NCBI GenBank assembly: GCA_902524845.1
Contig: CABZEW010000008.1
Coordinates: forward strand, 1-61,270
DNA: 61,270 nucleotides
Direction: 5' to 3'
Source: an uncultured Alphaproteobacteria bacterium
Lineage (GTDB): Bacteria > Pseudomonadota > Alphaproteobacteria > Rhodobacterales > Rhodobacteraceae
Shown here: piece after piece, positions 1 through 61,270 of the stretch
How positions within the stretch are numbered: position 1 is the stretch's first letter
Layout: each line of letters starts with the position of its first letter
Program-made: the position numbers and the translations under genes
The notes under the pieces: model-generated
Database searches by the model: none
Told to the model about the DNA's origin: nothing
The model's input: only the letters and a program-made list of their open reading frames with translations

Positions 1-2583
1 AGTTCATCTCTTATACCAGATAATGATCCAACCCTTATGTTTACAAATTCAGGGATGGTGCAGTTTAAAAATTTTTTTACCGGCACAGAAAAACCAAAGG
101 TAAAAGCAGCAGTTACATCTCAGAAATGTGTACGAGCAGGTGGAAAACATAATGATTTAGACAACGTTGGCTATACAGCGCGGCACCACACGTTTTTTGA
201 AATGCTCGGGAATTTTTCTTTTGGAGATTACTTTAAAGAGAAAGCTATAAGGTTGGCATGGGAGCTATTAACTAATGAGTTCAAGTTACCTAAAGAGAAA
301 TTACTTGTAACAGTTTTTCATGAAGACTCTGAGGCAATAAGCCTTTGGAAAAAATGCGCTAACCTTCCAGATAACAGAATAATCAAAATAGCTTCTAGTG
401 ATAACTTTTGGAGTATGGGCCCAATTGGACCTTGCGGACCTTGCTCAGAAATCTTTTATGATCATGGCCCATCAGTATCCGGGGGTCCTCCTGGTTCACC
501 TGAAGAGGACGGAGACCGTTTTGTGGAAATCTGGAATCTTGTTTTTATGCAATATGAGCAAATGGCTGATGGCACAAGGATTGATTTGCCGAAACCATCT
601 ATTGATACAGGAATGGGCTTAGAAAGGATAGCAGCTGTTCTACAAGGTAAGCATGATAATTATGACACGGATCTTTTTAAAAAGCTCATTGAGAATTCTG
701 CTGGTTTGTCCAAAACAGACCCCTATGGGAATAAGAACATCCATCATAGAGTTATCTCAGATCATTTGAGGTCTGCTTCCTTTTTAATTGCTGATGGTGT
801 TATGCCCTCTAATGAGGGCAGGGGATATGTCCTTAGAAGGATTATGAGACGAGCAATGAGACATTGTCACTTGTTGGGGTGTAGCGAACCTCACCTCCAT
901 AAAATATTTCCAATCTTATTAGGGCAAATGGGCGATGCTTTCCCTGAACTTATTGAAAGAAAAAATCTCATTGAAAATTCTCTTAAGGAAGAAGAGACGC
1001 GGTTCAAGCTCACTCTAGATAGAGGTCTTAAGCTATTGGGCGATGAGCTTTCTATTCAAGAAGATAATAAACTTTTTTCAGGTGAAGTAGCGTTTAAACT
1101 ATATGATACTTATGGTTTTCCTCTAGATTTAACGCAAGATGTGCTGAGAGAAAATGACAAAGAAGTAGATATAACAGCCTTTGACGAGCGGATGAAAGAA
1201 CAGCGTCGTATGGCAAGAGCATCTTGGATTGGATCAGGAGATGAAGGTGAAGAAAAAATATGGGCTGATTTAAGATCTAATGAAGATGCCACAGAATTTT
1301 TGGGATATGAACGTAAGAAAAGTCAGGGTTTAATTTTAAAGATTATTAAAGATGGGAAGAATGGGAAAAAAATAGCTGCTAAGGCATCCGGTATAATAGT
1401 TATGAACCAAACGTGTTTTTATGGCGAGTCTGGAGGTCAAATTGGAGATCAAGGGCGGTTGCGAGGTGTCAATGGTGAAGGACAAGTAACAGATACAAAA
1501 AGGGTTGGGCAAGTTTTCGTGCACTTCGTTGAGGTAGAGAGAGGTTATTTTGAAGTTGGTGACAACGTAGAACAGCATATAGATGAAGACTTGAGGCTTG
1601 ATGTTAAAAGAAATCACTCCGCAACGCACTTAGTGCATGAGGCACTCAGAAGGGTAGCCGGGGATCATGTTGCGCAACGAGGTTCCCTCAATAACGATGA
1701 AAGGCTTCGGTTTGACTTTAGTCATGATAAACCGTTAACAGAAGAACAAATTTTTCTAACCGAGCAGCTTGTTAATGAGCAAATAAGAAAAAACACGCCG
1801 ATTGTTACAGAAGTAATGCAATTAGAGAGTGCAAAAAAGCAAGGTGCGAGAGCTTTGTTTGGTGAGAAATATAGTGATGATGTAAGGGTTGTTAAAATGT
1901 CTCCAGAAAATGAAAGTTATTTTTCAATAGAGCTGTGTGGTGGCACTCACGTTAATTCTACTGGTGATATTGGGTTTTTAAAAATTATTGGTGAAAGTGC
2001 GTCATCATCAGGTGTTCGCAGGTTAGAAGCTGTCACAGGGAAAAAAGTTGTGGACTATATTAAAAATATACAAATTGTGAACTATAGAGTTTCATCACTT
2101 TTGAATGTTAATTCCGAAAATTTAATTGAAAGAGTGAATAATCTTTTAGAAGAGAAAAAAAGACTAGAACAAAAAAATACAGAGCTCAATCGAGCACTCA
2201 TTAGCGGTGAAAACGAGCAAGACAATCAAAAGCTAGAAAAAATAGGAGCAGATGTAATTTTCGTGGGAAAGGTAGTCAAAGATGTAGCTAGCAAAGAGCT
2301 AAGGGCTCTCGTGGATAACATAAAGAAACAGAATAAAGCTGTGATTGTTGCGCTCTTGTCAAAAATTGGAAATAAGGTACAGATAGCCGTGGGAGTTTCT
2401 GACTGTTTAATTGGAAAAGTGTCAGCAATTGACCTTGTTAAAATTCTCTCATCAAAAACAGGCGGTAATGGTGGTGGAGGCAGACCTGATTTTGCTCAAG
2501 GTGGGGGTACTGCTCCTGGTCAGGCTGATAATGCTTTGATTGACTTGAAAGGTTATTTGAAGGGTATGCTTCCCCATGGTTAA
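1..2583 (+). CDS. alaS: Alanyl-tRNA synthetase, 5' end cut by window
   Basis: Charges tRNA-Ala with alanine in the cytosol and hydrolyses mischarged Ser/Gly-tRNA. The reading frame is open from base 1: the twelve codons before the first ATG (37) read [12 protein letters not shown], the usual AlaRS lead-in to LMFTNSGM, so the gene starts outside the window and only about 30 residues are missing. Visible landmarks are the class II core ([30 protein letters not shown]), the editing-domain zinc site HSATH plus CGGTH, a coiled coil, and a C-terminal glycine-rich [16 protein letters not shown] tail. Its stop overlaps the stop of the convergent icd by 4 bp. Identity is certain. Confidence 0.98.
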
Positions 2584-3803
2584 AGATTTATTTCAGATAG
2601 TTTTTTATTAAGGTTTGTGTTAACTTTCTCTAGAAATCCCTCTGTTGATAGGTATTTTTGATCCTTGCTAACAAGAATTGCAAGATCCTTAGTCATGTCT
2701 CCTTTTTCGACTGTCTCAATTACTACTTTTTCAAGAGTTTCCGCAAAAGCAGCTAACTGTGAGTTTTCATCTAACTTTGCCCTGTGTTTAAGTCCGCCAG
2801 TCCAAGCATATATCGATGCTATAGAGTTTGTTGAAGTTGCTTCACCCCTTTGATGCGCTCTGAAGTGTCTAGTAACGGTTCCATGCGCTGCCTCTGCCTC
2901 TACTATCTTACCATCAGGAGTCATTAATTGGCTTGTCATCAGACCAAGAGATCCAAAACCCTGTGCCACGGTATCTGACTGAACATCTCCATCATAGTTT
3001 TTACAAGCCCAAACAAAACCCCCAGACCATTTCAGGGCACATGCAACCATGTCATCAATAAGCCGATGCTCATAAATGATACCTGCCTTTTTAAATTGTG
3101 ACTCAAATTCTTTTTCATAAGTTTCCTGAAAAAGATCTTTAAACCTGCCATCATAAGTTTTCATTATTGTGTTTTTTGTTGAAAGATACACGTCCCAATT
3201 CATTTTCAGACCATAATTCATTGAAGCTCTAGCAAAATCAATTATGGATTGGTCTAAGTTATACATTCCCATTGCTATCCCAGATGATGGCGCATCGAAT
3301 ACTTCATGCTCAATTTCTTTTCCATCTTCGCCAACAAACTTCATAGTCAATTTTCCTTTTCCAGGGAATTTAAAATCAGTAGCTCGATATTGATCTCCAT
3401 AGGCATGTCTTCCAACGACAATTGGTTTGGTCCAGCCAGGAACTAAACGCGGTACATTTTTACAAATTATTGGTGCCCTGAAGACCACACCTCCTAAAAT
3501 ATTTCGAATAGTGCCGTTGGGAGATTTCCACATTTTTTTCAATTTAAATTCTTGAACTCTTTCTTCGTCGGGAGTGATAGTAGCACATTTTACAGCGACC
3601 CCATGTTTAAGGGTTGCATTAGCTGCTTGAATAGTAACGTTATCATCTGTGCGGTCTCTCTCCTCTATACCAAGGTCAAAATATTCTAGAGGGATGTCTA
3701 AATATGGAAGTATCAATTTGTTTTTAATGAAGCTCCAAATAATTCTTGTCATTTCGTCGCCATCTATTTCGACAACGGTATTTTCCACTTTAATTTTAGA
3801 CAT
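2580..3803 (-). CDS. icd: NADP-dependent isocitrate dehydrogenase
   Basis: Oxidative decarboxylation of isocitrate to 2-oxoglutarate in the TCA cycle, making NADPH. The 407-residue protein belongs to the eukaryote-like homodimeric IDH type common in alphaproteobacteria, not the E. coli type. It opens with [19 protein letters not shown], carries the substrate loop KSPNGTIRN and the Mg/NADP region [20 protein letters not shown]. Starts at an ATG about 120 bp from the divergent trmJ, so the two promoters share that gap. Tail-to-tail with alaS. Confidence 0.97.
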
Positions 3804-3934
3804 TGATTTACTCTTTTAATTGAAAAAATTTAAAATAATTCGTACTTAAGGTTTATGGGAATCTTAATTAGTGTTCAACTCTTTTTTCTTCTAAATAAAA
3901 TAATTGCTCGTAGGCTTAATATGTGGGTAATGCA

Positions 3935-4666
3935 ATGCATAAGCTGAACCCAGTTTTCATTTTAGTGAACCCTCAAATGGCTGAAAATATCGGTGCTGTA
4001 GCTAGAGCCATGTTGAATTTTGGGTTTCAAAATCTAAGGCTAGTTGGTCCCAGAGAAAGCCATCTCTCTGATAAAGCATTAGCTATGGCAGCCGGTTCGG
4101 GTAGGGTTCTAGACAAGGCCCAATCTTTCAAAACGTTAGCAGACGCTTGCAAAGATCTCAATGAAGTTTTTGCTACCAGCGCTCGTGATAGATATAAGTA
4201 TAAGGACGTAGTGGATCCAATAATCGGGTGCAATACTATTTTTCAGAGCTGTGCTAAAGGCTACAAAGTAGGAATTATGTTCGGTGGCGAAAGAGCAGGT
4301 CTTTCTAATGAAGATTTGTTTTTAAGTAAAAGCCTAATTAGAATACCCTCCAATCCAATATTTAGCTCGTTAAACCTTGCTCAGAGCGTATTGTTGATAT
4401 GCTATCAGTTAAATATTTATTTCCTTGGAGAGAGCAATGATCCCTCTCAGACTGAGTTATCAGATACTAAGGCTAATTACGAAGAAATTCAGGCCTTCAT
4501 GACGAAATTAGAGAAGGAATTGGTTGAAAAAAAATTTTTTTATCCCGAGGGCAAGAAGAAACGGATGAAAACTAGGTTAAAAAAATTGATTTATGGGCTT
4601 GAGTTGAGCAAGGAAGACGTAAAGATTTTTCATGGTGTATTAAAATCACTTGTTAAAAAAGATTAG
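3935..4666 (+). CDS. trmJ: tRNA/rRNA 2'-O-methyltransferase, TrmJ-like (SPOUT)
   Basis: SPOUT-class RNA methyltransferase that probably 2'-O-methylates tRNA position 32 using SAM. N-terminal FILVNPQMAENIGAVARAM is the TrmH/TrmJ motif 1; IMFGGERAGLSNEDL and IPSNPIFSSLNLAQSVLL are the knotted SAM-binding motifs 2 and 3. About 243 residues, normal for the family. I chose the ATG at 3935; a GTG at 3923 is in frame and would add four residues, and neither has a strong ribosome site. Divergent from icd. Confidence 0.9.
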   Translation: MHKLNPVFILVNPQMAENIGAVARAMLNFGFQNLRLVGPRESHLSDKALAMAAGSGRVLDKAQSFKTLADACKDLNEVFATSARDRYKYKDVVDPIIGCNTIFQSCAKGYKVGIMFGGERAGLSNEDLFLSKSLIRIPSNPIFSSLNLAQSVLLICYQLNIYFLGESNDPSQTELSDTKANYEEIQAFMTKLEKELVEKKFFYPEGKKKRMKTRLKKLIYGLELSKEDVKIFHGVLKSLVKKD

Positions 4667-4741
4667 TTTTTACAGAGTCATTTTCTTTTCTGTGTTTTTG
4701 CTCTAATTTATAATCAGGATAAAAAAACGAGCATCATTTTT

Positions 4742-5872
4742 ATGAGTAGAAATAGAAAATTGTTTGAGGAGATAGTCGAGCCCTCGAATAGTACGCAAGG
4801 AAGTTTAACAGATAACGCGTCAGATGGCGAAACATCATGGCTTGTAATATGGCTTTGGATATTATTGGGTTCTCTAATAAGTCTTATACTTGTTGGAGGT
4901 TGGACGCGCTTAACGGACTCGGGTCTATCTATTATTGAATGGAAACCGATTACTGGCATTATACCTCCACTGAATGCTGAAGGGTGGATCGTTGAGTTCA
5001 AAAAATACAAAAGTATACCAGAATTTAAGTTAGTTAATTTCGCTATCACTTTAGAAGAATTTAAGTTTATTTATTGGTGGGAGTGGGGGCATAGACAATT
5101 AGCAAGATTTATAGGAATTGTTTGGTTCGTCGGCTTACTTGTCTTGTGGCTTAAAAATAAAGTTCCAGAAAAATGGACTTCTTATTTCTTTGGTGTTGGA
5201 TTACTAGGTGCTTTGCAGGCATTTTTGGGCTGGTGGATGGTGTCTTCTGGATTAGATGGGCAAGTAGTCGATGTTTTTTCCTATAGACTTGCTATCCATT
5301 TAACTATGGCTTTTATAATACTTGCATTGATATTTTGGGCCATTTTATTTCACTCAGAAAACGCAGTGAAGTTATTCGAATCGAGAAGATACAGAAAACA
5401 ATTTTCCGTGAATGTATTAGTAGCACTGGGTTTCTTGTGTTACGTACAGCTTGCTCTCGGAGCATTGGTAGCGGGAATCGATGCGGGAAGAGGCTACAAT
5501 GATTGGCCCTTGATGAATGGTAATTGGATACCTGACGATTTGTTCGATTATGAGCCATTCATGACAAATTTTTTTGAAAACCCGGGTTTGGTTCAATTTA
5601 ATCACAGGATAACTGCCTATTTGCTATTTTTTGCAGTATTTTTAGTTTGGTGGATTAACAGAAGAAGTCCTTACTACAAGATTAGAAAAGCCTCAAATTA
5701 CTTAATGATTATAGTATTAGCGCAAATGCTTCTAGGCATAATTACTGTGTTGTACAGTGCGCCTCTTTCATTAGCCAGTTTACATCAATTCACGGCAATC
5801 TTATTTATACTTGCTTTTATTAACCTCTTTTTCAGAACCTTTTATCCTGTAAGCCAGAAAATCAATCCTTGA
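4742..5872 (+). CDS. ctaA: Heme A synthase (COX15/CtaA)
   Basis: Converts heme O to heme A for cytochrome c oxidase; integral inner-membrane protein. The hallmark GGWTRLTDSGLSIIEWKPI occurs just after the first membrane span. The conserved heme-ligand blocks EWGHRQLARFIG, FNHRITAYLLFF and LHQFTAILFI are all present. Eight hydrophobic segments in 376 residues fit the family's two four-helix halves. It stands alone between trmJ and a convergent crotonase. Its presence implies an aa3-type oxidase encoded elsewhere. Confidence 0.95.
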   Translation: MSRNRKLFEEIVEPSNSTQGSLTDNASDGETSWLVIWLWILLGSLISLILVGGWTRLTDSGLSIIEWKPITGIIPPLNAEGWIVEFKKYKSIPEFKLVNFAITLEEFKFIYWWEWGHRQLARFIGIVWFVGLLVLWLKNKVPEKWTSYFFGVGLLGALQAFLGWWMVSSGLDGQVVDVFSYRLAIHLTMAFIILALIFWAILFHSENAVKLFESRRYRKQFSVNVLVALGFLCYVQLALGALVAGIDAGRGYNDWPLMNGNWIPDDLFDYEPFMTNFFENPGLVQFNHRITAYLLFFAVFLVWWINRRSPYYKIRKASNYLMIIVLAQMLLGIITVLYSAPLSLASLHQFTAILFILAFINLFFRTFYPVSQKINP

Positions 5873-5895
5873 TTTTTATTTTTATTGGACCTCAA

Positions 5896-6672
5896 TCAAT
5901 TTTTCTTATTTAGAAAATCATTCATACCTTGATTAGTTTCTTTATAAAGTAAATTTTCGACGATAACATCTGACGCGTACGCGTACGCGTGATCTATTTC
6001 CATATCAGCTTGTTTATAAAATGCCTTTTTCCCAATTTTGACGGCTAAAGAAAGTTTTGATGCGATCTTTTTGGCTATTTCGAGAGAGGTATCACTGAGA
6101 TCTTTACTATTGGCTACCTTATTTACAAGCCCAAGTTTTTCTGCTTGAAAGGGATCCAAAAAATCTCCTGTAGTAAGCATCTCAAAAGCTTTTTTTCTGC
6201 TTATATTTCTAGATAAAGCTACCATAGGAGTTGAACAGAAAAGTCCAATATCAACTCCATTCACTCCAAAAGAAGCTTCCTCTGATGCTATAGCAATGTC
6301 ACACGTTGCTACTAATTGACAGCCTGCTGCTGCTGCTACCCCATGTACCTCTGCAATTACCGGTTGTGGAAGTTCCCGAATAAGCTTCATGACATGAGTA
6401 CATTTTGACAGCAATTCTTCAAAGTAAGCTTTGCCTCCGTCATTCTTTAAATTTCTTTTTTCTTGCATCTCCTTAAGGTCATGACCTGGGCAGAATGCAC
6501 GTCCTGCTGCTTTTATAATAACAGCCTTTATTTCTTTAGATTGCTGGATTTCTTCTAAGGTTGATTTCAGTGCCTTTAGCATTGCCTCAGAAAGAGCATT
6601 TAAGTTTTTAGGTGAATTCAATGTCAAAACTGCTATTTCATTTACATCTGATCTTAATAAAATTTCTTCCAT
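5896..6672 (-). CDS. Enoyl-CoA hydratase/isomerase family protein
   Basis: Crotonase-fold enzyme acting on a CoA thioester. AGRAFCPGHDLKEM forms the first oxyanion-hole segment and EVHGVAAAAGCQLVATCDIA the second, followed by FGVNGVDIGLFCSTP. Cytosolic, no signal. I prefer the ATG at 6672; an in-frame GTG at 6687 would add five residues. Exact substrate cannot be told. It lies head to head with a hotdog thioesterase, suggesting linked acyl-CoA chemistry. The coding sequence near 5973-5990 contains three tandem ACGCGT hexamers that translate as Ala-Tyr repeats, odd in this AT-rich DNA. Confidence 0.88.
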   Translation of the reverse strand: MEEILLRSDVNEIAVLTLNSPKNLNALSEAMLKALKSTLEEIQQSKEIKAVIIKAAGRAFCPGHDLKEMQEKRNLKNDGGKAYFEELLSKCTHVMKLIRELPQPVIAEVHGVAAAAGCQLVATCDIAIASEEASFGVNGVDIGLFCSTPMVALSRNISRKKAFEMLTTGDFLDPFQAEKLGLVNKVANSKDLSDTSLEIAKKIASKLSLAVKIGKKAFYKQADMEIDHAYAYASDVIVENLLYKETNQGMNDFLNKKN

Positions 6673-6755
6673 TTTTAAGTCTTTCACTATTTATATTAGT
6701 TCTTAATTTTCTTATGCTGTAAACTGTGGAGCAATTTTATCATGAATAATTCAAA

Positions 6756-7175
6756 ATGTTAAACGAAATGAAAAATGTTAAAGATTTGAAAGCTTACTTT
6801 GAGAAGGTTTTTTCCCAAAAAGCCTTGAGGTTTGAGTTTTTAGAGGTTGATGATGGACATTCTCTTGTAAAGTTAAATCCTAAAGAGGAAGATTTAAGAC
6901 CAGGAAATACCATCTCCGGACCTGTAATGTTCGAGATAGCAGATTGCGCTTTTTATGCGGCAGTTCTTTTCAAAGATCCTGATCCGATGTCTGTTACAGT
7001 AAATTGCTCTATGAACTTTTTCAAAAGACCCAGTGCCAGCGAGTTGTTTGCTAGAGCCACAATATTAAAATTCGGGCAAAAGCTAGTGGTAGGAGAGGTG
7101 ACAATTTATTCTGAAACCTTAAAGAACAGCGTCGCTCAGGCAATGATGACTTATGCTAGACCGGTAAAAAAGTGA
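6756..7175 (+). CDS. PaaI-type hotdog thioesterase
   Basis: Small hotdog-fold protein (139 residues) expected to hydrolyse acyl-CoA thioesters. The LRPGNTISGPVMFEIADCA segment is the hotdog helix with the usual catalytic Asp/Glu region, and VNCSMNFFKRPSASELFARA is the following beta sheet. Starts at ATG 6756 (a second ATG is at 6768). It is upstream of and co-directional with rplM-rpsI, a neighbour often seen near these ribosomal genes in alphaproteobacteria. Substrate unknown. Confidence 0.85.
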   Translation: MLNEMKNVKDLKAYFEKVFSQKALRFEFLEVDDGHSLVKLNPKEEDLRPGNTISGPVMFEIADCAFYAAVLFKDPDPMSVTVNCSMNFFKRPSASELFARATILKFGQKLVVGEVTIYSETLKNSVAQAMMTYARPVKK

Positions 7176-7212
7176 TTCTATTAAAAATAAAGCGAAACTG
7201 TACACTTTGCTA

Positions 7213-7241
7213 TTGACCTAGGGAATTAATGGGTTAAAAGG
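7213..7241 (+). promoter_or_regulatory. Candidate promoter for rplM-rpsI
   Basis: A good -35 match TTGACC (7213-7218) is followed 15-17 bp later by an A/T-rich TTAAAA-like -10 within GGGTTAAAAGG. It sits about 25 bp before the rplM ATG. Assigned by eye only; a second A/T block (TATACG, 7243) could also serve. Confidence 0.3.
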
Positions 7242-7265
7242 TTATACGATTTTAGGATATTTGTA

Positions 7266-7733
7266 ATGAAAACCTTTTCAATAAAGCCTTCAGAGATAGA
7301 GAAGAAATGGATTCTAATCGACGCAGACGGCGTTGTTTTGGGTAGGCTAGCTGCAAGGATAGCCACCATTCTTCGGGGTAAAGAAAAGGCAACATTCACG
7401 CCTCACATGGATATGGGTGATAATGTTATTGTAATAAATGCTGAAAAGGTATACCTCACTGGCAATAAAAGAGATACTAAAACGTACTATTGGCATACTG
7501 GATATCCTGGTGGGATTAAATCTAGAGTCGCTAGCGATATGTTAGAAGGTCAGTTCCCTGAAAGGGTAATTGAAAAAGCGGTAAAACGTATGCTGCCAGG
7601 CGGCCCTTTGTCAAAAAAACAAATGACAAATTTAAAGATCTATAAAGGGGAGAGTCACCCACATGATGGTCAAAATCCAGAAATATTGAGTATCAAGGAT
7701 ACAAACGAAAAAAATACTAGGAGAGTTAGATAA
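7266..7733 (+). CDS. rplM: 50S ribosomal protein L13
   Basis: Early-assembly large-subunit protein binding 23S rRNA. 155 residues: [20 protein letters not shown] at the N-terminus, [18 protein letters not shown] in the middle and the signature [16 protein letters not shown] near 115, all L13 diagnostics. The stop TAA shares its last base with the rpsI ATG (7733), so the two are translationally coupled in the universal L13-S9 operon. Confidence 0.98.
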
Positions 7734-8188
7734 TGGCTGAAACAGGGGAAGTAGTTAGTACGCTAGCTAACGAAGAGGATGAGAAGCCAAAACTCGATAG
7801 CTTAGGAAGAGCTTATTCTACCGGTAAAAGAAAGGACGCCGTTGCCAGAGTTTGGATAAAAAAGGGCAGTGGTAAAATCACAGTTAACAACAAACCAGTA
7901 GAGAAATATTTCGCACGTCCAACCTTGCAAATGATTATACAACAAGCATTTTCGGTTACTAGCGCTGAAAATCAATTTGATGTTATGGCAACTGTAAAAG
8001 GGGGTGGTCTTTCCGGTCAAGCTGGTGCTGTAAGACATGGTATGTCTAAAGCGCTAACCATTTTTGATGGAGAACTACGTTCAGCACTAAAGGCAGCAGG
8101 CTTTTTGACTAGAGACAGTAGGGTTGTTGAACGCAAAAAATATGGAAAGCCTAAAGCTAGAAGATCATTTCAATTTTCTAAGCGCTGA
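7733..8188 (+). CDS. rpsI: 30S ribosomal protein S9; target of the island
   Basis: Small-subunit protein whose conserved C-terminal Ser-Lys-Arg tail reaches the P-site tRNA. 151 residues with [20 protein letters not shown], the [20 protein letters not shown] block and the tail [10 protein letters not shown]. The last eight codons double as an attachment site: similar bases recur at 15553-15576 and 17088-17112 and would encode SFQLSKR and SFIFSKR before a stop. So integration swaps the gene's 3' end for an equivalent one and leaves S9 intact. Confidence 0.98.
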
Positions 8189-8350
8189 TTTTTTCACGCT
8201 ACAGTTTTTAATAAAATCGTTATAAAACAAGCTCTTAGTCGTTTTTAAGTGCTTTTTTCTACGAGTCACATTTGGGTCACATTTTCGATAATCGCTTTAT
8301 TTTATTGAAGGCGTTTGCTACGATGAGTCACAAAAGAGTCACAGAGTCGT
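8164..8350. other. Left end of element 1: att in rpsI, terminator, arm repeats, core
   Basis: Order: att (8164-8195, the 3' end of rpsI and its stop), A/T-rich spacer, hairpin, two GAGTCAC-type arm repeats at 8263 and 8274 (11 bp apart), a 37-bp core (8288-8324), then two more GAGTCAC copies at 8325 and 8336 (11 bp apart). The same architecture recurs at 15556 and 17099. Eleven-bp phasing puts the repeats on one face of the helix, as expected for integrase arm sites. The integrase gene begins 20 bp further on. Confidence 0.8.
8231..8258 (+). terminator. Intrinsic terminator carried at element left end
   Basis: Hairpin GCxCTTA / TAAGxGC with a GTCGTTTT loop, followed by a run of T. The equivalent hairpin is perfect in the second left end (CACTTA/TAAGTG, 15620-15639, with a longer T run) and near perfect in the third (17155-17172). 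Because it lies beyond the rpsI stop, it probably terminates rplM-rpsI and insulates the element. Confidence 0.6.
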
Positions 8351-8371
8351 TTCAGATTCACAAAAAATGCG

Positions 8372-9832
8372 ATGGTAGAAAACACTAATCAATACTTAGA
8401 AAAGACAGAGATAGAAGGGTTTGGAGGTAATCTCTTTCTCTACAAGCGTCTTGAGAATGCGAATGCTGACTCAAAAGACATATGGCATTACAGAGCAAAG
8501 ATAGTAGGTATGAAAGGCTATGTTAGAAGAAGTACTAAAGAGACTAACTTCGAACCAGCAAAACGTAAGGCTGAACAAGATTACATTGATAATACGTACA
8601 AATTTAAGAACAAATTAGAAGTAAATGTAACGTATGTTCGTACTGCTATTCAGAATTATCTAAAGCATATTTCTGAAAAGAAGTATTACATAGATAACTC
8701 TCAAAGATATAGATACGTAAAGAATACTTGGTACAGATATATGCATGGCTACTTCGGTGACATGAAAGTATCAGAAATAACAGAAGCAGAACTTGAAGGT
8801 TATTGGCACTTCAGAAGAGATTATTATATCAAAGGTGCTGGTAAAGAACTGATGGCTTCTAATAAGAATAGAGTTAATGCAAAGACACAAACTAGCAGAA
8901 ACATTAGAGTTAGATTTAGTTATGGTACTGCTCGAGCAGAAGCTAGTGTTATCAATCAATTCTTCGCATGGTGTTACGATAGTAGGGTAGGGCTTACTTC
9001 AAAAGTATTAAAGACATCTGCTAAAGACGCTTTTGAATCAGTTGATGTTAATAAGAAAAATAGACGTCCTCATTTTGATGAAAAAGATTGGCGAATTGTC
9101 AGGCAGAATTTAAAGAACTATGCAGAGTGTAAAGGTAGATTTGAAGTAAGATACGATAGAGAGTGGGTGCCTAAATCAAGATTTATGATGCGGACTTTCA
9201 TCTTATTTCTTGGTTCTACTGGCATGAGATTAGGTGAAGCAAAGCAGATTCGTTGGAAAGATATACGTTTTGATAAGAAACAAAATGCAATAATCGTCAA
9301 TGTTGATGAATCTACTAGTAAAGTGAGAAGAGGTAGAGATGTTGTTGCACACAGTACTTGGATTGGTTCTCTACTTGATGAATGGAAAGAGATGTCAGAT
9401 TTCACTAAAGATAGTGATTTAGTGTTCTATGCAGTTAAAGAAAACAATCCAGATACTCAGAATGTTTGTGATGTATCTGTAAGTTTTAAGAACTTTCTTA
9501 AAGAAATAGGAAAATTAGAGAATGAAAGAGGTAAGGTAAGAACTCTTTATAGTCTAAGACACACATATGCTACTTTGAGATTAGAGGCTGGTGTTGAAGT
9601 ATATAATCTAGCAAAGAATATGGGTACTAGTGTTCAACAAATTGAATGGCATTATGGACACGTAAACACAAAAAAGATTGTTGGTGACTTAACAAAAGGT
9701 GGCAGTTTGAAAGATACTCAGAAAGCAAAAGACATTGAGTTAGCTGCTGAAATGATTACTCTCTTACGCGATGGCACTCTTGATGAAAAAGCTGTTGCTT
9801 CTGCACTAAAGAATATAGCTATTAATAAATGA
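8372..9832 (+). CDS. Tyrosine recombinase (site-specific integrase)
   Basis: 486-residue integrase that would excise and insert the element at the rpsI 3' end. The catalytic domain shows TGMRLGEAKQIRWKDI (first Arg near residue 286), TLYSLRHTYATLRLEAG (Arg 396, with Tyr in place of the usual first His of HxxR), and MGTSVQQIEWHYGHV with the likely nucleophile Tyr 428. The N-terminal about 250 residues form the arm- and core-binding part. It sits beside the att site pointing inward, the standard place for an integrase. A decapitated copy of its first codons is at 17283. Starts at ATG 8372. Confidence 0.95.
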   Translation: MVENTNQYLEKTEIEGFGGNLFLYKRLENANADSKDIWHYRAKIVGMKGYVRRSTKETNFEPAKRKAEQDYIDNTYKFKNKLEVNVTYVRTAIQNYLKHISEKKYYIDNSQRYRYVKNTWYRYMHGYFGDMKVSEITEAELEGYWHFRRDYYIKGAGKELMASNKNRVNAKTQTSRNIRVRFSYGTARAEASVINQFFAWCYDSRVGLTSKVLKTSAKDAFESVDVNKKNRRPHFDEKDWRIVRQNLKNYAECKGRFEVRYDREWVPKSRFMMRTFILFLGSTGMRLGEAKQIRWKDIRFDKKQNAIIVNVDESTSKVRRGRDVVAHSTWIGSLLDEWKEMSDFTKDSDLVFYAVKENNPDTQNVCDVSVSFKNFLKEIGKLENERGKVRTLYSLRHTYATLRLEAGVEVYNLAKNMGTSVQQIEWHYGHVNTKKIVGDLTKGGSLKDTQKAKDIELAAEMITLLRDGTLDEKAVASALKNIAINK

Positions 9833-9839
9833 AATTGGG

Positions 9840-9950
9840 ATGAAAAATGATAACAATAATCGAGGTTTATTTATTGTATGGCTAATGGTTGCTGTGGTTA
9901 TCTTTCTTCATTTTTTGTTAATTCCTATTTGGCTTCATTTCTTCCTATAA
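9840..9950 (+). CDS. Possible 36-residue membrane peptide
   Basis: A short frame starting 7 bp after the integrase stop: a polar MKNDNNNRG head, then one hydrophobic segment (FIVWLMVAVVIFLHFLLI) and a short aromatic tail. No clear ribosome site. It could be a co-transcribed small membrane protein or chance coding in A/T-rich DNA. No family recognised. Confidence 0.3.
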   Translation: MKNDNNNRGLFIVWLMVAVVIFLHFLLIPIWLHFFL

Positions 9951-9975
9951 CTAATTCGAACAACCATTTTTTGTT

Positions 9976-10356
9976 TTAGGCAGGGAAGGTAATGTCTGAA
10001 AGAGCATAAATTTTCCAACCGTTATTTGTACTTTTAAAAGCATAAAACGCCGTTGCTTCCTCAATAAGTGAACCGTCGCTTCTTAGCCTCCTAACATTGC
10101 GGATTACAACATGAGCTTTCTTGTCGGAAACTGCTACGACATCTATTTCAAAAGCGTTGCTTGTTGCCCATCCAATTTTCTCTTTTAGTTCTCGAGGATC
10201 AATTGGAAACTTATCTAACATTTTTACTGAATCTCCACCGATATAAGCTAAGGGATAAGAAATACAATCATTTATTGTTTCCATATCCGACTCTATAAAA
10301 GCATTCGAGTACCTATTATAAGTCTCAAACACTTGTGCTCTAAGGTTCTTATCCAT
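9976..10356 (-). CDS. NTF2-like/SnoaL-type small protein, copy 1
   Basis: 126 residues with the cone-shaped NTF2-like pattern: a helical N-terminus (VFETYNRYSNAFIESD), an Asp-rich hairpin, then long strands VVIRNVRRLRSDGSLIEEA and a C-terminal WKIYALSDITFP. Enzymatic or ligand-binding role unknown. It is nearly identical to the gene at 12094-12474 in the same element, and a third decayed copy lies at 18367-18487. A GGAGA ribosome site precedes the ATG. It is divergent from the GST gene. Confidence 0.75.
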   Translation of the reverse strand: MDKNLRAQVFETYNRYSNAFIESDMETINDCISYPLAYIGGDSVKMLDKFPIDPRELKEKIGWATSNAFEIDVVAVSDKKAHVVIRNVRRLRSDGSLIEEATAFYAFKSTNNGWKIYALSDITFPA

Positions 10357-10448
10357 TATTTTCTCCGTTTTTTTTTAAGTTTGTCACTTATTGCATTTAA
10401 GATAAAGTTCTATAAGTTCGTATTTAGAACTAATTATCAGAGTAAAAA

Positions 10449-11117
10449 ATGAACATAACATTGATTTATCTTGATTTTCCTTTTTGGAGAGCTGAGGTTT
10501 CTAGAATTGCTCTTTTTATGGGTGGGATTGAGTTTAACGATAGAAGGATTAATTCAGAGGAGTTTCAGAGAGTAAAATCAAATGGGTGTTTAGATGATGG
10601 AACTTTGATCCCTTTTGGACAATTACCCGTATTAATAGTAGATGGTGTTTCTGTTGCTCAGACAGGAGGCATAGCAAGGTTCTGTGGAAAACTGGCCGAT
10701 TTATATCCCAAAGATGATGATTTACTGGCTGCTCAAATCGATCAGTTTATTGATTTTCAAACAGATGTATTTAATTGGATAATATTTTCTGGAAAAGATG
10801 TTTCAGAAGAGCAGAAACTGTTGAATAGAGAAAAATTAGTTGAAGGAGAACTCAAAAGAAAACTCAAAATGTTAGAAAAATTTTTATCTGCTTCAGGATC
10901 TTGGGCGGCTGGCTCTAATATAAGTATTGCTGACTTAGCTCTTTGGAGAAACATGGGTTGGTTGGTATCAGGAACAATTGATGGCATCCCAAAAAACATT
11001 TTGAATGAATTTCCAAAGATAAAAAGCATTTGCAGTTTGGTAGATGAACATCCGGAAGTTGTGGAATGGATGTCACGTACCTATCCAAAAAATTACCCCA
11101 GAGGCTCTTTTAAATAA
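10449..11117 (+). CDS. Glutathione S-transferase family protein
   Basis: 222 residues: an N-terminal thioredoxin-like domain (MNITLIYLDFPFWRAEVSRI; FGQLPVLIVDGVSVAQTGGI, the cis-Pro and Ser/Asp glutathione-binding motif) and an all-helical C-terminal domain containing NISIADLALWRNMGW, the family's N-capping box. Probably a cytosolic sigma/mu-like GST used in detoxification. A second, frameshifted copy with matching upstream sequence lies at 21005-21627. Carried as cargo of element 1. Confidence 0.88.
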   Translation: MNITLIYLDFPFWRAEVSRIALFMGGIEFNDRRINSEEFQRVKSNGCLDDGTLIPFGQLPVLIVDGVSVAQTGGIARFCGKLADLYPKDDDLLAAQIDQFIDFQTDVFNWIIFSGKDVSEEQKLLNREKLVEGELKRKLKMLEKFLSASGSWAAGSNISIADLALWRNMGWLVSGTIDGIPKNILNEFPKIKSICSLVDEHPEVVEWMSRTYPKNYPRGSFK

Positions 11118-11168
11118 AAGTTATTTCAGCCTTACCCGATATTACTATCCCAGCTTGAAATGAATTCT

Positions 11169-11276
11169 TTAAGCAAATAGCTTTTTAATTAATCTTTTAA
11201 GCACTTCTTCTTCGTCACTGCATTTGTTAACAGGTTCCAGAAGCAAAAGTTGCTTAGTTTTTTTTTCAATTGTCAT
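11169..11276 (-). CDS. Small hypothetical protein (35 residues)
   Basis: Short frame with a well placed ribosome site (GGAGAG, 6 bp before ATG 11276). Product begins MTIEKKTKQLLLLEP, then an acidic CSDEEE stretch and a basic helical tail. No family recognised. It lies alone in the 290-bp gap between the GST and the two-helix membrane protein, on the opposite strand; the remainder of that gap holds nothing else I recognise apart from an A/T-rich promoter-like stretch before 11410. Confidence 0.45.
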   Translation of the reverse strand: MTIEKKTKQLLLLEPVNKCSDEEEVLKRLIKKLFA

Positions 11277-11409
11277 GATGCTCTCCGCTTTAGTGATTTA
11301 GCGTTATGCAAGGCTCACAAGTTGGTAATTAAATGCCTATATTTCTTTATACACTGTATGATATCATCTTCAAGATAAAAGACATAGGTGTCACCGGAGA
11401 TTTAGAGCT

Positions 11410-11658
11410 ATGAGCAATGAGAAAAATGACAATGATAATGAGCCACAATACATAAAGGAAGAAAGAGCCAAAGATGAAAAGGTTCAAGATTTTTTTATAG
11501 GCGCTCCCCTAGTTGGAAGCTTTATAGCTGTAATTGCTTCATACATGGGTTGGATAGGATTGAATGATTTTTTTGGTTTGGCTGGTTGCTGGGTTGTAGG
11601 GTATTTTTTAAATCTATGGATATTAAAGCCTATTCTTCAAAAAAGAGGTTGGTATTAA
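11410..11658 (+). CDS. Small two-helix membrane protein
   Basis: 82 residues: a charged, Asn/Glu/Lys-rich N-terminal 28, then two hydrophobic segments (LVGSFIAVIASYMGWIGL and FGLAGCWVVGYFLNLWIL) and a short basic tail. Probably inner membrane. No recognised family and no obvious partner. Starts at ATG 11410 about 10 bp after a GGAG. Convergent with the YwqK/MORN-like gene. Confidence 0.6.
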   Translation: MSNEKNDNDNEPQYIKEERAKDEKVQDFFIGAPLVGSFIAVIASYMGWIGLNDFFGLAGCWVVGYFLNLWILKPILQKRGWY

Positions 11659-11676
11659 TCATCTTCTAATAAGAGT

Positions 11677-12072
11677 TCATTCAAACCACTTTCTTTGAGT
11701 TTCAATGATATTCCCGTTGTCATAAAGTTCTTTCGTCAACAAGTTACCCCCTTCATCAAAAACTTCTCTCCAACCATGGGGAACATCATTAAGAAAACAC
11801 ATCCTGGTTTCGATGGTGCCCGTAGTTGGATGGAAAAACTCACTAACCCCATGTTTCTGCCCATCTTTGACTTGAAAGAATGTTTCAAGTTTTCTGTTAC
11901 CTGAGATAGGGAAATATATTTCTGAGCAACCATGCATCAATTTGTTTTTATATTGAGATATCTCATGTCTCATCAATTTATTATTATTTGGATCAGAAAT
12001 ATATTCTCTTACATAACCAATACCTAACAATCCCTTAATGAGATTAATTATATTAATATGCCAAATTCTCAT
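11677..12072 (-). CDS. MORN/YwqK-like repeat protein
   Basis: 131 residues with spaced G-x-x-H-G-x-x-x-x-F motifs typical of MORN/YwqK repeats (DGQKHGVSEFFHP, NDVPHGWREVFDEGG). Function unknown; such proteins often bind peptides or membranes. It is the last gene of a five-gene minus-strand run starting with the resolvase at 13648, 21 bp after the second NTF2-like gene. No signal peptide apparent. Confidence 0.6.
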   Translation of the reverse strand: MRIWHINIINLIKGLLGIGYVREYISDPNNNKLMRHEISQYKNKLMHGCSEIYFPISGNRKLETFFQVKDGQKHGVSEFFHPTTGTIETRMCFLNDVPHGWREVFDEGGNLLTKELYDNGNIIETQRKWFE

Positions 12073-12093
12073 AAGTGTTATCCATTTTTTGTT

Positions 12094-12474
12094 TTAGGCG
12101 GGGTAGGTGATATCTGAAAAAGCATACATTTTCCAACCGTTATTTGTATTTTTAAAAGCATAAAATCCCGTTGCTTCCTCAATAAGAGAACCGTCGCTTC
12201 TTAGCCTTCTAACATTGCGGATTACAACATGAGCTTTCTTGTCAGAAACTGCTACGACATCTATTTCAAAAGCGTTACTTGTTGCCCATCCAATTTTCTT
12301 TTTTAATTCTTGAGGATCAACTGGAAACTTATCTAACATTTTAACTGAATCTGCACCGATATTAGCTAAGGGATAAGAAATACAATCATTTATTGTTTTC
12401 ATATCCGCTTCGTTAAACGCATTTAAATATCTATTATAAGTTTCAAACACTTGTGCTCTATGGTTCTTATCCAT
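12094..12474 (-). CDS. NTF2-like/SnoaL-type small protein, copy 2
   Basis: 126 residues, differing from copy 1 (9976-10356) at only about 18 positions, so a recent duplication inside one element. Conserved parts include NDCISYPLA, GWATSNAFEIDVVAVSDKK and NVRRLRSDGSLIEEAT. Its start overlaps the preceding gene's stop by 8 bp, which indicates translational coupling in the resolvase-led operon. Function not known. Confidence 0.75.
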   Translation of the reverse strand: MDKNHRAQVFETYNRYLNAFNEADMKTINDCISYPLANIGADSVKMLDKFPVDPQELKKKIGWATSNAFEIDVVAVSDKKAHVVIRNVRRLRSDGSLIEEATGFYAFKNTNNGWKMYAFSDITYPA

Positions 12475-12766
12475 TTTTTATTCCTTTGTTTGTAAATACA
12501 TGCTTCACAACCATATCTCCTGACAGTCTGAAATTCTCCTTAACAAGATATTTAAGTTTGCCTGATGTACGACTTTCAGCAAGACTACGCGCTTTTTCGT
12601 TGGGATAAACTGAAACGCCCACACAGCTTGTTTCAGTTGTTTTAATCATCAATAACATTTCAGCATCAGGGTATAGAGTTGGACTGTCTCTTTCATACGT
12701 TTCCAGAAAATCTTCCATAGCCTCTTTTGTTTCAAAATCCATCGATACAACGTTAGTTGGTGTCAT
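12467..12766 (-). CDS. Hypothetical protein, dimeric alpha-beta barrel-like
   Basis: 99 residues with alternating strand-helix pattern (NVVSMDFETKEAMEDFLETY; EMLLMIKTTETSCVGVSVYP) resembling small dimeric alpha-beta barrel proteins found in marine proteobacteria. No catalytic residues assigned. Overlaps both neighbours (ATGA junction with the upstream gene, 8 bp with the downstream one). Confidence 0.55.
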   Translation of the reverse strand: MTPTNVVSMDFETKEAMEDFLETYERDSPTLYPDAEMLLMIKTTETSCVGVSVYPNEKARSLAESRTSGKLKYLVKENFRLSGDMVVKHVFTNKGIKNG

Positions 12767-13104
12767 TTTTTAACCTCTACTTTTGTTATTCGCTCAACAT
12801 TTCTCCACAACTTACCTTCAGTATTCATTAGAGCCATACCAACAACGCGATAAACTTCATCATCTTGTTTTTCGAGTCGTGAATAATTCATAATTTCGTC
12901 GTTTACAAAAAGACACTCTTCTTCATAAAAATAATCTGATATATTCTCTATACTTTTTAAGCCATCTTTAACTCTTTCTAAAAAATCATCTCTGCTATGC
13001 ATTTGGCTTTCAAAAATAAGTATGAAGTCCTCTGCAACCCAATCCTCTAAAAGCTCAAAATCTTTATTGTGCAGTATGTGGATCATCTTTTCGTAAGAAT
13101 TCAT
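12763..13104 (-). CDS. NTF2-like (DUF4440/SnoaL-type) protein
   Basis: 113 residues: MIHILHNKDFELLEDWVAED is the first-helix pattern of SnoaL/DUF4440 proteins, followed by short strands and FLERVKDGLKSI. Different from the other two NTF2-like proteins here. The start is one base past the resolvase stop and its stop overlaps the next start (ATGA), so it is the second gene of the operon. Function unknown. Confidence 0.6.
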   Translation of the reverse strand: MNSYEKMIHILHNKDFELLEDWVAEDFILIFESQMHSRDDFLERVKDGLKSIENISDYFYEEECLFVNDEIMNYSRLEKQDDEVYRVVGMALMNTEGKLWRNVERITKVEVKK

Positions 13105-13105
13105 A

Positions 13106-13648
13106 TCAAGCCACTTTCTCTAAATTTCTATACACACTATTTCTGCATATGTTCATCGCTTTAGCAACTTTAGAAACAGACTTTAGTTCTGCGTAGAGCT
13201 TGTTAATCTCTGCTCTATCAATAGTTGCTTGTCTGCCCTTATACGCATTACGTTCTCTTGCTCTAGCAATACCTTCTGCTTGTCTGCTCCTTATTATCTT
13301 TCTTTCGAACTCAGCAAACGCACCAAGGATTTGAAGTAACAGTTTGTCTAAAGCACTATCACTAGAGCCATCGAACTTTAGCTTCTCAGTGATGAATGAG
13401 ATGCTTGCACCTTTCTCTTTAATCTTAGTCACTATTGTTTCTAAGTCTCGCAAGTCTCTCGCAAGTCTATCGATGCTATAAACTATCACTTCATCTCCAT
13501 CTCTAACGAAAGACAGCATCTTATTAAGTGCAGCCCTATCTGCATTCTTTCCGCTAATCTTTTCTTCGAATATCTTTTCTACTTCACCTAACTCTTGTCT
13601 ATCGAAGTTCTGTTCAGTTGTGCTTACTCTTCTATATCCGACTCTCAT
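13106..13648 (-). CDS. Serine recombinase (resolvase/invertase)
   Basis: Catalytic domain of the gamma-delta/Hin type: MRVGYRRVSTTEQNFDRQ with nucleophile Ser 9, the Arg cluster YSIDRLARDLRDLE, the helix E region LLLQILGAFAEFERKII, and a C-terminal helix-turn-helix (VSKVAKAMNICRNSVYRNL). I start at ATG 13648, which follows a GAGAAAG ribosome site and gives the canonical N-terminus; 16 more codons are open upstream to 13696. First gene of a tight operon with four small cargo genes. It could resolve or invert DNA between the repeats described nearby. Confidence 0.92.
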   Translation of the reverse strand: MRVGYRRVSTTEQNFDRQELGEVEKIFEEKISGKNADRAALNKMLSFVRDGDEVIVYSIDRLARDLRDLETIVTKIKEKGASISFITEKLKFDGSSDSALDKLLLQILGAFAEFERKIIRSRQAEGIARARERNAYKGRQATIDRAEINKLYAELKSVSKVAKAMNICRNSVYRNLEKVA

Positions 13649-13664
13649 TTCTTTCTCATGATTC

Positions 13665-13778
13665 GTTACATTTAACTCTAATATTAAATGGAACATGTTA
13701 CATTTGCAAGATGTATCAGTAAATGTAACGCTTTTGAGAGTGATTAGATTTGTTCATTATGAGTAAACTTAATGTAAC
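13665..13778. promoter_or_regulatory. Nested GTTACATT inverted sites upstream of the resolvase
   Basis: Four copies of one octamer: GTTACATTT at 13665 and 13697, and its complement AAATGTAAC at 13721 and AATGTAAC at 13771. The inner pair is symmetric around 13713 and the outer pair around 13721. They fall between the resolvase start and the next cargo gene, the expected position of a res site or an autoregulatory operator. Confidence 0.5.
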
Positions 13779-13795
13779 AGCTGGTGATTGTCTCA

Positions 13796-13833
13796 AACTG
13801 GACTTTAGAGATGTGTTGTGAGATGATTTGAGT
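13796..13833. repeat. Outer inverted repeat, left arm
   Basis: Reads, on the minus strand, as an ATCATCTCACAACACAT... motif ending AAAGTCCAGTT. The same motif occurs in opposite orientation at 14889-14924 and, partly, at 18512-18540 before the GNAT pseudogene. The two arms enclose about 1.05 kb. Confidence 0.7.
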
Positions 13834-13866
13834 CTAGTTTCTATAGAGGACTTCATATTACGTTTT

Positions 13867-14178
13867 ATGTTATTGGCATGATTAGCTATTTCTTTGTTAG
13901 GATGTAAAACAAATCTTACTCAAGATGGAAGGATAGAGAACGCAAAGAATAACTGCGAAAAGTATGGTTATAAAAAGGGTTCAAAAGAATTTACTAAATG
14001 TGTCGAAAGTGAAGCAAGAGCTATAGAAGCTAATATGAATCAAGGGATAAGAAATTTAGCGATATACAACGCTTATAGAAACTCGTACTCAACTCCTAGC
14101 ACGTCCCTAATAGCTCCAAGAAGCACTAATTGCACAACCCCATTTTGGGGGAGAACAGCCAATACAAATTGTTATTAA
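13867..14178 (+). pseudogene. Lipoprotein-like gene with in-frame TGA in its signal peptide
   Basis: The frame reads MLLA-stop-LAISLLGCKTNL: an ATG at 13867, a TGA at 13879, then a hydrophobic stretch ending in the lipobox-like LLGC. After the Cys come about 85 codons with paired Cys, Asn/Tyr-rich sequence and a Ser/Thr/Pro-rich tail. A TTG at 13894 could start a shorter cytosolic product. The simplest reading is a lipoprotein inactivated by a point mutation (for example TGG to TGA). Family unknown. Confidence 0.5.
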
Positions 14179-14214
14179 TCACAAAGTACGAGCTACCTTT
14201 TATTTTTAAATCTT

Positions 14215-14262
14215 CTTACTCAAAAAAAGACATATTGAGAAGATAGCATTCATCTTGCTGTC
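14215..14262. repeat. Inner inverted repeat, left arm (48 bp)
   Basis: Pairs with 14663-14710 in inverted orientation: 12 matching bases, a short divergent patch, then 23 perfect bases and a nearly matched end. Each arm also contains its own small hairpin (GATAGCA/TGCTATC or a one-mismatch form). Together they bracket one 117-codon gene. Confidence 0.75.
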
Positions 14263-14278
14263 TGTGTCTGCTGAGTCT

Positions 14279-14632
14279 CTAAGGAAATTTACAATCACAT
14301 ACATTGTCTAGAATAGTCTCAGCTTGTTTGTGAAGTTTCTTCAATGCTCTGTTGTTATACTTGTTCTCTTTTTCAAATCTCAACGTATCGTCTTCTGGAA
14401 AGTGATGAAAAAAGAAATCAATGATAAATCGATTTTCATCACACTTTGTATATGAGTATTTTTTCTTATCCATCATTTCTTTTGCTAAGCTTTTGAACTT
14501 CTTTGGTAAGACTTTTGAAATCATTTCAGTCGTTAGTTCTTTTTCACCTTTAAGTTTTTTAAATGCAGTCTTCAGTCGATATGTCTCTAACGCTAATTTG
14601 ATTGAATTTGGATTAGTAGCTTCAGTTGTCAT
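14279..14632 (-). CDS. Hypothetical basic protein between 48-bp inverted repeats
   Basis: 117 residues, rich in Lys and Glu with an aromatic stretch (NRFIIDFFFHHFPEDD) and a C-terminal helix ending CDCKFP. Predominantly helical, probably cytosolic. No recognised domain; no DDE or HUH transposase motif, so not an obvious IS protein. Convergent with the lipoprotein-like gene. Because it is bracketed by inverted repeats, its transcript could fold its two ends together. Confidence 0.5.
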   Translation of the reverse strand: MTTEATNPNSIKLALETYRLKTAFKKLKGEKELTTEMISKVLPKKFKSLAKEMMDKKKYSYTKCDENRFIIDFFFHHFPEDDTLRFEKENKYNNRALKKLHKQAETILDNVCDCKFP

Positions 14633-14662
14633 AATGAACTTACTGATGCACTTGCGATAACT

Positions 14663-14710
14663 GATAGCAAGATGAATGCTATCTTCTCAATGCTTCTGTT
14701 TTTGAGTAAG
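14663..14710. repeat. Inner inverted repeat, right arm (48 bp)
   Basis: Inverted partner of 14215-14262. Lies immediately upstream (on the minus strand) of the 117-residue protein's start. Confidence 0.75.
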
Positions 14711-14725
14711 TGAACTTAATTTTTG

Positions 14726-14887
14726 TTAGTGACATATCGCAAAGCTTTTTGCTATCTGCAGTACTAACTGAGGATTGTTAATAATTAAATCTTCAAGCCA
14801 TAGGAAAATCCGAAATAGACTCAGTGCTAAAACAATTACAGAAATTATTACTAGAGTGAAACTTTGCTGAGTTAGAACATTAACCAT
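14726..14887 (-). CDS. Small single-span membrane protein (53 residues)
   Basis: A short open frame from ATG 14887: MVNVLTQQSFT, then one long hydrophobic segment (LVIISVIVLALSLFRIFLWL) and a polar tail. No strong ribosome site. It fills the otherwise empty stretch between the inner and outer right arms. No family recognised; could be chance. Confidence 0.35.
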   Translation of the reverse strand: MVNVLTQQSFTLVIISVIVLALSLFRIFLWLEDLIINNPQLVLQIAKSFAICH

Positions 14888-14888
14888 G

Positions 14889-14924
14889 CTCAATCATCTC
14901 ACAACACATTTCTGAAGTCCAGTT
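14889..14924. repeat. Outer inverted repeat, right arm; start of GNAT cassette
   Basis: Inverted copy of 13796-13833. From here through the GNAT gene the sequence is also directly duplicated at about 18512-19096, so the motif marks the left border of a repeated GNAT cassette. Confidence 0.65.
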
Positions 14925-14979
14925 AATGAGCATCTACTAAAAACTAGACATAAGGAATTCTCTATGGGATTTTTATTTT

Positions 14980-15480
14980 ATGCTACTCCAAACCAACCGA
15001 CTTATCATCGAACACTTCAAAGATAGTGATATTCCGGATTGGGGGAAAATAGAGAGTGATGCTGACGTTAGACGCTTTGTTGATGGGAAAGTACTCTCTT
15101 TAAAAGAGGCTGGTGAATATGTAGAAATAAATATTAGACAGTATCAAACACATGGTTATGGAAGATATGCAGTTCGATTAAAAGAAAACAGTAAACTTAT
15201 TGGTATGTGTGGCTTTCTAAATGAACCGTATGGAATTGATTTTGGTTATCGCTACTCTAAAGATAGCTGGGGGAAAGGCTTAGGGTTCGAAGCGGCAAAA
15301 GAAGTACTTGAATATGGCTTTTCAGAATTAGGATTAGAGAAAGTACTTGGACTGACTGCTGAACAGAATTTGGGTTCTATCCGAATTCTTGAAAAATTAG
15401 GTTTCAAGTTTGAAGAGAAATTTTTATTCAATAATACTAAAGCATTCAAGTATAACTATACTGGAGGCTCTGACATATGA
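14980..15480 (+). CDS. GNAT acetyltransferase (RimJ/RimL-like)
   Basis: 166 residues: begins LLQTNRLIIEHFKDSDI, the strand-helix start of RimJ/RimL-type N-acetyltransferases, and carries the acetyl-CoA loop KDSWGKGLGFEAAKEVL and motif B NLGSIRILEKLGFKFE. Likely acetylates a protein N-terminus or small amine; target unknown. Last gene of element 1, its stop only about 8 bp from the right-end arm repeats. A nonsense-inactivated copy is at 18598-19096. Confidence 0.88.
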   Translation: MLLQTNRLIIEHFKDSDIPDWGKIESDADVRRFVDGKVLSLKEAGEYVEINIRQYQTHGYGRYAVRLKENSKLIGMCGFLNEPYGIDFGYRYSKDSWGKGLGFEAAKEVLEYGFSELGLEKVLGLTAEQNLGSIRILEKLGFKFEEKFLFNNTKAFKYNYTGGSDI

Positions 15481-15488
15481 TTAAGCTT

Positions 15489-15560
15489 GAGTCACAAATG
15501 AGTCACATAATTTTATTGTTCTTAAAAAAATATAAAAATCAATAGCTTGCAGTCATTTCA
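15489..15560. other. Right end of element 1: arm repeats and right-end module
   Basis: Two GAGTCAC copies at 15489 and 15500, 11 bp apart, matching the sequence and spacing at the left end of the same element (8263/8274, 8325/8336). Then an A/T-rich module (GTTCTTAAAA...AAATCAATA...CTTGC) also found at the right end of element 2 (about 17054-17090). It abuts the next rpsI-like att site. Confidence 0.75.
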
Positions 15561-15731
15561 GTTGTCTAAGCGTTGATTTTTTCACGCTACAGTTTTAAAT
15601 AAAATCGTTATAAAACAATCACTTAGTCGTTTTTAAGTGCTTTTTTTTTTGAATGCACGTTTGATGCATGTTTTTAATAATCGCTTTATTTTATTGAAGG
15701 CGTTTGCTACGATAATGCACGTTTGATGCAG
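15553..15731. other. Left end of element 2: att, terminator, distinct arm repeats, core
   Basis: Second copy of the rpsI-end att (would encode SFQLSKR-stop), the same spacer and a perfect terminator hairpin (15620-15639 plus a ten-T run). The 37-bp core (15677-15713) is identical in length and nearly in sequence to that at 8288, but the flanking arm repeats are ATGCACG-type (15653/15664 and 15715/15726) instead of GAGTCAC, again at 11-bp spacing. No integrase follows. Confidence 0.78.
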
Positions 15732-15771
15732 GTTATCTTTCCAGATGCTCGAAAACCCGTTTTAAAGACGC

Positions 15772-16266
15772 TTAGTTGTATAAAACCTTTTTCTCAGTTT
15801 CGTTATCTTTAGAAACATCACCAATTATTTTTAACAGAGCTTGTACTCCTACTGCAAAATCCTCAGCCGCATAAACTAGTTCGGGGGCAAGATCAGCATC
15901 AGTTAGTAAAAGCCCTATAAGAATTGAATCTTTTTTGTCTGTATAAGTTGATCTAGTTACTAATTGAGCAAAACAATTCTCATCAGCACCAACACATTTG
16001 CAATTCAATTCGTGACTAACAAGACGCCGTCTTCCATTATTCTGTAATTTGTTGTAAAGAAATTGTAGTGCTCCAATAGTTTTATTTGCTTTTTCTGTAC
16101 CTAAATAAAAACGAAATTCTTCATAGATCTCCAAGAGAGCCTCAGAGCCTTCGAAACAGCATCTAAAATAGTAAATTACTAAATGCTCTTCCCAGCTTAA
16201 ATCTGACATTATAGCTACGGGTGAGCCACCTTTAATTTGAGTCTTCGTCTCCGAATTCGTTTTCAT
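15772..16266 (-). CDS. Conserved hypothetical protein with CKC motif
   Basis: About 164 residues: LSWEEHLVIYYFRCCFEGSE, a central NNGRRRLVSHELNCKCVGAD with a Cys-Lys-Cys, then helical FAQLVTRSTYTDKKDSILIG. The overall pattern resembles an uncharacterised alphaproteobacterial family with a conserved CKC-GGDE segment (from memory, not searched). I start at ATG 16266, behind a GGGGGA ribosome site; an ATG at 16281 is also in frame. Function unknown. It is one of two intact cargo genes in the integrase-less element 2. Confidence 0.65.
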   Translation of the reverse strand: MKTNSETKTQIKGGSPVAIMSDLSWEEHLVIYYFRCCFEGSEALLEIYEEFRFYLGTEKANKTIGALQFLYNKLQNNGRRRLVSHELNCKCVGADENCFAQLVTRSTYTDKKDSILIGLLLTDADLAPELVYAAEDFAVGVQALLKIIGDVSKDNETEKKVLYN

Positions 16267-16509
16267 TGTTTTTTCCCCCATATAAATACAAAAACTCTAA
16301 ATAATTCTGCAAAAAATCACTATCAGAGCTCAAAAAAATCTGTTCCTCAAATAACTCATACTTAAGCATTAATTTTATCAATTTATCTTTTTCTATTCTT
16401 TAAGGTTGAAAATTTTTGAGATATATTTATTTCCGATTAAAATAGTCATGATTCAAACTTGACTATTTTAGTAATATTTGTCAATATAAAATTTTAGGGA
16501 GTAAATAAC

Positions 16510-16638
16510 ATGTCAGACTGGTATCTATTTCATGGTTAAGCAATTGTATCCGTCGTTTTATCAAGTTTTGGAGCAGGGTATTATACGTGCCTTATCCAGA
16601 ACAAAAAAATTAGGAAGTTGTTAAAAAACAATTTATAA
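16510..16638 (+). pseudogene. Small membrane protein frame broken by TAA
   Basis: ATG 16510 opens MSDWYLFHG, a TAA follows (16537), and the same frame continues with a hydrophobic AIVSVVLSSFGAGYYTCLI and a basic tail QNKKIRKLLKNNL to a second stop. A GGGAG-like site precedes the ATG. It reads as a single-span protein of about 42 residues with one nonsense mutation. Could instead be non-coding. Confidence 0.35.
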
Positions 16639-16654
16639 CGCCAAGGGCTCTGTA

Positions 16655-16957
16655 ATGTACATCGCTATGAATCGGTTTAAGATCAAACTAGGAAAAGAAG
16701 AGCAGTTTGAGAATATTTGGAAAAATAGGGATTCCCATCTCGATAAAGTCGATGGATTTATAGAATTTAATCTTCTACGATCAAAGTCTAATGATACCTA
16801 TACTTTATTTGCTTCCCATAGTGTGTGGAAAAGTTCTAAACATTTTGAAAATTGGACAAAATCTGAGTCCTTCAGATTAGCTCATAAAAATGCAGGAAGT
16901 GCTAAAGACATATATCTAGGGCATCCTGATTTTGAGGGCTTTGAAGTAAGGATTTAA
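16655..16957 (+). CDS. ABM/IsdG-type heme-degrading monooxygenase
   Basis: 100-residue dimeric alpha-beta barrel protein. The residues that form the IsdG catalytic triad fall at the expected positions: Asn 6 (YIAMNRFKI), Trp 67 (ENWTKS) and His 77 (RLAHKNAG). IsdG-like enzymes cleave heme to release iron, so this may help iron acquisition; activity is inferred from the family only. Starts at ATG 16655. Cargo of the mini-element, facing its right end. Confidence 0.82.
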   Translation: MYIAMNRFKIKLGKEEQFENIWKNRDSHLDKVDGFIEFNLLRSKSNDTYTLFASHSVWKSSKHFENWTKSESFRLAHKNAGSAKDIYLGHPDFEGFEVRI

Positions 16958-17025
16958 TCTACTCTTACAAATAAAAATAGATCCTATGTCATATGTTGCC
17001 ATAGCAGATAAGAGTAATCTTTTCG

Positions 17026-17095
17026 GTGCACGTTTGACGCACGTTTTAAAAGTGTTCTTAAAATAACAATGAAATCAATATCTTGCTGTCTTTTA
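17026..17095. other. Right end of element 2: matching arm repeats and module
   Basis: GTGCACG (17026) and ACGCACG (17037) are spaced 11 bp apart and match the ATGCACG-type arms of the left end of element 2, not the GAGTCAC arms of element 1. They are followed by the right-end module GTTCTTAAAA...AAATCAATA shared with 15518-15550 and then the third att copy. Confidence 0.7.
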
Positions 17096-17253
17096 TATTT
17101 TCTAAGCGCTGATTTTCTCACTACAGTTTTTAATAAAATCTTTATAAAACTAGTACTTAGTCGTTTTTAAGTGCCTTTTTTTGTGAGTCACATTTTCGAT
17201 AATCGCTTTATTTTATTGAAGGCGTTTACTGCGGTATGTCATAAAAGAGTCAC
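17088..17253. other. Left end of element 3: att, terminator, degraded GAGTCAC arms
   Basis: Third att copy (would encode SFIFSKR-stop), spacer, hairpin (17155-17172), one GAGTCAC (17185; the partner expected 11 bp away has been deleted), the 37-bp core (17199-17235, a few changes), then a mutated ATGTCAT (17236) and an intact GAGTCAC (17247). Element 3 belongs to the element 1 type but its arms are decaying. Confidence 0.72.
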
Positions 17254-17282
17254 AGAGTCGTTTCAGATTCAAAAAAAATGCG

Positions 17283-17345
17283 ATGGTAGAAAACACTAAT
17301 CAATACTTAGAAAAGACAGAAATAGGCGAGAAGGGTTGGTGGTAA
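17283..17345 (+). pseudogene. Integrase remnant (first codons only)
   Basis: Identical to the integrase start at 8372 for MVENTNQYLEKTEI, then diverges to GEKGWW and a stop. The remainder of the gene is missing; about 110 bp of unrecognised sequence leads to the FkbM gene. Element 3 can therefore not encode its own integrase. The region 16958-17455 holds otherwise only the element ends listed here. Confidence 0.8.
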
Positions 17346-17455
17346 TTTTTCTCTATGCATATTAAATTATCCAGCAACTAAGCTAAACGAGTAAGAAATA
17401 GATCGCAGAGACTATCAGTTATGTGAGCAAGCTTAAAATATTGTTTTTCAATTAA

Positions 17456-18304
17456 CTACTTGGGTGAGATCTTTTTATTGACAAAAAGTAGTTCTCCCAA
17501 GCTATCCGATGAAATTGAAATAGTTTGAATAGATAGTGCTTGCAATTCATTAATATGGGCTTCAGTAACTCTTTTACCTGACTGTAAAATTGTTTTACCT
17601 TCAATATTAACATCTTCTATGCAAACGCTTCCGAGGAGCTCCAAAGAGACTTTTCTTGACTCTTTAGATACTGCCTTTTTTTGTACTAAAACATGACTTT
17701 TAGAAAGTATTTCCATTACTACTTCTTCATCTTCTTTCCCATGATACTCTAAATAAATAACTCCAATATTTTTTAAGTCATATTCTATTGAACGTAAGAT
17801 ATCTATCTCACAACCCTCGGTATCTATTTTTAAGATATCAATTGTTCCAATCAGCTCTTTTGATTTCAAATATTTTCCAAAATTTAATAAATCAATAACT
17901 TCATATTTATCAGAATTCGTCCAATGTTTAAAAATTGAATTCCTGCCACCAACTTCAGAGTCAAGATAGATTTTTGTTTTGGTATCCTCAAAATATGCTC
18001 CCTTGTTTACCCTTACAACATTTTGAAATCTCTCCGTATTTTTTTTAAGCCAGCTAAAGTTCATTTTGGTTGGCTCAAATGAAAATATTTTAGCTTTAGG
18101 GTAGTTAAGCGCAAAAAACATGCTTGTTGCACCTAAGTTAGCACCCACATCTAAAATTACTCTGGGGTGAAAGGCTTTTAGTAGTGGATATTTTTTTCCA
18201 TTTAATATGTCTTTAAAGCTTGATGCCTGTTTTTTCCCTTCAATTGGAAAATAGAAGGCGTAATTTTCTCTATCTTTTGTAAATTCAATTTTATTTACAC
18301 GCAT
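17456..18304 (-). CDS. FkbM-family methyltransferase with C-terminal extension
   Basis: SAM-dependent O-methyltransferase of the FkbM type: RVILDVGANLGATSMFFA (motif I, about residues 49-66), IFSFEPTKMNF, and GTIDILKIDTEGCEIDIL. Usually modifies sugars or polyketides. After about residue 225 comes an extra 55-residue module (EGKTILQSGKRVTEAHINEL...SIQTISI) with a beta pattern like the small barrel before HD-GYP domains or in RpoB; I do not know it in FkbM proteins. First intact gene of element 3, facing back towards the att site. Confidence 0.85.
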   Translation of the reverse strand: MRVNKIEFTKDRENYAFYFPIEGKKQASSFKDILNGKKYPLLKAFHPRVILDVGANLGATSMFFALNYPKAKIFSFEPTKMNFSWLKKNTERFQNVVRVNKGAYFEDTKTKIYLDSEVGGRNSIFKHWTNSDKYEVIDLLNFGKYLKSKELIGTIDILKIDTEGCEIDILRSIEYDLKNIGVIYLEYHGKEDEEVVMEILSKSHVLVQKKAVSKESRKVSLELLGSVCIEDVNIEGKTILQSGKRVTEAHINELQALSIQTISISSDSLGELLFVNKKISPK

Positions 18305-18366
18305 AGTTGTTTTTAGTTTAAGTTATCTTTTTCCGTTTAATTGGATCAATTAGAAACCATACTATC

Positions 18367-18487
18367 ACTTTAACTGCATTTTTGCTGATATAAACCAAAG
18401 GATAGTAAGACAGTCGTTTATTTTTTCCATATCAGCTTGAACAAGAGCACTTAATATCTGTTTTAAGCCCAAACACTTATGCTCTAT
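18367..18487 (-). pseudogene. Remnant of the NTF2-like gene, copy 3
   Basis: About 120 bp align, with many substitutions, to the 5' portion of the NTF2-like genes at 9976 and 12094 (recognisable on the plus strand as ...TTTATT-TTTCCATATC... and ...CAAACACTT-TGCTCTAT). The frame is broken and the rest is missing. It abuts the duplicated GNAT cassette. Nothing else is visible between 18305 and 18597 except the repeat at 18512. Confidence 0.65.
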
Positions 18488-18511
18488 ATTACCCTTCAAC
18501 TTTCTTACATC

Positions 18512-18540
18512 GCCTCACAAGACATTTCTAAAGTCCAGTT
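18512..18540. repeat. Third copy of the CTCACAA...AAGTCCAGTT motif
   Basis: Same motif as 14889-14924, in the same orientation and at a similar distance (about 60 bp) upstream of the GNAT reading frame. Confidence 0.6.
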
Positions 18541-18597
18541 ACAAATCTTCTACTCGAAACTAGACACAGGAAATTATCTGTGGGATTTTTATTTTAT

Positions 18598-19096
18598 GCT
18601 GCTCCAAACCAACCGACTAATTATCGAACACTTCAAAAATTTTGATATTCTGTATTGGGCTAAAATAGAAAATGATGCAGACGTCAGACGCTTTGTTGAT
18701 GGGAAAGTACTCTCTTTGGAAGAGGCTGGTGAATATGTAGAAATGAATATTCGACAGTATCGGACACACGGCTACGGAAGATATGCTGTTCGATTAAAAG
18801 AAGACAAAAACATTATTCGTATGTGTGGCTTTCTAAATGAACCGTACGGAATTGATTTTGGTTATCGCTATTCAAAAGATAGCTGGGGTAAAGGCTTGGG
18901 GTTCGAAGCTGCAAAAAAAGTACTTTAATATGGCTTTTTAGAATTAGCATTAGACAAAGTACTCGAACTGACTGCTGAACAGAGTTTTGGTTCTATCCGG
19001 ATTCTTGAAAAATTAGGTTTTAAGTTTGAAGCGAGTTTGTTATTCAACAGTACGAAAGCCCTAAAGTACTCATATACGAGAAACAAATTTCAATGA
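18598..19096 (+). pseudogene. GNAT acetyltransferase pseudogene
   Basis: Full-length homologue of 14980-15480 with no frameshift but one nonsense change: GTACTTGAA became GTACTTTAA, giving a TAA at 18926-18928. Motifs before (SWGKGLGFEAAKKVL) and after it (FGSIRILEKLGFKFE) are preserved. The truncated product would keep the acetyl-CoA loop but lose motif B. Its existence beside element 3's left half shows that elements 1 and 3 carried related cargo. Confidence 0.8.
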
Positions 19097-19240
19097 ATAA
19101 TCCTATAGATCCCTGTCTAAAGCAAGTTTAAGACAGTGATTGACTGCTCGCTTATTTGCTGCAAATAAATATAGAACCAAAAAAACTTTAAAAATGAACT
19201 GCTTTAGAAAATCAAATTTAGGGACATCAAATATATTTAT

Positions 19241-19372
19241 TTAATTGTCTATATCTTCGGTTTTTTTCTTCTTACGCATATCTTTTGCTATAATCGTTGC
19301 AACTACTCCAGCGCCGAAAGTACCAAGCAATGTAAGTTTTAAGAGCTTTAATTTTAAGAGTGTATATATCAT
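19241..19372 (-). CDS. Possible 43-residue membrane protein
   Basis: ATG 19372 opens a hydrophobic, Leu-rich start (MIYTLLKLKLLKLTLLGTF), a Gly/Ala/Val stretch and a basic KDMRKKKKTEDIDN tail, the layout of a small single-span protein with a cytosolic basic end. No clear ribosome site and no family. It is the only thing I recognise in the 495-bp gap between the GNAT pseudogene and the next crotonase. Confidence 0.4.
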   Translation of the reverse strand: MIYTLLKLKLLKLTLLGTFGAGVVATIIAKDMRKKKKTEDIDN

Positions 19373-19591
19373 AATTTACACATAGGTCGAAAAAATACGC
19401 ATTCAACCATCAAGTTTCTTTTCGTACCTTGTCTTCACTTTGTTCTTTTCTTCTCCTCTTTCGATACGTAATGCTACAAAACTAAAGTGAGTAATAATCA
19501 ATTAATTTGTATCTTATGAGTGCTTGAATTGAACTTTTCAAATCTTTAGTATATGTTTACTCGATGATTTGATCTTACTAGGAGTGTATCC

Positions 19592-20347
19592 ATGGATAAT
19601 ATTTTAGTTTCCTTTAATGCTGGAGTGGCAAAAGTTTCACTAAATCGTCTAGATAAAAAAAATTCCTTAACGGGACGAATGTACAAAACAATGGATGACG
19701 CTTTTAAGGAAGCGCGGAACAGAGAGGATATCAAAGTAGTTCATTTATGTGGTGAGGGGGGTATTTTCTCTGCGGGTAATGACATAACTTCTTTTGCAAA
19801 CGCAAATCCAAACACCGTTAGTGATGAGACAGAAGTTATGGGTTTTTTGTATGAAATCAGTTCTTTCCCAAAGCCAATTATTGCTGAAGTATCTGGGCTG
19901 GCAGTTGGAGTGGGAGTAACATGTTTACTTCACTGTGATTTTGTATATGCGGAAAGCGATACGAAATTTAGCCTGCCTTTTGTAAAATTAGGACTGTGCC
20001 CTGAGGCTGCTTCAACACTCATTCTACCAAGAATTTCAGGTTATCTAAAGGCAGCCGAAAAGCTTTTACTTGGAGACAACTTCAACGCATCCGATGCCTT
20101 AGATATGGGCATTGTTACTAAGATTTTTAAAACAGCAGAATTATCAGAGGCAGTGAAGGCAACTTGTGATAAATTGATTTCTTTACCTCCAAATTCATTA
20201 AGAATATCAAAAAAATTTCTTAAGTCCGAGATCAGGGAGGGAGTGAAGGAGAGAATGAAAGAGGAAGGTGATATGCTATGGAAGCTTTTAAATTCAGACG
20301 AAGCTAAAGATGCTTTTGCGGCCTTTTTAAGTAAAAAATCTGCGTAA
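19592..20347 (+). CDS. Enoyl-CoA hydratase/isomerase family protein (ECI2-like)
   Basis: 251 residues of crotonase fold: EGGIFSAGNDITSFANA (oxyanion loop 1), AEVSGLAVGVGVTCLLHCD (loop 2) and VKLGLCPEAASTLILPRI. The Pro-Glu in the last block and the small-residue run resemble delta3,delta2-enoyl-CoA isomerases of the ECI2/PaaG kind rather than the two-Glu hydratases. A good TAGGAG site precedes ATG 19592. It lies beyond the last recognisable element feature, so whether it is cargo or ancestral is unclear. Confidence 0.85.
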   Translation: MDNILVSFNAGVAKVSLNRLDKKNSLTGRMYKTMDDAFKEARNREDIKVVHLCGEGGIFSAGNDITSFANANPNTVSDETEVMGFLYEISSFPKPIIAEVSGLAVGVGVTCLLHCDFVYAESDTKFSLPFVKLGLCPEAASTLILPRISGYLKAAEKLLLGDNFNASDALDMGIVTKIFKTAELSEAVKATCDKLISLPPNSLRISKKFLKSEIREGVKERMKEEGDMLWKLLNSDEAKDAFAAFLSKKSA

Positions 20348-20394
20348 GTCTTATAATTAAAACTTAAAATGTTGGAAATTATTTTATTCGGTTC

Positions 20395-20450
20395 AGTCTC
20401 TTACCTAACTGCTTCCGATATGAATATTGTTGACTTGGCTCTTTGCGCCA
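20395..20450 (+). pseudogene. Possible GST fragment
   Basis: About 50 bp read ...ASDMNIVDLALCA, similar to NISIADLALWR of the GST at 10449-11117. Too short to be sure. It runs directly into the start of the next open frame, so that frame's first codons may be fused debris. Confidence 0.25.
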
Positions 20451-20460
20451 TTATGAGGTG

Positions 20461-20799
20461 ATGATAGACTCGAGCATGCTATTGGGTGCCTCAGAGAAAG
20501 TGAAAAATAAATTGAGTATTACAAGAACAGATATTTTAAACTTTAAGTCCGAAATAGAGTGTGACAAGTATATTGCAAGGCACAAAAATTTTATGCAAAC
20601 GTTAGAAATTGAAGGAATACAGGAGATACATTGGGTACGCGCAACTCCGGAGTCTTTGTTGATCTTTTCTATTTTAAAATCAAAGGAGCATGCGGATGTA
20701 ATAAAAGGAATAGCAAATAAGTGGAGAGAGCAGCACGACTTTGGTATTCATGATACGCTCATATTTGATGGTGAGTTAATAGGTTCATTCAGAAATTAG
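20461..20799 (+). CDS. Hypothetical protein, about 112 residues
   Basis: No recognised domain. Starts MIDSSMLLGASEKVKNKLSI, then charged helices and strands (IEGIQEIHWVRATPESLLIF; HADVIKGIANKWREQHDFGI) and a C-terminal FDGELIGSF. The strand-helix pattern is compatible with a dimeric alpha-beta barrel. The start is unsure: TTG 20443, ATG 20461 and ATG 20476 are all in frame and an AGGTG lies just before 20461. After its stop, 20800-21004 is A/T-rich with nothing recognisable except the GST-like leader before 21005. Confidence 0.5.
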   Translation: MIDSSMLLGASEKVKNKLSITRTDILNFKSEIECDKYIARHKNFMQTLEIEGIQEIHWVRATPESLLIFSILKSKEHADVIKGIANKWREQHDFGIHDTLIFDGELIGSFRN

Positions 20800-21004
20800 T
20801 TAAGGGGGTAAGGCTAAGTACAACAATAACCAATATTTTTACTTTAACGGCACAAAATTAATAAGGGAATATATTCAGAACGTATTTGGAAAGAATGACA
20901 CATCTTAAAAGATACATCCCACAGCAAAATTCACAACATCAAGACGCATATTATTAATGGAAGCGTAATAAACTCATATTTAGAATTAACGGTTGGAGAA
21001 AAAA

Positions 21005-21627
21005 ATGGATATCACTCTTATATATTTGGACAATCCTTTTTTAAGAGTAAAGTTAGCAAGGATACCCTTGTTTGTAGGTGGTATTAGTTTTGGTGAAAAG
21101 AGAATTTCTCTCAAGGAGTTTCGTTCTGCCAAAGAAGTGGCTTTTAAAAAGATGGTACCAAGCTTCCTTTTCATCAAATACCTTGCCTTGTTGTTGAAGG
21201 AGTTTCAATCGCTCAGACTGGAGCAATTGCAAGACTCTGCGGAAAATTATCTGGGCTATACCGAACAGAGGATAGGATCCTAAGTGCACTAATTGATCAA
21301 TTTATCGACTTTGTTACTGATCTAATTAACTTAGTTTATATACCATCGAATAGTCCATTAACAAAAGATGAAAAAATTGAGCATCGTAAGAAGTTATCTG
21401 GAGGAGAATTAAAAAGAAAATTAGATATGTTAGAGAATAATATTTTTACAAATCAGGCTTGGATTGTTGGAAAAGAAATGACTATTGCTGATATAGCTAT
21501 TTGGAGAGGTATCGGATGGCTTGCATCGGATTTAGTTACAGGTATTCCTCAACCGTATTTTGTAAATTATCCAAAGATAACAAAAATCTTTAAAAATGTA
21601 GACAATCATCCGAAAGTCTATGAGTGA
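21005..21627 (+). pseudogene. GST pseudogene (frameshift plus terminal nonsense)
   Basis: Homologue of 10449-11117, including part of its leader (CATATTTAGAATTAA before the start). MDITLIYLDNPFLRVKLARI begins in frame 1; near 21148-21152, at an A run, the frame shifts and continues as KDGTKLPFHQIPCLVVEG...SIAQTGAIARLCGK and later EMTIADIAIWRGIGW. A TGA (21625-21627) then replaces the Trp of the intact gene's VVEWMSR. The shift is at a homopolymer, so a sequencing error is possible, but the second lesion supports a real pseudogene. Confidence 0.82.
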
Positions 21628-22107
21628 ATAGGAAGACTTATCCACTGAACTATAATAGAGGTTATATAGAGTGAAATAAATGAAATTATTAGCTAAATTA
21701 TATTCAAACCTTAATGAAAAAAGATGAGTGTCATAAAATGGCAAGGACATGGGAGTTGGTAAGACAAGTTATTTAGAGTATTAATACATCAAGAGAAACT
21801 GCAAGAAAATTGTAACGGAAAATGCACACGAAGATCACACGCTTATTACTGAAACAAGAATGGCACTAGGGGAAGAGGTTATTGAAGAGTGGGAACAGGA
21901 GTTTGAAATAGATAAGTAACGTTTTCAAGATAATAAGCTCATTCACGAAGATCAAGACATAATACTCTGGAAAGAACTGGGGAGTTATGGAGATGGCAAG
22001 CGAGTTATAAAAACAGTAAGTATATTTTTAAGAAATAGAAAAATCTGGAGAGAAACCGAAAATAGAAGATTGATCGAAGATGGAGTAAAATTAGGGAGCT
22101 ATTGGTG
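21628..22107. other. Gap with gene debris
   Basis: About 480 bp without an intact gene. The first about 40 bp continue the GST homology. After that the plus strand has short frames rich in Lys, Glu and Arg (for example MALGEEVIEEWEQEFEIDK, and a stretch ending DGVKLGSYW), each closed by stops. Perhaps debris of one cargo gene; I could not identify it. Confidence 0.4.
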
Positions 22108-22446
22108 ATGAATACTACCAAACCAAAGCTGAAACACTTTATCGCCACTCATACATTTAATTCTGATAAAGCGAAAAAAGAGTATATGAAATTTATTAAA
22201 CACAGAAAAAGTAATAAGGATTGGTTTGAAAATGTTCCCAAAAGAGATAATGCCAAATTGTACCAACTATTTTTAGGGAAAGGAGATTTCTTTTTTTGTC
22301 ATTGGTAGGCTGAGAGTGAGAATGCAATAATAGATAAATTGTCATAGTCTGGGGCAAATGAATTTATGATTACAATGGCTTTTGAAATAAACACCCCTAA
22401 GATGGATTTAGAGAGAATGAGGTTTATCACCGAAAAGATAGAATGA
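22108..22446 (+). pseudogene. Small protein frame with two in-frame TAG codons
   Basis: From ATG 22108 the frame reads KLKHFIATHTFNSDKAKKEY...GDFFFCHW, TAG (22306), AESENAIIDKLS, TAG (22345), SGANEFMITMAFEINTPKMD to a final TGA. No frameshift. The ...THTFNS...FFCHW-AES pattern resembles small dimeric proteins of marine bacteria where the position after FFCxW is often Glu, so GAG to TAG is plausible. Most likely a decayed gene. Confidence 0.5.
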
Positions 22447-22570
22447 TGGGATCTACAAAGATCAATTACTTGTTACCGAGATTGATGGTAATTATCTATT
22501 ATTACAATCCAAAGTATCATATTCTTGGAAGATAAAATTGTATGAACTTTACTTTTGTTAAGGATATTTT

Positions 22571-23248
22571 ATGGCAGGTATAAAACTTTCAAAAAAAGGA
22601 AACGACCTAATAAAATTATATGAAGAAATGGCAGTGAACGGTGCCGATAGAACCGACGGTACAAGAAGGGAAAATGTCTATAATGATTTTCAACTTAGAA
22701 AGTTTAGGAATGTTTGCCAAAATCAAATTTCCAGTGAAAAAATAAAAACAGTTTTAGATTATGGAGGAGGAGGCTCAGATTGGAATGCTCCTAACTTTGA
22801 TCTTAAAACAAATCAGTCGGCAAAAGAATTTTTTAAAATACAGCAGGTGGATAAATTTGAGCCTGCCAGAGGTTTATTGAAAAAAAAGAGAGCTGACTGT
22901 GTTGTCTGTATGGATGTGCTTGAGCATATCTTTATAGAGGATATCCCAAAGGTTGTAGCTGAATTGTTTGCTCTTTCAAAAAAATTGCTTGTCGTAAATG
23001 TCGCATGCTACAAGGCTGCGGCTTTGCTTCCAAATGGAGAAAATGCCCATATTACGGTGAGAAGTCCTGATTGGTGGAAAGGAGTTTTTGATGCAACCTC
23101 AATTAGTTATGAAAACATTGAGGTTATGTTAATCTGTTCACAAACCTTCACTTCCGGAGTAATATTTGAAAGTTGGAAATTTGGCGATTGGGCTTCTACA
23201 CAAGATTTCACAACCACTATGAGTTTTAGAACTTTTCAACAAAAATAA
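22571..23248 (+). CDS. Class I SAM-dependent methyltransferase
   Basis: 225 residues. Motif I is VLDYGGGGSDWNAP (about residues 62-75), followed by FKIQQVDKFEPA and the post-I/motif IV block ADCVVCMDVLEHIFIEDIP. The C-terminal half (LLPNGENAHITVRSPDWWKG) is like methyltransferases found in polysaccharide gene clusters. Substrate unknown. It may partner the FkbM enzyme at 17456, as both are glycan-type methyltransferases in one accessory region. Confidence 0.82.
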   Translation: MAGIKLSKKGNDLIKLYEEMAVNGADRTDGTRRENVYNDFQLRKFRNVCQNQISSEKIKTVLDYGGGGSDWNAPNFDLKTNQSAKEFFKIQQVDKFEPARGLLKKKRADCVVCMDVLEHIFIEDIPKVVAELFALSKKLLVVNVACYKAAALLPNGENAHITVRSPDWWKGVFDATSISYENIEVMLICSQTFTSGVIFESWKFGDWASTQDFTTTMSFRTFQQK

Positions 23249-23394
23249 TCATTTAATCCCTATAGATTTTTTCGTCTGCGACAGTCTGAAAACACCCTAG
23301 TCTAGGGTCACAACCAAGCTTTATTACTTATAAAAAATCGAATAAAATTGGGTATCATTTGTTAGTCAGGGCTAAAAACGTTTAGGAGGAAAAA

Positions 23395-24213
23395 ATGGCG
23401 GTAAGAGTTGAAAAAAACGAAGGAGTGTGGACGATAATTCACTCTCGTCCCAAAAGTAGAAATGCAATGGATCCAATTAGCGCAGATTCTTTAACAAATG
23501 CCTTTTTGGAATTCAATGATGATAAGCACAGTAAAGTTGCAGTTTTTTGGGGTGAAGGGGGCGCTTTTTGTGCTGGCTGGGATTTAAAACTTGCTGCATC
23601 TTTAAATGGAAAAGATCCCTTAAAGGATTTAGATATAGAGTTAAGCGATGAAGTAATACGAAATAGTAACGTGATGCCAAGGGGGCCAATGGGCCCGACC
23701 CGTCTAAATTTAAAAAAACCTGTAATCGGCGCAATATCTGGACCTGCTGTAGCAGGTGGAATGGAATTAGCTTTATGGTGCGATTTCCGAGTAATGGAGA
23801 TTTCCTCCTATTTTGGGGTTTATTGCAGAAGATGGGGTATCCCCTTGATTGATGGGGGTACCATTAGGTTGCCAAGAATAGTTGGACGTGGGCGTGCATT
23901 AGAGATTATTTTGACTGGAAGGCAGGTAAAAGCTGAGGAGTGCTTGGCTTTAGGTCTTTGCGAATATGTCGTGCAAAATGGTGGATCTAGGCAGAAAGCC
24001 GAGGAGTTAGCTCATCAAATTGCAAGGTTCCCCCAGGCGTGTGTGCAAGCAGATAGGAGCTCTGTTTATGCTCAGGAAGGGCTTTCAATGATTGATGCAT
24101 TGAAACACGAGTGGTTTAACGGGAAAAAAGCATTATCAGAGGAAGGTTTGAGTGGCGCGAATAGTTTTAAGAATGGTTTTGGTAGGCATGGGGATTTTGA
24201 TAAGCTTGATTAA
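23395..24213 (+). CDS. Crotonase/enoyl-CoA hydratase family protein
   Basis: 272 residues: GEGGAFCAGWDLKLAASLNG (oxyanion loop 1), GAISGPAVAGGMELALWCDF (loop 2) and CRRWGIPLIDGGTIRLPRI, typical of the EchA8-like branch with Ile-Asp in place of catalytic Glu residues. Preceded by a strong AGGAGG site. Followed by a co-directional aminotransferase. Exact reaction unknown. Confidence 0.87.
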   Translation: MAVRVEKNEGVWTIIHSRPKSRNAMDPISADSLTNAFLEFNDDKHSKVAVFWGEGGAFCAGWDLKLAASLNGKDPLKDLDIELSDEVIRNSNVMPRGPMGPTRLNLKKPVIGAISGPAVAGGMELALWCDFRVMEISSYFGVYCRRWGIPLIDGGTIRLPRIVGRGRALEIILTGRQVKAEECLALGLCEYVVQNGGSRQKAEELAHQIARFPQACVQADRSSVYAQEGLSMIDALKHEWFNGKKALSEEGLSGANSFKNGFGRHGDFDKLD

Positions 24214-24300
24214 GCAAATAAATTAAATAAATTTCTTAATTGCTAGAGTTTAAAGTTTTCTGATATATATCAGATGTACATTTATGGGAGATTTTAAAAC

Positions 24301-25425
24301 ATGGCGCTTTTACAGAATATTGATCCAGACGGTTTGTTTGAGTACTCGGTGGTATTCACAGACAGATCTCTAAATCACATGTCTCAAAATTTTCAGTCGG
24401 TGATGAGAAGCCTGTCTACAAATCTGAAGAAAGTTTACGAGTCGGAGGGAGTTGCACTAATTCCTGGAGGAGGCACTTTTGGAATGGAGGCAATAGCCAG
24501 ACAATTTGCTAACGATCAAAGGGTCCTTGTAATTAGAAATGGTTGGTTCAGTTTCCGCTGGAGTCAGATTTTCTCCAGAGGAAATATTACTTCCGATGTG
24601 ACGGTTTTGAGCGCTTCACCAACCTTTGAAAACTTTCAAGCTCCTTTTAAACCTGTGGCGCTGGAAGAGATCATAACCAAAATTAGGGAAAGTAAGCCTA
24701 TGGTTGTTTTTGCACCTCATGTAGAAACCTCGGCTGGTATTATGTTGCCTGACAATTATCTTAGGGGTATATCGAATGCAGTGCATGCCCATGGAGGTAT
24801 CTTTGTATTAGACTGTGTTGCTTCAGGTTCGGCATGGGTCGATATGAAAAGTACTGGCGTAGATGTATTGTTAACAGCTCCGCAAAAGGGATGGTCTTCA
24901 TCACCTTGTGCAGGAGTTGTAATGCTTAGCAAGAATGCTATAGAGGTAATGGAAAAAACTGAAAGCTCAAGCTTTAGTTGTGATTTAAAGAAATGGTTTG
25001 GAATAATGTCCGCCTATGAAAGCAATGGCCACGCCTATCATGCCACAATGCCAACTGACTCCCTTGTAAAATTTGAGAAGACTGTAAAGGAAACTGAAGA
25101 GTTTGGTTTCGAAAATGCTAGAGACCAACAAAATTATATTGGAAACTCTATTAGAGCTCTTTTGGAGGATAAAGGATTTAAGAGTGTGGCAGCTGATGGG
25201 TTCAAAGCAACGAGCGTTGTTGTTAGTTATACAGAGAATGACTCATTTCAAAATGGAAAAATATTTGCAGAGAATGGTATGCAAATAGCCGCTGGAGTTC
25301 CACTTGAATGTGGCGAAGGAAATGATTTTAAGACTTTTAGGCTTGGCCTCTTTGGCCTAGACAAACTTAAAAACCCTGATAGAACGATTTCGAATTTTAA
25401 AAATGTCTTAGATAAAATTTGCTAG
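24301..25425 (+). CDS. Class V PLP-dependent aminotransferase
   Basis: 374 residues. PGGGTFGMEAIARQFA is the N-terminal substrate/PLP loop, VLDCVASGSAWVDMKSTGVD holds the Asp (171) that pairs with the PLP ring, and APQKGWSSSPCAGVV holds the Schiff-base Lys (196). Closest in style to alanine/serine-glyoxylate aminotransferases. Substrate not decided by sequence. Same strand as the crotonase 85 bp upstream. Confidence 0.88.
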   Translation: MALLQNIDPDGLFEYSVVFTDRSLNHMSQNFQSVMRSLSTNLKKVYESEGVALIPGGGTFGMEAIARQFANDQRVLVIRNGWFSFRWSQIFSRGNITSDVTVLSASPTFENFQAPFKPVALEEIITKIRESKPMVVFAPHVETSAGIMLPDNYLRGISNAVHAHGGIFVLDCVASGSAWVDMKSTGVDVLLTAPQKGWSSSPCAGVVMLSKNAIEVMEKTESSSFSCDLKKWFGIMSAYESNGHAYHATMPTDSLVKFEKTVKETEEFGFENARDQQNYIGNSIRALLEDKGFKSVAADGFKATSVVVSYTENDSFQNGKIFAENGMQIAAGVPLECGEGNDFKTFRLGLFGLDKLKNPDRTISNFKNVLDKIC

Positions 25426-25445
25426 CTGAATTAGTTTTGTTCTTC

Positions 25446-25853
25446 TTATTTTCTCTCTGAAGATGAGAATGACTCCCTCATTGATTTCATTATACTTTCC
25501 ATTCGTGGGTTGCGGTCACAGTCTGATACCATAATCATTTCTTCGTCAGCTCTTTGTATTTCACCGTCATATCTGAATTGAGGAAAATTTGGAGACATCC
25601 AAAGCCTTAAAGGAGCATTTCTTTCGGTACGTAAAACGGCTACCTTACCATAAAAAGGTGTTTTAATTTTAGTACTCTCATCTAGCACAACAAATGCTTC
25701 ATCAGTTATTGTGCACCTATTTTCCAGAGTAATTCTTACTCTAATAACCTCCTCGTCTTTGAACTCTTCAAAAACTTTAGGAAGCAGAAAAGTTCCACCT
25801 AGAACCATAATTAGAACACAAGCTAGAATAAAAAAACCTTCTTTACTTATCAT
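25446..25853 (-). CDS. Membrane-anchored hypothetical protein
   Basis: 135 residues: one N-terminal hydrophobic anchor (FFILACVLIMVLGGTFLLP) followed by a beta-rich domain (VIRVRITLENRCTITDEAFV; FYGKVAVLRTERNAPLRLW) with two Cys that could pair in the periplasm. No family recognised. It lies 25 bp after the P1 peptidase gene on the same strand, so probably co-transcribed. Confidence 0.6.
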   Translation of the reverse strand: MISKEGFFILACVLIMVLGGTFLLPKVFEEFKDEEVIRVRITLENRCTITDEAFVVLDESTKIKTPFYGKVAVLRTERNAPLRLWMSPNFPQFRYDGEIQRADEEMIMVSDCDRNPRMESIMKSMRESFSSSERK

Positions 25854-25878
25854 TCTCTTTCAAACAACTCTTATAAAT

Positions 25879-26865
25879 CTAATCTTTTAGGTCAACCCAG
25901 CAACTTAGTAGATCTCCCTTTTTTGGTCTCGCTGCTTTAATTGCACTACCCACTGCTTGAGTTACACATAAAGCGCTAAGCTGACATACTAGCATAAGAT
26001 CCTTATCTTTGCTATCGATAGGTTGTGTTCCTGATGTTGCAGAAAAAATAATGTCCCCATCAAAGGGGGTATGACTTGGTTCAATTGCTCTTGCTATTCC
26101 CGAATGAGCAGACGTTGCTATTCGGTTCAGGTCATTTTTATTAAAATCTAGGTTCGTACAAACAATGCCTAAGGTTGTTGCCTCACCTGTAAGAAGTTTA
26201 GTAGGATTAACTAGAGAGTTGGTCGAAGGTCTTTCAAAACTTCCATTTTTCTCCCCATATAGGTCAGAAAAAAGTAAGTTTGTTCCAGGAAAGCAAGGTG
26301 AACCAACCGAATTTACGGCAACAATCGCGCCCACTTTTATCCTATCGCTGTAAAAAAGTGAACTGGTCCCTAAACCGCCTTTAATAACACTTGTGGTAGC
26401 TCCACAGCCTGCACCTACAGAGCCAATTTCAAAATCATGGGAGGCTTTTAAAAAAGCATTCTGACCAAGTTCACGATAGGGGTTTATACTCCATTTTTTA
26501 AAACCTCCATTTTTAAGATCAAAAAGAATTGCACTTGGTACTATAGGAACTTTAATAGCTCCAGCATCAAAACCTCGATTTTGGTCTCTGAGGCAATCCA
26601 TAACTCCACTGGAAGCATCTAAACCAAATGCAGATCCACCAGCTAGGACAATTCCGTCAATATTTTCAACAATTTTATCTGGTGATAATAAATCTGTCTC
26701 TTTTGTACCTGGCGCTCCCCCCAAAATACTGACGCTTGCTCTAAATGAAGTTAATCGCGTTAAAACAGTTGCCCCAGACTTTATGTGATCATCCTGTGCA
26801 TTTCCAACTAAAAAACCGTCAATATCTGTGATCGAATTCTTGGGGCCTTTAAAAAGCTTTGTCAT
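25879..26865 (-). CDS. P1 (DmpA/S58-like) family peptidase
   Basis: 328 residues of the self-cleaving N-terminal nucleophile family that includes DmpA, NylC and mycobacterial Rv1333. Seen: ITDIDGFLVGNAQD, VLAGGSAFGLDASSGVM, EIGSVGAGCGATTSV and ATTLGIVCTNLDFNKNDLNR, then AHSGIARAIEPSHTPFDGD. In NylC the cleaved bond precedes the Thr of an Asn-Thr pair; here the equivalent region reads Glu-Ala-Thr-Thr, so cleavage may differ. Likely aminopeptidase or amide hydrolase. Starts 10 bp past the SDR stop. Confidence 0.85.
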   Translation of the reverse strand: MTKLFKGPKNSITDIDGFLVGNAQDDHIKSGATVLTRLTSFRASVSILGGAPGTKETDLLSPDKIVENIDGIVLAGGSAFGLDASSGVMDCLRDQNRGFDAGAIKVPIVPSAILFDLKNGGFKKWSINPYRELGQNAFLKASHDFEIGSVGAGCGATTSVIKGGLGTSSLFYSDRIKVGAIVAVNSVGSPCFPGTNLLFSDLYGEKNGSFERPSTNSLVNPTKLLTGEATTLGIVCTNLDFNKNDLNRIATSAHSGIARAIEPSHTPFDGDIIFSATSGTQPIDSKDKDLMLVCQLSALCVTQAVGSAIKAARPKKGDLLSCWVDLKD

Positions 26866-26875
26866 TTGGAACTAA

Positions 26876-27616
26876 TTATATTGTTCTCCCGCCATCAACT
26901 TCTAAATTGGCACCGGTAATCATACTCGCAGCGTCTGAACAAAGGAAAAGAGCTGCTGAAGCGATATCTTCTGGCATAGAAAATCTTCCTAGAGGGATAG
27001 TAGAAAGAAATTTCCCTCTCATCTCTGGAGTATCTTCTCCTAAAAAAGATTTCAGCAGTGGGGTTTCTCCGGCAACTGGATTTACAACATTAACCCTTAT
27101 CCCAAATGGAGCAAGCTCAACAGCCATTGTTTTCGATGCGAGAATCATCCAGCCTTTTGATGAGTTGTACCAATTAAGGTTCGGTCTGGGAGAGACACCG
27201 GCAGTACTGGCAATATTTAGTATTACACCACTCTTATTTTCTTTAAAGTGCGGTACGAATTGCTTAGCTGTTAGGTATACTGATTTGCAGTTTACATTAA
27301 AGACCCTATCAAATTCAGCCTCTTCTATAGTCTCCATGGGTGCAGGCAAATGGGTAGTTCCAGCATTATTAACAAGGATATCGACCTTTTGATATTCTTT
27401 AAAAATTGCTACTTTCATCTGCTCTACGCTGTCTGCATTTCCAACATCCACTTGCACTGGGAATCCCCTCATTTGTGCCGCTACTTTGTTAGCATTGTCG
27501 AGATTTAAATCCGCAACAATTACCTTTGCTCCGTTTTTTGCAAATACTTCAGCCATAGAAGCTCCAAATCCAGAGCCTCCACCTGTTATAATTGCGGTCT
27601 TTTCTTTTAGTTGCAT
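26876..27616 (-). CDS. Short-chain dehydrogenase/reductase
   Basis: Rossmann-fold oxidoreductase with the NAD(P) loop TGGGSGFGASMAEVF, NNAGTTH, catalytic Ser in LNIASTAGVSP, and YNSSKGW (Tyr-x3-Lys). C-terminal SMITGANLEVDGGRTI is typical of FabG/glucose-dehydrogenase-like SDRs. I start at ATG 27616, seven bases after an AAGGG; a TTG at 27631 is in frame. Pairs with the P1 peptidase in one transcript. Substrate unknown. Confidence 0.88.
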   Translation of the reverse strand: MQLKEKTAIITGGGSGFGASMAEVFAKNGAKVIVADLNLDNANKVAAQMRGFPVQVDVGNADSVEQMKVAIFKEYQKVDILVNNAGTTHLPAPMETIEEAEFDRVFNVNCKSVYLTAKQFVPHFKENKSGVILNIASTAGVSPRPNLNWYNSSKGWMILASKTMAVELAPFGIRVNVVNPVAGETPLLKSFLGEDTPEMRGKFLSTIPLGRFSMPEDIASAALFLCSDAASMITGANLEVDGGRTI

Positions 27617-27747
27617 CATTAATCCCTTCAAATAAATTTTTATTAAATCATTGTAATTTAATTTTTATGAAAAATAAAATTGAGATTTAATGCAAAATTT
27701 GCTCATAACTTATTTACAAAATACAAAATACAATTATTGGTGTATCT

Positions 27748-28605
27748 ATGAAAAACGATGTTGCTCGAGATATATCCTACGCTACCTCAGCTAATGGTTT
27801 TATGGGTCAATTTCTTATACGGTCTGTAGAAAATGTTACTGGAAGGATAGGTTTGATAAGAAGAGCTAAAGATTATGAAAAAGAAGTCGCCAAAGGCCGC
27901 AACTTTTGGGAGGTTATAGTCGAGAGATACAACATTGAGATGAATATCGTGAAGGGTTGTTTAAGAGAAATTCCAAAGGAGGGACCGGTCGTCATTGTCT
28001 CTAACCATCCCTTTGGTATTTTGGACGGATTGCTAATGGGGTATATTTTATCCAAGACAAGAAAAGATTTCAAAATAATTGCCAATAGGGTGTTTAGAAA
28101 AGCAAAAGACCTTGATGAGGTGGTTCTTCCTATAAGCTTTGAAGAAAATAGAGAAGGTAATATCCAAAATTTAAAAACGAGAAATGAAGCAATTCATTTT
28201 TTAAAAGCAGGTGGTATAGTTGGGATCTTTCCTGGTGGCACAGTCGCAACTTCAGCAAAGCTTTTTAGTCGTCCTCTTGATCCCTTTTGGAAAAGATTTA
28301 CATCAAAACTCATTTTGAAATCCAATGCTACTGTTGTGCCAATTTTTTTTGGCGGCAGCAACAGTAGACTGTTTCAGATTGCAAGTCATATGAGTTATAA
28401 TCTAAGAATGGCACTATTAATTCGAGAATTTGGTATGAAGGTTGATAGAAAAGTTGACGTTGGCATTGGGAAAAAAATAAGCTCAAACTATTTGCAAAAA
28501 TTTTCGAGAGATCTCGATGGTATGATGGAATATTTAAGGTTTCAGTCATATTCATTGTCAAATGACCCGAACCAAGCATTTGAAAACGGTTTGTTTTTAG
28601 GATAA
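27748..28605 (+). CDS. Lysophospholipid acyltransferase (PlsC-like)
   Basis: 285 residues with an acyltransferase core: VIVSNHPFGILDGLLMG (an H-x5-D motif, the spacing seen in hemolysin/OlsA-like branches), FKIIANRVFRKAKD, VGIFPGGTVATSAKLFSR in place of the FPEGTR motif, and VVPIFFGGSNSRLF. Membrane-associated acyl transfer to a lysolipid is expected. Ten bp separate it from argC, so they may be co-transcribed. Confidence 0.85.
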   Translation: MKNDVARDISYATSANGFMGQFLIRSVENVTGRIGLIRRAKDYEKEVAKGRNFWEVIVERYNIEMNIVKGCLREIPKEGPVVIVSNHPFGILDGLLMGYILSKTRKDFKIIANRVFRKAKDLDEVVLPISFEENREGNIQNLKTRNEAIHFLKAGGIVGIFPGGTVATSAKLFSRPLDPFWKRFTSKLILKSNATVVPIFFGGSNSRLFQIASHMSYNLRMALLIREFGMKVDRKVDVGIGKKISSNYLQKFSRDLDGMMEYLRFQSYSLSNDPNQAFENGLFLG

Positions 28606-28614
28606 TTTAATACT

Positions 28615-29658
28615 ATGACAAACAGTATTAAAAAGTCTATATTAGTTTCCATTATTGGTGGTAGTGGTTATACGGGCGCGGAGCTCATACGTCTTATTTC
28701 GAGGCACCCCTATTTCACGTTATTTCAAGTCGTAGCAAATAGAAATGCCGGTAAAAAAATTGAAGATATATTCCCCCACCTCAGGCATTTAAATTTGCCG
28801 GACTTTATAAGTTTTGAGGAAATGATTTTTGACGATGTAGATCTAATTTTTTGTGCTTTACCTCATGCAACAAGTCAGGAGATCATCATTAAAATTCCAG
28901 AAGGAATTAAAATTATTGATCTATCTGCAGATTTTCGGCTAGAGAAGGTTCAGGAATATGAAAAATGGTATGGACAAAAACATATCGCGCCTTTGTTACA
29001 AGAAAAGGCGGTTTATGGATTAACTGAAATTTATAAGGAAAAGATTAAAAAAGGGTCTTTAGTTGCCTGCACTGGATGTAACTCTGCTGCGACCCTATAT
29101 CCTATTCTCCCGCTCTTAAATGATGGAGTTATTAACGATGACCACTTAACCATAAACCTAGGCGCAGGAGTGTCAGGCGCGGGACGGGATGCTAAGCAAA
29201 ATATTATCCATGCAGAGGTATCTGAAGGTGTGAAGCCTTATAATATCGGTAAACATAGGCATATTGCTGAGTTGGAGCAAGAATTTAGAAAAGCTGCAAA
29301 TAGGAAAATTGATATAACATTCATCCCACATTTGTTGCCTCAAAATAGGGGAGTTATCGTTTCTATACCTCTATCTTTATCTGCTTTTTTAGTACATAAA
29401 ACATTGGAAAAATTTTATAAAGATTCCTCTTTTATAATTATCTTGCCTATTGAAGAAATTCCAGCAACGCAACATGTTCGAGGCTCAAATTATTGCCATA
29501 TTGGTGTTGTTTCCGATCACGCCAATGACAGAAGTGTTGTGATTTCAGTTCTTGATAATTTAATCAAGGGTTCGGCAGGTCAAGCACTTCAGAACGCTAA
29601 TATAATGTTGGACTTTGACGAAACATCTGGCTTATTAGAAAGCCCCATTTTCCCCTGA
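28615..29658 (+). CDS. argC: N-acetyl-gamma-glutamyl-phosphate reductase
   Basis: Third step of arginine biosynthesis: NADPH reduction of N-acetyl-glutamyl phosphate. VSIIGGSGYTGAELIRLISR is the nucleotide loop; ACTGCNSAATLYPILPLL holds the catalytic Cys (155); NLGAGVSGAGRDAKQNI and FIPHLLPQNRGVIVSIPL are conserved. 347 residues, normal. In many alphaproteobacteria argC lies close to rplM-rpsI; here 20 kb separates them. Confidence 0.95.
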   Translation: MTNSIKKSILVSIIGGSGYTGAELIRLISRHPYFTLFQVVANRNAGKKIEDIFPHLRHLNLPDFISFEEMIFDDVDLIFCALPHATSQEIIIKIPEGIKIIDLSADFRLEKVQEYEKWYGQKHIAPLLQEKAVYGLTEIYKEKIKKGSLVACTGCNSAATLYPILPLLNDGVINDDHLTINLGAGVSGAGRDAKQNIIHAEVSEGVKPYNIGKHRHIAELEQEFRKAANRKIDITFIPHLLPQNRGVIVSIPLSLSAFLVHKTLEKFYKDSSFIIILPIEEIPATQHVRGSNYCHIGVVSDHANDRSVVISVLDNLIKGSAGQALQNANIMLDFDETSGLLESPIFP

Positions 29659-29659
29659 T

Positions 29660-30076
29660 ATGAGTAAATATAATAAAAAAAAATTGCGAATTATGTTTAT
29701 TTCGGCTGGCATGTTGGTGTTATTAGTAACAACTATAATATTATTACTGGCGTTCAGATCGGGGATTGAATTCTACAAATCACCCACACAGCTGCTTGAA
29801 GTGAGAGATGATACAATCAGATTACGGGTCGGCGGTCTAGTGATGAGAAAAAGTGTAAAAAGCAACGGTATCAATAACTCTTTTGCCATAACAGATGGCA
29901 GCAACGTCATTGAGGTTCAATTTGTTGGGGTATTACCTGATCTTTTTGCCGAGGGGCGGGGAGTGATAGTCAGAGGTCAACTTAAAGATAATGTTTTCGT
30001 GGCGTCCCAAGTATTAGCTAAACATGATGAGAAATACATGCCCCGTGAACTTGAAAAAACTTTGAGTGGAGATTAG
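29660..30076 (+). CDS. ccmE: Cytochrome c maturation heme chaperone CcmE
   Basis: Membrane-anchored periplasmic heme carrier that binds heme covalently through a His and passes it to CcmF. 138 residues: an N-terminal KKKLR then one span (IMFISAGMLVLLVTTIILLL), an OB fold (IRLRVGGLVMRKSVKSNG; VQFVGVLPDLFAEGRGVIV), and LAKHDEKYMP with heme-binding His 122 and conserved Tyr 126. It begins two bases after the argC stop. The other ccm genes are not in the window. Confidence 0.95.
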   Translation: MSKYNKKKLRIMFISAGMLVLLVTTIILLLAFRSGIEFYKSPTQLLEVRDDTIRLRVGGLVMRKSVKSNGINNSFAITDGSNVIEVQFVGVLPDLFAEGRGVIVRGQLKDNVFVASQVLAKHDEKYMPRELEKTLSGD

Positions 30077-30082
30077 TTATTC

Positions 30083-31249
30083 TTATCGGCCACTTTTTAT
30101 GAAAAATGATGATATCATCGTCGCGATCCCTGCCATAATAAGCATAACCACTAATCCCATAATGGGGTCAATATTTTCGATATTCCAACCCAAAAAACCA
30201 CTTGAGAGTGCTGAAGTGATGACCATTAACGCTGAACTGATACCGGAGGCACTTCCCGCCAAGCTGGGAACGGCTTGAATTATTGCTGTGTTAGCGACAG
30301 GCCATATTATACCTGTTCCAAAACCCATTATTAACATTGGCAAGAAAAAAGCTAAGGGATGCGTATATAAATTAGAAGTTATAATTGCTAAAAATGGTCC
30401 AATAATAAGTAAGATGGATCCAAAAATTAAAAGTAGCTTGATAGGAAAACCATCAACAATTTTTCCAACAGTAATGTTTCCAGCTACAAATCCCATAGGT
30501 ATAAAAGCCAAGAGCAGTCCAATTTGTGATGGAGATAGACCATAAACTTTTACCGCAACAAATGGAGCTCCTACAAAAAATATTCCAAATATTGAAAAAC
30601 TAAAGGCTGACACCAATGTGGGAGGCCAAAAGTTCATTGATAAAAGTAGTAACGGATAGGATTTGATTTGACTTAACATATTTGGAGATCTATTAAGGTT
30701 TGTTTCGTTGAGATCATAGATAATAAGCCCAAAAAGAAGCAAGCCTAGAATTGTAAGAAAATTAAAGATTTGCATTGAACCAAAATAATCTGAAATCAAT
30801 CCTCCTAATAAAGGCCCTATTAGGGGACCTATTGCCATTATAGTTGAAATATATCCAAACATTACCGTCGCGTTACTACCTGAGTAAATATCCCCTACAA
30901 TAACTCTGGCAAGAACCATTCCTGCAGCAGATGAGGCTTGAAGAAATCTAAAAAAAAGAAAAATATATATATTCTCAGAAAAGTAAGATCCTAAAGAGGA
31001 TAGGATGAATATAATGAAAAAACCAATAGCAATTGGACGCCTTCCAAATCGATCTGATAGTGGGCCAGCAATCAAATTGACTATTGCTGCTCCTATTGAA
31101 AAAGCAGATACACTGAGCTGGATAGTTCTATAATCACTTGAAAAAATCATTCCTAAATCTGGTAAAGCTGGAACTATTATTACTTGTGCTAATATGTATA
31201 TTCCAGCTATAGCCGATAGAGTAATATTGGTTGGTGCTGCCTTAGTCAT
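30083..31249 (-). CDS. MFS transporter, Bcr/CflA drug-efflux type
   Basis: 388 residues, about 12 membrane spans. The motif between helices 2 and 3 is GPLSDRFGRRPIAIGFF, and VPALPDLGMIF near the start and LLLAFIPMGFVAGN in the second half fit the Bcr/CflA branch. Likely proton-driven export of small molecules. Third in a minus-strand row behind a CoA ligase and a ketopantoate-reductase-like gene, with a 70-bp gap. Confidence 0.85.
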   Translation of the reverse strand: MTKAAPTNITLSAIAGIYILAQVIIVPALPDLGMIFSSDYRTIQLSVSAFSIGAAIVNLIAGPLSDRFGRRPIAIGFFIIFILSSLGSYFSENIYIFLFFRFLQASSAAGMVLARVIVGDIYSGSNATVMFGYISTIMAIGPLIGPLLGGLISDYFGSMQIFNFLTILGLLLFGLIIYDLNETNLNRSPNMLSQIKSYPLLLLSMNFWPPTLVSAFSFSIFGIFFVGAPFVAVKVYGLSPSQIGLLLAFIPMGFVAGNITVGKIVDGFPIKLLLIFGSILLIIGPFLAIITSNLYTHPLAFFLPMLIMGFGTGIIWPVANTAIIQAVPSLAGSASGISSALMVITSALSSGFLGWNIENIDPIMGLVVMLIMAGIATMISSFFIKSGR

Positions 31250-31318
31250 TTACAAAAGTTCTAATTCTAAACTGTTTACTCGATAGCAGAATCCCAATGG
31301 AAGTAAAGCTTTGATTAG

Positions 31319-32296
31319 CTAGAGACAGCCAATAAGTTTAGCCTTCTGCAGTGTTAGGTTAAGTATTGAATTAATGTATGGAGTGGGTGAGTTTGTTAAC
31401 TCACCTAACTCTTTTACTGCCACGACAATAGAATCTATTTCAATTGGTTTACCTGCTTCTATATCTTGAAGCATAGAAGTCTTGTGAGCTCCTACTTTTC
31501 TAGCGCCTTCTATTCTCTTTTCAATAGACATATTTATTTTTGCTTCTACTTTCTCGGCAATTATTTTTGCTTCAAGCATCATTTCTCTCACAATTGCTTC
31601 AGTCCCTATATCGTTACAAATTTGCTCCAAAGTGGCCCCGGTTAAAGCAGATATCGGATTGAAGCTGAGATTTCCTATTAACTTTAGCCAAATTTCGTCC
31701 CGAATGTTTTTTTGCATCGGTGCTCTGAACCCTGCTTCCTTCATTATTTCGGATATAATCTTTAGTCGACTGCTTTCACTACCATCTGGCTCACCGAGAC
31801 TGAATCTATTTCCATTGATGTGTTTAATCTTTCCAGGCTCGACTATCTCACAAGCGGGGTAGACAACTGATCCCACAATTTTATTTGGCGGTATAATACT
31901 ATCTATTAGTAAGTCCGGGTCTAAGCATTTTATTTTATAGTTTGTGTACTGACCGCTTAACTTATGAAAATACCAATGAGGAATGCCGTTCATACAAGTA
32001 ATTATTGTTGTATTTCCTCCAATAAGAGGTTCGATGTTTTTGAGACTAGGTAAAAGTGCAGGAGATTTTATTGTAAGGAATAGGTAGTCTTGTGCTCCTA
32101 GTGAGCTAGGGTCATCCGTACAATTAGCGACCACAGTTTCTTCTTTCCCTTCTGTATTAATAAGGGTGATACCATTTTTTATCATCGCATCTAAATGCTG
32201 TCCTCTTGCAATAACGCTAATGTCTAATCCGATCTTTTTAAAATGTACTGCTAAAAGACCTCCAATTGAGCCACCTCCAAAAATACAGATCTTCAT
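31319..32296 (-). CDS. 2-dehydropantoate 2-reductase family protein
   Basis: 325 residues. MKICIFGGGSIGGLLAVHF is the NADP loop, LTIKSPALLPSLKNIEPLI follows, and the helical C-domain has KLIGNLSFNPISALTGATL plus IEIDSIVVAVKELGELTNS with the substrate Lys, Asn and Ser/Glu region of PanE. PanE makes pantoate for CoA; the linkage to an acyl-CoA ligase (ATGA overlap at 32293-32296) suggests instead a catabolic 2-oxoacid reductase is possible. Confidence 0.85.
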   Translation of the reverse strand: MKICIFGGGSIGGLLAVHFKKIGLDISVIARGQHLDAMIKNGITLINTEGKEETVVANCTDDPSSLGAQDYLFLTIKSPALLPSLKNIEPLIGGNTTIITCMNGIPHWYFHKLSGQYTNYKIKCLDPDLLIDSIIPPNKIVGSVVYPACEIVEPGKIKHINGNRFSLGEPDGSESSRLKIISEIMKEAGFRAPMQKNIRDEIWLKLIGNLSFNPISALTGATLEQICNDIGTEAIVREMMLEAKIIAEKVEAKINMSIEKRIEGARKVGAHKTSMLQDIEAGKPIEIDSIVVAVKELGELTNSPTPYINSILNLTLQKAKLIGCL

Positions 32297-33810
32297 ACTT
32301 CGAGGCCTAATTTTTTTGCAAGACCAATTCTCTGTATCTTTCCTGTGTTGCCTTTTGGTATCTCACTAAGAATTAAGATCTGTTTTGGGATTTTAAATGC
32401 TGTTATTGATTTAGAAAGATGTGTCCTTAACTCTTTCTGATCAGCGGTTTTACCTTCCTTTAAAACTACGGCAGCGGCTATATCTTCTCCCAATTTTTCA
32501 TGTTTCATTGAAAAACATACAGCTTGAAAAACAGCCTCATGTTTCATTAGCGCTTCATCTACCTCTTGAGGTGATATTTTTTCACCTCCTTTATTAATAA
32601 TTTCCTTTATTCTACCAGAAATAAATAAAAACCCGTCTTCATCAAACTTTCCTAGATCACCAGTTTTAAACCATCCATCGAAGAAATTTTCCTCGTTTGC
32701 TTTTTCATTATTCTTATAACCTTTTGTTACATTTGCGCCTTTAATCACTATTTCGCCAACTGTATTCTCTAAAGTTAGAAGTTTATTATTTTTGAAAAGT
32801 GCGATCTCAGGGCCTGCAGGTTTACCTACCGACCCAGGTTTTCTAATACTGTTTAAAAAATTTGAAGCCATCTGATGGGAAGCCTCTGTCATTCCATAAG
32901 CTTCAATAACGGGGCACTGAAAAACACGTTCTAAAGCTTCAATTGTTGCTACTGGCATTGCAGCGGACGAGGATCTGAGTAATCTCAAATTTGCCGCTTT
33001 AATTATTTCTTTATGCCTTGAAGCCCGAGACAAGATTGCTTGATACATTGTTGGCACAGCCGTTAACCATGTAGGATTGAACTTCTTTATGTTCGCATAA
33101 AAGTTAAGCGCGTTAAATCCGCTAGTACAAACCAAGCTTGAGCCTACAATAATCGACGATAGTAAGGAAGCGATCAAGCCATGGATGTGAAATAGGGGCA
33201 TTATATTCAACCCTCTATCTGCTTTCTTTAGCTTCAGCACGTCAGCGATATTTAATGCAGAAGATATAATGTTAGTACAAGAGAGCTGAACCTGTTTAGG
33301 CCTAGATGTTGTTCCCGATGTATGCAATATCAAACAAAAATCATCACCTTTATTTTTATCAAGTAAACATGTAGAAGAAGTTGGTAATGATTTTATAGAT
33401 AATCCATTTTTTGAAACATCACTATTCAGGTAGAATAGTCTTATTTCTAGGTGTTTTGCGGCCTCTATAAGAGCATTTGAAGCATTTTTATCTGCAACAA
33501 CAAACTCACAATTTAAATCTTTTAAAAAAAATATGAACTCTTCTTTAGTGTAGTTTGGGTTGAGTGGTGAAACCGTGACAAAGTTAGCGAGAGCCAGAAA
33601 AGTCATAGCCATATCCATTCCATTAGGGAGTACCAGGGCGCATATTTTATTATTTTTCAAATCTATTGAAGAAAGTTGGACACCAATCTTCTCAATATTT
33701 TTTGCAAAAGCTTTATACTTAATCTCGAACCCGTCTTCATTGAGGAGGCAAGGCCCATCATGGGATTTGATAATTTCGATAATTGATTTGCTAATTAAAC
33801 TCGTTACCAA
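32293..33810 (-). CDS. AMP-forming acyl-CoA synthetase, oxalyl-CoA synthetase-like
   Basis: 505 residues of the ANL superfamily. P-loop ILHTSGTTSRPKQVQLS, then IMPLFHIHGLIASLLSSI, LRLLRSSSAAMPVATIEAL, VIEAYGMTEASHQMASNFL, KTGDLGKFDEDGFLFISGR and the C-terminal GNTGKIQR lysine. The FHIHGL and YGMTEASHQM forms are those of Pcs60/AAE3 oxalyl-CoA synthetases, so oxalate or another small acid is a reasonable substrate guess. TTG start at 33810 behind a GGAG seven bases upstream. Confidence 0.88.
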   Translation of the reverse strand: MVTSLISKSIIEIIKSHDGPCLLNEDGFEIKYKAFAKNIEKIGVQLSSIDLKNNKICALVLPNGMDMAMTFLALANFVTVSPLNPNYTKEEFIFFLKDLNCEFVVADKNASNALIEAAKHLEIRLFYLNSDVSKNGLSIKSLPTSSTCLLDKNKGDDFCLILHTSGTTSRPKQVQLSCTNIISSALNIADVLKLKKADRGLNIMPLFHIHGLIASLLSSIIVGSSLVCTSGFNALNFYANIKKFNPTWLTAVPTMYQAILSRASRHKEIIKAANLRLLRSSSAAMPVATIEALERVFQCPVIEAYGMTEASHQMASNFLNSIRKPGSVGKPAGPEIALFKNNKLLTLENTVGEIVIKGANVTKGYKNNEKANEENFFDGWFKTGDLGKFDEDGFLFISGRIKEIINKGGEKISPQEVDEALMKHEAVFQAVCFSMKHEKLGEDIAAAVVLKEGKTADQKELRTHLSKSITAFKIPKQILILSEIPKGNTGKIQRIGLAKKLGLEV

Positions 33811-33915
33811 AGCAGCGCTCCAAATCTATTACTGGTACTTTTACAAGTCCTATATTAATATGCAACCGATTGCTAGTTAATTTGATAAAACAATATTATT
33901 AACAATGCTCACTCA

Positions 33916-34272
33916 ATGATGTCAAAAAAATTATTAGCATTTTTTCTATTAATTATCTTTATGTTACGACCCCTAAATTCGCATGCATCGGACCTCATCT
34001 TTTATTGCACGCCTTGGAAAGAGATCAATAGTAAAAAGACCTTACTGAATAATTTCTCTATAAAGATTAATAACTCCCCTTTATCAATTTTTGGAGGGGA
34101 TTTAGAAACCAAATTCTTTGAATTAATTTATTCTCACCCCTCTTTTTATTTGTTTTCTTCTCCATCTGGATGGCTGCTGAATATAAGTAGAGAGATCAAT
34201 CCTAGAAATGTAGCACTTTGGCAGAATATAAACAATGAGCAGTTGTTTTATAGTTCAACGTGTAATAAATAA
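33916..34272 (+). CDS. Small secreted protein, unknown function
   Basis: 118 residues with a signal peptide (KKLLAFFLLIIFMLRPLNSHA, cleavage likely after Ala) and a mature part holding two Cys (FYCTPW, SSTCNK) that may form a disulfide. No family recognised. The stop overlaps the next gene's start by one base, so the two small secreted proteins form a unit. Confidence 0.6.
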   Translation: MMSKKLLAFFLLIIFMLRPLNSHASDLIFYCTPWKEINSKKTLLNNFSIKINNSPLSIFGGDLETKFFELIYSHPSFYLFSSPSGWLLNISREINPRNVALWQNINNEQLFYSSTCNK

Positions 34273-34526
34273 TGATGATGTTTAAACATATTCATGTTTT
34301 CGTATTAGCTATGTCATATGTGTGTGTTTCTTATGCGAACGAGCAAGTTTACAATGGTCTTTTGAAAAGAGAGATTAAAGAAAAAATAATTAGAGCTAAC
34401 GAGGTAATTAAAGAGAAAAAGCTTGATAAATATCGAACTATTTCAATTATGGTGAATGATCGGCTTGTTTATTGTCATTATGAACAACTAAGCGAAAACA
34501 GTTTGCCATTGATTATTTGTTATTAA
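34272..34526 (+). CDS. Small secreted protein, unknown function
   Basis: 84 residues: signal peptide (HIHVFVLAMSYVCVSYA), then a Lys/Glu-rich helix (LLKREIKEKIIRANEVIKEK) and a strand-rich end with two Cys. Coupled by a one-base overlap to the gene before it and 34 bp upstream of yajC. No recognised family. Confidence 0.55.
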   Translation: MMMFKHIHVFVLAMSYVCVSYANEQVYNGLLKREIKEKIIRANEVIKEKKLDKYRTISIMVNDRLVYCHYEQLSENSLPLIICY

Positions 34527-34560
34527 CCTTTAGAAAGTAGACAACAGCAGGAGAGAAATT

Positions 34561-34842
34561 ATGAACGGATTAGAAAGTTTTATTCCTATTATATTGATAT
34601 TTGTGATCATGTACTTTTTATTGATTAGACCCCAGCAGAAAAAGATAAAGGAACATAAAAACATGGTCGATAATCTCCGAAGAGGTGACCAGGTTTTAAC
34701 GCAGGGCGGAATTCTTGGTAAAATAACAAAAGTTAAAGATGGTGAAGAAATTGAGGTAGAGTTAACAAAGGATGTGAAGGTTTCTGTTATTAGATCCACA
34801 ATAGTCAATGTGTTGAGTAAAACCGAACCTGCAAAAAAATAA
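34561..34842 (+). CDS. yajC: Preprotein translocase subunit YajC
   Basis: 93-residue partner of SecDF at the Sec translocon: one N-terminal span (IPIILIFVIMYFLLIRPQQK) and the conserved RRGDQVLTQGGILGKITKV, ending with VIRSTIVNVL. An AGGAGAG ribosome site precedes the ATG. The stop is directly followed by the secD ATG. Confidence 0.96.
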   Translation: MNGLESFIPIILIFVIMYFLLIRPQQKKIKEHKNMVDNLRRGDQVLTQGGILGKITKVKDGEEIEVELTKDVKVSVIRSTIVNVLSKTEPAKK

Positions 34843-36480
34843 ATGCCTACACTTAGCTTTTTTAGGATATTTTTAATTACGCTAACCTGCCTATTTGCAT
34901 TTTTGTTTGCGTCTCCCAACTTTTTCTACGGAACTGTTGATAAAAAGTTAGATGATCCTTCAAACTCGTCTTCGTGGCCGAATTTTATGCCCTCTACTCT
35001 GGTAAAATTGGGTTTAGATCTCAGAGGTGGTGTATATATGCTTCTAGAGGTAAAAACCGATGACGTAATAAGAGAAAAATTCGACTTTCTTTGGACGGAT
35101 GTAAGGAGCTCTTTAATTAAAAAAAGAAAAGAGTTGGGAGCAATAAGAAGAATTGACACTTCTGGAGATCAACTGCAAATCCAAATTGGAAATCCAGAAA
35201 GCGTAAATTTAGCAAAGATTGAGATCGAAAAATTTAATTCTTCAACGGAGTTATTTTCTTCGCGATGGTCAGGATCTGTAACTCGGGATGTACTAGAAAT
35301 TAGTTCGGCTGAAAATGTTGTATTAATTTCATTCTCAGAGGAGCAGAAAATAGCTTTAGAAAAGCAAGTAATTGATCAATCACTAGAGATTATAAGGAGG
35401 AGGGTTGATGAAACAGGTACGAGAGAACCGACTATTCAAAAGCAAGGCAGAAAAAGAGTATTAGTACAAGTTCCTGGTTTAGGTTCAAGTGAAGAGTTGA
35501 TAGCTCTTCTTGGAAAAACAGCAAAGCTTACCTTCAACGAGGTCGTAGCGGTGGATACTAACTCAAACTTTCCAACAAAATTAGATGAAATTGTAGTTGG
35601 TTCTGAGCAAAACAACGGCTTGTTTTTTCTGCTTAAGAAACGCCCTGTTGTTTCGGGAGAAGGCCTAACAAACGCACAGCCTTCTTTTGATGAAAATGGT
35701 TTGCCAGCTGTATCATTCAATTTCAACCCTTCCGCTGCACTTAAATTTGGAAACTACACTAAAGACAATATAGGGTCACCATTTGCAATTGTTTTAGACG
35801 ACGTTGTTATCTCAGCACCGACAATTCGTAGCCATATAGCAGGGGGTTCGGGTATTATAACCGGCAGTTTCTCGGTGGAAGAGAGCAATCGTTTGGCGAT
35901 TCTACTGAGAAGTGGAGCCCTCCCGGCGGAAATCGAAGTATTAGAATTAAGAACTATTGGTCCAGAGCTGGGGCGAGATAGCATTAATGCTGGCAAACTG
36001 GCTGCTATAGTTGGCGGGGTTCTTGTGCTGATTTTTATGTGGTTGAGCTATGGTCTCTTTGGCATTTTTGCAAATATCGCTCTTATCTTCAACATAATCT
36101 TAGTTATGGCATTACTTTCAATTCTTGGTGCTACCTTAACTTTACCAGGAATAGCCGGGATAGTTTTAACAATAGGTATGGCGGTGGACGCTAACGTACT
36201 CGTTTTTGAACGTATAAAAGAAGAGATTAATAGAAATAGCTCCGTTTACAATTCAGTAAAAACTGGATACGAAAAAGCATTATCGTCTATCGTTGATGCA
36301 AATGTAACTACCATGATTGCTGCCGTAATTCTTTTTTTCTTTGGTTCTGGCCCGATAAAAGGTTTCTCAGTCACATTGGGTTTAGGAATAATCACATCCC
36401 TATTCTCCGCGTTACTAGTAACAAGGCTTTTTATTGATCTATATATGCTATTTTATAAGCCAAAAGTTCTGAGGGTATAA
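34843..36480 (+). CDS. secD: Protein translocase subunit SecD
   Basis: Uses the proton gradient to pull exported proteins through SecYEG. 545 residues: one N-terminal span, periplasmic P1 domain with LKLGLDLRGG-type motif (KLGLDLRGGVYMLLEV), then five spans with GMAVDANVLVFERIKEEI. The usual partner, secF, follows without a gap. Length is normal for alphaproteobacteria. Confidence 0.97.
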   Translation: MPTLSFFRIFLITLTCLFAFLFASPNFFYGTVDKKLDDPSNSSSWPNFMPSTLVKLGLDLRGGVYMLLEVKTDDVIREKFDFLWTDVRSSLIKKRKELGAIRRIDTSGDQLQIQIGNPESVNLAKIEIEKFNSSTELFSSRWSGSVTRDVLEISSAENVVLISFSEEQKIALEKQVIDQSLEIIRRRVDETGTREPTIQKQGRKRVLVQVPGLGSSEELIALLGKTAKLTFNEVVAVDTNSNFPTKLDEIVVGSEQNNGLFFLLKKRPVVSGEGLTNAQPSFDENGLPAVSFNFNPSAALKFGNYTKDNIGSPFAIVLDDVVISAPTIRSHIAGGSGIITGSFSVEESNRLAILLRSGALPAEIEVLELRTIGPELGRDSINAGKLAAIVGGVLVLIFMWLSYGLFGIFANIALIFNIILVMALLSILGATLTLPGIAGIVLTIGMAVDANVLVFERIKEEINRNSSVYNSVKTGYEKALSSIVDANVTTMIAAVILFFFGSGPIKGFSVTLGLGIITSLFSALLVTRLFIDLYMLFYKPKVLRV

Positions 36481-37443
36481 ATGTTACTAAGAGGGTTATT
36501 TAATCAATCAAATGAAATCCAATTTTTCAGATTCTCTAACTTACTGTCATATATATCGCTTGGAGCCATCGGGATATCCATAATTTTATTCTCTGTTCTG
36601 GGACTTAATTATGGAATAGATTTTCGCGGTGGTACTATGTTCATGGTATCAACCCCAGAAAAAATAATGGTTTCTAATATCCGATATACCCTGAGTAGTT
36701 CAAATTTAGGAGATATCTCTATATCCCAAGCAACTAACCCACTCGAAACATTGAGCGCGGGAGCTTTACTGAATAGCGATAATATTTTTATTATTAAAGT
36801 TGAAAAAACAGAGGGTATTAATGTCGAAACCAGAGTTAAGAGCTTATTACAAAATAGTGTGCCAAATATTAAGTTCTTACAAATTGAATCTGTTGGGTCG
36901 AAAGTTTCATCTGAGCTTGTAAGAAATGGTATGCTAGCTGTGTTTTTTGCAGTTGCATCTGTTTTAATATATATCTGGTTGCGTTTTGAGTGGCAATTCG
37001 CACTCGGAGCAGTACTTGCACTTATCCATGACGTTATTTTGACCATAGGAATTTTTTCAATATTGAGATATGAGTTTAACCTTTCAATAGTGGCAGCGCT
37101 ACTCACAATAATTGGGTACTCACTCAACGATACAGTGGTTGTGTTTGATAGGGTTAGAGAAAATCTAAGAAACTTTAAGTCTTTGCCATTACTAAAAGTT
37201 TTAAATATGTCGATAAATAATACTTTCAGTAGAACGATCATGACTTCGGTAACAACCTTGTTAGCTCTTGGTGCTCTCTATTTATTGGGTGGAGATGTCA
37301 TTAGAGGGTTCACATTTGCCATGATTTGGGGTGTATTAGTAGGGACATATTCGTCCATATTTGTCGCCGCTAAAATACTATTAATGCTTGATGTTAAAAG
37401 AAATTGGGATGAAAAAGATTCAAAAGCGGGCACACAATTTTAG
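36481..37443 (+). CDS. secF: Protein translocase subunit SecF
   Basis: 320 residues: GLNYGIDFRGGTMFMVS (SecF signature after helix 1), a short periplasmic domain, and VALIHDVILTIG-like ALIHDVILTIGIFSIL with GYSLNDTVVVFDRVRENLR. Forms the RND-type SecDF complex with the upstream gene. ATG abuts the secD stop. Confidence 0.97.
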   Translation: MLLRGLFNQSNEIQFFRFSNLLSYISLGAIGISIILFSVLGLNYGIDFRGGTMFMVSTPEKIMVSNIRYTLSSSNLGDISISQATNPLETLSAGALLNSDNIFIIKVEKTEGINVETRVKSLLQNSVPNIKFLQIESVGSKVSSELVRNGMLAVFFAVASVLIYIWLRFEWQFALGAVLALIHDVILTIGIFSILRYEFNLSIVAALLTIIGYSLNDTVVVFDRVRENLRNFKSLPLLKVLNMSINNTFSRTIMTSVTTLLALGALYLLGGDVIRGFTFAMIWGVLVGTYSSIFVAAKILLMLDVKRNWDEKDSKAGTQF

Positions 37444-37511
37444 TGTGTTGAGCTATTGCTAAACGAACATTTTGTGCTAATTAAAAGGATATAAATAAAA
37501 GGAGATATAAA

Positions 37512-38111
37512 ATGGCATTTGAACTTAATGACCTGCCTTATAGCCATGATGCCCTTGAGGCGGTAGGTATGAGTAAAGAGACTCTTGAGTTTCATCATGA
37601 TTTACACCACAAAGCCTATGTTGACAACGGCAATAAGCTTATCTCGGGAACTGAATATGAAAATATGTCGTTAGAAGAAATTATTAAAAAGTCATATGAC
37701 CCATCTGCTATTGCTCAGTCTGGAGTATTTAACAATGCGTCACAACACTGGAACCATATGCAATTTTGGGAAATGATGAGCCCAGATCAGAAGGGAATGC
37801 CCAGTGAGTTAGCGTCTGCTATAGATGATAGCTTTGGTTCTTTTGAAAAGTTTAAGGGAGATTTTTCTGCTGCTGGTGTTGGGCAGTTTGGATCGGGATG
37901 GGTATGGCTTGTTAAATCTAATGATGGCGGTCTCAAGATCTCAAAGACTGAAAATGGTGTAAATCCTTTGTGTAACGGTGAAACGGCTCTTTTAGGATGC
38001 GATGTTTGGGAACACTCCTATTATATTGACTACAGAAATAAGAGGCCTGTCTATTTAGACAACTTCTTAGACAAGCTAGTTAATTGGGAAAATGTAGCCT
38101 CTAGAATGTAA
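37512..38111 (+). CDS. sodB: Superoxide dismutase, Fe type
   Basis: 199 residues converting superoxide to hydrogen peroxide and oxygen. Metal ligands are His 28 (LEFHHDLHHKAYV), His 82 (SQHWNHMQFW), Asp 164 and His 168 (DVWEHSYYIDYRN). Gln 78 in the NNASQHW segment is the hallmark of Fe rather than Mn enzymes. Cytosolic. An AAAGGAG site precedes the ATG. Confidence 0.95.
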   Translation: MAFELNDLPYSHDALEAVGMSKETLEFHHDLHHKAYVDNGNKLISGTEYENMSLEEIIKKSYDPSAIAQSGVFNNASQHWNHMQFWEMMSPDQKGMPSELASAIDDSFGSFEKFKGDFSAAGVGQFGSGWVWLVKSNDGGLKISKTENGVNPLCNGETALLGCDVWEHSYYIDYRNKRPVYLDNFLDKLVNWENVASRM

Positions 38112-38139
38112 GTGCCTATATCGCAAAGCTTATTGTATA

Positions 38140-39048
38140 TTGCATCTTAAGTATTTATCTTACTTAACTTTAGGGGCAGTCATATGGGGGCTGTCCCCAA
38201 TTTTTTATGAGATGCTATCTTCTGTCTCCTCAATAGAGATAGTGGCACACAGATCTTTTTGGTCAGCCTTATTCTTAGTTTTGTACATCTTTCTTTTTTC
38301 TGGCTTCGGTCGAAAAATGTTACGAACAGGTATCAAAGAATTATGGCTACTTTTTTTGTCTGGAACATTAATTGCTATAAATTGGTACGGGTTCATCTAT
38401 GCAGTTAATTCAGGCAATGCACTTCAAGCATCTCTTGGTTACTATATATTCCCTTTGGTTGCAGTTTTCCTTGGAATTGTTTTCAACAGGGAAAAATTTA
38501 CCTACATACAATTTTTGTCTATCTCTCTGGTGGTTGTTTCTGTAATTTCGTTGGTTTACATGAACGGGGAAGTTCCTAGCTTAGCTTTGATACTTGCATT
38601 CAGTTTTGGTTTTTATGGCTTGATAAAAAGCAATGTGAAATTAGACCCTATTTCATCCGTTACCTTTGAAACAATCTTGATAACACCTCTCACAATATTT
38701 TTGATGATTTTATTTTCTGAACCAATTATTAAAACCGATGTCTTGTTTTCTGATATTACAATCATTTTACTGGCATTTTCTGGGCTTATTACTGCAGTAC
38801 CTCTTGTGTTATTTTCGAAAGGCACCAAAGTTTTTTCTTACGCTACGGTGGGGTTAATACAGTACTTGAACCCAACGATACAATTTTTGATTGCAATTTT
38901 TTATTTTAAGGAAGAGTTTCAGTTGGGGCATGCTATGGCTTTCTTTCTTATTTGGTTCGCCCTGTTTATTTATTCATTTGAGTCAATCTCGAAAGAGCTT
39001 AATAAAGCCGGTAAGAGCGCCTCGAGGCTTTCAAAAAAAATAAAATAA
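38140..39048 (+). CDS. rarD: EamA-family transporter RarD
   Basis: 302 residues with about ten spans in two EamA halves. The N-terminus (LTLGAVIWGLSPIFYEML; EIVAHRSFWSALFLV) and INWYGFIYAVNSGNALQASLGYYI match RarD closely. Starts at TTG 38140, the only plausible start before the first helix. Its last 79 bp overlap the 3' end of the LOG-family gene on the other strand. Substrate unknown. Confidence 0.85.
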   Translation: MHLKYLSYLTLGAVIWGLSPIFYEMLSSVSSIEIVAHRSFWSALFLVLYIFLFSGFGRKMLRTGIKELWLLFLSGTLIAINWYGFIYAVNSGNALQASLGYYIFPLVAVFLGIVFNREKFTYIQFLSISLVVVSVISLVYMNGEVPSLALILAFSFGFYGLIKSNVKLDPISSVTFETILITPLTIFLMILFSEPIIKTDVLFSDITIILLAFSGLITAVPLVLFSKGTKVFSYATVGLIQYLNPTIQFLIAIFYFKEEFQLGHAMAFFLIWFALFIYSFESISKELNKAGKSASRLSKKIK

Positions 39049-39515
39049 TTTAGAAGATCTCTATTAGCAAAATCGTGAGAGACAAAGTGTTCAAGAAGTA
39101 ATCTGAATTTGTCCCAATAATTGTTAATATTTAAGAAAAAAATTGGTTTCTTGCTGATATTTAACTGAAACCAAGTTATTGTTTCTGACACTTCCTCAAG
39201 CGTACCAATGCCACCAGGTAAGCACAAAAAAGCATCTGATTTATCATACATTGTTTTTTTTCTTGTGTGCATATCATCAGTAATTATTATCTCTCCGTAA
39301 TTATTATTTATGCCCTCTACTTCTAATAGATGTTTTGGGATTATTCCGAGTACATCTCCATTATTTTTATGGACACTTTTAGAGAGCTTTCCCATAAGCC
39401 CAAGCGATCCACCTCCATAAACCAATTTAATTTTATTTTTTGCGAGTTGTTCGCCTAATTCCTCCGCAACTTCTATGTAAATAGAACTATTTCCATTTTT
39501 AGAACCGCAGAACAC
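38970..39515 (-). CDS. LOG family protein (phosphoribohydrolase-like)
   Basis: About 181 residues with the Rossmann-like lysine decarboxylase/LOG fold: VYGGGSLGLMGKLSKSV, MHTRKKTMYDKSDAFLCLPG and PGGIGTLEEVSETITW (the PGGxGTxxE motif). LOG enzymes release cytokinin-type bases from nucleotides, or act on other nucleoside monophosphates. The GTG at 39515 starts at FCGSKNG and drops the usual first strand; the frame is open to about 39608 (RTLCVFCGS...) but without ATG, GTG or TTG, so a rare start may be used. Confidence 0.85.
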   Translation of the reverse strand: MFCGSKNGNSSIYIEVAEELGEQLAKNKIKLVYGGGSLGLMGKLSKSVHKNNGDVLGIIPKHLLEVEGINNNYGEIIITDDMHTRKKTMYDKSDAFLCLPGGIGTLEEVSETITWFQLNISKKPIFFLNINNYWDKFRLLLEHFVSHDFANRDLLNYFIFFESLEALLPALLSSFEIDSNE

Positions 39516-39628
39516 GCAAAGAGTTCTTTTCTGATTTCTTATTTTTAGATTTTTAATAAGGCAATACTCCCAATTTTTTTAGTAGTTTTTCATAGCGATC
39601 CAGTTTAACCTAAGCGTTGGGAGATCCA

Positions 39629-40759
39629 ATGATTAATTTTGTATTGAAGTATACAGGTACTTATGGGTTGCTTGCTGTTTTGGCAGTGGCAATAGTCACC
39701 CCTACTTATCTTTTTTTTAGTAATCAGCAAGAAAAGATTTCGGGTATTTCTCCACAAAAGCAAGTTATTGCTGACGAAGAGAAGGTTTCGGATATCTCTG
39801 CACAAAAGCAAGTTATTGCTGACGAAGAGAAGGTCTCGGAGAAGACTGTGTCTATAAAGACAATCGAAGAGCCTGTCGATAATGAAGAAAATAAAGAAGG
39901 AGTTAAACAAGAAGATAAAATAATTTTGCAAGAGATAGAAAGCCTGTCAGTGGATGTTTTTAGGGTAGACGAGTTAGGAAACATAATATCTGCAGGTAAA
40001 GTTTCAAAAAAGGCAAAAATAGAGATTCTAGCCGATAATGAAAAAATAATTGGATCTGATAAGACGGCAGAGGACGGTAGCTTTGTTGTTTTTGGGAAAG
40101 TTCAAAGTACAGGATTAGTTCAATCCGTTAAGATTAGAGGAGTCATTAAAGATAATGGACAAGAAAAAATAGTCGACTCAGCTGATTTGTTTTTTGTTTT
40201 ACCTCAAGTGGAAAAAAATAACGAAAAAGAAGTAGATAAAGCAGAAAAAACCCCGCTAATCGTGAGAGATGATGGCAAGGCCCTCAAGGTGCTCGTGCCA
40301 ATTCAGATAAGTTCGGTAGAAAGTATAACTTTGGATACGATAAGTTACACTGAAAATTCAAGAACTGAGCTAGCTGGTCGCGCAAGATTATCTAATTCTG
40401 TTCGAATTTATTTGAATAATAAACAAAAAAGCGAGGTAAAAGTTAACAATAGTGGAGCATGGAAAGCTTTTTTTTCAGATATCGAGGCTGGTGTATATAC
40501 TTTAAGACTTGATGAAGTAAATGAGAATGGAATAGTAGAGGGTAGATTAGAGCTACCTTTTAAAAGAGAAGAAGAGGCACTTATACAAGCCATGGGTGAA
40601 GGAAGCATTACTGTTCAACCAGGAAACAGTTTGTGGAGGATAGCAAGAAAATATTATGGAAAGGGCATACAGTATGTCGAAATATTTGATAGAAATTCCC
40701 ATCTTATCAAAGACCCCGATTTAATTTATCCTGGCCAAGTCTTTTCACTACCAAATTAA
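39629..40759 (+). CDS. LysM-domain envelope protein
   Basis: 376 residues: one N-terminal span (YGLLAVLAVAIVTPTYLFF), an acidic linker with a 16-residue tandem duplication (QKQVIADEEKVSDISA), Ig-like beta domains, and a C-terminal LysM (ITVQPGNSLWRIARKYYG...NSHLIKDPDLIYPGQVFSLP) that binds peptidoglycan. ATG 39629 follows a GGGAGA site. First gene of a five-gene plus-strand run ending with der; likely a cell-wall anchored periplasmic protein. Confidence 0.85.
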   Translation: MINFVLKYTGTYGLLAVLAVAIVTPTYLFFSNQQEKISGISPQKQVIADEEKVSDISAQKQVIADEEKVSEKTVSIKTIEEPVDNEENKEGVKQEDKIILQEIESLSVDVFRVDELGNIISAGKVSKKAKIEILADNEKIIGSDKTAEDGSFVVFGKVQSTGLVQSVKIRGVIKDNGQEKIVDSADLFFVLPQVEKNNEKEVDKAEKTPLIVRDDGKALKVLVPIQISSVESITLDTISYTENSRTELAGRARLSNSVRIYLNNKQKSEVKVNNSGAWKAFFSDIEAGVYTLRLDEVNENGIVEGRLELPFKREEEALIQAMGEGSITVQPGNSLWRIARKYYGKGIQYVEIFDRNSHLIKDPDLIYPGQVFSLPN

Positions 40760-40787
40760 TTTCCAACAAAGTAATAGCGAAGAAAAA

Positions 40788-42632
40788 ATGGGAACTAGTT
40801 CTTATGAAAAAGACCAGTCTTCCCTAGAAGAAAAGGAAGAAGATTACAAGGCTATTTTTCTAACATCTTTTCGTTACTTGTGGCCAGATGAAATAATTCT
40901 CAGAATTAGAGTGATAACGTCACTTATTTGCCTTGTTTTTGCAAAAATATTTACTGTTTTGACACCTTTACTGCTAATGACTTTAATAGATGAGTTGAAT
41001 TTTTTAGTTGACGAGGCCAGAAAGGCCAATTTTGTAATATGGGGGGTGCTGGCCTTAGCTTTAGGGTATGGAGCCGCCAGGTTTGCATCGATAGCGTTTG
41101 TACAGATTAGAGATTTTCTTTTTGTAAATGTCGCCCAAAATGGGCTTAAAAAGCTTAGTATGGATGCTTTTCAACATATACATCGGCTTCCTCTGAGCTT
41201 TCACTTATCAAGGCAGACCGGTTCTATGAATAAAGTTATTGATAGAGGGGTGCGTGGTATAGAATTTCTTCTTAGATTTGTGCTTTTTTCTATCGGGCCT
41301 CTAATCCTCGAGTTTCTCTTAGTCTGTATTTTGATGATTTACAAATTTGATGCAACTTTTCTATTTATTATCTTAGCTACTGTATTTGCATACGTTATTT
41401 TCACAATAATTGTAACAAACTGGCGAGTAAAAATAAGAAGAAAAATGAATTTGTGGGATGCTGATTTAAGCCAAAAGACAATAGATAGTCTCCTAAATTA
41501 CGAAACTGTCAAATATTTTTCTGCAGAAGATCATGAAAAAGAAAAATATTTAAAATCATTAAAATCCTACGAGTTTTTTGCTATCAAGACAGGTGCATCA
41601 CTATCAATGCTCAATTTTGGTCAAGCTTTTATTGTAACGTTAGGGTTACTAGTGCTAATAGTGGTCGCGACACAACAAGTTATAAAAGGCGATTTAACAG
41701 TTGGTGGCTTAGTGGGATTGAATGCAATCATGCTTCAACTAATTTTACCGTTAAATTTTTTAGGCACTATTTACCGAGAGATAAGGCAAGCCTTAGTCGA
41801 TATGGGAGAGCTATTCATTTTATTTAAGGAACCGGTAGAAGAAGACGAAATTGAGAAAGATGAACTTACTTCAATTAGAAAAGGATTTGTTTTTGATAAA
41901 GTTTCGTTTTCTTATGACGGGTTGAGAGAGGTGATTAGGGAAGTAAGTTTTTCCATTCCCGTTGGCAGAACAACCGCGATCGTTGGTCCGTCTGGCAGCG
42001 GAAAGTCTACGTTGGGAAAACTAATTTTCGGCTTCTATAAGCCATCTACTGGAAAGATTTTGATTGATGGCCAAGAAAATAGAGCGTTTAAGACCAAGTC
42101 TGTACGGTCACAATTGGCGGTTACTCCTCAGGACATAGTTCTTTTTAATGACACATTAGAATACAATATTACGTATGGAGCTCACCTGGTCTCTAAAGAC
42201 ACGTTGAATTATGTTATCGGACAAGCGGACTTAACACATTTAGTCTCAAGTTTACCAAATGGCTTGTCAACTCAGGTGGGCGAAAGAGGTCTTAAGTTAT
42301 CTGGAGGCGAAAAGCAAAGGGTTGCTATAGCGAGAATGCTATTGAAAGATTGTTACATAAATATTTTTGATGAAGCTACTAGTTCATTGGATACAAAATC
42401 AGAAAAAATAATTATCGAAAATCTATTACAAAAAAGAGCAAGTAAGACTTTAATAATTATATCCCATCGGTTATCTTCCGTCTCAACGGCCGACAATATT
42501 ATAGTGATGGAAAATGGTCAACTGACACAAGAGGGAAAACATGATAAGTTGATCGAGGAAAACGGGTTGTATAAAGAAATGTGGGAAAAACAGAAAAGAT
42601 ACCAAAGTAGAGATAAACAGGATAAATTTTAA
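40788..42632 (+). CDS. ABC exporter, ATM1/HMT1 type (fused permease-ATPase)
   Basis: 614 residues: six spans, then an ATPase with Walker A GPSGSGKSTLGKLIF, Q-loop VTPQDIVLFNDTLEYNI, signature LSGGEKQRVAIARMLL and Walker B YINIFDEATSSLD. The membrane part (FKSGETGS-like motif is LSRQTGSMNKVIDRGVRGI) marks the ATM1 branch, which exports glutathione-linked compounds or supports Fe-S assembly. The stop shares a base with the next start. Confidence 0.92.
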   Translation: MGTSSYEKDQSSLEEKEEDYKAIFLTSFRYLWPDEIILRIRVITSLICLVFAKIFTVLTPLLLMTLIDELNFLVDEARKANFVIWGVLALALGYGAARFASIAFVQIRDFLFVNVAQNGLKKLSMDAFQHIHRLPLSFHLSRQTGSMNKVIDRGVRGIEFLLRFVLFSIGPLILEFLLVCILMIYKFDATFLFIILATVFAYVIFTIIVTNWRVKIRRKMNLWDADLSQKTIDSLLNYETVKYFSAEDHEKEKYLKSLKSYEFFAIKTGASLSMLNFGQAFIVTLGLLVLIVVATQQVIKGDLTVGGLVGLNAIMLQLILPLNFLGTIYREIRQALVDMGELFILFKEPVEEDEIEKDELTSIRKGFVFDKVSFSYDGLREVIREVSFSIPVGRTTAIVGPSGSGKSTLGKLIFGFYKPSTGKILIDGQENRAFKTKSVRSQLAVTPQDIVLFNDTLEYNITYGAHLVSKDTLNYVIGQADLTHLVSSLPNGLSTQVGERGLKLSGGEKQRVAIARMLLKDCYINIFDEATSSLDTKSEKIIIENLLQKRASKTLIIISHRLSSVSTADNIIVMENGQLTQEGKHDKLIEENGLYKEMWEKQKRYQSRDKQDKF

Positions 42633-43270
42633 TGGTAGAGTCAGAGAGTTTCATAAAGGAAGTCAGCGAAGAAGTTAAAAGAGATAGATTATTTAAGTTA
42701 CTCAATAAGTTTAAATGGCCTTTATTTGCGTTAATTATTCTATTAGTTGGAGCTGTTGGGGGTTATGAATATTATAAGTTTGATAAGAAATCAAGGGCAC
42801 AGAAAAATGGTGAGTTTTTGATGTCTGCTATAGAAAATTTAAATAATAATGGCCAAATTGTTACTGAAGAAATTGATAACAAATTTGTATCTGTATTGAT
42901 TAAGTTGAATGAAGCAAAATATTTTGAAAAAGAAGGGGATATTAAAAGTGCAACAGCTACCTACAACAATATAATTAGCAAATATGGTGATAATAAGTTT
43001 TTTAACCATTATTCAAAATTTCAGTTGTACTTGATGGATCCGGCAGAGAGCCTCAGGGATACAGAGAAGATAACAGTTCTAGATGAACTGTCAGCTCCAG
43101 ATGGTCCCTTGAAGTTATTGGCGTTAGAACAAAAATTATATTTATATGTTAAGATTAACGACCTTGAAAATATAAAGTTACAAGTAAATCTCATCTTATC
43201 GGATCAAGCAATAACACCCGAACAGGTTGGCAGGATAAAAGATGTCAAAAGTATTTATGAGCTTAATTGA
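42632..43270 (+). CDS. YfgM-like TPR membrane protein
   Basis: 212 residues: a cytosolic N-terminal segment, one span (WPLFALIILLVGAVGGYEYY) and a periplasmic helical repeat domain. The position directly before bamB and der is that of E. coli yfgM, an ancillary Sec translocon factor. Weak sequence conservation is usual in this family. Overlaps the bamB frame slightly or not at all depending on its start. Confidence 0.8.
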   Translation: MVESESFIKEVSEEVKRDRLFKLLNKFKWPLFALIILLVGAVGGYEYYKFDKKSRAQKNGEFLMSAIENLNNNGQIVTEEIDNKFVSVLIKLNEAKYFEKEGDIKSATATYNNIISKYGDNKFFNHYSKFQLYLMDPAESLRDTEKITVLDELSAPDGPLKLLALEQKLYLYVKINDLENIKLQVNLILSDQAITPEQVGRIKDVKSIYELN

Positions 43271-43280
43271 ATTTGTAAAT

Positions 43281-44543
43281 ATGAGGAATTCCTTATTTAG
43301 GCTTGTACTACTTATCTCCGCTTTATTTGCTCAAAGTTGTTCAAATGATGAGAGACTTGAGGGGGTTAGGCAGCCAGTTTTATCACAACAGATGCTTTAT
43401 GAAACAAATAAAGAAAGCCACAAGTTGGTTCTCGGTAAACCCAGAAATATTACCTCCTGGACTCATGGAGGTAGAGTGTCAAAACATAGTTTGGGCAACA
43501 TAGCTTTCTCTACAAAACGCAAATTTAGCTCTTATTTCAAAGTAAAAGTAGGTCCAAAAGGATCATATTCTGAACCAATTTTTCAAAATAATCAGATTTT
43601 TATTATGACTCCGAATGGATATATTGTTGTTTACAATGATAAAGGCCAATTTCTTTGGGAACTGAGTATTCTTCCTGAGGGTAAGGGTGCAAAAAAAGAT
43701 GTATATGGGGGTTTAGCTATAAATAAAGATAAGCTTGCGGTTACTACCTCATTGGGCGAGCTATTGTTAATTAGTATATCAGAGAAAAGAGTGATTTGGA
43801 GATACGACTTCAAAAGACCGTTTAGGTCAGCGCCGATATTTCATAAGGCGTCTGTATATGCAGTGACAGGCGATGACATCGCACTATCTCTCGATCTTAA
43901 AGGAAATTTAAGGTGGACAAAAAAGGGGCCCCAGAAAAATACAAAAGTGTTTGCTACGGTATCACCTGCTGCTTCAGGTAATAAAGTACTTTTTCCATTT
44001 AGTGGAGGCTCTTTAGTAGCTCTGAATGCGGTTAATGGGATCCAATTATGGGAGGTCAATCTAGAAAATTCTAATGTAGGGTCGGCATCCGCTTCATTAG
44101 GCGATTTTGCAAGCGATCCTGCAGTATTTGGTTCAACTGTGTATGCGGTAGGTGCATTTGGTGAAACATTTGCTGCTAATACCAACGGTAAAGTTTTATG
44201 GAGAAACAATATCCAGAGCTCGGGTCGGATTATTGTGTCTGGTAACGCTGCTTATTACACTTCCAACAATTCTTCCTTGGGAAGGATTAATGCAAAGAAT
44301 GGAAAAATAGTGTTTTTAGAAAGTTTACCTGGTAAAAAGTGGGTAAAATATCAGGGTCCTATATTACTCCAAAATAGGTTGCTAGTTATCGCTACCGATA
44401 AATATGGTTACTGGTTTTCTCCAGATGACGGTACCTTACTCAACAAAGTAAAACTTGGTAGTAAAATCTCGTCTCCTCCTATAGTTGCAAATAAAAAACT
44501 GATGTTTGTCTCTGAAGACGGTACCTTGAACATACTTAATTAA
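43281..44543 (+). CDS. bamB: Outer membrane assembly lipoprotein BamB
   Basis: Beta-propeller subunit of the BAM complex that inserts outer membrane proteins. ATG 43281 gives a lipoprotein signal (RNSLFRLVLLISALFAQSC) with Cys 20; an in-frame ATG at 43242 would spoil it. PQQ-like blades follow: GYIVVYNDKGQFLWEL, LVALNAVNGIQLWEV, GETFAANTNGKVLWRNN. Neighbours YfgM and Der match the standard order. The lipobox (AQSC) is slightly unusual. Confidence 0.9.
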   Translation: MRNSLFRLVLLISALFAQSCSNDERLEGVRQPVLSQQMLYETNKESHKLVLGKPRNITSWTHGGRVSKHSLGNIAFSTKRKFSSYFKVKVGPKGSYSEPIFQNNQIFIMTPNGYIVVYNDKGQFLWELSILPEGKGAKKDVYGGLAINKDKLAVTTSLGELLLISISEKRVIWRYDFKRPFRSAPIFHKASVYAVTGDDIALSLDLKGNLRWTKKGPQKNTKVFATVSPAASGNKVLFPFSGGSLVALNAVNGIQLWEVNLENSNVGSASASLGDFASDPAVFGSTVYAVGAFGETFAANTNGKVLWRNNIQSSGRIIVSGNAAYYTSNNSSLGRINAKNGKIVFLESLPGKKWVKYQGPILLQNRLLVIATDKYGYWFSPDDGTLLNKVKLGSKISSPPIVANKKLMFVSEDGTLNILN

Positions 44544-44560
44544 TCGATAAGGAGAAATTC

Positions 44561-45925
44561 TTGTTTACAAGGGTAGGTATAGTTGGTCGTCCTAACGTTG
44601 GAAAATCGACATTTTTCAATTGTTTGCTAGGCCGCACGCGTGCGATCGTGGGTGATTTTGCAGGGGTTACGCGCGATTATAAAGAAGAATTATTGGACTT
44701 AAAAAATTTCCAAATCCAATTAGTTGATACAGCTGGTTTGAAATCATCTCTAATTACTGCGCAAGATAAGATGATAAATAAACACACTCTCGATTTAATT
44801 AATCAATTAGATATAATTTTATTTGTCATAGATGGCAGAGAGGGAGTGACTGTCGAGGATAGAGAAATATTTCAAGTTTGTAGAAAGATAAATAAGTTTA
44901 CCATACTAATAATAAATAAGGTTGAGACAACAGCAATTGAACAGAGATTTTCTCGAGAAGATACAAGTTTTTTTGGTGTGCCCAATCTTATTTTTGTATC
45001 TAGCGAGCACAGGTTAGGGACAGAAGATGTGATCAACGCTCTCATAGATGTTTGTCAAAAAAATAATTTCAAGTCTGTAACAAAAGACAATTTAGATAAC
45101 GAAAAAAAATCGATAAATATTGCAGTAGTTGGTCGTCCAAACGTAGGAAAGTCTACGCTAGTTAATTCAATTATAAAGCAGCAAAGATTTGTTACCGGTC
45201 CTGAAGCGGGTTTAACAAGGGACAGCAATTTTGTTTTCTTTAATTGGAATAATGATTTGTTCAAGATCTATGATACGGCCGGTGCAAGAAAAAAACGTAA
45301 AATTTATAATTTTTTAGAAAAAGAGTCAGTTAAAGAAACTTTAAGAGCCATTAAGTTTGCTCATATTGTCATATTAGTTTTAGAACCTGATGAATTGCTC
45401 AATGCTCAGGACCAAAAGCTAGCTTCTCTGTGTGAACGAGAAGGGAGAGCTATTGTTTTTGTCGTCAATAAAAGTGACCAAATTTTGGATAAGAAAATTG
45501 TTGACCAAAAACTTAAGGATACTATTCAAAAATCTTTGCCGCAGTTTAAAGGGGCGTACATTACCTATATTTCAGCCTTAAAAAGCATTGGTCTTGATAA
45601 GATCCGAGAAAATGTGATGAAAAGTTATTCAAATTGGAACTTTAAACAGTCTACCTCGAACCTTAATGCATGGTTGAAACGAAAAATGGAAAAGCATTCT
45701 CCACCAACAAATAGTGAAAAAAGAAGAATAAAGTTAAAGTATATTGTCCAGTCAAATTCCAGACCACCGACTATAAAAATCTTCACCTCTCATAATGGAA
45801 TTGTGTCAAAGTCTTACAAAAGGTATCTTGAAAACTCATTAAGAGAGGATTTTGAACTTCTTGGCACTCCAATTAGAATAATCTTTAAGTCAGGTAATAA
45901 TCCTTTCACGGTCAGTAAACATTAA
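44561..45925 (+). CDS. der: Ribosome biogenesis GTPase Der (EngA)
   Basis: Tandem-GTPase 50S assembly factor of 454 residues. Two G domains: VGRPNVGKSTFFNCLLGRTR with GVTRD, DTAG and NKVE; and VGRPNVGKSTLVNSIIKQ with GLTRD, DTAG and NKSD; then a KH-like C-terminus. The start is TTG 44561, six bases after a perfect AAGGAGA. The last 36 bp overlap the convergent SDR gene. Confidence 0.96.
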   Translation: MFTRVGIVGRPNVGKSTFFNCLLGRTRAIVGDFAGVTRDYKEELLDLKNFQIQLVDTAGLKSSLITAQDKMINKHTLDLINQLDIILFVIDGREGVTVEDREIFQVCRKINKFTILIINKVETTAIEQRFSREDTSFFGVPNLIFVSSEHRLGTEDVINALIDVCQKNNFKSVTKDNLDNEKKSINIAVVGRPNVGKSTLVNSIIKQQRFVTGPEAGLTRDSNFVFFNWNNDLFKIYDTAGARKKRKIYNFLEKESVKETLRAIKFAHIVILVLEPDELLNAQDQKLASLCEREGRAIVFVVNKSDQILDKKIVDQKLKDTIQKSLPQFKGAYITYISALKSIGLDKIRENVMKSYSNWNFKQSTSNLNAWLKRKMEKHSPPTNSEKRRIKLKYIVQSNSRPPTIKIFTSHNGIVSKSYKRYLENSLREDFELLGTPIRIIFKSGNNPFTVSKH

Positions 45926-46609
45926 AATCTTTTCTATTATTTTTTGGGTCTCTTTATTAACATTATCAGGGCCAAAATTGTTTTTACCTGGGAAAGCCTT
46001 TCTTCTTAACTTTGTCTCCATGGGTTCGGGGTATTGAACAATAACATTCACTCCCAGCCTCTTATTCTCCTCTTGATATGCTAGCATTAATTGTTCACAT
46101 GCTTTTTTTGCTGAATTATAGGGACCATTGAACTTTTCCAGTCGAACATCTGATATATATATAATTAAACCCGTTGGGCTTCTACATATTATTCCATGAA
46201 AGTATGCTAATAGTCTAAAGCATATTGTAATTGGAGAAATTAAATTAGCCTCTATTTCTTTCAATGACACTTGACTGATAGGCATCATTTGAAGCGAAGA
46301 CATAGCACAGTGAATAATAATATTTAGCTTCCCAAATTTTTCACCTATTTTTTTTGATAACTCCTCGATAGTTCCCTGTTTTGCCAGATCTAAGCAAACG
46401 AGAGTGGCAGACCCAATCGTGTGCTCTATTGCATCAGATAAATCTTCTAACCTTTTTCTTTCCCTACCTATAGCAATAATTTTAGCTCCCTCTTTTGCCA
46501 AAGCAATAGAAATACTGAATCCTAGTCCACTACTTGCTCCCGTTACAAGTATTTTTAATCCAGTAAGACCCCTAGAATTTCGCCTTTTTATCATTATTTT
46601 CTTATACAA
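45890..46609 (-). CDS. Short-chain dehydrogenase/reductase
   Basis: 239 residues: LKILVTGASSGLGFSISIAL (nucleotide loop), IIIHCAMSS replacing the usual NNAG, ISDVRLEKFNGPYNSAKKA with Tyr-x3-Lys, and a shortened C-terminus. The NNAG replacement suggests a divergent role. Could start at the ATG five codons later (46594). It overlaps der by 36 bp and cvpA by 16 bp. Confidence 0.8.
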   Translation of the reverse strand: MYKKIMIKRRNSRGLTGLKILVTGASSGLGFSISIALAKEGAKIIAIGRERKRLEDLSDAIEHTIGSATLVCLDLAKQGTIEELSKKIGEKFGKLNIIIHCAMSSLQMMPISQVSLKEIEANLISPITICFRLLAYFHGIICRSPTGLIIYISDVRLEKFNGPYNSAKKACEQLMLAYQEENKRLGVNVIVQYPEPMETKLRRKAFPGKNNFGPDNVNKETQKIIEKILMFTDRERIIT

Positions 46610-47154
46610 TTAGTCAAAAGGTTATCATAATTATTAATCAGCCAGTCCGGGATATCCTTAGGATACTGCGCAAGTATTTTTTCTTGTAAACTTAAAGTTA
46701 TCATGTTGGATTTTGACAATCCGATAAAAGTCCATGAATTCGTTTCTTTAAGAACTTGGTTATAGATAATCAAAAAAATAGTTATTATTATTCCTCCTCT
46801 CAAAAATCCAAAAAGAAGGCCAAAAATTTTATTTATTTCATTAAAGATCGACGTTTCGATTAAAGATGAGATTCTATATGTAATGAAAGATATTATGATA
46901 AGTGCTAGCGTGAAGCCCACTAGAAATGAGAGAATCATCATCAGCTCACAGCTATCACCTAAGATGCTCATAATAAAATCAATTCCTGAAATGGTAGTGA
47001 AAATCAGGGGCGAAATGAAGTAGGCTACTAGAATTGCTAAGATCCAGTTTAAGATTAATAAAACCTCTTTTATAAGGCCTCTAAAATAAGCAAAAAATCC
47101 AGAAATCAGTATCAAACCTGCAGAAACCATATCAAAGGAGGAAAAGGTTTCCAT
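46594..47154 (-). CDS. cvpA: CvpA family membrane protein
   Basis: Inner-membrane protein with four spans; starts METFSSFDMVSAGLILISGFF and continues with RGLIKEVLLILNWILAILVA, the CvpA signature of a gating-like first pair of helices. CvpA affects envelope stress and colicin V production in E. coli; its molecular job is unsettled. I start at ATG 47154 (nine bases after AGGA); ATG 47172 adds six residues. Confidence 0.85.
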   Translation of the reverse strand: METFSSFDMVSAGLILISGFFAYFRGLIKEVLLILNWILAILVAYFISPLIFTTISGIDFIMSILGDSCELMMILSFLVGFTLALIIISFITYRISSLIETSIFNEINKIFGLLFGFLRGGIIITIFLIIYNQVLKETNSWTFIGLSKSNMITLSLQEKILAQYPKDIPDWLINNYDNLLTNCIRK

Positions 47155-47204
47155 AATGTTACGTTCCTGCATTAAGAAATTTTATTGACAAGCTTTTCAA
47201 TAAA

Positions 47205-47939
47205 CTATCCATTTAAAAATACTTTTAACAATTTGTTTTTAGATGACAACGCCTGAGTTGGACACCCAGCCCATTCAATTTCACCAGCATCTATTAGAAT
47301 AATCTTTGAAGCAAGAACCATTGCCAAGTTAATATCATGAGTAATCGTAATAGCAGCCTTTTTAGAGTCTTTAATTATTTTTCCAATTAAAGAAATTATT
47401 TTTTTGGACATTATTGGGTCGAGCCCGGTGGTAGGTTCATCAAAAATTAGTATGTCTGGCTCTGAGAATATTGATCTTGCGATCCCAACTCTTTTTTGCA
47501 TCCCCCCAGATAACTCAGATGGATAGTATTCAGCAACATTTACTGGCAAGCCAACCTCTTCAAGCCTTCCAATTGCTAATTTTTTGAGCTTCAAAACGTT
47601 CGGTGACCTTTCATTATACAAACTCTTGAATGCGATGTTTTCCCAAGTCTTATAACTATCAAATAGAGCATTTCCCTGAAAACAAACTCCTAAATTAGTT
47701 AAAAAACTTTGTTTATCTTCATCTCCACTAATCAAGTTGCCGCGAAAAAATATGGAACCAGAGCTCAAATCTTCCAGACCTAACAGGCATTTCACTAACA
47801 TGGACTTGCCAGCGCCTGAACTGCCTATAATAACGAGATGCTCTTCTGAATCTAATGTAAAAGATATATTATTTAATATTTGCTTATCTTCTATTACCTT
47901 ATTAAGGTTTTTCACTTCAATTTTTATTTTTTTAATCAT
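47205..47939 (-). CDS. mlaF: ABC transporter ATPase, MlaF type
   Basis: About 244 residues: Walker A GSSGAGKSMLVKCLLGL, Q-loop VCFQGNALFDSYKTWENI, signature LSGGMQKRVGIARSI, Walker B ILIFDEPTTGLDP. SxGGMxKR and the FQ-ALFDS form are typical of MlaF/Ttg2A lipid transporters. ATG 47939 overlaps the mlaE stop (ATGA), giving coupled translation; the frame is open 20 codons further up inside mlaE. No MlaD-type substrate-binding gene follows. Confidence 0.88.
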   Translation of the reverse strand: MIKKIKIEVKNLNKVIEDKQILNNISFTLDSEEHLVIIGSSGAGKSMLVKCLLGLEDLSSGSIFFRGNLISGDEDKQSFLTNLGVCFQGNALFDSYKTWENIAFKSLYNERSPNVLKLKKLAIGRLEEVGLPVNVAEYYPSELSGGMQKRVGIARSIFSEPDILIFDEPTTGLDPIMSKKIISLIGKIIKDSKKAAITITHDINLAMVLASKIILIDAGEIEWAGCPTQALSSKNKLLKVFLNG

Positions 47940-48718
47940 TTGTAGAATAACACTTCTGTTAAAATATAGTTTGCTGCTAGAACTGAGATTGAAGACCAAA
48001 CAACGGAGTTGATCGTTGCGTTTCCGACACCTTTTGCGCCAACTTTGGTATTTAGCCCATGAAATGTGCCTAAAACGCCAATAATTAAGCCAAAAAATCC
48101 AGCCTTTATTAAACCTGAAATAATGTCAGCCAATTCTAGGAACTTCACTGTATTTAACAAGTAATTTGTTGGATTAAACTCAAGGGTAGTAACACCTACT
48201 AAAAACCCGCCTAAAATGCCAAGAATGTCGCCCGTTAGCGTTAAGAGTGGTAAGGAGATGAAACAAGCTAAAACTCTTGGTATAATCAAGAAATTATAGG
48301 GGTTTGTATTCAGTGTGTACAGTGCATCTATTTGTTCGGTTACTTTCATTGTCCCTATTTCAGCAGATATTGATGAGGCAACTCGACCTGCCATAATCAA
48401 GCCACATAATACCGGCCCTAGCTCTCGACATATGCCAATAGCTACGATTGAAGGCACTACACTTTCGGCATTAAAACGGGTTCCTCCAGAATAAATTTGA
48501 AGAGCTAAAGCAGCGCCTGTAAAAATAGCTGTCAATCCTACGACAGGTAGAGACAGAAATCCCACCGTTATTAACTGATTTAAAAAAATTTTTACGTAGA
48601 AAGGTCCATAGAACCCATGGGATAAAATTTTCCACAAAAATCTAGTAAAAACGCCTACATTTGTTAATAAGATTAGAAATGTTTTACCAATGTCCGCAAT
48701 GTAAAATACAATTTTCAT
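47936..48718 (-). CDS. mlaE: ABC transporter permease, MlaE type
   Basis: 260 residues, five to six spans. Conserved core LVGLTAIFTGAALALQIYSG-like, ELGPVLCGLIMAGRVASSISAEIG with the MlaE Glu-Leu-Gly-Pro motif, MKVTEQIDALYTLNTNP and the C-terminal GFFGLIIGVLGTFHGLNT. Moves phospholipids to keep outer membrane asymmetry, with MlaF downstream. Eight bp separate it from alr's stop. Confidence 0.9.
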   Translation of the reverse strand: MKIVFYIADIGKTFLILLTNVGVFTRFLWKILSHGFYGPFYVKIFLNQLITVGFLSLPVVGLTAIFTGAALALQIYSGGTRFNAESVVPSIVAIGICRELGPVLCGLIMAGRVASSISAEIGTMKVTEQIDALYTLNTNPYNFLIIPRVLACFISLPLLTLTGDILGILGGFLVGVTTLEFNPTNYLLNTVKFLELADIISGLIKAGFFGLIIGVLGTFHGLNTKVGAKGVGNATINSVVWSSISVLAANYILTEVLFYK

Positions 48719-48726
48719 ATATTTTC

Positions 48727-49767
48727 CTATTCAGAGTAAATCCGACTGACCCTTTCACCAAAGTTCACCAGCACCTCATGACTTATTGTTTGGCAGTCTT
48801 TTGCAAAATCGTCTACTTGATATTCTGGTGAAAACACATTGAGGTACTCGGGGATCTCGGATAAACTGGAAATATCGACCGTGACTAGGTCCATAGAAAC
48901 TCTGCCTATAATAGGGCATGACTTATTGCCACAAAATAGTTTACCTTTATTACTAAGTGTTCTTGGCAGCCCATCGGAGTATCCCATTGCAAGAGTTGCA
49001 ACCTTCATCGGCCTTCTTGCCTTATAAGTGAAGTTGTACCCAACCTGCATATCTTTATCTATAACAAAGTTTTGCAACACTGGAATTTTTATTTGAATAA
49101 CTTGTCTTAATCCATTATTTTTTATACCACCATATATCCCAACCCCTGGCCTAACCATATCTAGGTGAAACTCGCTCCCTAACAAAGTTCCGTGACTTGC
49201 TGATATACTTTTTCGTGTATTTGGCATAAATTTGCATAATTCTAAAAATAAATCTCTTTGCGCAATGTTTTCTTTGTTATTTATATCATCTGCACAAGCT
49301 AGATGTGACAAAATTAAGGACAAAGGAAGTGACCCTATTATATCAATATTTTCAAAAAATATTTGCTTATTAAGTCCTAAGCGATTCATTCCAGTATTTA
49401 ATTGAATGGCTGTTTTATGGGTATTTTGAAAAATCTCAATAAATTTTTTGACTTCTGGCAAGCTATTTATGACCGGAGTTATATTAAATTTTTTGTAAAG
49501 GCTAGCCCTGAGAAAATCAAATCCATTTAGAGTAAATATTTCTGCCCGCGGAGAATATTTCCTTGTTTTTATTGCTTCGGAGAGAGTTGCTGTAAAAAAG
49601 CTTCTAATCCCATATCGCTCCATCGCAGGAACTAATTTTGTTATCCCTAATCCATAAGCGTCTGACTTAACAACAGTAGATAATTCGACATTTTTCTTTA
49701 TGGCTCCACTAAAAAAATGGATATTTTTTTCTAAATTGGCAAGATTAATGTGCAATTCAGGAGACAA
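48727..49767 (-). CDS. alr: Alanine racemase
   Basis: PLP enzyme making D-alanine for peptidoglycan. 346 residues: STVVKSDAYGLGITKLVPAM with the Schiff-base Lys 34, LNTGMNRLGL, MVRPGVGIYGG, and VGYNFTYKARRPMKVATLAM containing the second catalytic Tyr, then GRVSMDLVTVDIS. The start is TTG 49767 with GGGATAA upstream. 15 bp after dnaB, a usual alphaproteobacterial pair. Confidence 0.95.
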   Translation of the reverse strand: MSPELHINLANLEKNIHFFSGAIKKNVELSTVVKSDAYGLGITKLVPAMERYGIRSFFTATLSEAIKTRKYSPRAEIFTLNGFDFLRASLYKKFNITPVINSLPEVKKFIEIFQNTHKTAIQLNTGMNRLGLNKQIFFENIDIIGSLPLSLILSHLACADDINNKENIAQRDLFLELCKFMPNTRKSISASHGTLLGSEFHLDMVRPGVGIYGGIKNNGLRQVIQIKIPVLQNFVIDKDMQVGYNFTYKARRPMKVATLAMGYSDGLPRTLSNKGKLFCGNKSCPIIGRVSMDLVTVDISSLSEIPEYLNVFSPEYQVDDFAKDCQTISHEVLVNFGERVSRIYSE

Positions 49768-49782
49768 TTGTTATCCCAAAAC

Positions 49783-51231
49783 TCAAGCTTTAACTTGTTG
49801 GCTTCTTGCCAAATTACCAAATCTTGTGTAGCGTCCATCAAAAGCTAAAGCGACTGTACCAACTGGCCCGTGACGTTGCTTCCCAATAATTAGTTCAGCT
49901 TTTCCATGAATTTTTTCCATTTCCTCTTGCCATTTTAATAGGGCGTCGAGATCTTGGTCCCCTGGCTTCTCTCTTTCTTTGTAATATTCTTCTCGAAATA
50001 TAAATAAAACTACATCTGCATCTTGTTCAATAGAACCACTCTCCCGCAAATCAGCGAGTTGAGGTCTTTTATCTTCTCTGTTCTCAACTTGACGAGAAAG
50101 TTGAGATAGAGCTAGTACAGGTATATTTAATTCTTTCGCAATTGCTTTGAGCCCTTGAGTTATTTCAGCTATTTCATTAACCCTATTTTCTTTATTTGAT
50201 GAAGCACGAATAAGTTGGAGGTAATCTACTATTAAAAAATCAAGACCATGAGTTCTTTTCAGCCTTCTAGCTTTAGATGCTATACTTGATATTAGAAGCG
50301 CTGGGGTATCATCGATAAAAAATTTACTTTGATCAAGAGATCGAGCAGCATCTACGAATTGATTAAATTCATTTTCTGATAACTCTCCCCTTCTAATTTG
50401 TTCAGAGGGAATTTTGCTTATATCCGAAAGAATTCTGGTTGCAAGCTGCGCTGAAGACATTTCAAGCGAAAAAAATCCAACACTAGACGCCGTACCATAT
50501 TTTTTATAGTTTGCAATTGATGCATTATAGGCGATATTTGTAGCTAGAGCTGTTTTACCCATAGAAGGGCGGCCTGCAAGAATTATTAGATCTGAATTCT
50601 GTAAACCTCCTAATTTTTTGTCAATGTCAATAAATCCTGATGGTATACCTGATACACCTTGTATATCTGATTCGAAAGCCCTGTTAGCCAACTCGATCGC
50701 CTCAGTTGCAGCCTTTACAAGAGGTTCAAAGTTTTTAGACTGAGTACCAGTTGATGCCACGTCATAAAGAGACTGTTCCGCATTTATTATAAGTTGACTT
50801 GGTACTGTATCTTCAGATATTTTCCGCGCATCAATAATTATCTCACTTCCAATATCAATTAATTTTCTTCTTACAGCTAGATCAAATAAAGCGGTGGCGT
50901 AATCTTTTGCGGCGTAGGCACTAATAGCCATCGCAGATAATTCAGTAAGCAATGACGGAACATCAATATCCTTGAAATCTTCATCTGAGTTTAAATATGG
51001 TTTTAGTGTTATGGGCGAAACAACAAGTCCTTTTTTTGTTCTCGATGCAATATGGCTAAAAATTTTTTTATTTATTCCATCATAAAAGTGATCTTCTCCA
51101 ATAATCATCTCAATTTCTCCTAGAACGTCATTATTCACTAATAACAAACCTAGAAGAGCTTGCTCTGCTTCGAGATTAAAAGTGGAAGATTTCTCTTCAT
51201 CTACCGTTTGATCAAATTTAACGTTATCCAT
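49783..51231 (-). CDS. dnaB: Replicative DNA helicase DnaB
   Basis: Hexameric RecA-type helicase that unwinds DNA at the replication fork. N-terminal NLEAEQALLGLLLVNNDVL, Walker A AGRPSMGKTALATNIAY, GFFSLEMSSAQLATRILSD, Walker B LIVDYLQLI, and the DnaB4-type LSQLSRQVENREDKRPQLAD. No intein seen. ATG 51231 chosen; a GTG three codons earlier is in frame. Same strand as rplI upstream. Confidence 0.96.
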   Translation of the reverse strand: MDNVKFDQTVDEEKSSTFNLEAEQALLGLLLVNNDVLGEIEMIIGEDHFYDGINKKIFSHIASRTKKGLVVSPITLKPYLNSDEDFKDIDVPSLLTELSAMAISAYAAKDYATALFDLAVRRKLIDIGSEIIIDARKISEDTVPSQLIINAEQSLYDVASTGTQSKNFEPLVKAATEAIELANRAFESDIQGVSGIPSGFIDIDKKLGGLQNSDLIILAGRPSMGKTALATNIAYNASIANYKKYGTASSVGFFSLEMSSAQLATRILSDISKIPSEQIRRGELSENEFNQFVDAARSLDQSKFFIDDTPALLISSIASKARRLKRTHGLDFLIVDYLQLIRASSNKENRVNEIAEITQGLKAIAKELNIPVLALSQLSRQVENREDKRPQLADLRESGSIEQDADVVLFIFREEYYKEREKPGDQDLDALLKWQEEMEKIHGKAELIIGKQRHGPVGTVALAFDGRYTRFGNLARSQQVKA

Positions 51232-51351
51232 GGGCCCCACTAAAGGCAGTATACACTATTTGATCCTTAGTTTACCATGTTAAATATAGCTGTAAGCACT
51301 CATTTTATGCCTTATGCTACTTTTGGACTACCATCTACTATTCTGAAGAAT

Positions 51352-51984
51352 TTATTTTGTTTCGGTTTGCTCGGGCGAAGGGTTCTCTCCTGGCATTTCT
51401 TGCTCAGGTTTTTCAGAGTTAGTCTCTCCCCGTGTTAGTGAAACGCCCTCTTCAAGCAAACTTTCATTTAGTTCGGTTGAATCTTCATCAGAGACATTGC
51501 TTACGTTGCTGTCATCCTGATTTTCAAATGTTTTGTCTCCCAAGCTTCTTACGACTTTTAACTCAATTTTGCTGTCAACTTCAGGATGCAAAATTATTCT
51601 CATGTCATATACACCTAAATCTTTAATAGGTCTTTCCAAAGCTATTTGTTTTTTGTTAAGTGTTATACCTTGTTCATTAATTAGATTTGAGATATCTCTA
51701 GTTGTAACTGACCCGTATAATAAACCGGTATCTGACGCTGACCTGACTATCACCAGCTTTAAGTTTTCTACTTCAGCACGGATTTTTTCAGCTTTCTCAA
51801 TTGCCTCTTTGTTTTCTTCTAATAACTTTTCTTTTGTTTTCTGAAAAAAATCTTTATTTTCCTTCGTCGCTCTCAGAGCCTTTCCGCTTGGTATAAGAAA
51901 ATTTCTACCGAATCCCTGTTTAACCTGTACTGTATCGCCAATGTTTCCGAGTTTGCTAATTTTTTGCAATAATATGATTTCCAT
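51352..51984 (-). CDS. rplI: 50S ribosomal protein L9 with long acidic tail
   Basis: 210 residues. The L9 body (MEIILLQKISKLGNIGDTVQ; GFGRNFLIPSGKAL) spans about 150 residues; then a tail of about 55 residues rich in Asp, Ser, Glu and Pro (DDSNVSNVSDEDSTELNESL). Typical bacterial L9 is near 150; alphaproteobacterial versions are often longer but the tail here is highly acidic and probably disordered. Confidence 0.95.
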   Translation of the reverse strand: MEIILLQKISKLGNIGDTVQVKQGFGRNFLIPSGKALRATKENKDFFQKTKEKLLEENKEAIEKAEKIRAEVENLKLVIVRSASDTGLLYGSVTTRDISNLINEQGITLNKKQIALERPIKDLGVYDMRIILHPEVDSKIELKVVRSLGDKTFENQDDSNVSNVSDEDSTELNESLLEEGVSLTRGETNSEKPEQEMPGENPSPEQTETK

Positions 51985-51992
51985 ATCCGGCC

Positions 51993-52256
51993 CTATTTTA
52001 CAGCGTAAGGTAATAACCCGAGAAATCTTGCTCGCTTTATAGCAGTAGCTAGTTCTCTTTGTTTTTTTGTTGATACCGCAGTAATTCTTGATGGTATCAT
52101 TTTACCTCTTTCTGATATAAATTTTTGAAGAGTTCTAACATCCTTATAGTCTATAGCTGGCGCTCCATTTTCGGAGAACGGGCAACTTTTCGGACGCCTA
52201 AAGTAGTGTTTGTTGTTGTTATTTGACCCCCTACGCTCGTTATATCTTTTTTCCAT
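51993..52256 (-). CDS. rpsR: 30S ribosomal protein S18
   Basis: 87 residues. [20 protein letters not shown] with a Cys, then [20 protein letters not shown] and [20 protein letters not shown], all S18 signatures. It binds S6 on the 30S platform; the rpsF gene is 6 bp upstream, rplI 8 bp downstream. Confidence 0.97.
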
Positions 52257-52262
52257 ATTTAA

Positions 52263-52607
52263 TTACACTCTCTCTTCTTCTTTATTCCTGCTATTCATCA
52301 TTATTGATGGTTCGTCTGTGTGCTCTTTTACCTTAATAGTTAAGAATCTCATAATATCTTCATGGATGTTCATTAAACGCTCCATCTCTTCAACCGCTTT
52401 TGAGTTGCTCTCAGATTTAAACATGAAGTAGTGACCCTTCCTATTTTTATTCATTCTGTAAGCTATGGATCTTAGCCCCCAATATTCAGCGCCAACAATT
52501 TTTCCACCATTGTCCGTAAGAGTAACTTTAAATTCTTCTGCTAGAGTTTCTGCTTGAACAGAAGTCAAATCTTGCCTACATATAAATACATGTTCGTAAT
52601 TTGGCAT
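52263..52607 (-). CDS. rpsF: 30S ribosomal protein S6
   Basis: 114 residues: MPNYEHVFICRQDLTSVQAE, EYWGLRSIAYRMNKNRKGHY and VEEMERLMNIHEDIMRFLTI. ATG 52607 follows GGGGAA; the frame is open 24 codons further up but those encode no S6 sequence. First gene of the ribosomal rpsF-rpsR-rplI unit, transcribed away from fabD with about 145 bp between. Confidence 0.96.
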   Translation of the reverse strand: MPNYEHVFICRQDLTSVQAETLAEEFKVTLTDNGGKIVGAEYWGLRSIAYRMNKNRKGHYFMFKSESNSKAVEEMERLMNIHEDIMRFLTIKVKEHTDEPSIMMNSRNKEEERV

Positions 52608-52752
52608 TAAAATTCCCCAAAATTTATTGATAAAATCGTTATATACAGCAAAAATAAAAAAGCAATAGTACAGTTGCATTGTTATAATGATTTTTTTGAT
52701 ATAAACAATAGTTGAAGTAGCTCTGTCAGCTTTTAATGTAGGGTAGATTAAT

Positions 52753-53700
52753 ATGAAAAAAGCTTTTTTGTTTCCAGGTCAAGGCTCTCAATTTATTGGC
52801 ATGGGTCAAGAGCTAGCAGGTCAGTTTGAAGCAGCTAGAGACGTGTTTTCAGAAGTAGATGACGCTCTGGGAGAAAAATTGTCGGAGCTAATATTTCAAG
52901 GGGATATTAAAAAATTAACCTTAACGAAAAATGCTCAGCCTGCAATTATGGCAGTTTCCCTTGCGGTATTTAGGGTTTTGTCATCTAACGGACTAGATAT
53001 GAAATCAATTGATATTTTTGCAGGGCACTCGTTAGGTGAATATAGTGCATTATGCGCTTCTGGCGTTATGTCTCTTAGGGATACCTCAATTATACTTAGA
53101 AAGAGAGGTCTTGCAATGCAGGAAGCAGTTCCCGAGGGGCAGGGTTCTATGGTTGCCGTTATAGGCATGACTAATGAAAGTGTGAGTGAACTAATGGCAA
53201 TTAGCAAATGTGATAGCCAGTTGATCCAAGTTGCAAACGATAACGATCCTTCACAAGTAGTTATCTCTGGTGAAAACCAAGAGGTACAAAATTTCATCGC
53301 TTTTTTGAAAGAAAAAAAATCCAAAAGAACTATTGATCTTCCAGTATCTGCGCCTTTTCATTCCCCCCTTATGAAGCATGCTGCTTTAGCGATGGAGACA
53401 GAATTGAAAAAGGTTAAGTTTTCAAGTCCTATTGTTCCAATAATTCAAAACGTTGATTTGAGTGTTTTAAAGTCTACAAATGGTTTGGTAGAGAGGTTAG
53501 TCCAGCAAATTTGTGGAACGGTTAGGTGGAGAGAAAGTTTAACAAAGATGGTCGATGCATTTGGTGTAAGTGCTTTTTTTGAAATAGGTCCAGGTAAAGT
53601 GTTGGCAGGAACTGTAAAAAGAACTATTCCTAATTCTAAGGTAATTTCGGTTGGTCTTGCCTCACAGATCGATGAAGCTTTGGAGATTATAAATGAGTAA
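52753..53700 (+). CDS. fabD: Malonyl-CoA:ACP transacylase
   Basis: Loads malonyl groups on ACP for fatty acid synthesis. 315 residues: AFLFPGQGSQFIGMGQELAG, catalytic GHSLGEYSAL with the nucleophile Ser, a LPVSAPFHSPLM His region, and ENVDLS-like IIQNVDLSV. Its stop overlaps the fabG start by 8 bp. First gene of the fab cluster. Confidence 0.97.
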   Translation: MKKAFLFPGQGSQFIGMGQELAGQFEAARDVFSEVDDALGEKLSELIFQGDIKKLTLTKNAQPAIMAVSLAVFRVLSSNGLDMKSIDIFAGHSLGEYSALCASGVMSLRDTSIILRKRGLAMQEAVPEGQGSMVAVIGMTNESVSELMAISKCDSQLIQVANDNDPSQVVISGENQEVQNFIAFLKEKKSKRTIDLPVSAPFHSPLMKHAALAMETELKKVKFSSPIVPIIQNVDLSVLKSTNGLVERLVQQICGTVRWRESLTKMVDAFGVSAFFEIGPGKVLAGTVKRTIPNSKVISVGLASQIDEALEIINE

Positions 53701-54436
53701 TTTGGAAAACCTAAATATTCTTATTACCGGTGCTTCTGGTGGAATAGGAACTAGCCTGTCTAAGGTATTTTCTTCGACAAATGCTAATCTTTTTCTTCTC
53801 GGATCTTCTAATGAAAAAATATCTAAGTTACAACGGGAACTTCCACCAAAAGAGAATATCAATTATTTTTCTGTTGATTTGGGTCAAAGAGAGAATGTGA
53901 ATAACTTTTGCGATTCGATAATTAATGATTATGGGGGTATTAGCGTTGTGATTAATAATGCAGGAATTAACCAAGATAGTATATTTATGAGAATGTCTGA
54001 TAGTGCTTGGGACAATGTGTTTGCAGTTAATCTCGATGCATCGATGGTGATTTGCAGGAAGTTTCTTCGAGGAATGATCAAGAATAAATGGGGAAGAATA
54101 GTTAATATTTCATCAGTGGTTGCATCAACTGGAAATCCAGGGCAAAGCAACTACGTAGCCGCTAAGGGTGCATTGAATGGGCTTACCAAATCAATGGCCT
54201 TAGAAGTAGCAACTAGAGGCATTACGGTCAATTGTATATCACCAGGTTTTATTGATACGGCAATGACAGCTAAATTGACAGATGACCAAAAGTCAAAAAT
54301 AACTGAGAAAATCCCTATGGGCAGGATGGGTTCTGGCGACGATATATCATCTTTAGCCTTATTCCTTGTATCAAATGAAGCGAGTTACATCACAGGGCAA
54401 AACATACATGTCAACGGGGGCCTTTTCTTAGCATAG
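53693..54436 (+). CDS. fabG: 3-oxoacyl-ACP reductase
   Basis: NADPH-dependent SDR that reduces beta-ketoacyl-ACP. 247 residues: ILITGASGGIGTSLSKVF, NNAGINQDSIFMRM, VNISSVVASTGNPGQSNYVA with Tyr-x3-Lys (YVAAKGAL), and C-terminal YITGQNIHVNGGLFLA. Translationally coupled to fabD. Followed by a 145-bp gap before acpP. Confidence 0.96.
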   Translation: MSNLENLNILITGASGGIGTSLSKVFSSTNANLFLLGSSNEKISKLQRELPPKENINYFSVDLGQRENVNNFCDSIINDYGGISVVINNAGINQDSIFMRMSDSAWDNVFAVNLDASMVICRKFLRGMIKNKWGRIVNISSVVASTGNPGQSNYVAAKGALNGLTKSMALEVATRGITVNCISPGFIDTAMTAKLTDDQKSKITEKIPMGRMGSGDDISSLALFLVSNEASYITGQNIHVNGGLFLA

Positions 54437-54569
54437 ATTGTTTTTTTTGAGTTACTCCAATTTTTTTTAGATAAGTATTGCTTGTTTTAATAATTATGTA
54501 TAAAAGAAAAAATTGTGGAAGTTTGACATATACGTCACACAGTGCAGGCCAGAAATTTATAAGATGATG

Positions 54570-54575
54570 AGGAGG
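54570..54575 (+). promoter_or_regulatory. Strong ribosome site of acpP
   Basis: AGGAGG six bases before the acpP ATG, the best Shine-Dalgarno match in the region, as expected for a highly expressed protein. The preceding 54437-54569 gap is A/T-rich; a TTGCTT (54478) and TATAAA (54499) pair could be the acpP promoter, low confidence. Confidence 0.55.
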
Positions 54576-54580
54576 TTTAT

Positions 54581-54814
54581 ATGAGTGATGTTACGGACAG
54601 AGTTAAAAAGATAGTTGTAGAGCATTTGAGCGTAGAAGAAAGTTCTATATCAGATACGTCATCTTTTATAGATGATCTAGGAGCTGATAGCCTCGACACG
54701 GTTGAGTTAGTGATGGCTTTTGAAGAAGAGTTTGGAATTGAGATTCCGGATGATGCTGCTGAAACGATACAAACCGTCGGCGATGCAGTAAAATTTATCG
54801 AAGAAAGCTCTTAA
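54581..54814 (+). CDS. acpP: Acyl carrier protein
   Basis: 77-residue acidic four-helix carrier. The phosphopantetheine Ser is Ser 37 in [20 protein letters not shown]. It shuttles fatty acyl chains among FabD, FabG, FabF and others. Sits between fabG and fabF as in most proteobacteria. Confidence 0.98.
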
Positions 54815-54852
54815 CGTGGTTCGCATAGAGGCCATAAAGTTAATTAAATAGA

Positions 54853-56112
54853 ATGAGACGAGTTGTAGTAACGGGAATGGGGTTGCTAACCCCCCTAGGG
54901 TGTGGTGTTGATCTGGTCTGGGACAGACTATTACAAGGACACTCTTCAGGTACAAAGATCACAAAATTTGATACTTCTGATCATGTTACAAATTATGCTT
55001 GTGAAATTCCTTTTGGCGATGACGCAGAAGGCAAGTTCAATCCTGATGAGTGGATGACTTCGAAGGATAGACGAAAAGTTGATGATTTCATTTTGTATGG
55101 CATTTGCGCGGCAGATCAAGCTGTGAGAGATGCAGGGTGGACACCGAATAAAGAAGAAGATTTGCTTAGAACGGGTGTAATGATAGGCTCTGGAATAGGG
55201 GGCCTTCAATCTATTGGCGATACTGCTAATTTAATTAAAGATAAAGGGCCTAAGAGAGTTTCACCATTCTTTATACCTGGCTCTTTGATCAATTTGATTT
55301 CTGGTCAGGTTTCAATAAGATATGGGTTCAAAGGCCCAAATCATTCAGTTGTTACTGCCTGTTCAACTGGGGCCCATGCTATTGGTGACTCAGCAAGGTT
55401 CATTAAATCTGGCGAAGCAGATGTAATGGTAGCAGGAGGCGCCGAAAGCCCTATAACTGAGTTGGGGATTGCTGGATTTAACGCGTGTAAGGCTTTGTCA
55501 ACAAAATTTTCTGAAGACCCAAGTATTGCAAGCAGACCATATGATATGGATCGAGATGGTTTTGTAATGGGCGAAGGAGCTGGCATTGTTGTACTAGAAG
55601 AATTGGAACATGCGAAGAAGAGGGATGCTAAAATATATTGTGAAGTATTAGGCTATGGACTTACAGGAGATGCGCACCATATAACCGCACCCCCGCCAGA
55701 TGGAGATGGTGGTAAAAGGTCTATGATTGCGGCGCTCAAAAATAGTGAATCTGATATTTCCAATATAGACTATATAAATGCGCACGGTACGTCTACTATG
55801 GCAGATACTATTGAACTTGGGGCGGTTGAGTCATTAGCCAGGAGTGATTCACGAGACATATCTATGTCTTCTACAAAGTCATCTATCGGTCATTTATTAG
55901 GTGCCGCTGGCTCGGTAGAGGCAATTTTTTCTATATTATCAATTCGAGACCAAATCGTTCCACCTACTATAAATCTTGAGAAACCAGAGGTTGACACCAA
56001 AATTGATTTGGTTCCAAATTTTGCTAAGGAAAGAAAGGTCGAAAAAGCTTTATCTAACTCTTTTGGTTTCGGAGGCACCAACGCGTCTCTAGTAGTGGGA
56101 AAGCTTGATTAA
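54853..56112 (+). CDS. fabF: 3-oxoacyl-ACP synthase II
   Basis: Condensing enzyme of fatty acid elongation, 419 residues. MRRVVVTGMGLLTPLGCGVD, catalytic Cys in VVTACSTGAHAIGD, and the two His in INAHGTSTMADTIE and KSSIGHLLGAAGSVE. C-terminal SFGFGGTNASLVVGK. Normal length; follows acpP by 38 bp. Confidence 0.97.
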   Translation: MRRVVVTGMGLLTPLGCGVDLVWDRLLQGHSSGTKITKFDTSDHVTNYACEIPFGDDAEGKFNPDEWMTSKDRRKVDDFILYGICAADQAVRDAGWTPNKEEDLLRTGVMIGSGIGGLQSIGDTANLIKDKGPKRVSPFFIPGSLINLISGQVSIRYGFKGPNHSVVTACSTGAHAIGDSARFIKSGEADVMVAGGAESPITELGIAGFNACKALSTKFSEDPSIASRPYDMDRDGFVMGEGAGIVVLEELEHAKKRDAKIYCEVLGYGLTGDAHHITAPPPDGDGGKRSMIAALKNSESDISNIDYINAHGTSTMADTIELGAVESLARSDSRDISMSSTKSSIGHLLGAAGSVEAIFSILSIRDQIVPPTINLEKPEVDTKIDLVPNFAKERKVEKALSNSFGFGGTNASLVVGKLD

Positions 56113-56132
56113 AGTTTTTGTAAAACAAAGTA

Positions 56133-57110
56133 ATGGCTACTATAGTTTCTAACTTATTTTACTTATTTCTTGCGAGCTTAACATTAATTTTTATCGCTGT
56201 AGCAGGTCTGGATTCCGTCTATGTTAAACCTGGGCCAAGTACTAATGACCAACTACTGGTCATTAATAAAGGGCAAAGTGTTTCTAATATTGCCATTCAA
56301 TTAACAGAGTTAAATTTAATTGAAAATCGTATCGCTTTCATGTTGGTTTTACGATTTAAAGGGGTTCATGATAAAATCAAATTTGGACAATATATGATCC
56401 CAAAAAATTCCTCAATAAAAGAGATCGTAGAACAGATGGTTCTAGGCGTATCAGTCCAGCACACAATAACAATCCCAGAAGGTCTTAGCACTGTTTCAAT
56501 CGTATCTTTAATTAATAGCGATCAAAGGATTAAAGGAGATATGATAAATAATGCGGATGAGGGTGTACTTGCCCCTAATACTTACAGCTTCGACATAACC
56601 ACACATAAAAAAGATCTTTTAATAAAAATGAGAGATCGGCAAAAAAAAATTGTGGCTAGTGCATGGAATAATAGAGCACCTGCCCTACCCTTAAAGAATA
56701 CCTTTGAGCTTCTAGTTCTGGCTTCTATCGTCGAAAAGGAAGCTGGAAATGAGGAAGATAAAAAAAAAGTTGCTTCCGTGTTTCTAAATCGCTTAAAAAA
56801 AAAAATGAGACTGCAATCTGATCCAACTGTCGTTTATGGCTTAACAGGAGGAAAGGGAAAGCTAAGCAGAGAGCTTACTAGAGGTGATCTTAAAACAAAA
56901 TCACCTTTTAATACTTATAAAATCGCTGGTCTTCCACCGTCCCCTATTTGCAATCCAAGCAAGTCGTCAATTTATGCGGTGGCAAACCCACTTGAAACAG
57001 ATTTCTTGTTTTTCGTAGCAAATGGCCAGGGAGGGCATAATTTTTCGCAAAACCTGCAACAACATAATCGATATGTGAAAGAGTATAGAAGGTTAAAGGC
57101 AGAAAATTGA
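56133..57110 (+). CDS. mltG: Endolytic murein transglycosylase MltG
   Basis: 325-residue membrane-anchored lytic transglycosylase that cuts nascent glycan strands. One N-terminal span, a LysM-like segment (VINKGQSVSNIAIQLTELNL), and the YceG core LASIVEKEAGNEEDKKKVAS (catalytic Glu) with FLNRLKKKMRLQSDPTVVYG and IAGLPPSPICNPSKSSIYAV. Standard neighbour of fabF in alphaproteobacteria. Confidence 0.95.
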   Translation: MATIVSNLFYLFLASLTLIFIAVAGLDSVYVKPGPSTNDQLLVINKGQSVSNIAIQLTELNLIENRIAFMLVLRFKGVHDKIKFGQYMIPKNSSIKEIVEQMVLGVSVQHTITIPEGLSTVSIVSLINSDQRIKGDMINNADEGVLAPNTYSFDITTHKKDLLIKMRDRQKKIVASAWNNRAPALPLKNTFELLVLASIVEKEAGNEEDKKKVASVFLNRLKKKMRLQSDPTVVYGLTGGKGKLSRELTRGDLKTKSPFNTYKIAGLPPSPICNPSKSSIYAVANPLETDFLFFVANGQGGHNFSQNLQQHNRYVKEYRRLKAEN

Positions 57111-57161
57111 TTCTTTAACATAATATTTTGCTATTATTAAATTACTTAGGGAGAGCTATTT

Positions 57162-57959
57162 TTGGGACAAGACAATATAAAAATAAGAAAAATTTGGGAA
57201 ACAATTCGTAAAGAAGCTGAGGTGTCCTTAAAGAAATCCAATTATATGAAAGGATATTTCAAAAAAAATGTTTTGAATAAAACCAGTTTCGGTAATGCGT
57301 TGTCACACAGCATAGCTACAAAGGTTTGTAACTCTGACTTTGAATTAGATTATTTCATTTCAATACTAAACGAACAAATCACAAATTTCTCTCATATCTG
57401 CGACTATGCAGTAGATGACTTGGTTGCTTTTTACGAAAGAGATCCTGCCTGTCATTGGTTTTATCAACCTTTTCTTTTTTATAAGGGTTTCATTGCATTG
57501 CAGGCATACAGAGTAGCGAACGTACTCTACAACAATGATAATATAGATCTTTCCTTGTATCTCCAAATGCGGATATCTGAGGTTTTTAGCATTGACATCC
57601 ATCCAGGAGCCACTATCGGTAGAGGCATTATGCTCGATCACGCACATAATCTTGTAATAGGAGAGACCGCTGAAATCGGTCATAATGTTTCCATTCTCCA
57701 CTCTGTTACGCTTGGTGGCACCGGTAAGATTCGCGGTAACAGACATCCCAAGATAGGAAATAATGTTCTGATAGGAGCTGGTGCAAAAATATTGGGCAAC
57801 ATCTCAGTAGGGGAGTGCTCAAGGGTTGCTGCTGGCTCATTAGTTTTGAAAACAGTCCCCTCTTTTAAGACGGTAGCTGGCGTTCCGGCAAAAGAAGTTG
57901 GGAGTTCAGGTTGCCCAGAGCCATCAAAAACGATGGACCAACTATTGAATAAAAATTAG
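57162..57959 (+). CDS. cysE: Serine O-acetyltransferase
   Basis: First step of cysteine synthesis: acetylates serine. 265 residues with an N-terminal helical domain and a left-handed beta helix: DIHPGATIGRGIMLDHAHNL, IGETAEIGHNVSILHSVTLG, GNNVLIGAGAKILGNISVGE, then the C-terminal SLVLKTVP tail. TTG start at 57162 behind GGGAGAG. Convergent with pdhC, one base apart. Confidence 0.94.
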   Translation: MGQDNIKIRKIWETIRKEAEVSLKKSNYMKGYFKKNVLNKTSFGNALSHSIATKVCNSDFELDYFISILNEQITNFSHICDYAVDDLVAFYERDPACHWFYQPFLFYKGFIALQAYRVANVLYNNDNIDLSLYLQMRISEVFSIDIHPGATIGRGIMLDHAHNLVIGETAEIGHNVSILHSVTLGGTGKIRGNRHPKIGNNVLIGAGAKILGNISVGECSRVAAGSLVLKTVPSFKTVAGVPAKEVGSSGCPEPSKTMDQLLNKN

Positions 57960-57960
57960 T

Positions 57961-58836
57961 CTACCTGATCATGAGTACCGCAGGGTTTTGCAAGTAGAAA
58001 ACTATCCTATCAAGAAATTTTGCTCCAAGTTCTCCATCAATAGTTCTGTGATCTACTGACAAGGTTAATGATACTCGTTTGCACGAGGACAAACTATCAT
58101 TCTCGCTAATAACTTCCTCTTTTATCGCACCAACAGCTAATATAGAGGAATTTGGTGGATTTATAATAGCATCAAAGTTATCGATAGAAAACATCCCTAA
58201 GTTCGATATAGAATGAGCACAATCTAGAAAATCATTATTTCGTAGTTGTTTATTCTTTGCTTTCTCGATAAGCACTTTCATTTCTGAAGAAATTTGACTT
58301 ATTGACTTCTTATTAACTCTTCTCATAGTTGGCGTGTAAAGACCTAATTCAGTCGATATAGCTACACCAATAGCAACTTCTTTAAACTTTAACATATGTT
58401 GATCCTGCCAAATCATGTTACAGTCAGGATAATCTCCTAAAGCACAACCACACGCTTTGATGAAAAAGTCGTTTATTGATATTTTTTCTTCTTTTTTAAT
58501 TGCTCCATTAGCCTCAGTTCTAAATTCAATCAGCTGGTCTAATTTAGCTTTTCGTCTTAGGTAAAAATGGGGTATTGATGACTTCGAAACAGTAAGTTTT
58601 TCAGCGATTATCTTTCTTATTTTGGGTATATCAACCACTTCATGCTCTATCTCAAAAAAGGAGTCTGAATTATTTTTTTGATTGGTCTCGCTGGTAGATA
58701 TAGGACGGGCTATATGCGCTTCGATATCACTTTTTGTTATTCTTCCCCTTGGTCCAGTCCCGTTAACACTGTTAATATCTAAAGATTTTAAAGATGCTAG
58801 CTTTTTGGCTAATGGTGTTATGAATATTCGATCCAT
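57961..58836 (-). CDS. pdhC: Pyruvate dehydrogenase E2 core without lipoyl domain
   Basis: Dihydrolipoyl acetyltransferase-like protein of 291 residues. It begins at once with the peripheral-subunit-binding domain (ITPLAKKLASLKS...GTGPRGRITKSDIE, residues about 6-39), a short linker, and the catalytic domain with LTLSVDHRTIDGELG (His 263, Asp 267). The usual N-terminal lipoyl domain (80 residues or more) and its Ala/Pro linker are absent, and only 9 bp separate this start from pdhB, so nothing was missed upstream. The lipoyl group would have to come from PdhB. Confidence 0.92.
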   Translation of the reverse strand: MDRIFITPLAKKLASLKSLDINSVNGTGPRGRITKSDIEAHIARPISTSETNQKNNSDSFFEIEHEVVDIPKIRKIIAEKLTVSKSSIPHFYLRRKAKLDQLIEFRTEANGAIKKEEKISINDFFIKACGCALGDYPDCNMIWQDQHMLKFKEVAIGVAISTELGLYTPTMRRVNKKSISQISSEMKVLIEKAKNKQLRNNDFLDCAHSISNLGMFSIDNFDAIINPPNSSILAVGAIKEEVISENDSLSSCKRVSLTLSVDHRTIDGELGAKFLDRIVFYLQNPAVLMIR

Positions 58837-58845
58837 CGTCTTATT

Positions 58846-60234
58846 TTAGTCTTTGTAAAGAACTTGTTTAACAGAAAAAATAATTTCATCAGAAGTAATC
58901 AAAGCCGCTTTTTCCAAGTTTTCAGCATAAGGCATAGGAACATCTTTCCCTGTGCAATTCAATACTGGTGCATCCAAGTAGTCAAATGCCCTGATCATAA
59001 TCTGTGATCCAACATAACTTCCAATCGAGCAAACTGGGAAAGATTCTTCTACTGTTACGCATCTGTTTGTCTTTCTAATTGACTCAAGTATCGTTTCAAA
59101 ATCAATTGGTCTTATTGTTCGTAAGTCAATTATCTCCGCGCTTATTCCTAACTCCGTTAATTTATTATTGGCTTCCAGAGTATGCATCATGCCAATTCCA
59201 TAGCTTATAATCGTCACGTCGTGTCCTGTGGAAACAATTTTCGCTTTTCCAATTGGTATAACTAAGTCATCGCTTTTGTTTACGGGAAATGATTTCCCAT
59301 ACAAAATCTCATTTTCAAGAAAAACAATAGGGTTATTTTCCCTGATTGCCGCCTTCATAAGACCTTTAGCATCTTCCGCAGAAAATGGTTGTATTACCTT
59401 TAAACCGGGGATGGACGCATATAGTGAGGCAAAGTCTTGGCTATGTTGAGCAGCTACTCTAGCAGCGGCTCCATTTGGTCCTCTAAACACAATTGGACAA
59501 TTAATCTGTCCTCCTGACATATAATTGGTTTTAGCAGCAGAGTTAACTATTTGATCTAAAGCTTGCATCGCAAAATTGAATGTCATGAACTCGACTATCG
59601 GCCTTATTCCAGTGAAGGCAGCTCCGACAGCTAGTCCGGTAAAGCCATGCTCGGTGATAGGGGTATCGATTACTCGACCTGACCCAAACTCCTCAAGCAA
59701 ACCTTGGCTCACCTTATACGCGCCTTGATACTCACCCACCTCTTCACCCATCAGGAAAACATCCTCATTAAGCCTCATTTCCTCAGCAATTGCACTATTA
59801 ATTGCTTCTCGTACCGTTAATTGATTTATGAGATTATTTTCATTTACTTCTTGATCGTGTTTTTCTGTTTCAGCGTTTGACAAGGTGGAAGCGACTTCTG
59901 TTTCGGTCTGGATAGTGTTCTCATTTTTTTTAACAAGTGCAGGCACATTTTGACCTAAACCGACGTCTTTTTTTTGTTCAACTTCCTCCAATCCCTCCGT
60001 TTCAATAATTGCAATTAAGGAGTTAACTTTTATATTTTCAGTACCTTCTTTAACAAGTAGGTCAATAATCGTTCCTTCTTCAATGCTCTCATATTCCATA
60101 AGAGCCTTATCAGTTTCGATATCAGCAATAATATCACCCGGTTTAACCTTATCACCAGGGCTTACATACCATTTAGCAAGACTTCCTTCTTCCATAGTAG
60201 GTGACAGAGAGGGCATTAAAATCTCGGTCTTCAT
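58846..60234 (-). CDS. pdhB: Pyruvate dehydrogenase E1 beta with N-terminal lipoyl domain
   Basis: About 462 residues. Residues 1-80 are a lipoyl domain ([20 protein letters not shown]; lipoyl Lys 43 in [12 protein letters not shown]), then a Glu/Thr/Asn-rich linker, then the transketolase-type beta subunit ([56 protein letters not shown]). Lipoyl-E1-beta fusions are known in alphaproteobacteria. ATG 60234 follows AGGAAA; a TTG at 60255 overlapping the pdhA stop is also open. Confidence 0.95.
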
Positions 60235-60251
60235 ACTTATTTTCCTAATTT

Positions 60252-61226
60252 TCAATCTGCATAGACATCAGTCCATAGTTCCTCAATATCCGGTTCCGGG
60301 CTGTTTAGAGCAAAGTCCGAAGCATCTGTAATTATTGCTTTTATCTCGCTGTCCTTATCTTTAAATTCCTTTTCCGACACTTTATACTTTTTGATCAAAA
60401 GAGACCTCAAAGTATCTATAGGGTCTTTTTCTTCTCTTATCTTTTGAACCTCTTCTCGTGTTCTATATTTTGCAGGATCAGACATAGAATGTCCTCTGTA
60501 TCTGTATGTTTTCATTTCAAGAATAAAGGGTCCTTTACTAGACCTACAATGATCTGCGGCATCGCTAGCTTCTTTCGCTACCTCAAGTACGTTCATACCA
60601 TTAACAGCTTTTCCTGGAATATTGAAAGCCAGTCCTCTCGCAAACATTTCCTCAGTAGATGAGGCTCGAACTATTGACGTGCCCATAGCATACTGGTTAT
60701 TTTCAATGACAAAAACTACAGGTAGATTCCAAAGTGAAGCCATATTAAAAGTTTCATACACTTGTCCCTGATTAGCAGCTCCTTCACCGAAGTAAGTAAA
60801 ACTTACATTATTATTTTTTCTATATTTATTTGCAAAAGCTATTCCAGCTCCAATAGGTACTTGCGCACCCACTATTCCATGGCCTCCATAAAAACCTTCG
60901 CTCTTTGAAAACATGTGCATAGAGCCGCCTTTACCCTTTGAATAACCAGTAGAACGACCCGTTAATTCTGCCATTACCATTTTGGGATCCATGCCGCAAG
61001 CAAGCATGTGACCATGATCTCTGTAGGACGTAACATTTTGGTCACCATCTTTTTTAATGGACTCAATTCCCACAACAACAGCCTCCTGACCTATGTATAA
61101 GTGACAAAATCCTCCGATGTGTCCCATTCCGTAAAGTTGCCCAGCTTTTTCTTCAAATCTTCTTATAAGCAGCATTTTTTCATAGAGCTCTAAAAGTTCT
61201 TTTTTTGATGCAATTGAGTTTTTCAT
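60252..61226 (-). CDS. pdhA: Pyruvate dehydrogenase E1 alpha
   Basis: 324 residues, thiamine diphosphate-binding half of E1. [46 protein letters not shown], and the ThDP motif [20 protein letters not shown] ... [32 protein letters not shown] is the phosphorylation-loop region. First gene of the pdhA-pdhB-pdhC unit; about 45 bp of A/T-rich sequence remain before the window end. Confidence 0.97.
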
Positions 61227-61270
61227 AAAAATAGTTTAGCGTTAAACTAAATATTTTCAATAACTAAATT

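Follow-up and report, generated by a model that had tools for sequence, protein, structure and literature searches.

Paired 11-bp repeats as probable integrase arm sites and island-specific addresses in tandem islands at the 3′ end of rpsI

The window, a 61,270-nt contig stretch from an uncultured alphaproteobacterium of the Rhodobacteraceae, raises the question of what tells related islands apart when they stand end to end at one gene and have the same core. The 94-nt direct repeat that includes the 3′ end of rpsI (Table 1) was found by repeat search to have further copies at 15553 and 17087, and the common core within the attL of element 1 is AAGCGCTGA at 8180-8188. The hairpin in this repeat was no better than in shuffled sequences (z -1.1). 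Elements 1 and 2 are best explained as small, mobile, tandem integrative islands at the rpsI 3′ end. Behind them stands a third element in decay; at its left end, arm pair 1 is down to one copy, pair 2 is half decayed, and the integrase is reduced to its first codons. The layout resembles that of streptococcal ICE/IME/CIME arrays, which the excerpted text of PMC7563491 places in tandem at the rpsI 3′ end, with some elements lacking recombination genes and retaining their att sites (CIMEs); rpsI is likewise given as an ICE target in a portion of PMC4701971. Unlike those arrays, the present one lies in other bacteria, and the ORFs scanned from its elements include no gene for a relaxase or for conjugation (for element 1, 10 ORFs in Pfam, a set that leaves out 12094-12474, 13894-14178, and smaller ORFs), and neither of the two excerpts mentions a switch in arm sequence between neighbors.

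Table 1. Coordinates of the rpsI target, the two islands, and the remnant behind them (window positions)
Feature	Position	Strand	Basis and remarks
rpsI (ribosomal protein S9), host target gene	7733..8188	+	ORF named from its own sequence; C-terminus RRSFQFSKR
attL core repeat, element 1 (rpsI 3′ end, weak hairpin, T run)	8165..8258	+	Direct repeat
Left arm pair 1, element 1, type S (GAGTCAC / GGGTCAC)	8263..8280	+	Sequence; copies 8263/8274, 11 bp apart
Spacer between left arm pairs 1 and 2	8288..8324	+	Repeats; identical in elements 1 and 2
Left arm pair 2, element 1, type S (GAGTCAC / GAGTCAC)	8325..8342	+	Copies 8325/8336; directly 5′ of int
Element 1 tyrosine integrase (486 aa; PF00589 catalytic domain)	8372..9832	+	ORF, Pfam, PHROG
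Serine resolvase/invertase (PF00239), element 1 cargo	13106..13696	-	Pfam
Right arm pair, element 1, type S (GAGTCAC / GAGTCAC)	15489..15506	+	Copies 15489/15500; 79 bp from core
IHF consensus 9/9, element 1, between right pair and core	15537..15549	+	Motif scan
Core repeat, attR (element 1) / attL (element 2)	15553..15646	+	Direct repeat; AAGCGTTGA at 15568-15576
Left arm pair 1, element 2, type M (ATGCACG / ATGCATG)	15653..15670	+	Copies 15653/15664; GATGCAC register starts 15652
Left arm pair 2, element 2, type M (ATGCACG / ATGCAGG)	15715..15732	+	Copies 15715/15726
Element 2 ORF, 169 aa, unmatched in Pfam and PHROGs	15772..16281	-	ORF, Pfam, PHROG
Element 2 ORF, ABM-domain protein (PF03992)	16655..16957	+	Pfam
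Right arm pair, element 2, type M (GTGCACG / ACGCACG)	17026..17043	+	Copies 17026/17037; 78-79 bp from core
IHF consensus 9/9, element 2, between right pair and core	17073..17085	+	Motif scan
Decayed third element, left end, type S	17104..17325	+	Sequence comparison, repeats

The first-pass annotation had listed six pairs of heptamers flanking the two elements, and all twelve positions are present in the sequence, with the copies of each pair 11 bp apart. The exact sequence ATGCACG occurs in two of the six M copies, at 15653 and 15715, and each of the other four (ATGCATG, ATGCAGG, GTGCACG, and ACGCACG) departs from it by one base. Placed in a common register, S (GAGTCAC) and M (GATGCAC) differ mainly by an exchange of GT for TG at positions 3-4, and additionally in the base that follows (A or G). 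The sequence between the pairs is common, as had been noted: the spacer of element 1 occurs again at 15677-15713 and, with three changes, in the third left end after 17104.

A spacing of 11 bp occurs well in excess of chance expectation. In 20 stretches from the window's genus, S-like sites (≤1 mismatch) formed 19 pairs at 11 bp, compared with 12 at the next most frequent spacing of 19 bp, and M-like sites formed 17 pairs compared with 5 at the next spacing. When we disregarded the motif, an 11-bp repeat was present upstream of related integrases in 18 of 22 regions, and any other spacing from 7 to 30 was present in at most 9. The regions lacking it were those of G301, G117, G174, and G515; for G515 the wrong stretch had been counted, and the repeat is present in the correct one. 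When each lineage was represented by a single region, the repeat was found in 11 of 12, the next listed spacing (20 bp) in 6 of 12, and 200 first-order Markov resamplings gave a mean of 2.6 and a maximum of 7.

The element 1 integrase is a member of an unnamed family of rpsI-targeting tyrosine integrases that occurs both in the bacterial family of the window and in further families within that class. Its catalytic domain matched PF00589 (E 2.5e-12), and its PHROG match was phrog_1 integrase. In the alignment of 18 integrases (one cut short), which are 26-98% identical to that of the window, R286 is invariant and R396, H397, and Y428 are nearly so; we take these four to be tyrosine recombinase catalytic-domain residues. 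The rpsI tail RRSFQFSKR was also found upstream of related integrases, and an rpsI tail lies on the same stretch for 17 of the 18, the exception being the second integrase of G534, located behind another element's right end. Viral contigs gave no match with the window or L097 integrase as query and one weak locus (L136) with alignment A1, and phage records matched the catalytic domain only (8 records). The N-terminal ~85 residues are predicted to form strands followed by a long helix (85-residue model, moderate at pLDDT 76; the full-length model was poor, pLDDT 45, and not usable). This part matched no arm-binding family among the eight scanned in Pfam and did not align with lambda Int, and comparison of its model with solved and viral structures gave nothing at E≤0.001 (the top PDB entry was an AP2 repeat, E 1.6).

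Members of the family keep the layout of the ends, in which 78-79 bp separate the right pair from the core and 50-62 bp separate the left pairs, and differ in the heptamer (GAGTCAC, GATGCAC, TTAGCA, GTAACA, and TTTACA). A motif-free 11-bp repeat was located 77-80 bp before the core in seven right ends outside the genus (G117, G405, G515, G1050, G384, G500, and G416), in the right end upstream of the second G534 integrase, at position 3709 of G174, and in six right ends within the genus. Three more right-end repeat matches (G045 3920, G174 3112, and G300 1980) resemble chance. Between right pair and core, a perfect IHF consensus occurred in 11 of 15 right ends (9/11 plus 2/4) versus 14/199 and 9/694 AT-rich windows of the same loci; the ends without one were G300E1, G384, the upstream element of G534, and G174. 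On the left arm, IHF matches were no better than in shuffled sequences.

Phage lambda attP, as described in part of PMC4880445, consists of a core and two arms, with arm-type sites on both and IHF sites between arm and core. The islands are like this heterobivalent integrase system with IHF in having arm repeats on both sides of a common core and an IHF site between, and the S-type hexamer AGTCAC is exact in lambda's annotated 'int 2' site (27623, minus strand). They are unlike it in that their arm sites are 11-bp pairs, int adjoins the left arm, and no Xis was recognized. A parallel for the position of int is KplE1 IntS, whose gene, in the excerpt of PMC2951348, lies immediately 3′ of the attL arm sites, but KplE1 has separate TorI sites and an arm motif containing TAAA. 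We propose that each island carries a lambda-like, attP-like attachment site whose common core is the rpsI 3′ end; its right arm has one heptamer pair, with an IHF bend site between pair and core, and its left arm two pairs, directly 5′ of int where int is present. The pairs would most likely be arm-type sites for the N-terminal domain of the cognate integrase, each pair taking up two protomers on a single face of the helix. Because the core is common to the elements, the heptamer would be the part that identifies the element, its address. We consider it probable that the paired heptamers are arm sites of the integrases and, on the common rpsI target, serve as addresses specific to each island. 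The element 1 integrase is expected to act on S-armed ends, and S and M sites may not cross-react.

How far arm sequence and integrase go together bears directly on this proposal. With left ends typed at ≤5 of 14 mismatches per pair, 11 of the 18 legible ends in the genus were pure and 5 were S/M chimeras (M in pair 1 with S in pair 2, or the reverse), so the first-pass claim that the arms switch as a set is true of the window's two elements but not in general. In three of the five chimeras the second pair is half decayed. Left and right arm types agreed in 11 of the 14 elements with both right-pair copies and disagreed or were mixed in the other 3; the first element of G302 has a decayed S left end and a single M copy on the right. 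Arm sequence was associated with the integrase (Mantel r 0.72-0.79, p 0.0002) and follows its lineage, so the data do not show the lack of association that the annotation had named as counterevidence. The more specific expectation of co-variation with the integrase N-terminal domain was not borne out, since that domain added nothing beyond catalytic-domain distance (partial Mantel r 0.02, p 0.38; 17 integrases), and plain co-inheritance thus explains the association. Heptamer and integrase lineage are moreover not one to one, because GAGTCAC serves the window's integrases and distant ones (G799; similar in G1033). The idea of recombinase specificity tags accordingly keeps the integrase-arm-like placement and the lineage association in its favor, but not N-terminal specificity, and the chimeric sets and the absence of an integrase from element 2 weigh against it. 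Two candidate determinants of S or M type were rejected: the N-terminal loop is longer in S integrases of the genus yet short in distant S-armed ones, and the first residues fit G301 and L097 but not the M-context remnant of G172, which starts MVENT as S-type integrases do (the M-context G301 fragment does not).

These results give some weight to lineage drift, under which ordinary arm sites changed along with their integrases and the difference between neighbors has no role in separating elements. Such drift would account for arms that track the whole-integrase phylogeny, not the N-terminal domain specifically, and for like types in 4 of 12 neighbor comparisons by pair 1 (G302, G299 twice, and G307; decayed ends included). 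The other 8 differed, and S/M alternation along arrays was dropped as weak. Against drift, S and M elements of several genomes share both an array and a core, and none of the five S/M-mixed left ends carries an integrase; we regard it as a plausible account but a somewhat improbable one. Different-armed neighbors recur in another genus, where a TTAGCA right end in G534 precedes a TTTACA element that carries an integrase of its own. It is unlikely that the repeats instead bind a recombination directionality factor (Xis/Apl-like), the type switching because each element has its own factor: sites such as those of Apl are directly repeated at att sites with a spacing of one helical turn (excerpt of PMC7498355), but here the pairs occupy fixed places on both arms, are retained in elements without an integrase, and accompany no such factor family among the element 1 ORFs scanned (10 in Pfam, 7 of these also in PHROGs, and 6 further by eye). 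That the repeats serve mainly as operators for int autorepression, as KplE1 IntS represses its own gene from a promoter overlapping the attL region (part of PMC2951348), is highly improbable, since the weak promoter-like match at 8265-8292 over pair 1 is not above chance (1 versus 0.8 expected) and, although pair 2 is directly upstream of int, the right-end pair of element 1 lies >5 kb from it. An operator role and arm-site function are not mutually exclusive.

If the heptamers are addresses, element 2, with M arms and no integrase, is expected to move in trans through an M-type integrase from elsewhere. Its two ORFs of at least 80 aa match no recombinase or relaxase family, and it is bounded by att sites related to those of neighboring elements; in both respects it is like a CIME. 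The element is a recurrent unit, 1536 bp long in G000 and G299 and 1535 bp long in G300; the G000 and G299 copies are 95.4% identical, compared with 83.6% for host rpsI, and are second and first in their arrays, respectively. Element 2 may still be moving. As to a second integrase for its M arms, its own genome (74% complete) matches the element 1 integrase only at element 1's own. Each of the three integrases that are complete in the genus lies behind S/S left arms, and the 22 genus genomes, the majority of which are incomplete, yielded no complete integrase of M type.

More tentatively, and with greater doubt than belief on our part, this class-wide integrase family might have diversified a four-base variable address (NNNNCA) at paired arm sites over the same host core, giving mutually blind, stackable islands that would include integrase-less satellites borrowing a distant integrase by matching its address, with crossovers in the spacer generating hybrid addresses. 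The address reading, if true, would explain how related islands accumulate at a single essential gene and do not excise one another. The natural series of integrases, with five heptamer types on one core, offers material for identifying the amino acids that recognize the arms and for orthogonal integration tools.

The array of tandem islands at the 3′ end of rpsI is listed in the table, together with features of related loci. The last bases of rpsI and the adjoining stretch recur downstream as a 94-nt repeat family (D3), and these repeats mark the limits of element 1, element 2 and a third left end. Element 1 encodes a tyrosine-type integrase (486 aa, PF00589), whose near-identical relatives presumably come from marine single-cell genomes of Rhodobacterales, as well as a serine resolvase, a glutathione-S-transferase-like protein, an acetyltransferase and small proteins of no assigned function. 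Element 2 encodes a 169-aa protein without assigned function and an ABM-domain protein, and no recombinase gene was recognised among its ORFs. The genome, G000, comprises 1.95 Mb in 89 contigs and is 74% complete. The array resembles those of CIMEs (elements with att sites but without recombination genes), ICEs and IMEs at the rpsI 3′ end of Streptococcus salivarius, as described in PMC7563491. Within element 1, two 126-aa ORFs share a 300-nt repeat (93% identical) and, judged by this identity, are recent duplicates; the one scanned had no Pfam match. Elsewhere in the element, 33-nt inverted repeats (94% complementary) enclose 1.1 kb with two small ORFs, and a related copy past the third left end adjoins another gene for an acetyltransferase (87% over 555 nt).

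Coordinates of features in the window and in related loci
Feature	Position	Strand	Remark
rpsI	7733-8188		upstream of array
Recurrences of rpsI end (D3)	15553; 17087
Element 1	8180 to 15568		7.4 kb
126-aa ORFs of element 1	9976-10356; 12094-12474	minus
33-nt inverted repeats of element 1	13796-13828; 14892-14924
Element 2	15568 to 17104		1536 bp
Decayed third element			left end present, after element 2
Copy related to the inverted repeats	18504-18540
G045 locus (L004), integrase start	near 1490-1501		out of frame with homologous N-terminus in ORF found
G1050 element (L175), ORF resembling second, short tyrosine recombinase	3217-3789	minus	by eye
G1050 element (L175), ORF resembling DNA methyltransferase	6784-7935	minus	by eye
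Lambda 'int 2' arm site (L185)	27623	minus	annotated

All six arm pairs listed by the first-pass annotation, each with its 11-bp spacing, were found in the window sequence, and its claim of common sequence between pairs also stood, the spacer between the left pairs being nearly identical in elements 1 and 2. Left pairs 1 and 2 lie 62 bp apart in both. Read in one register, the heptamer of element 1 (GAGTCAC, type S) and that of element 2 (GATGCAC, type M) differ by a GT/TG swap at positions 3-4, and also at the base after the heptamer (A or G). An 11-bp repeat was present in 18 of 22 integrase-upstream regions, any other spacing tested in at most 9/22; with one region per lineage, the count was 11/12 (null mean 2.6, maximum 7). 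AGTCAC, the core of the S heptamer, occurs unaltered in the annotated lambda arm site of the table. No alignment was obtained between the N-termini of the element 1 integrase and lambda Int.

Of the 22 genus genomes, 19 matched the left end as DNA, 17 matched rpsI and 9 matched the integrase in any form: complete copies of the element 1 integrase in G000, G300 and G309, pieces in G297 (contig end), G301, G172 and G302, and distant integrases only in G303 and G311. Wider integrase searches, whose draws overlap and whose E-value limits differ, matched 42/295 family, 34/390 order, 7/385 class and 26/394 family genomes, and smaller sets gave 1/2, 3/54 and 2/14; many wider-search matches span the catalytic half only and were left unused. 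A genome-contig scan for the integrase gave four loci. At the rpsI-tail loci fetched, GAGTCAC left arms occur in the genus and G799, with a similar heptamer in G1033 and GAGGCGC in G725. GATGCAC-like arms occur in G301 (one copy) and in the Proteobacteria record L097, whose integrase is 51% identical, and GAAGCAC in G056. TTAGCA, or a heptamer one or two bases off, marks G117, G534, G405, G515, G1050 and G361; GTAACA marks G045; and TTTACA-like arms are found with the rpsI tail in G011, G174, G384, G500 and G416, and at the second G534 integrase on a contig without rpsI. In a common register most heptamers carry CA at positions 5-6 (exceptions include GAGGCGC and TTAGCGT), and positions 1-4 differ from lineage to lineage. 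The left arms of G115 are illegible at a contig end, and those of G515 lie 1.3 kb from the integrase.

A motif-free search placed an 11-bp repeat 77-80 bp ahead of the core at right ends, and the left type equalled the right type in 11 of 14 elements with a two-copy right pair (G000 elements 1 and 2, G300 first, G299 first, G117, G405, G515, G1050, G384, G500 and G416). The others were G309 (S left and M right, 10 kb apart), which is possibly two fused elements; G174, where the left is TTTACA-like and its integrase truncated but the right is TTAGCA; and the second G299 element (mixed left, S right). Elements with one or no legible right copy were omitted from the 14: a single M-like copy matches an M left end in G172 first, G300 second, G314 second and G307 first, and conflicts with a decayed S left end in G302 first, while the right ends of G172 second and G314 first are illegible. 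In neither G361 nor G045 did the 20 kb retrieved reveal a right end. G534 gives an independent example of unlike arms on neighbours: on its contig 57, a TTTACA-like left end, accompanied by an integrase of its own, comes after a TTAGCA right end. The TTAGCA-type integrase of this genome sits on a different contig.

The 18 loci from the genus contained 31 copies of the core, with the spacer and both left pairs readable in 23, of which 18 were legible (each pair within 5/14 mismatches of the type that it fits better). The proposal that arms switch as a set held for 11 of these left ends, which were single-type, but failed for five that were mixed; two (G297, G296) were ambiguous. The mixed ends ran M then S in G172 third, G299 second, G311 and G307 second, and S then M in G308, the second pair having 5/14 mismatches in three (G299 second, G311 and G308). 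By eye, the bases adjoining pair 1 follow its type in all five, and the shared spacer has already begun where the type switches. Such ends fit recombination, or a deletion, between neighbouring elements at the spacer that they share. No integrase match was found in the five mixed elements, and where the integrase is complete, in three elements, the arms are S/S throughout.

Across 17 integrases (G799, cut short, was excluded), arm distance correlated with the distance of the N-terminal (r 0.72), core-binding (0.78) and catalytic (0.79) domains (p 0.0002). With the catalytic domain held fixed, the N-terminal correlation was 0.02 (p 0.38), and the catalytic domain given the N-terminal retained 0.47 (p 0.0002); nine dereplicated integrases gave the same picture (N-terminal given catalytic 0.003, p 0.46). 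The predicted covariation was thus borne out for the integrase overall but not for the N-terminal domain beyond the catalytic one, and because the former adds nothing to the latter, the arms are inherited together with their integrase. In M context the integrase starts MVEEATKYLDK (G301 fragment) or MTKYLDR (L097), and in S context MVENTNQYLEK; the G172 remnant, in M context, starts MVENT, as in S context. At the first left ends of G172 (L061) and G302 (L084), the remnant consists of the first codons followed by the last 41-42 residues, and the arms differ, one M and the other decayed S. The integrase N-terminus had no match among curated arm-binding families, and among the matches listed the whole protein hit general recombinase models only, below their cut-offs.

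Of 15 right ends in which both copies of the pair are present, 11 had a perfect match to the IHF consensus, WATCARNNNNTTR, between the right pair and the core (9/11 in a first set, each shuffle p 0.01-0.03, and 2/4 in a second), the exceptions being the first element of G300 (G300E1), G384, the element upstream of the second G534 integrase and G174. Decayed right ends had it in 4/6, and AT-rich 61-nt background windows of the same loci in 14/199 and 9/694. Directionality factors too use direct repeats spaced by a single turn of the helix (PMC7498355), and the pairs might be sites for such a factor. In lambda, proteins that bend the DNA between the core and the arm sites allow one Int to bind both (PMC4880445). 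This parallel and the placement of the IHF consensus make integrase arm sites the better reading of the pairs.

Element 2 of G000, second in its array, is 95.4% identical to that of G299, which is first and adjoins rpsI (rpsI 83.6%). Over 1.65 kb at its integrase end, element 1 is 96.5% identical in G300 and 95.0% in G309, where rpsI is 83.1% and 81.6% identical, respectively. Because these identities exceed that of rpsI, the divergence of the hosts looks older than the integrase end of element 1 and, between G000 and G299, older than element 2. The G300 copy of element 2 (84.6%; rpsI 83.1%) gives, on identity, no evidence of recent transfer; a partial copy in G309 is 87.8% identical (rpsI 81.6%).

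Taken together, these sequence comparisons show the layout of a lambda-like attP with a common core and with arm heptamers that are unlike from one lineage to another and also among tandem neighbours. The paired heptamers are probably integrase arm sites, and the chances of a real discrimination between S and M are evenly balanced. The most economical account of the layout is that the heptamer would serve as an element's address for its integrase. The anatomy of this rpsI-targeting integrase family, with unlike arms on a common core, is apparently new.
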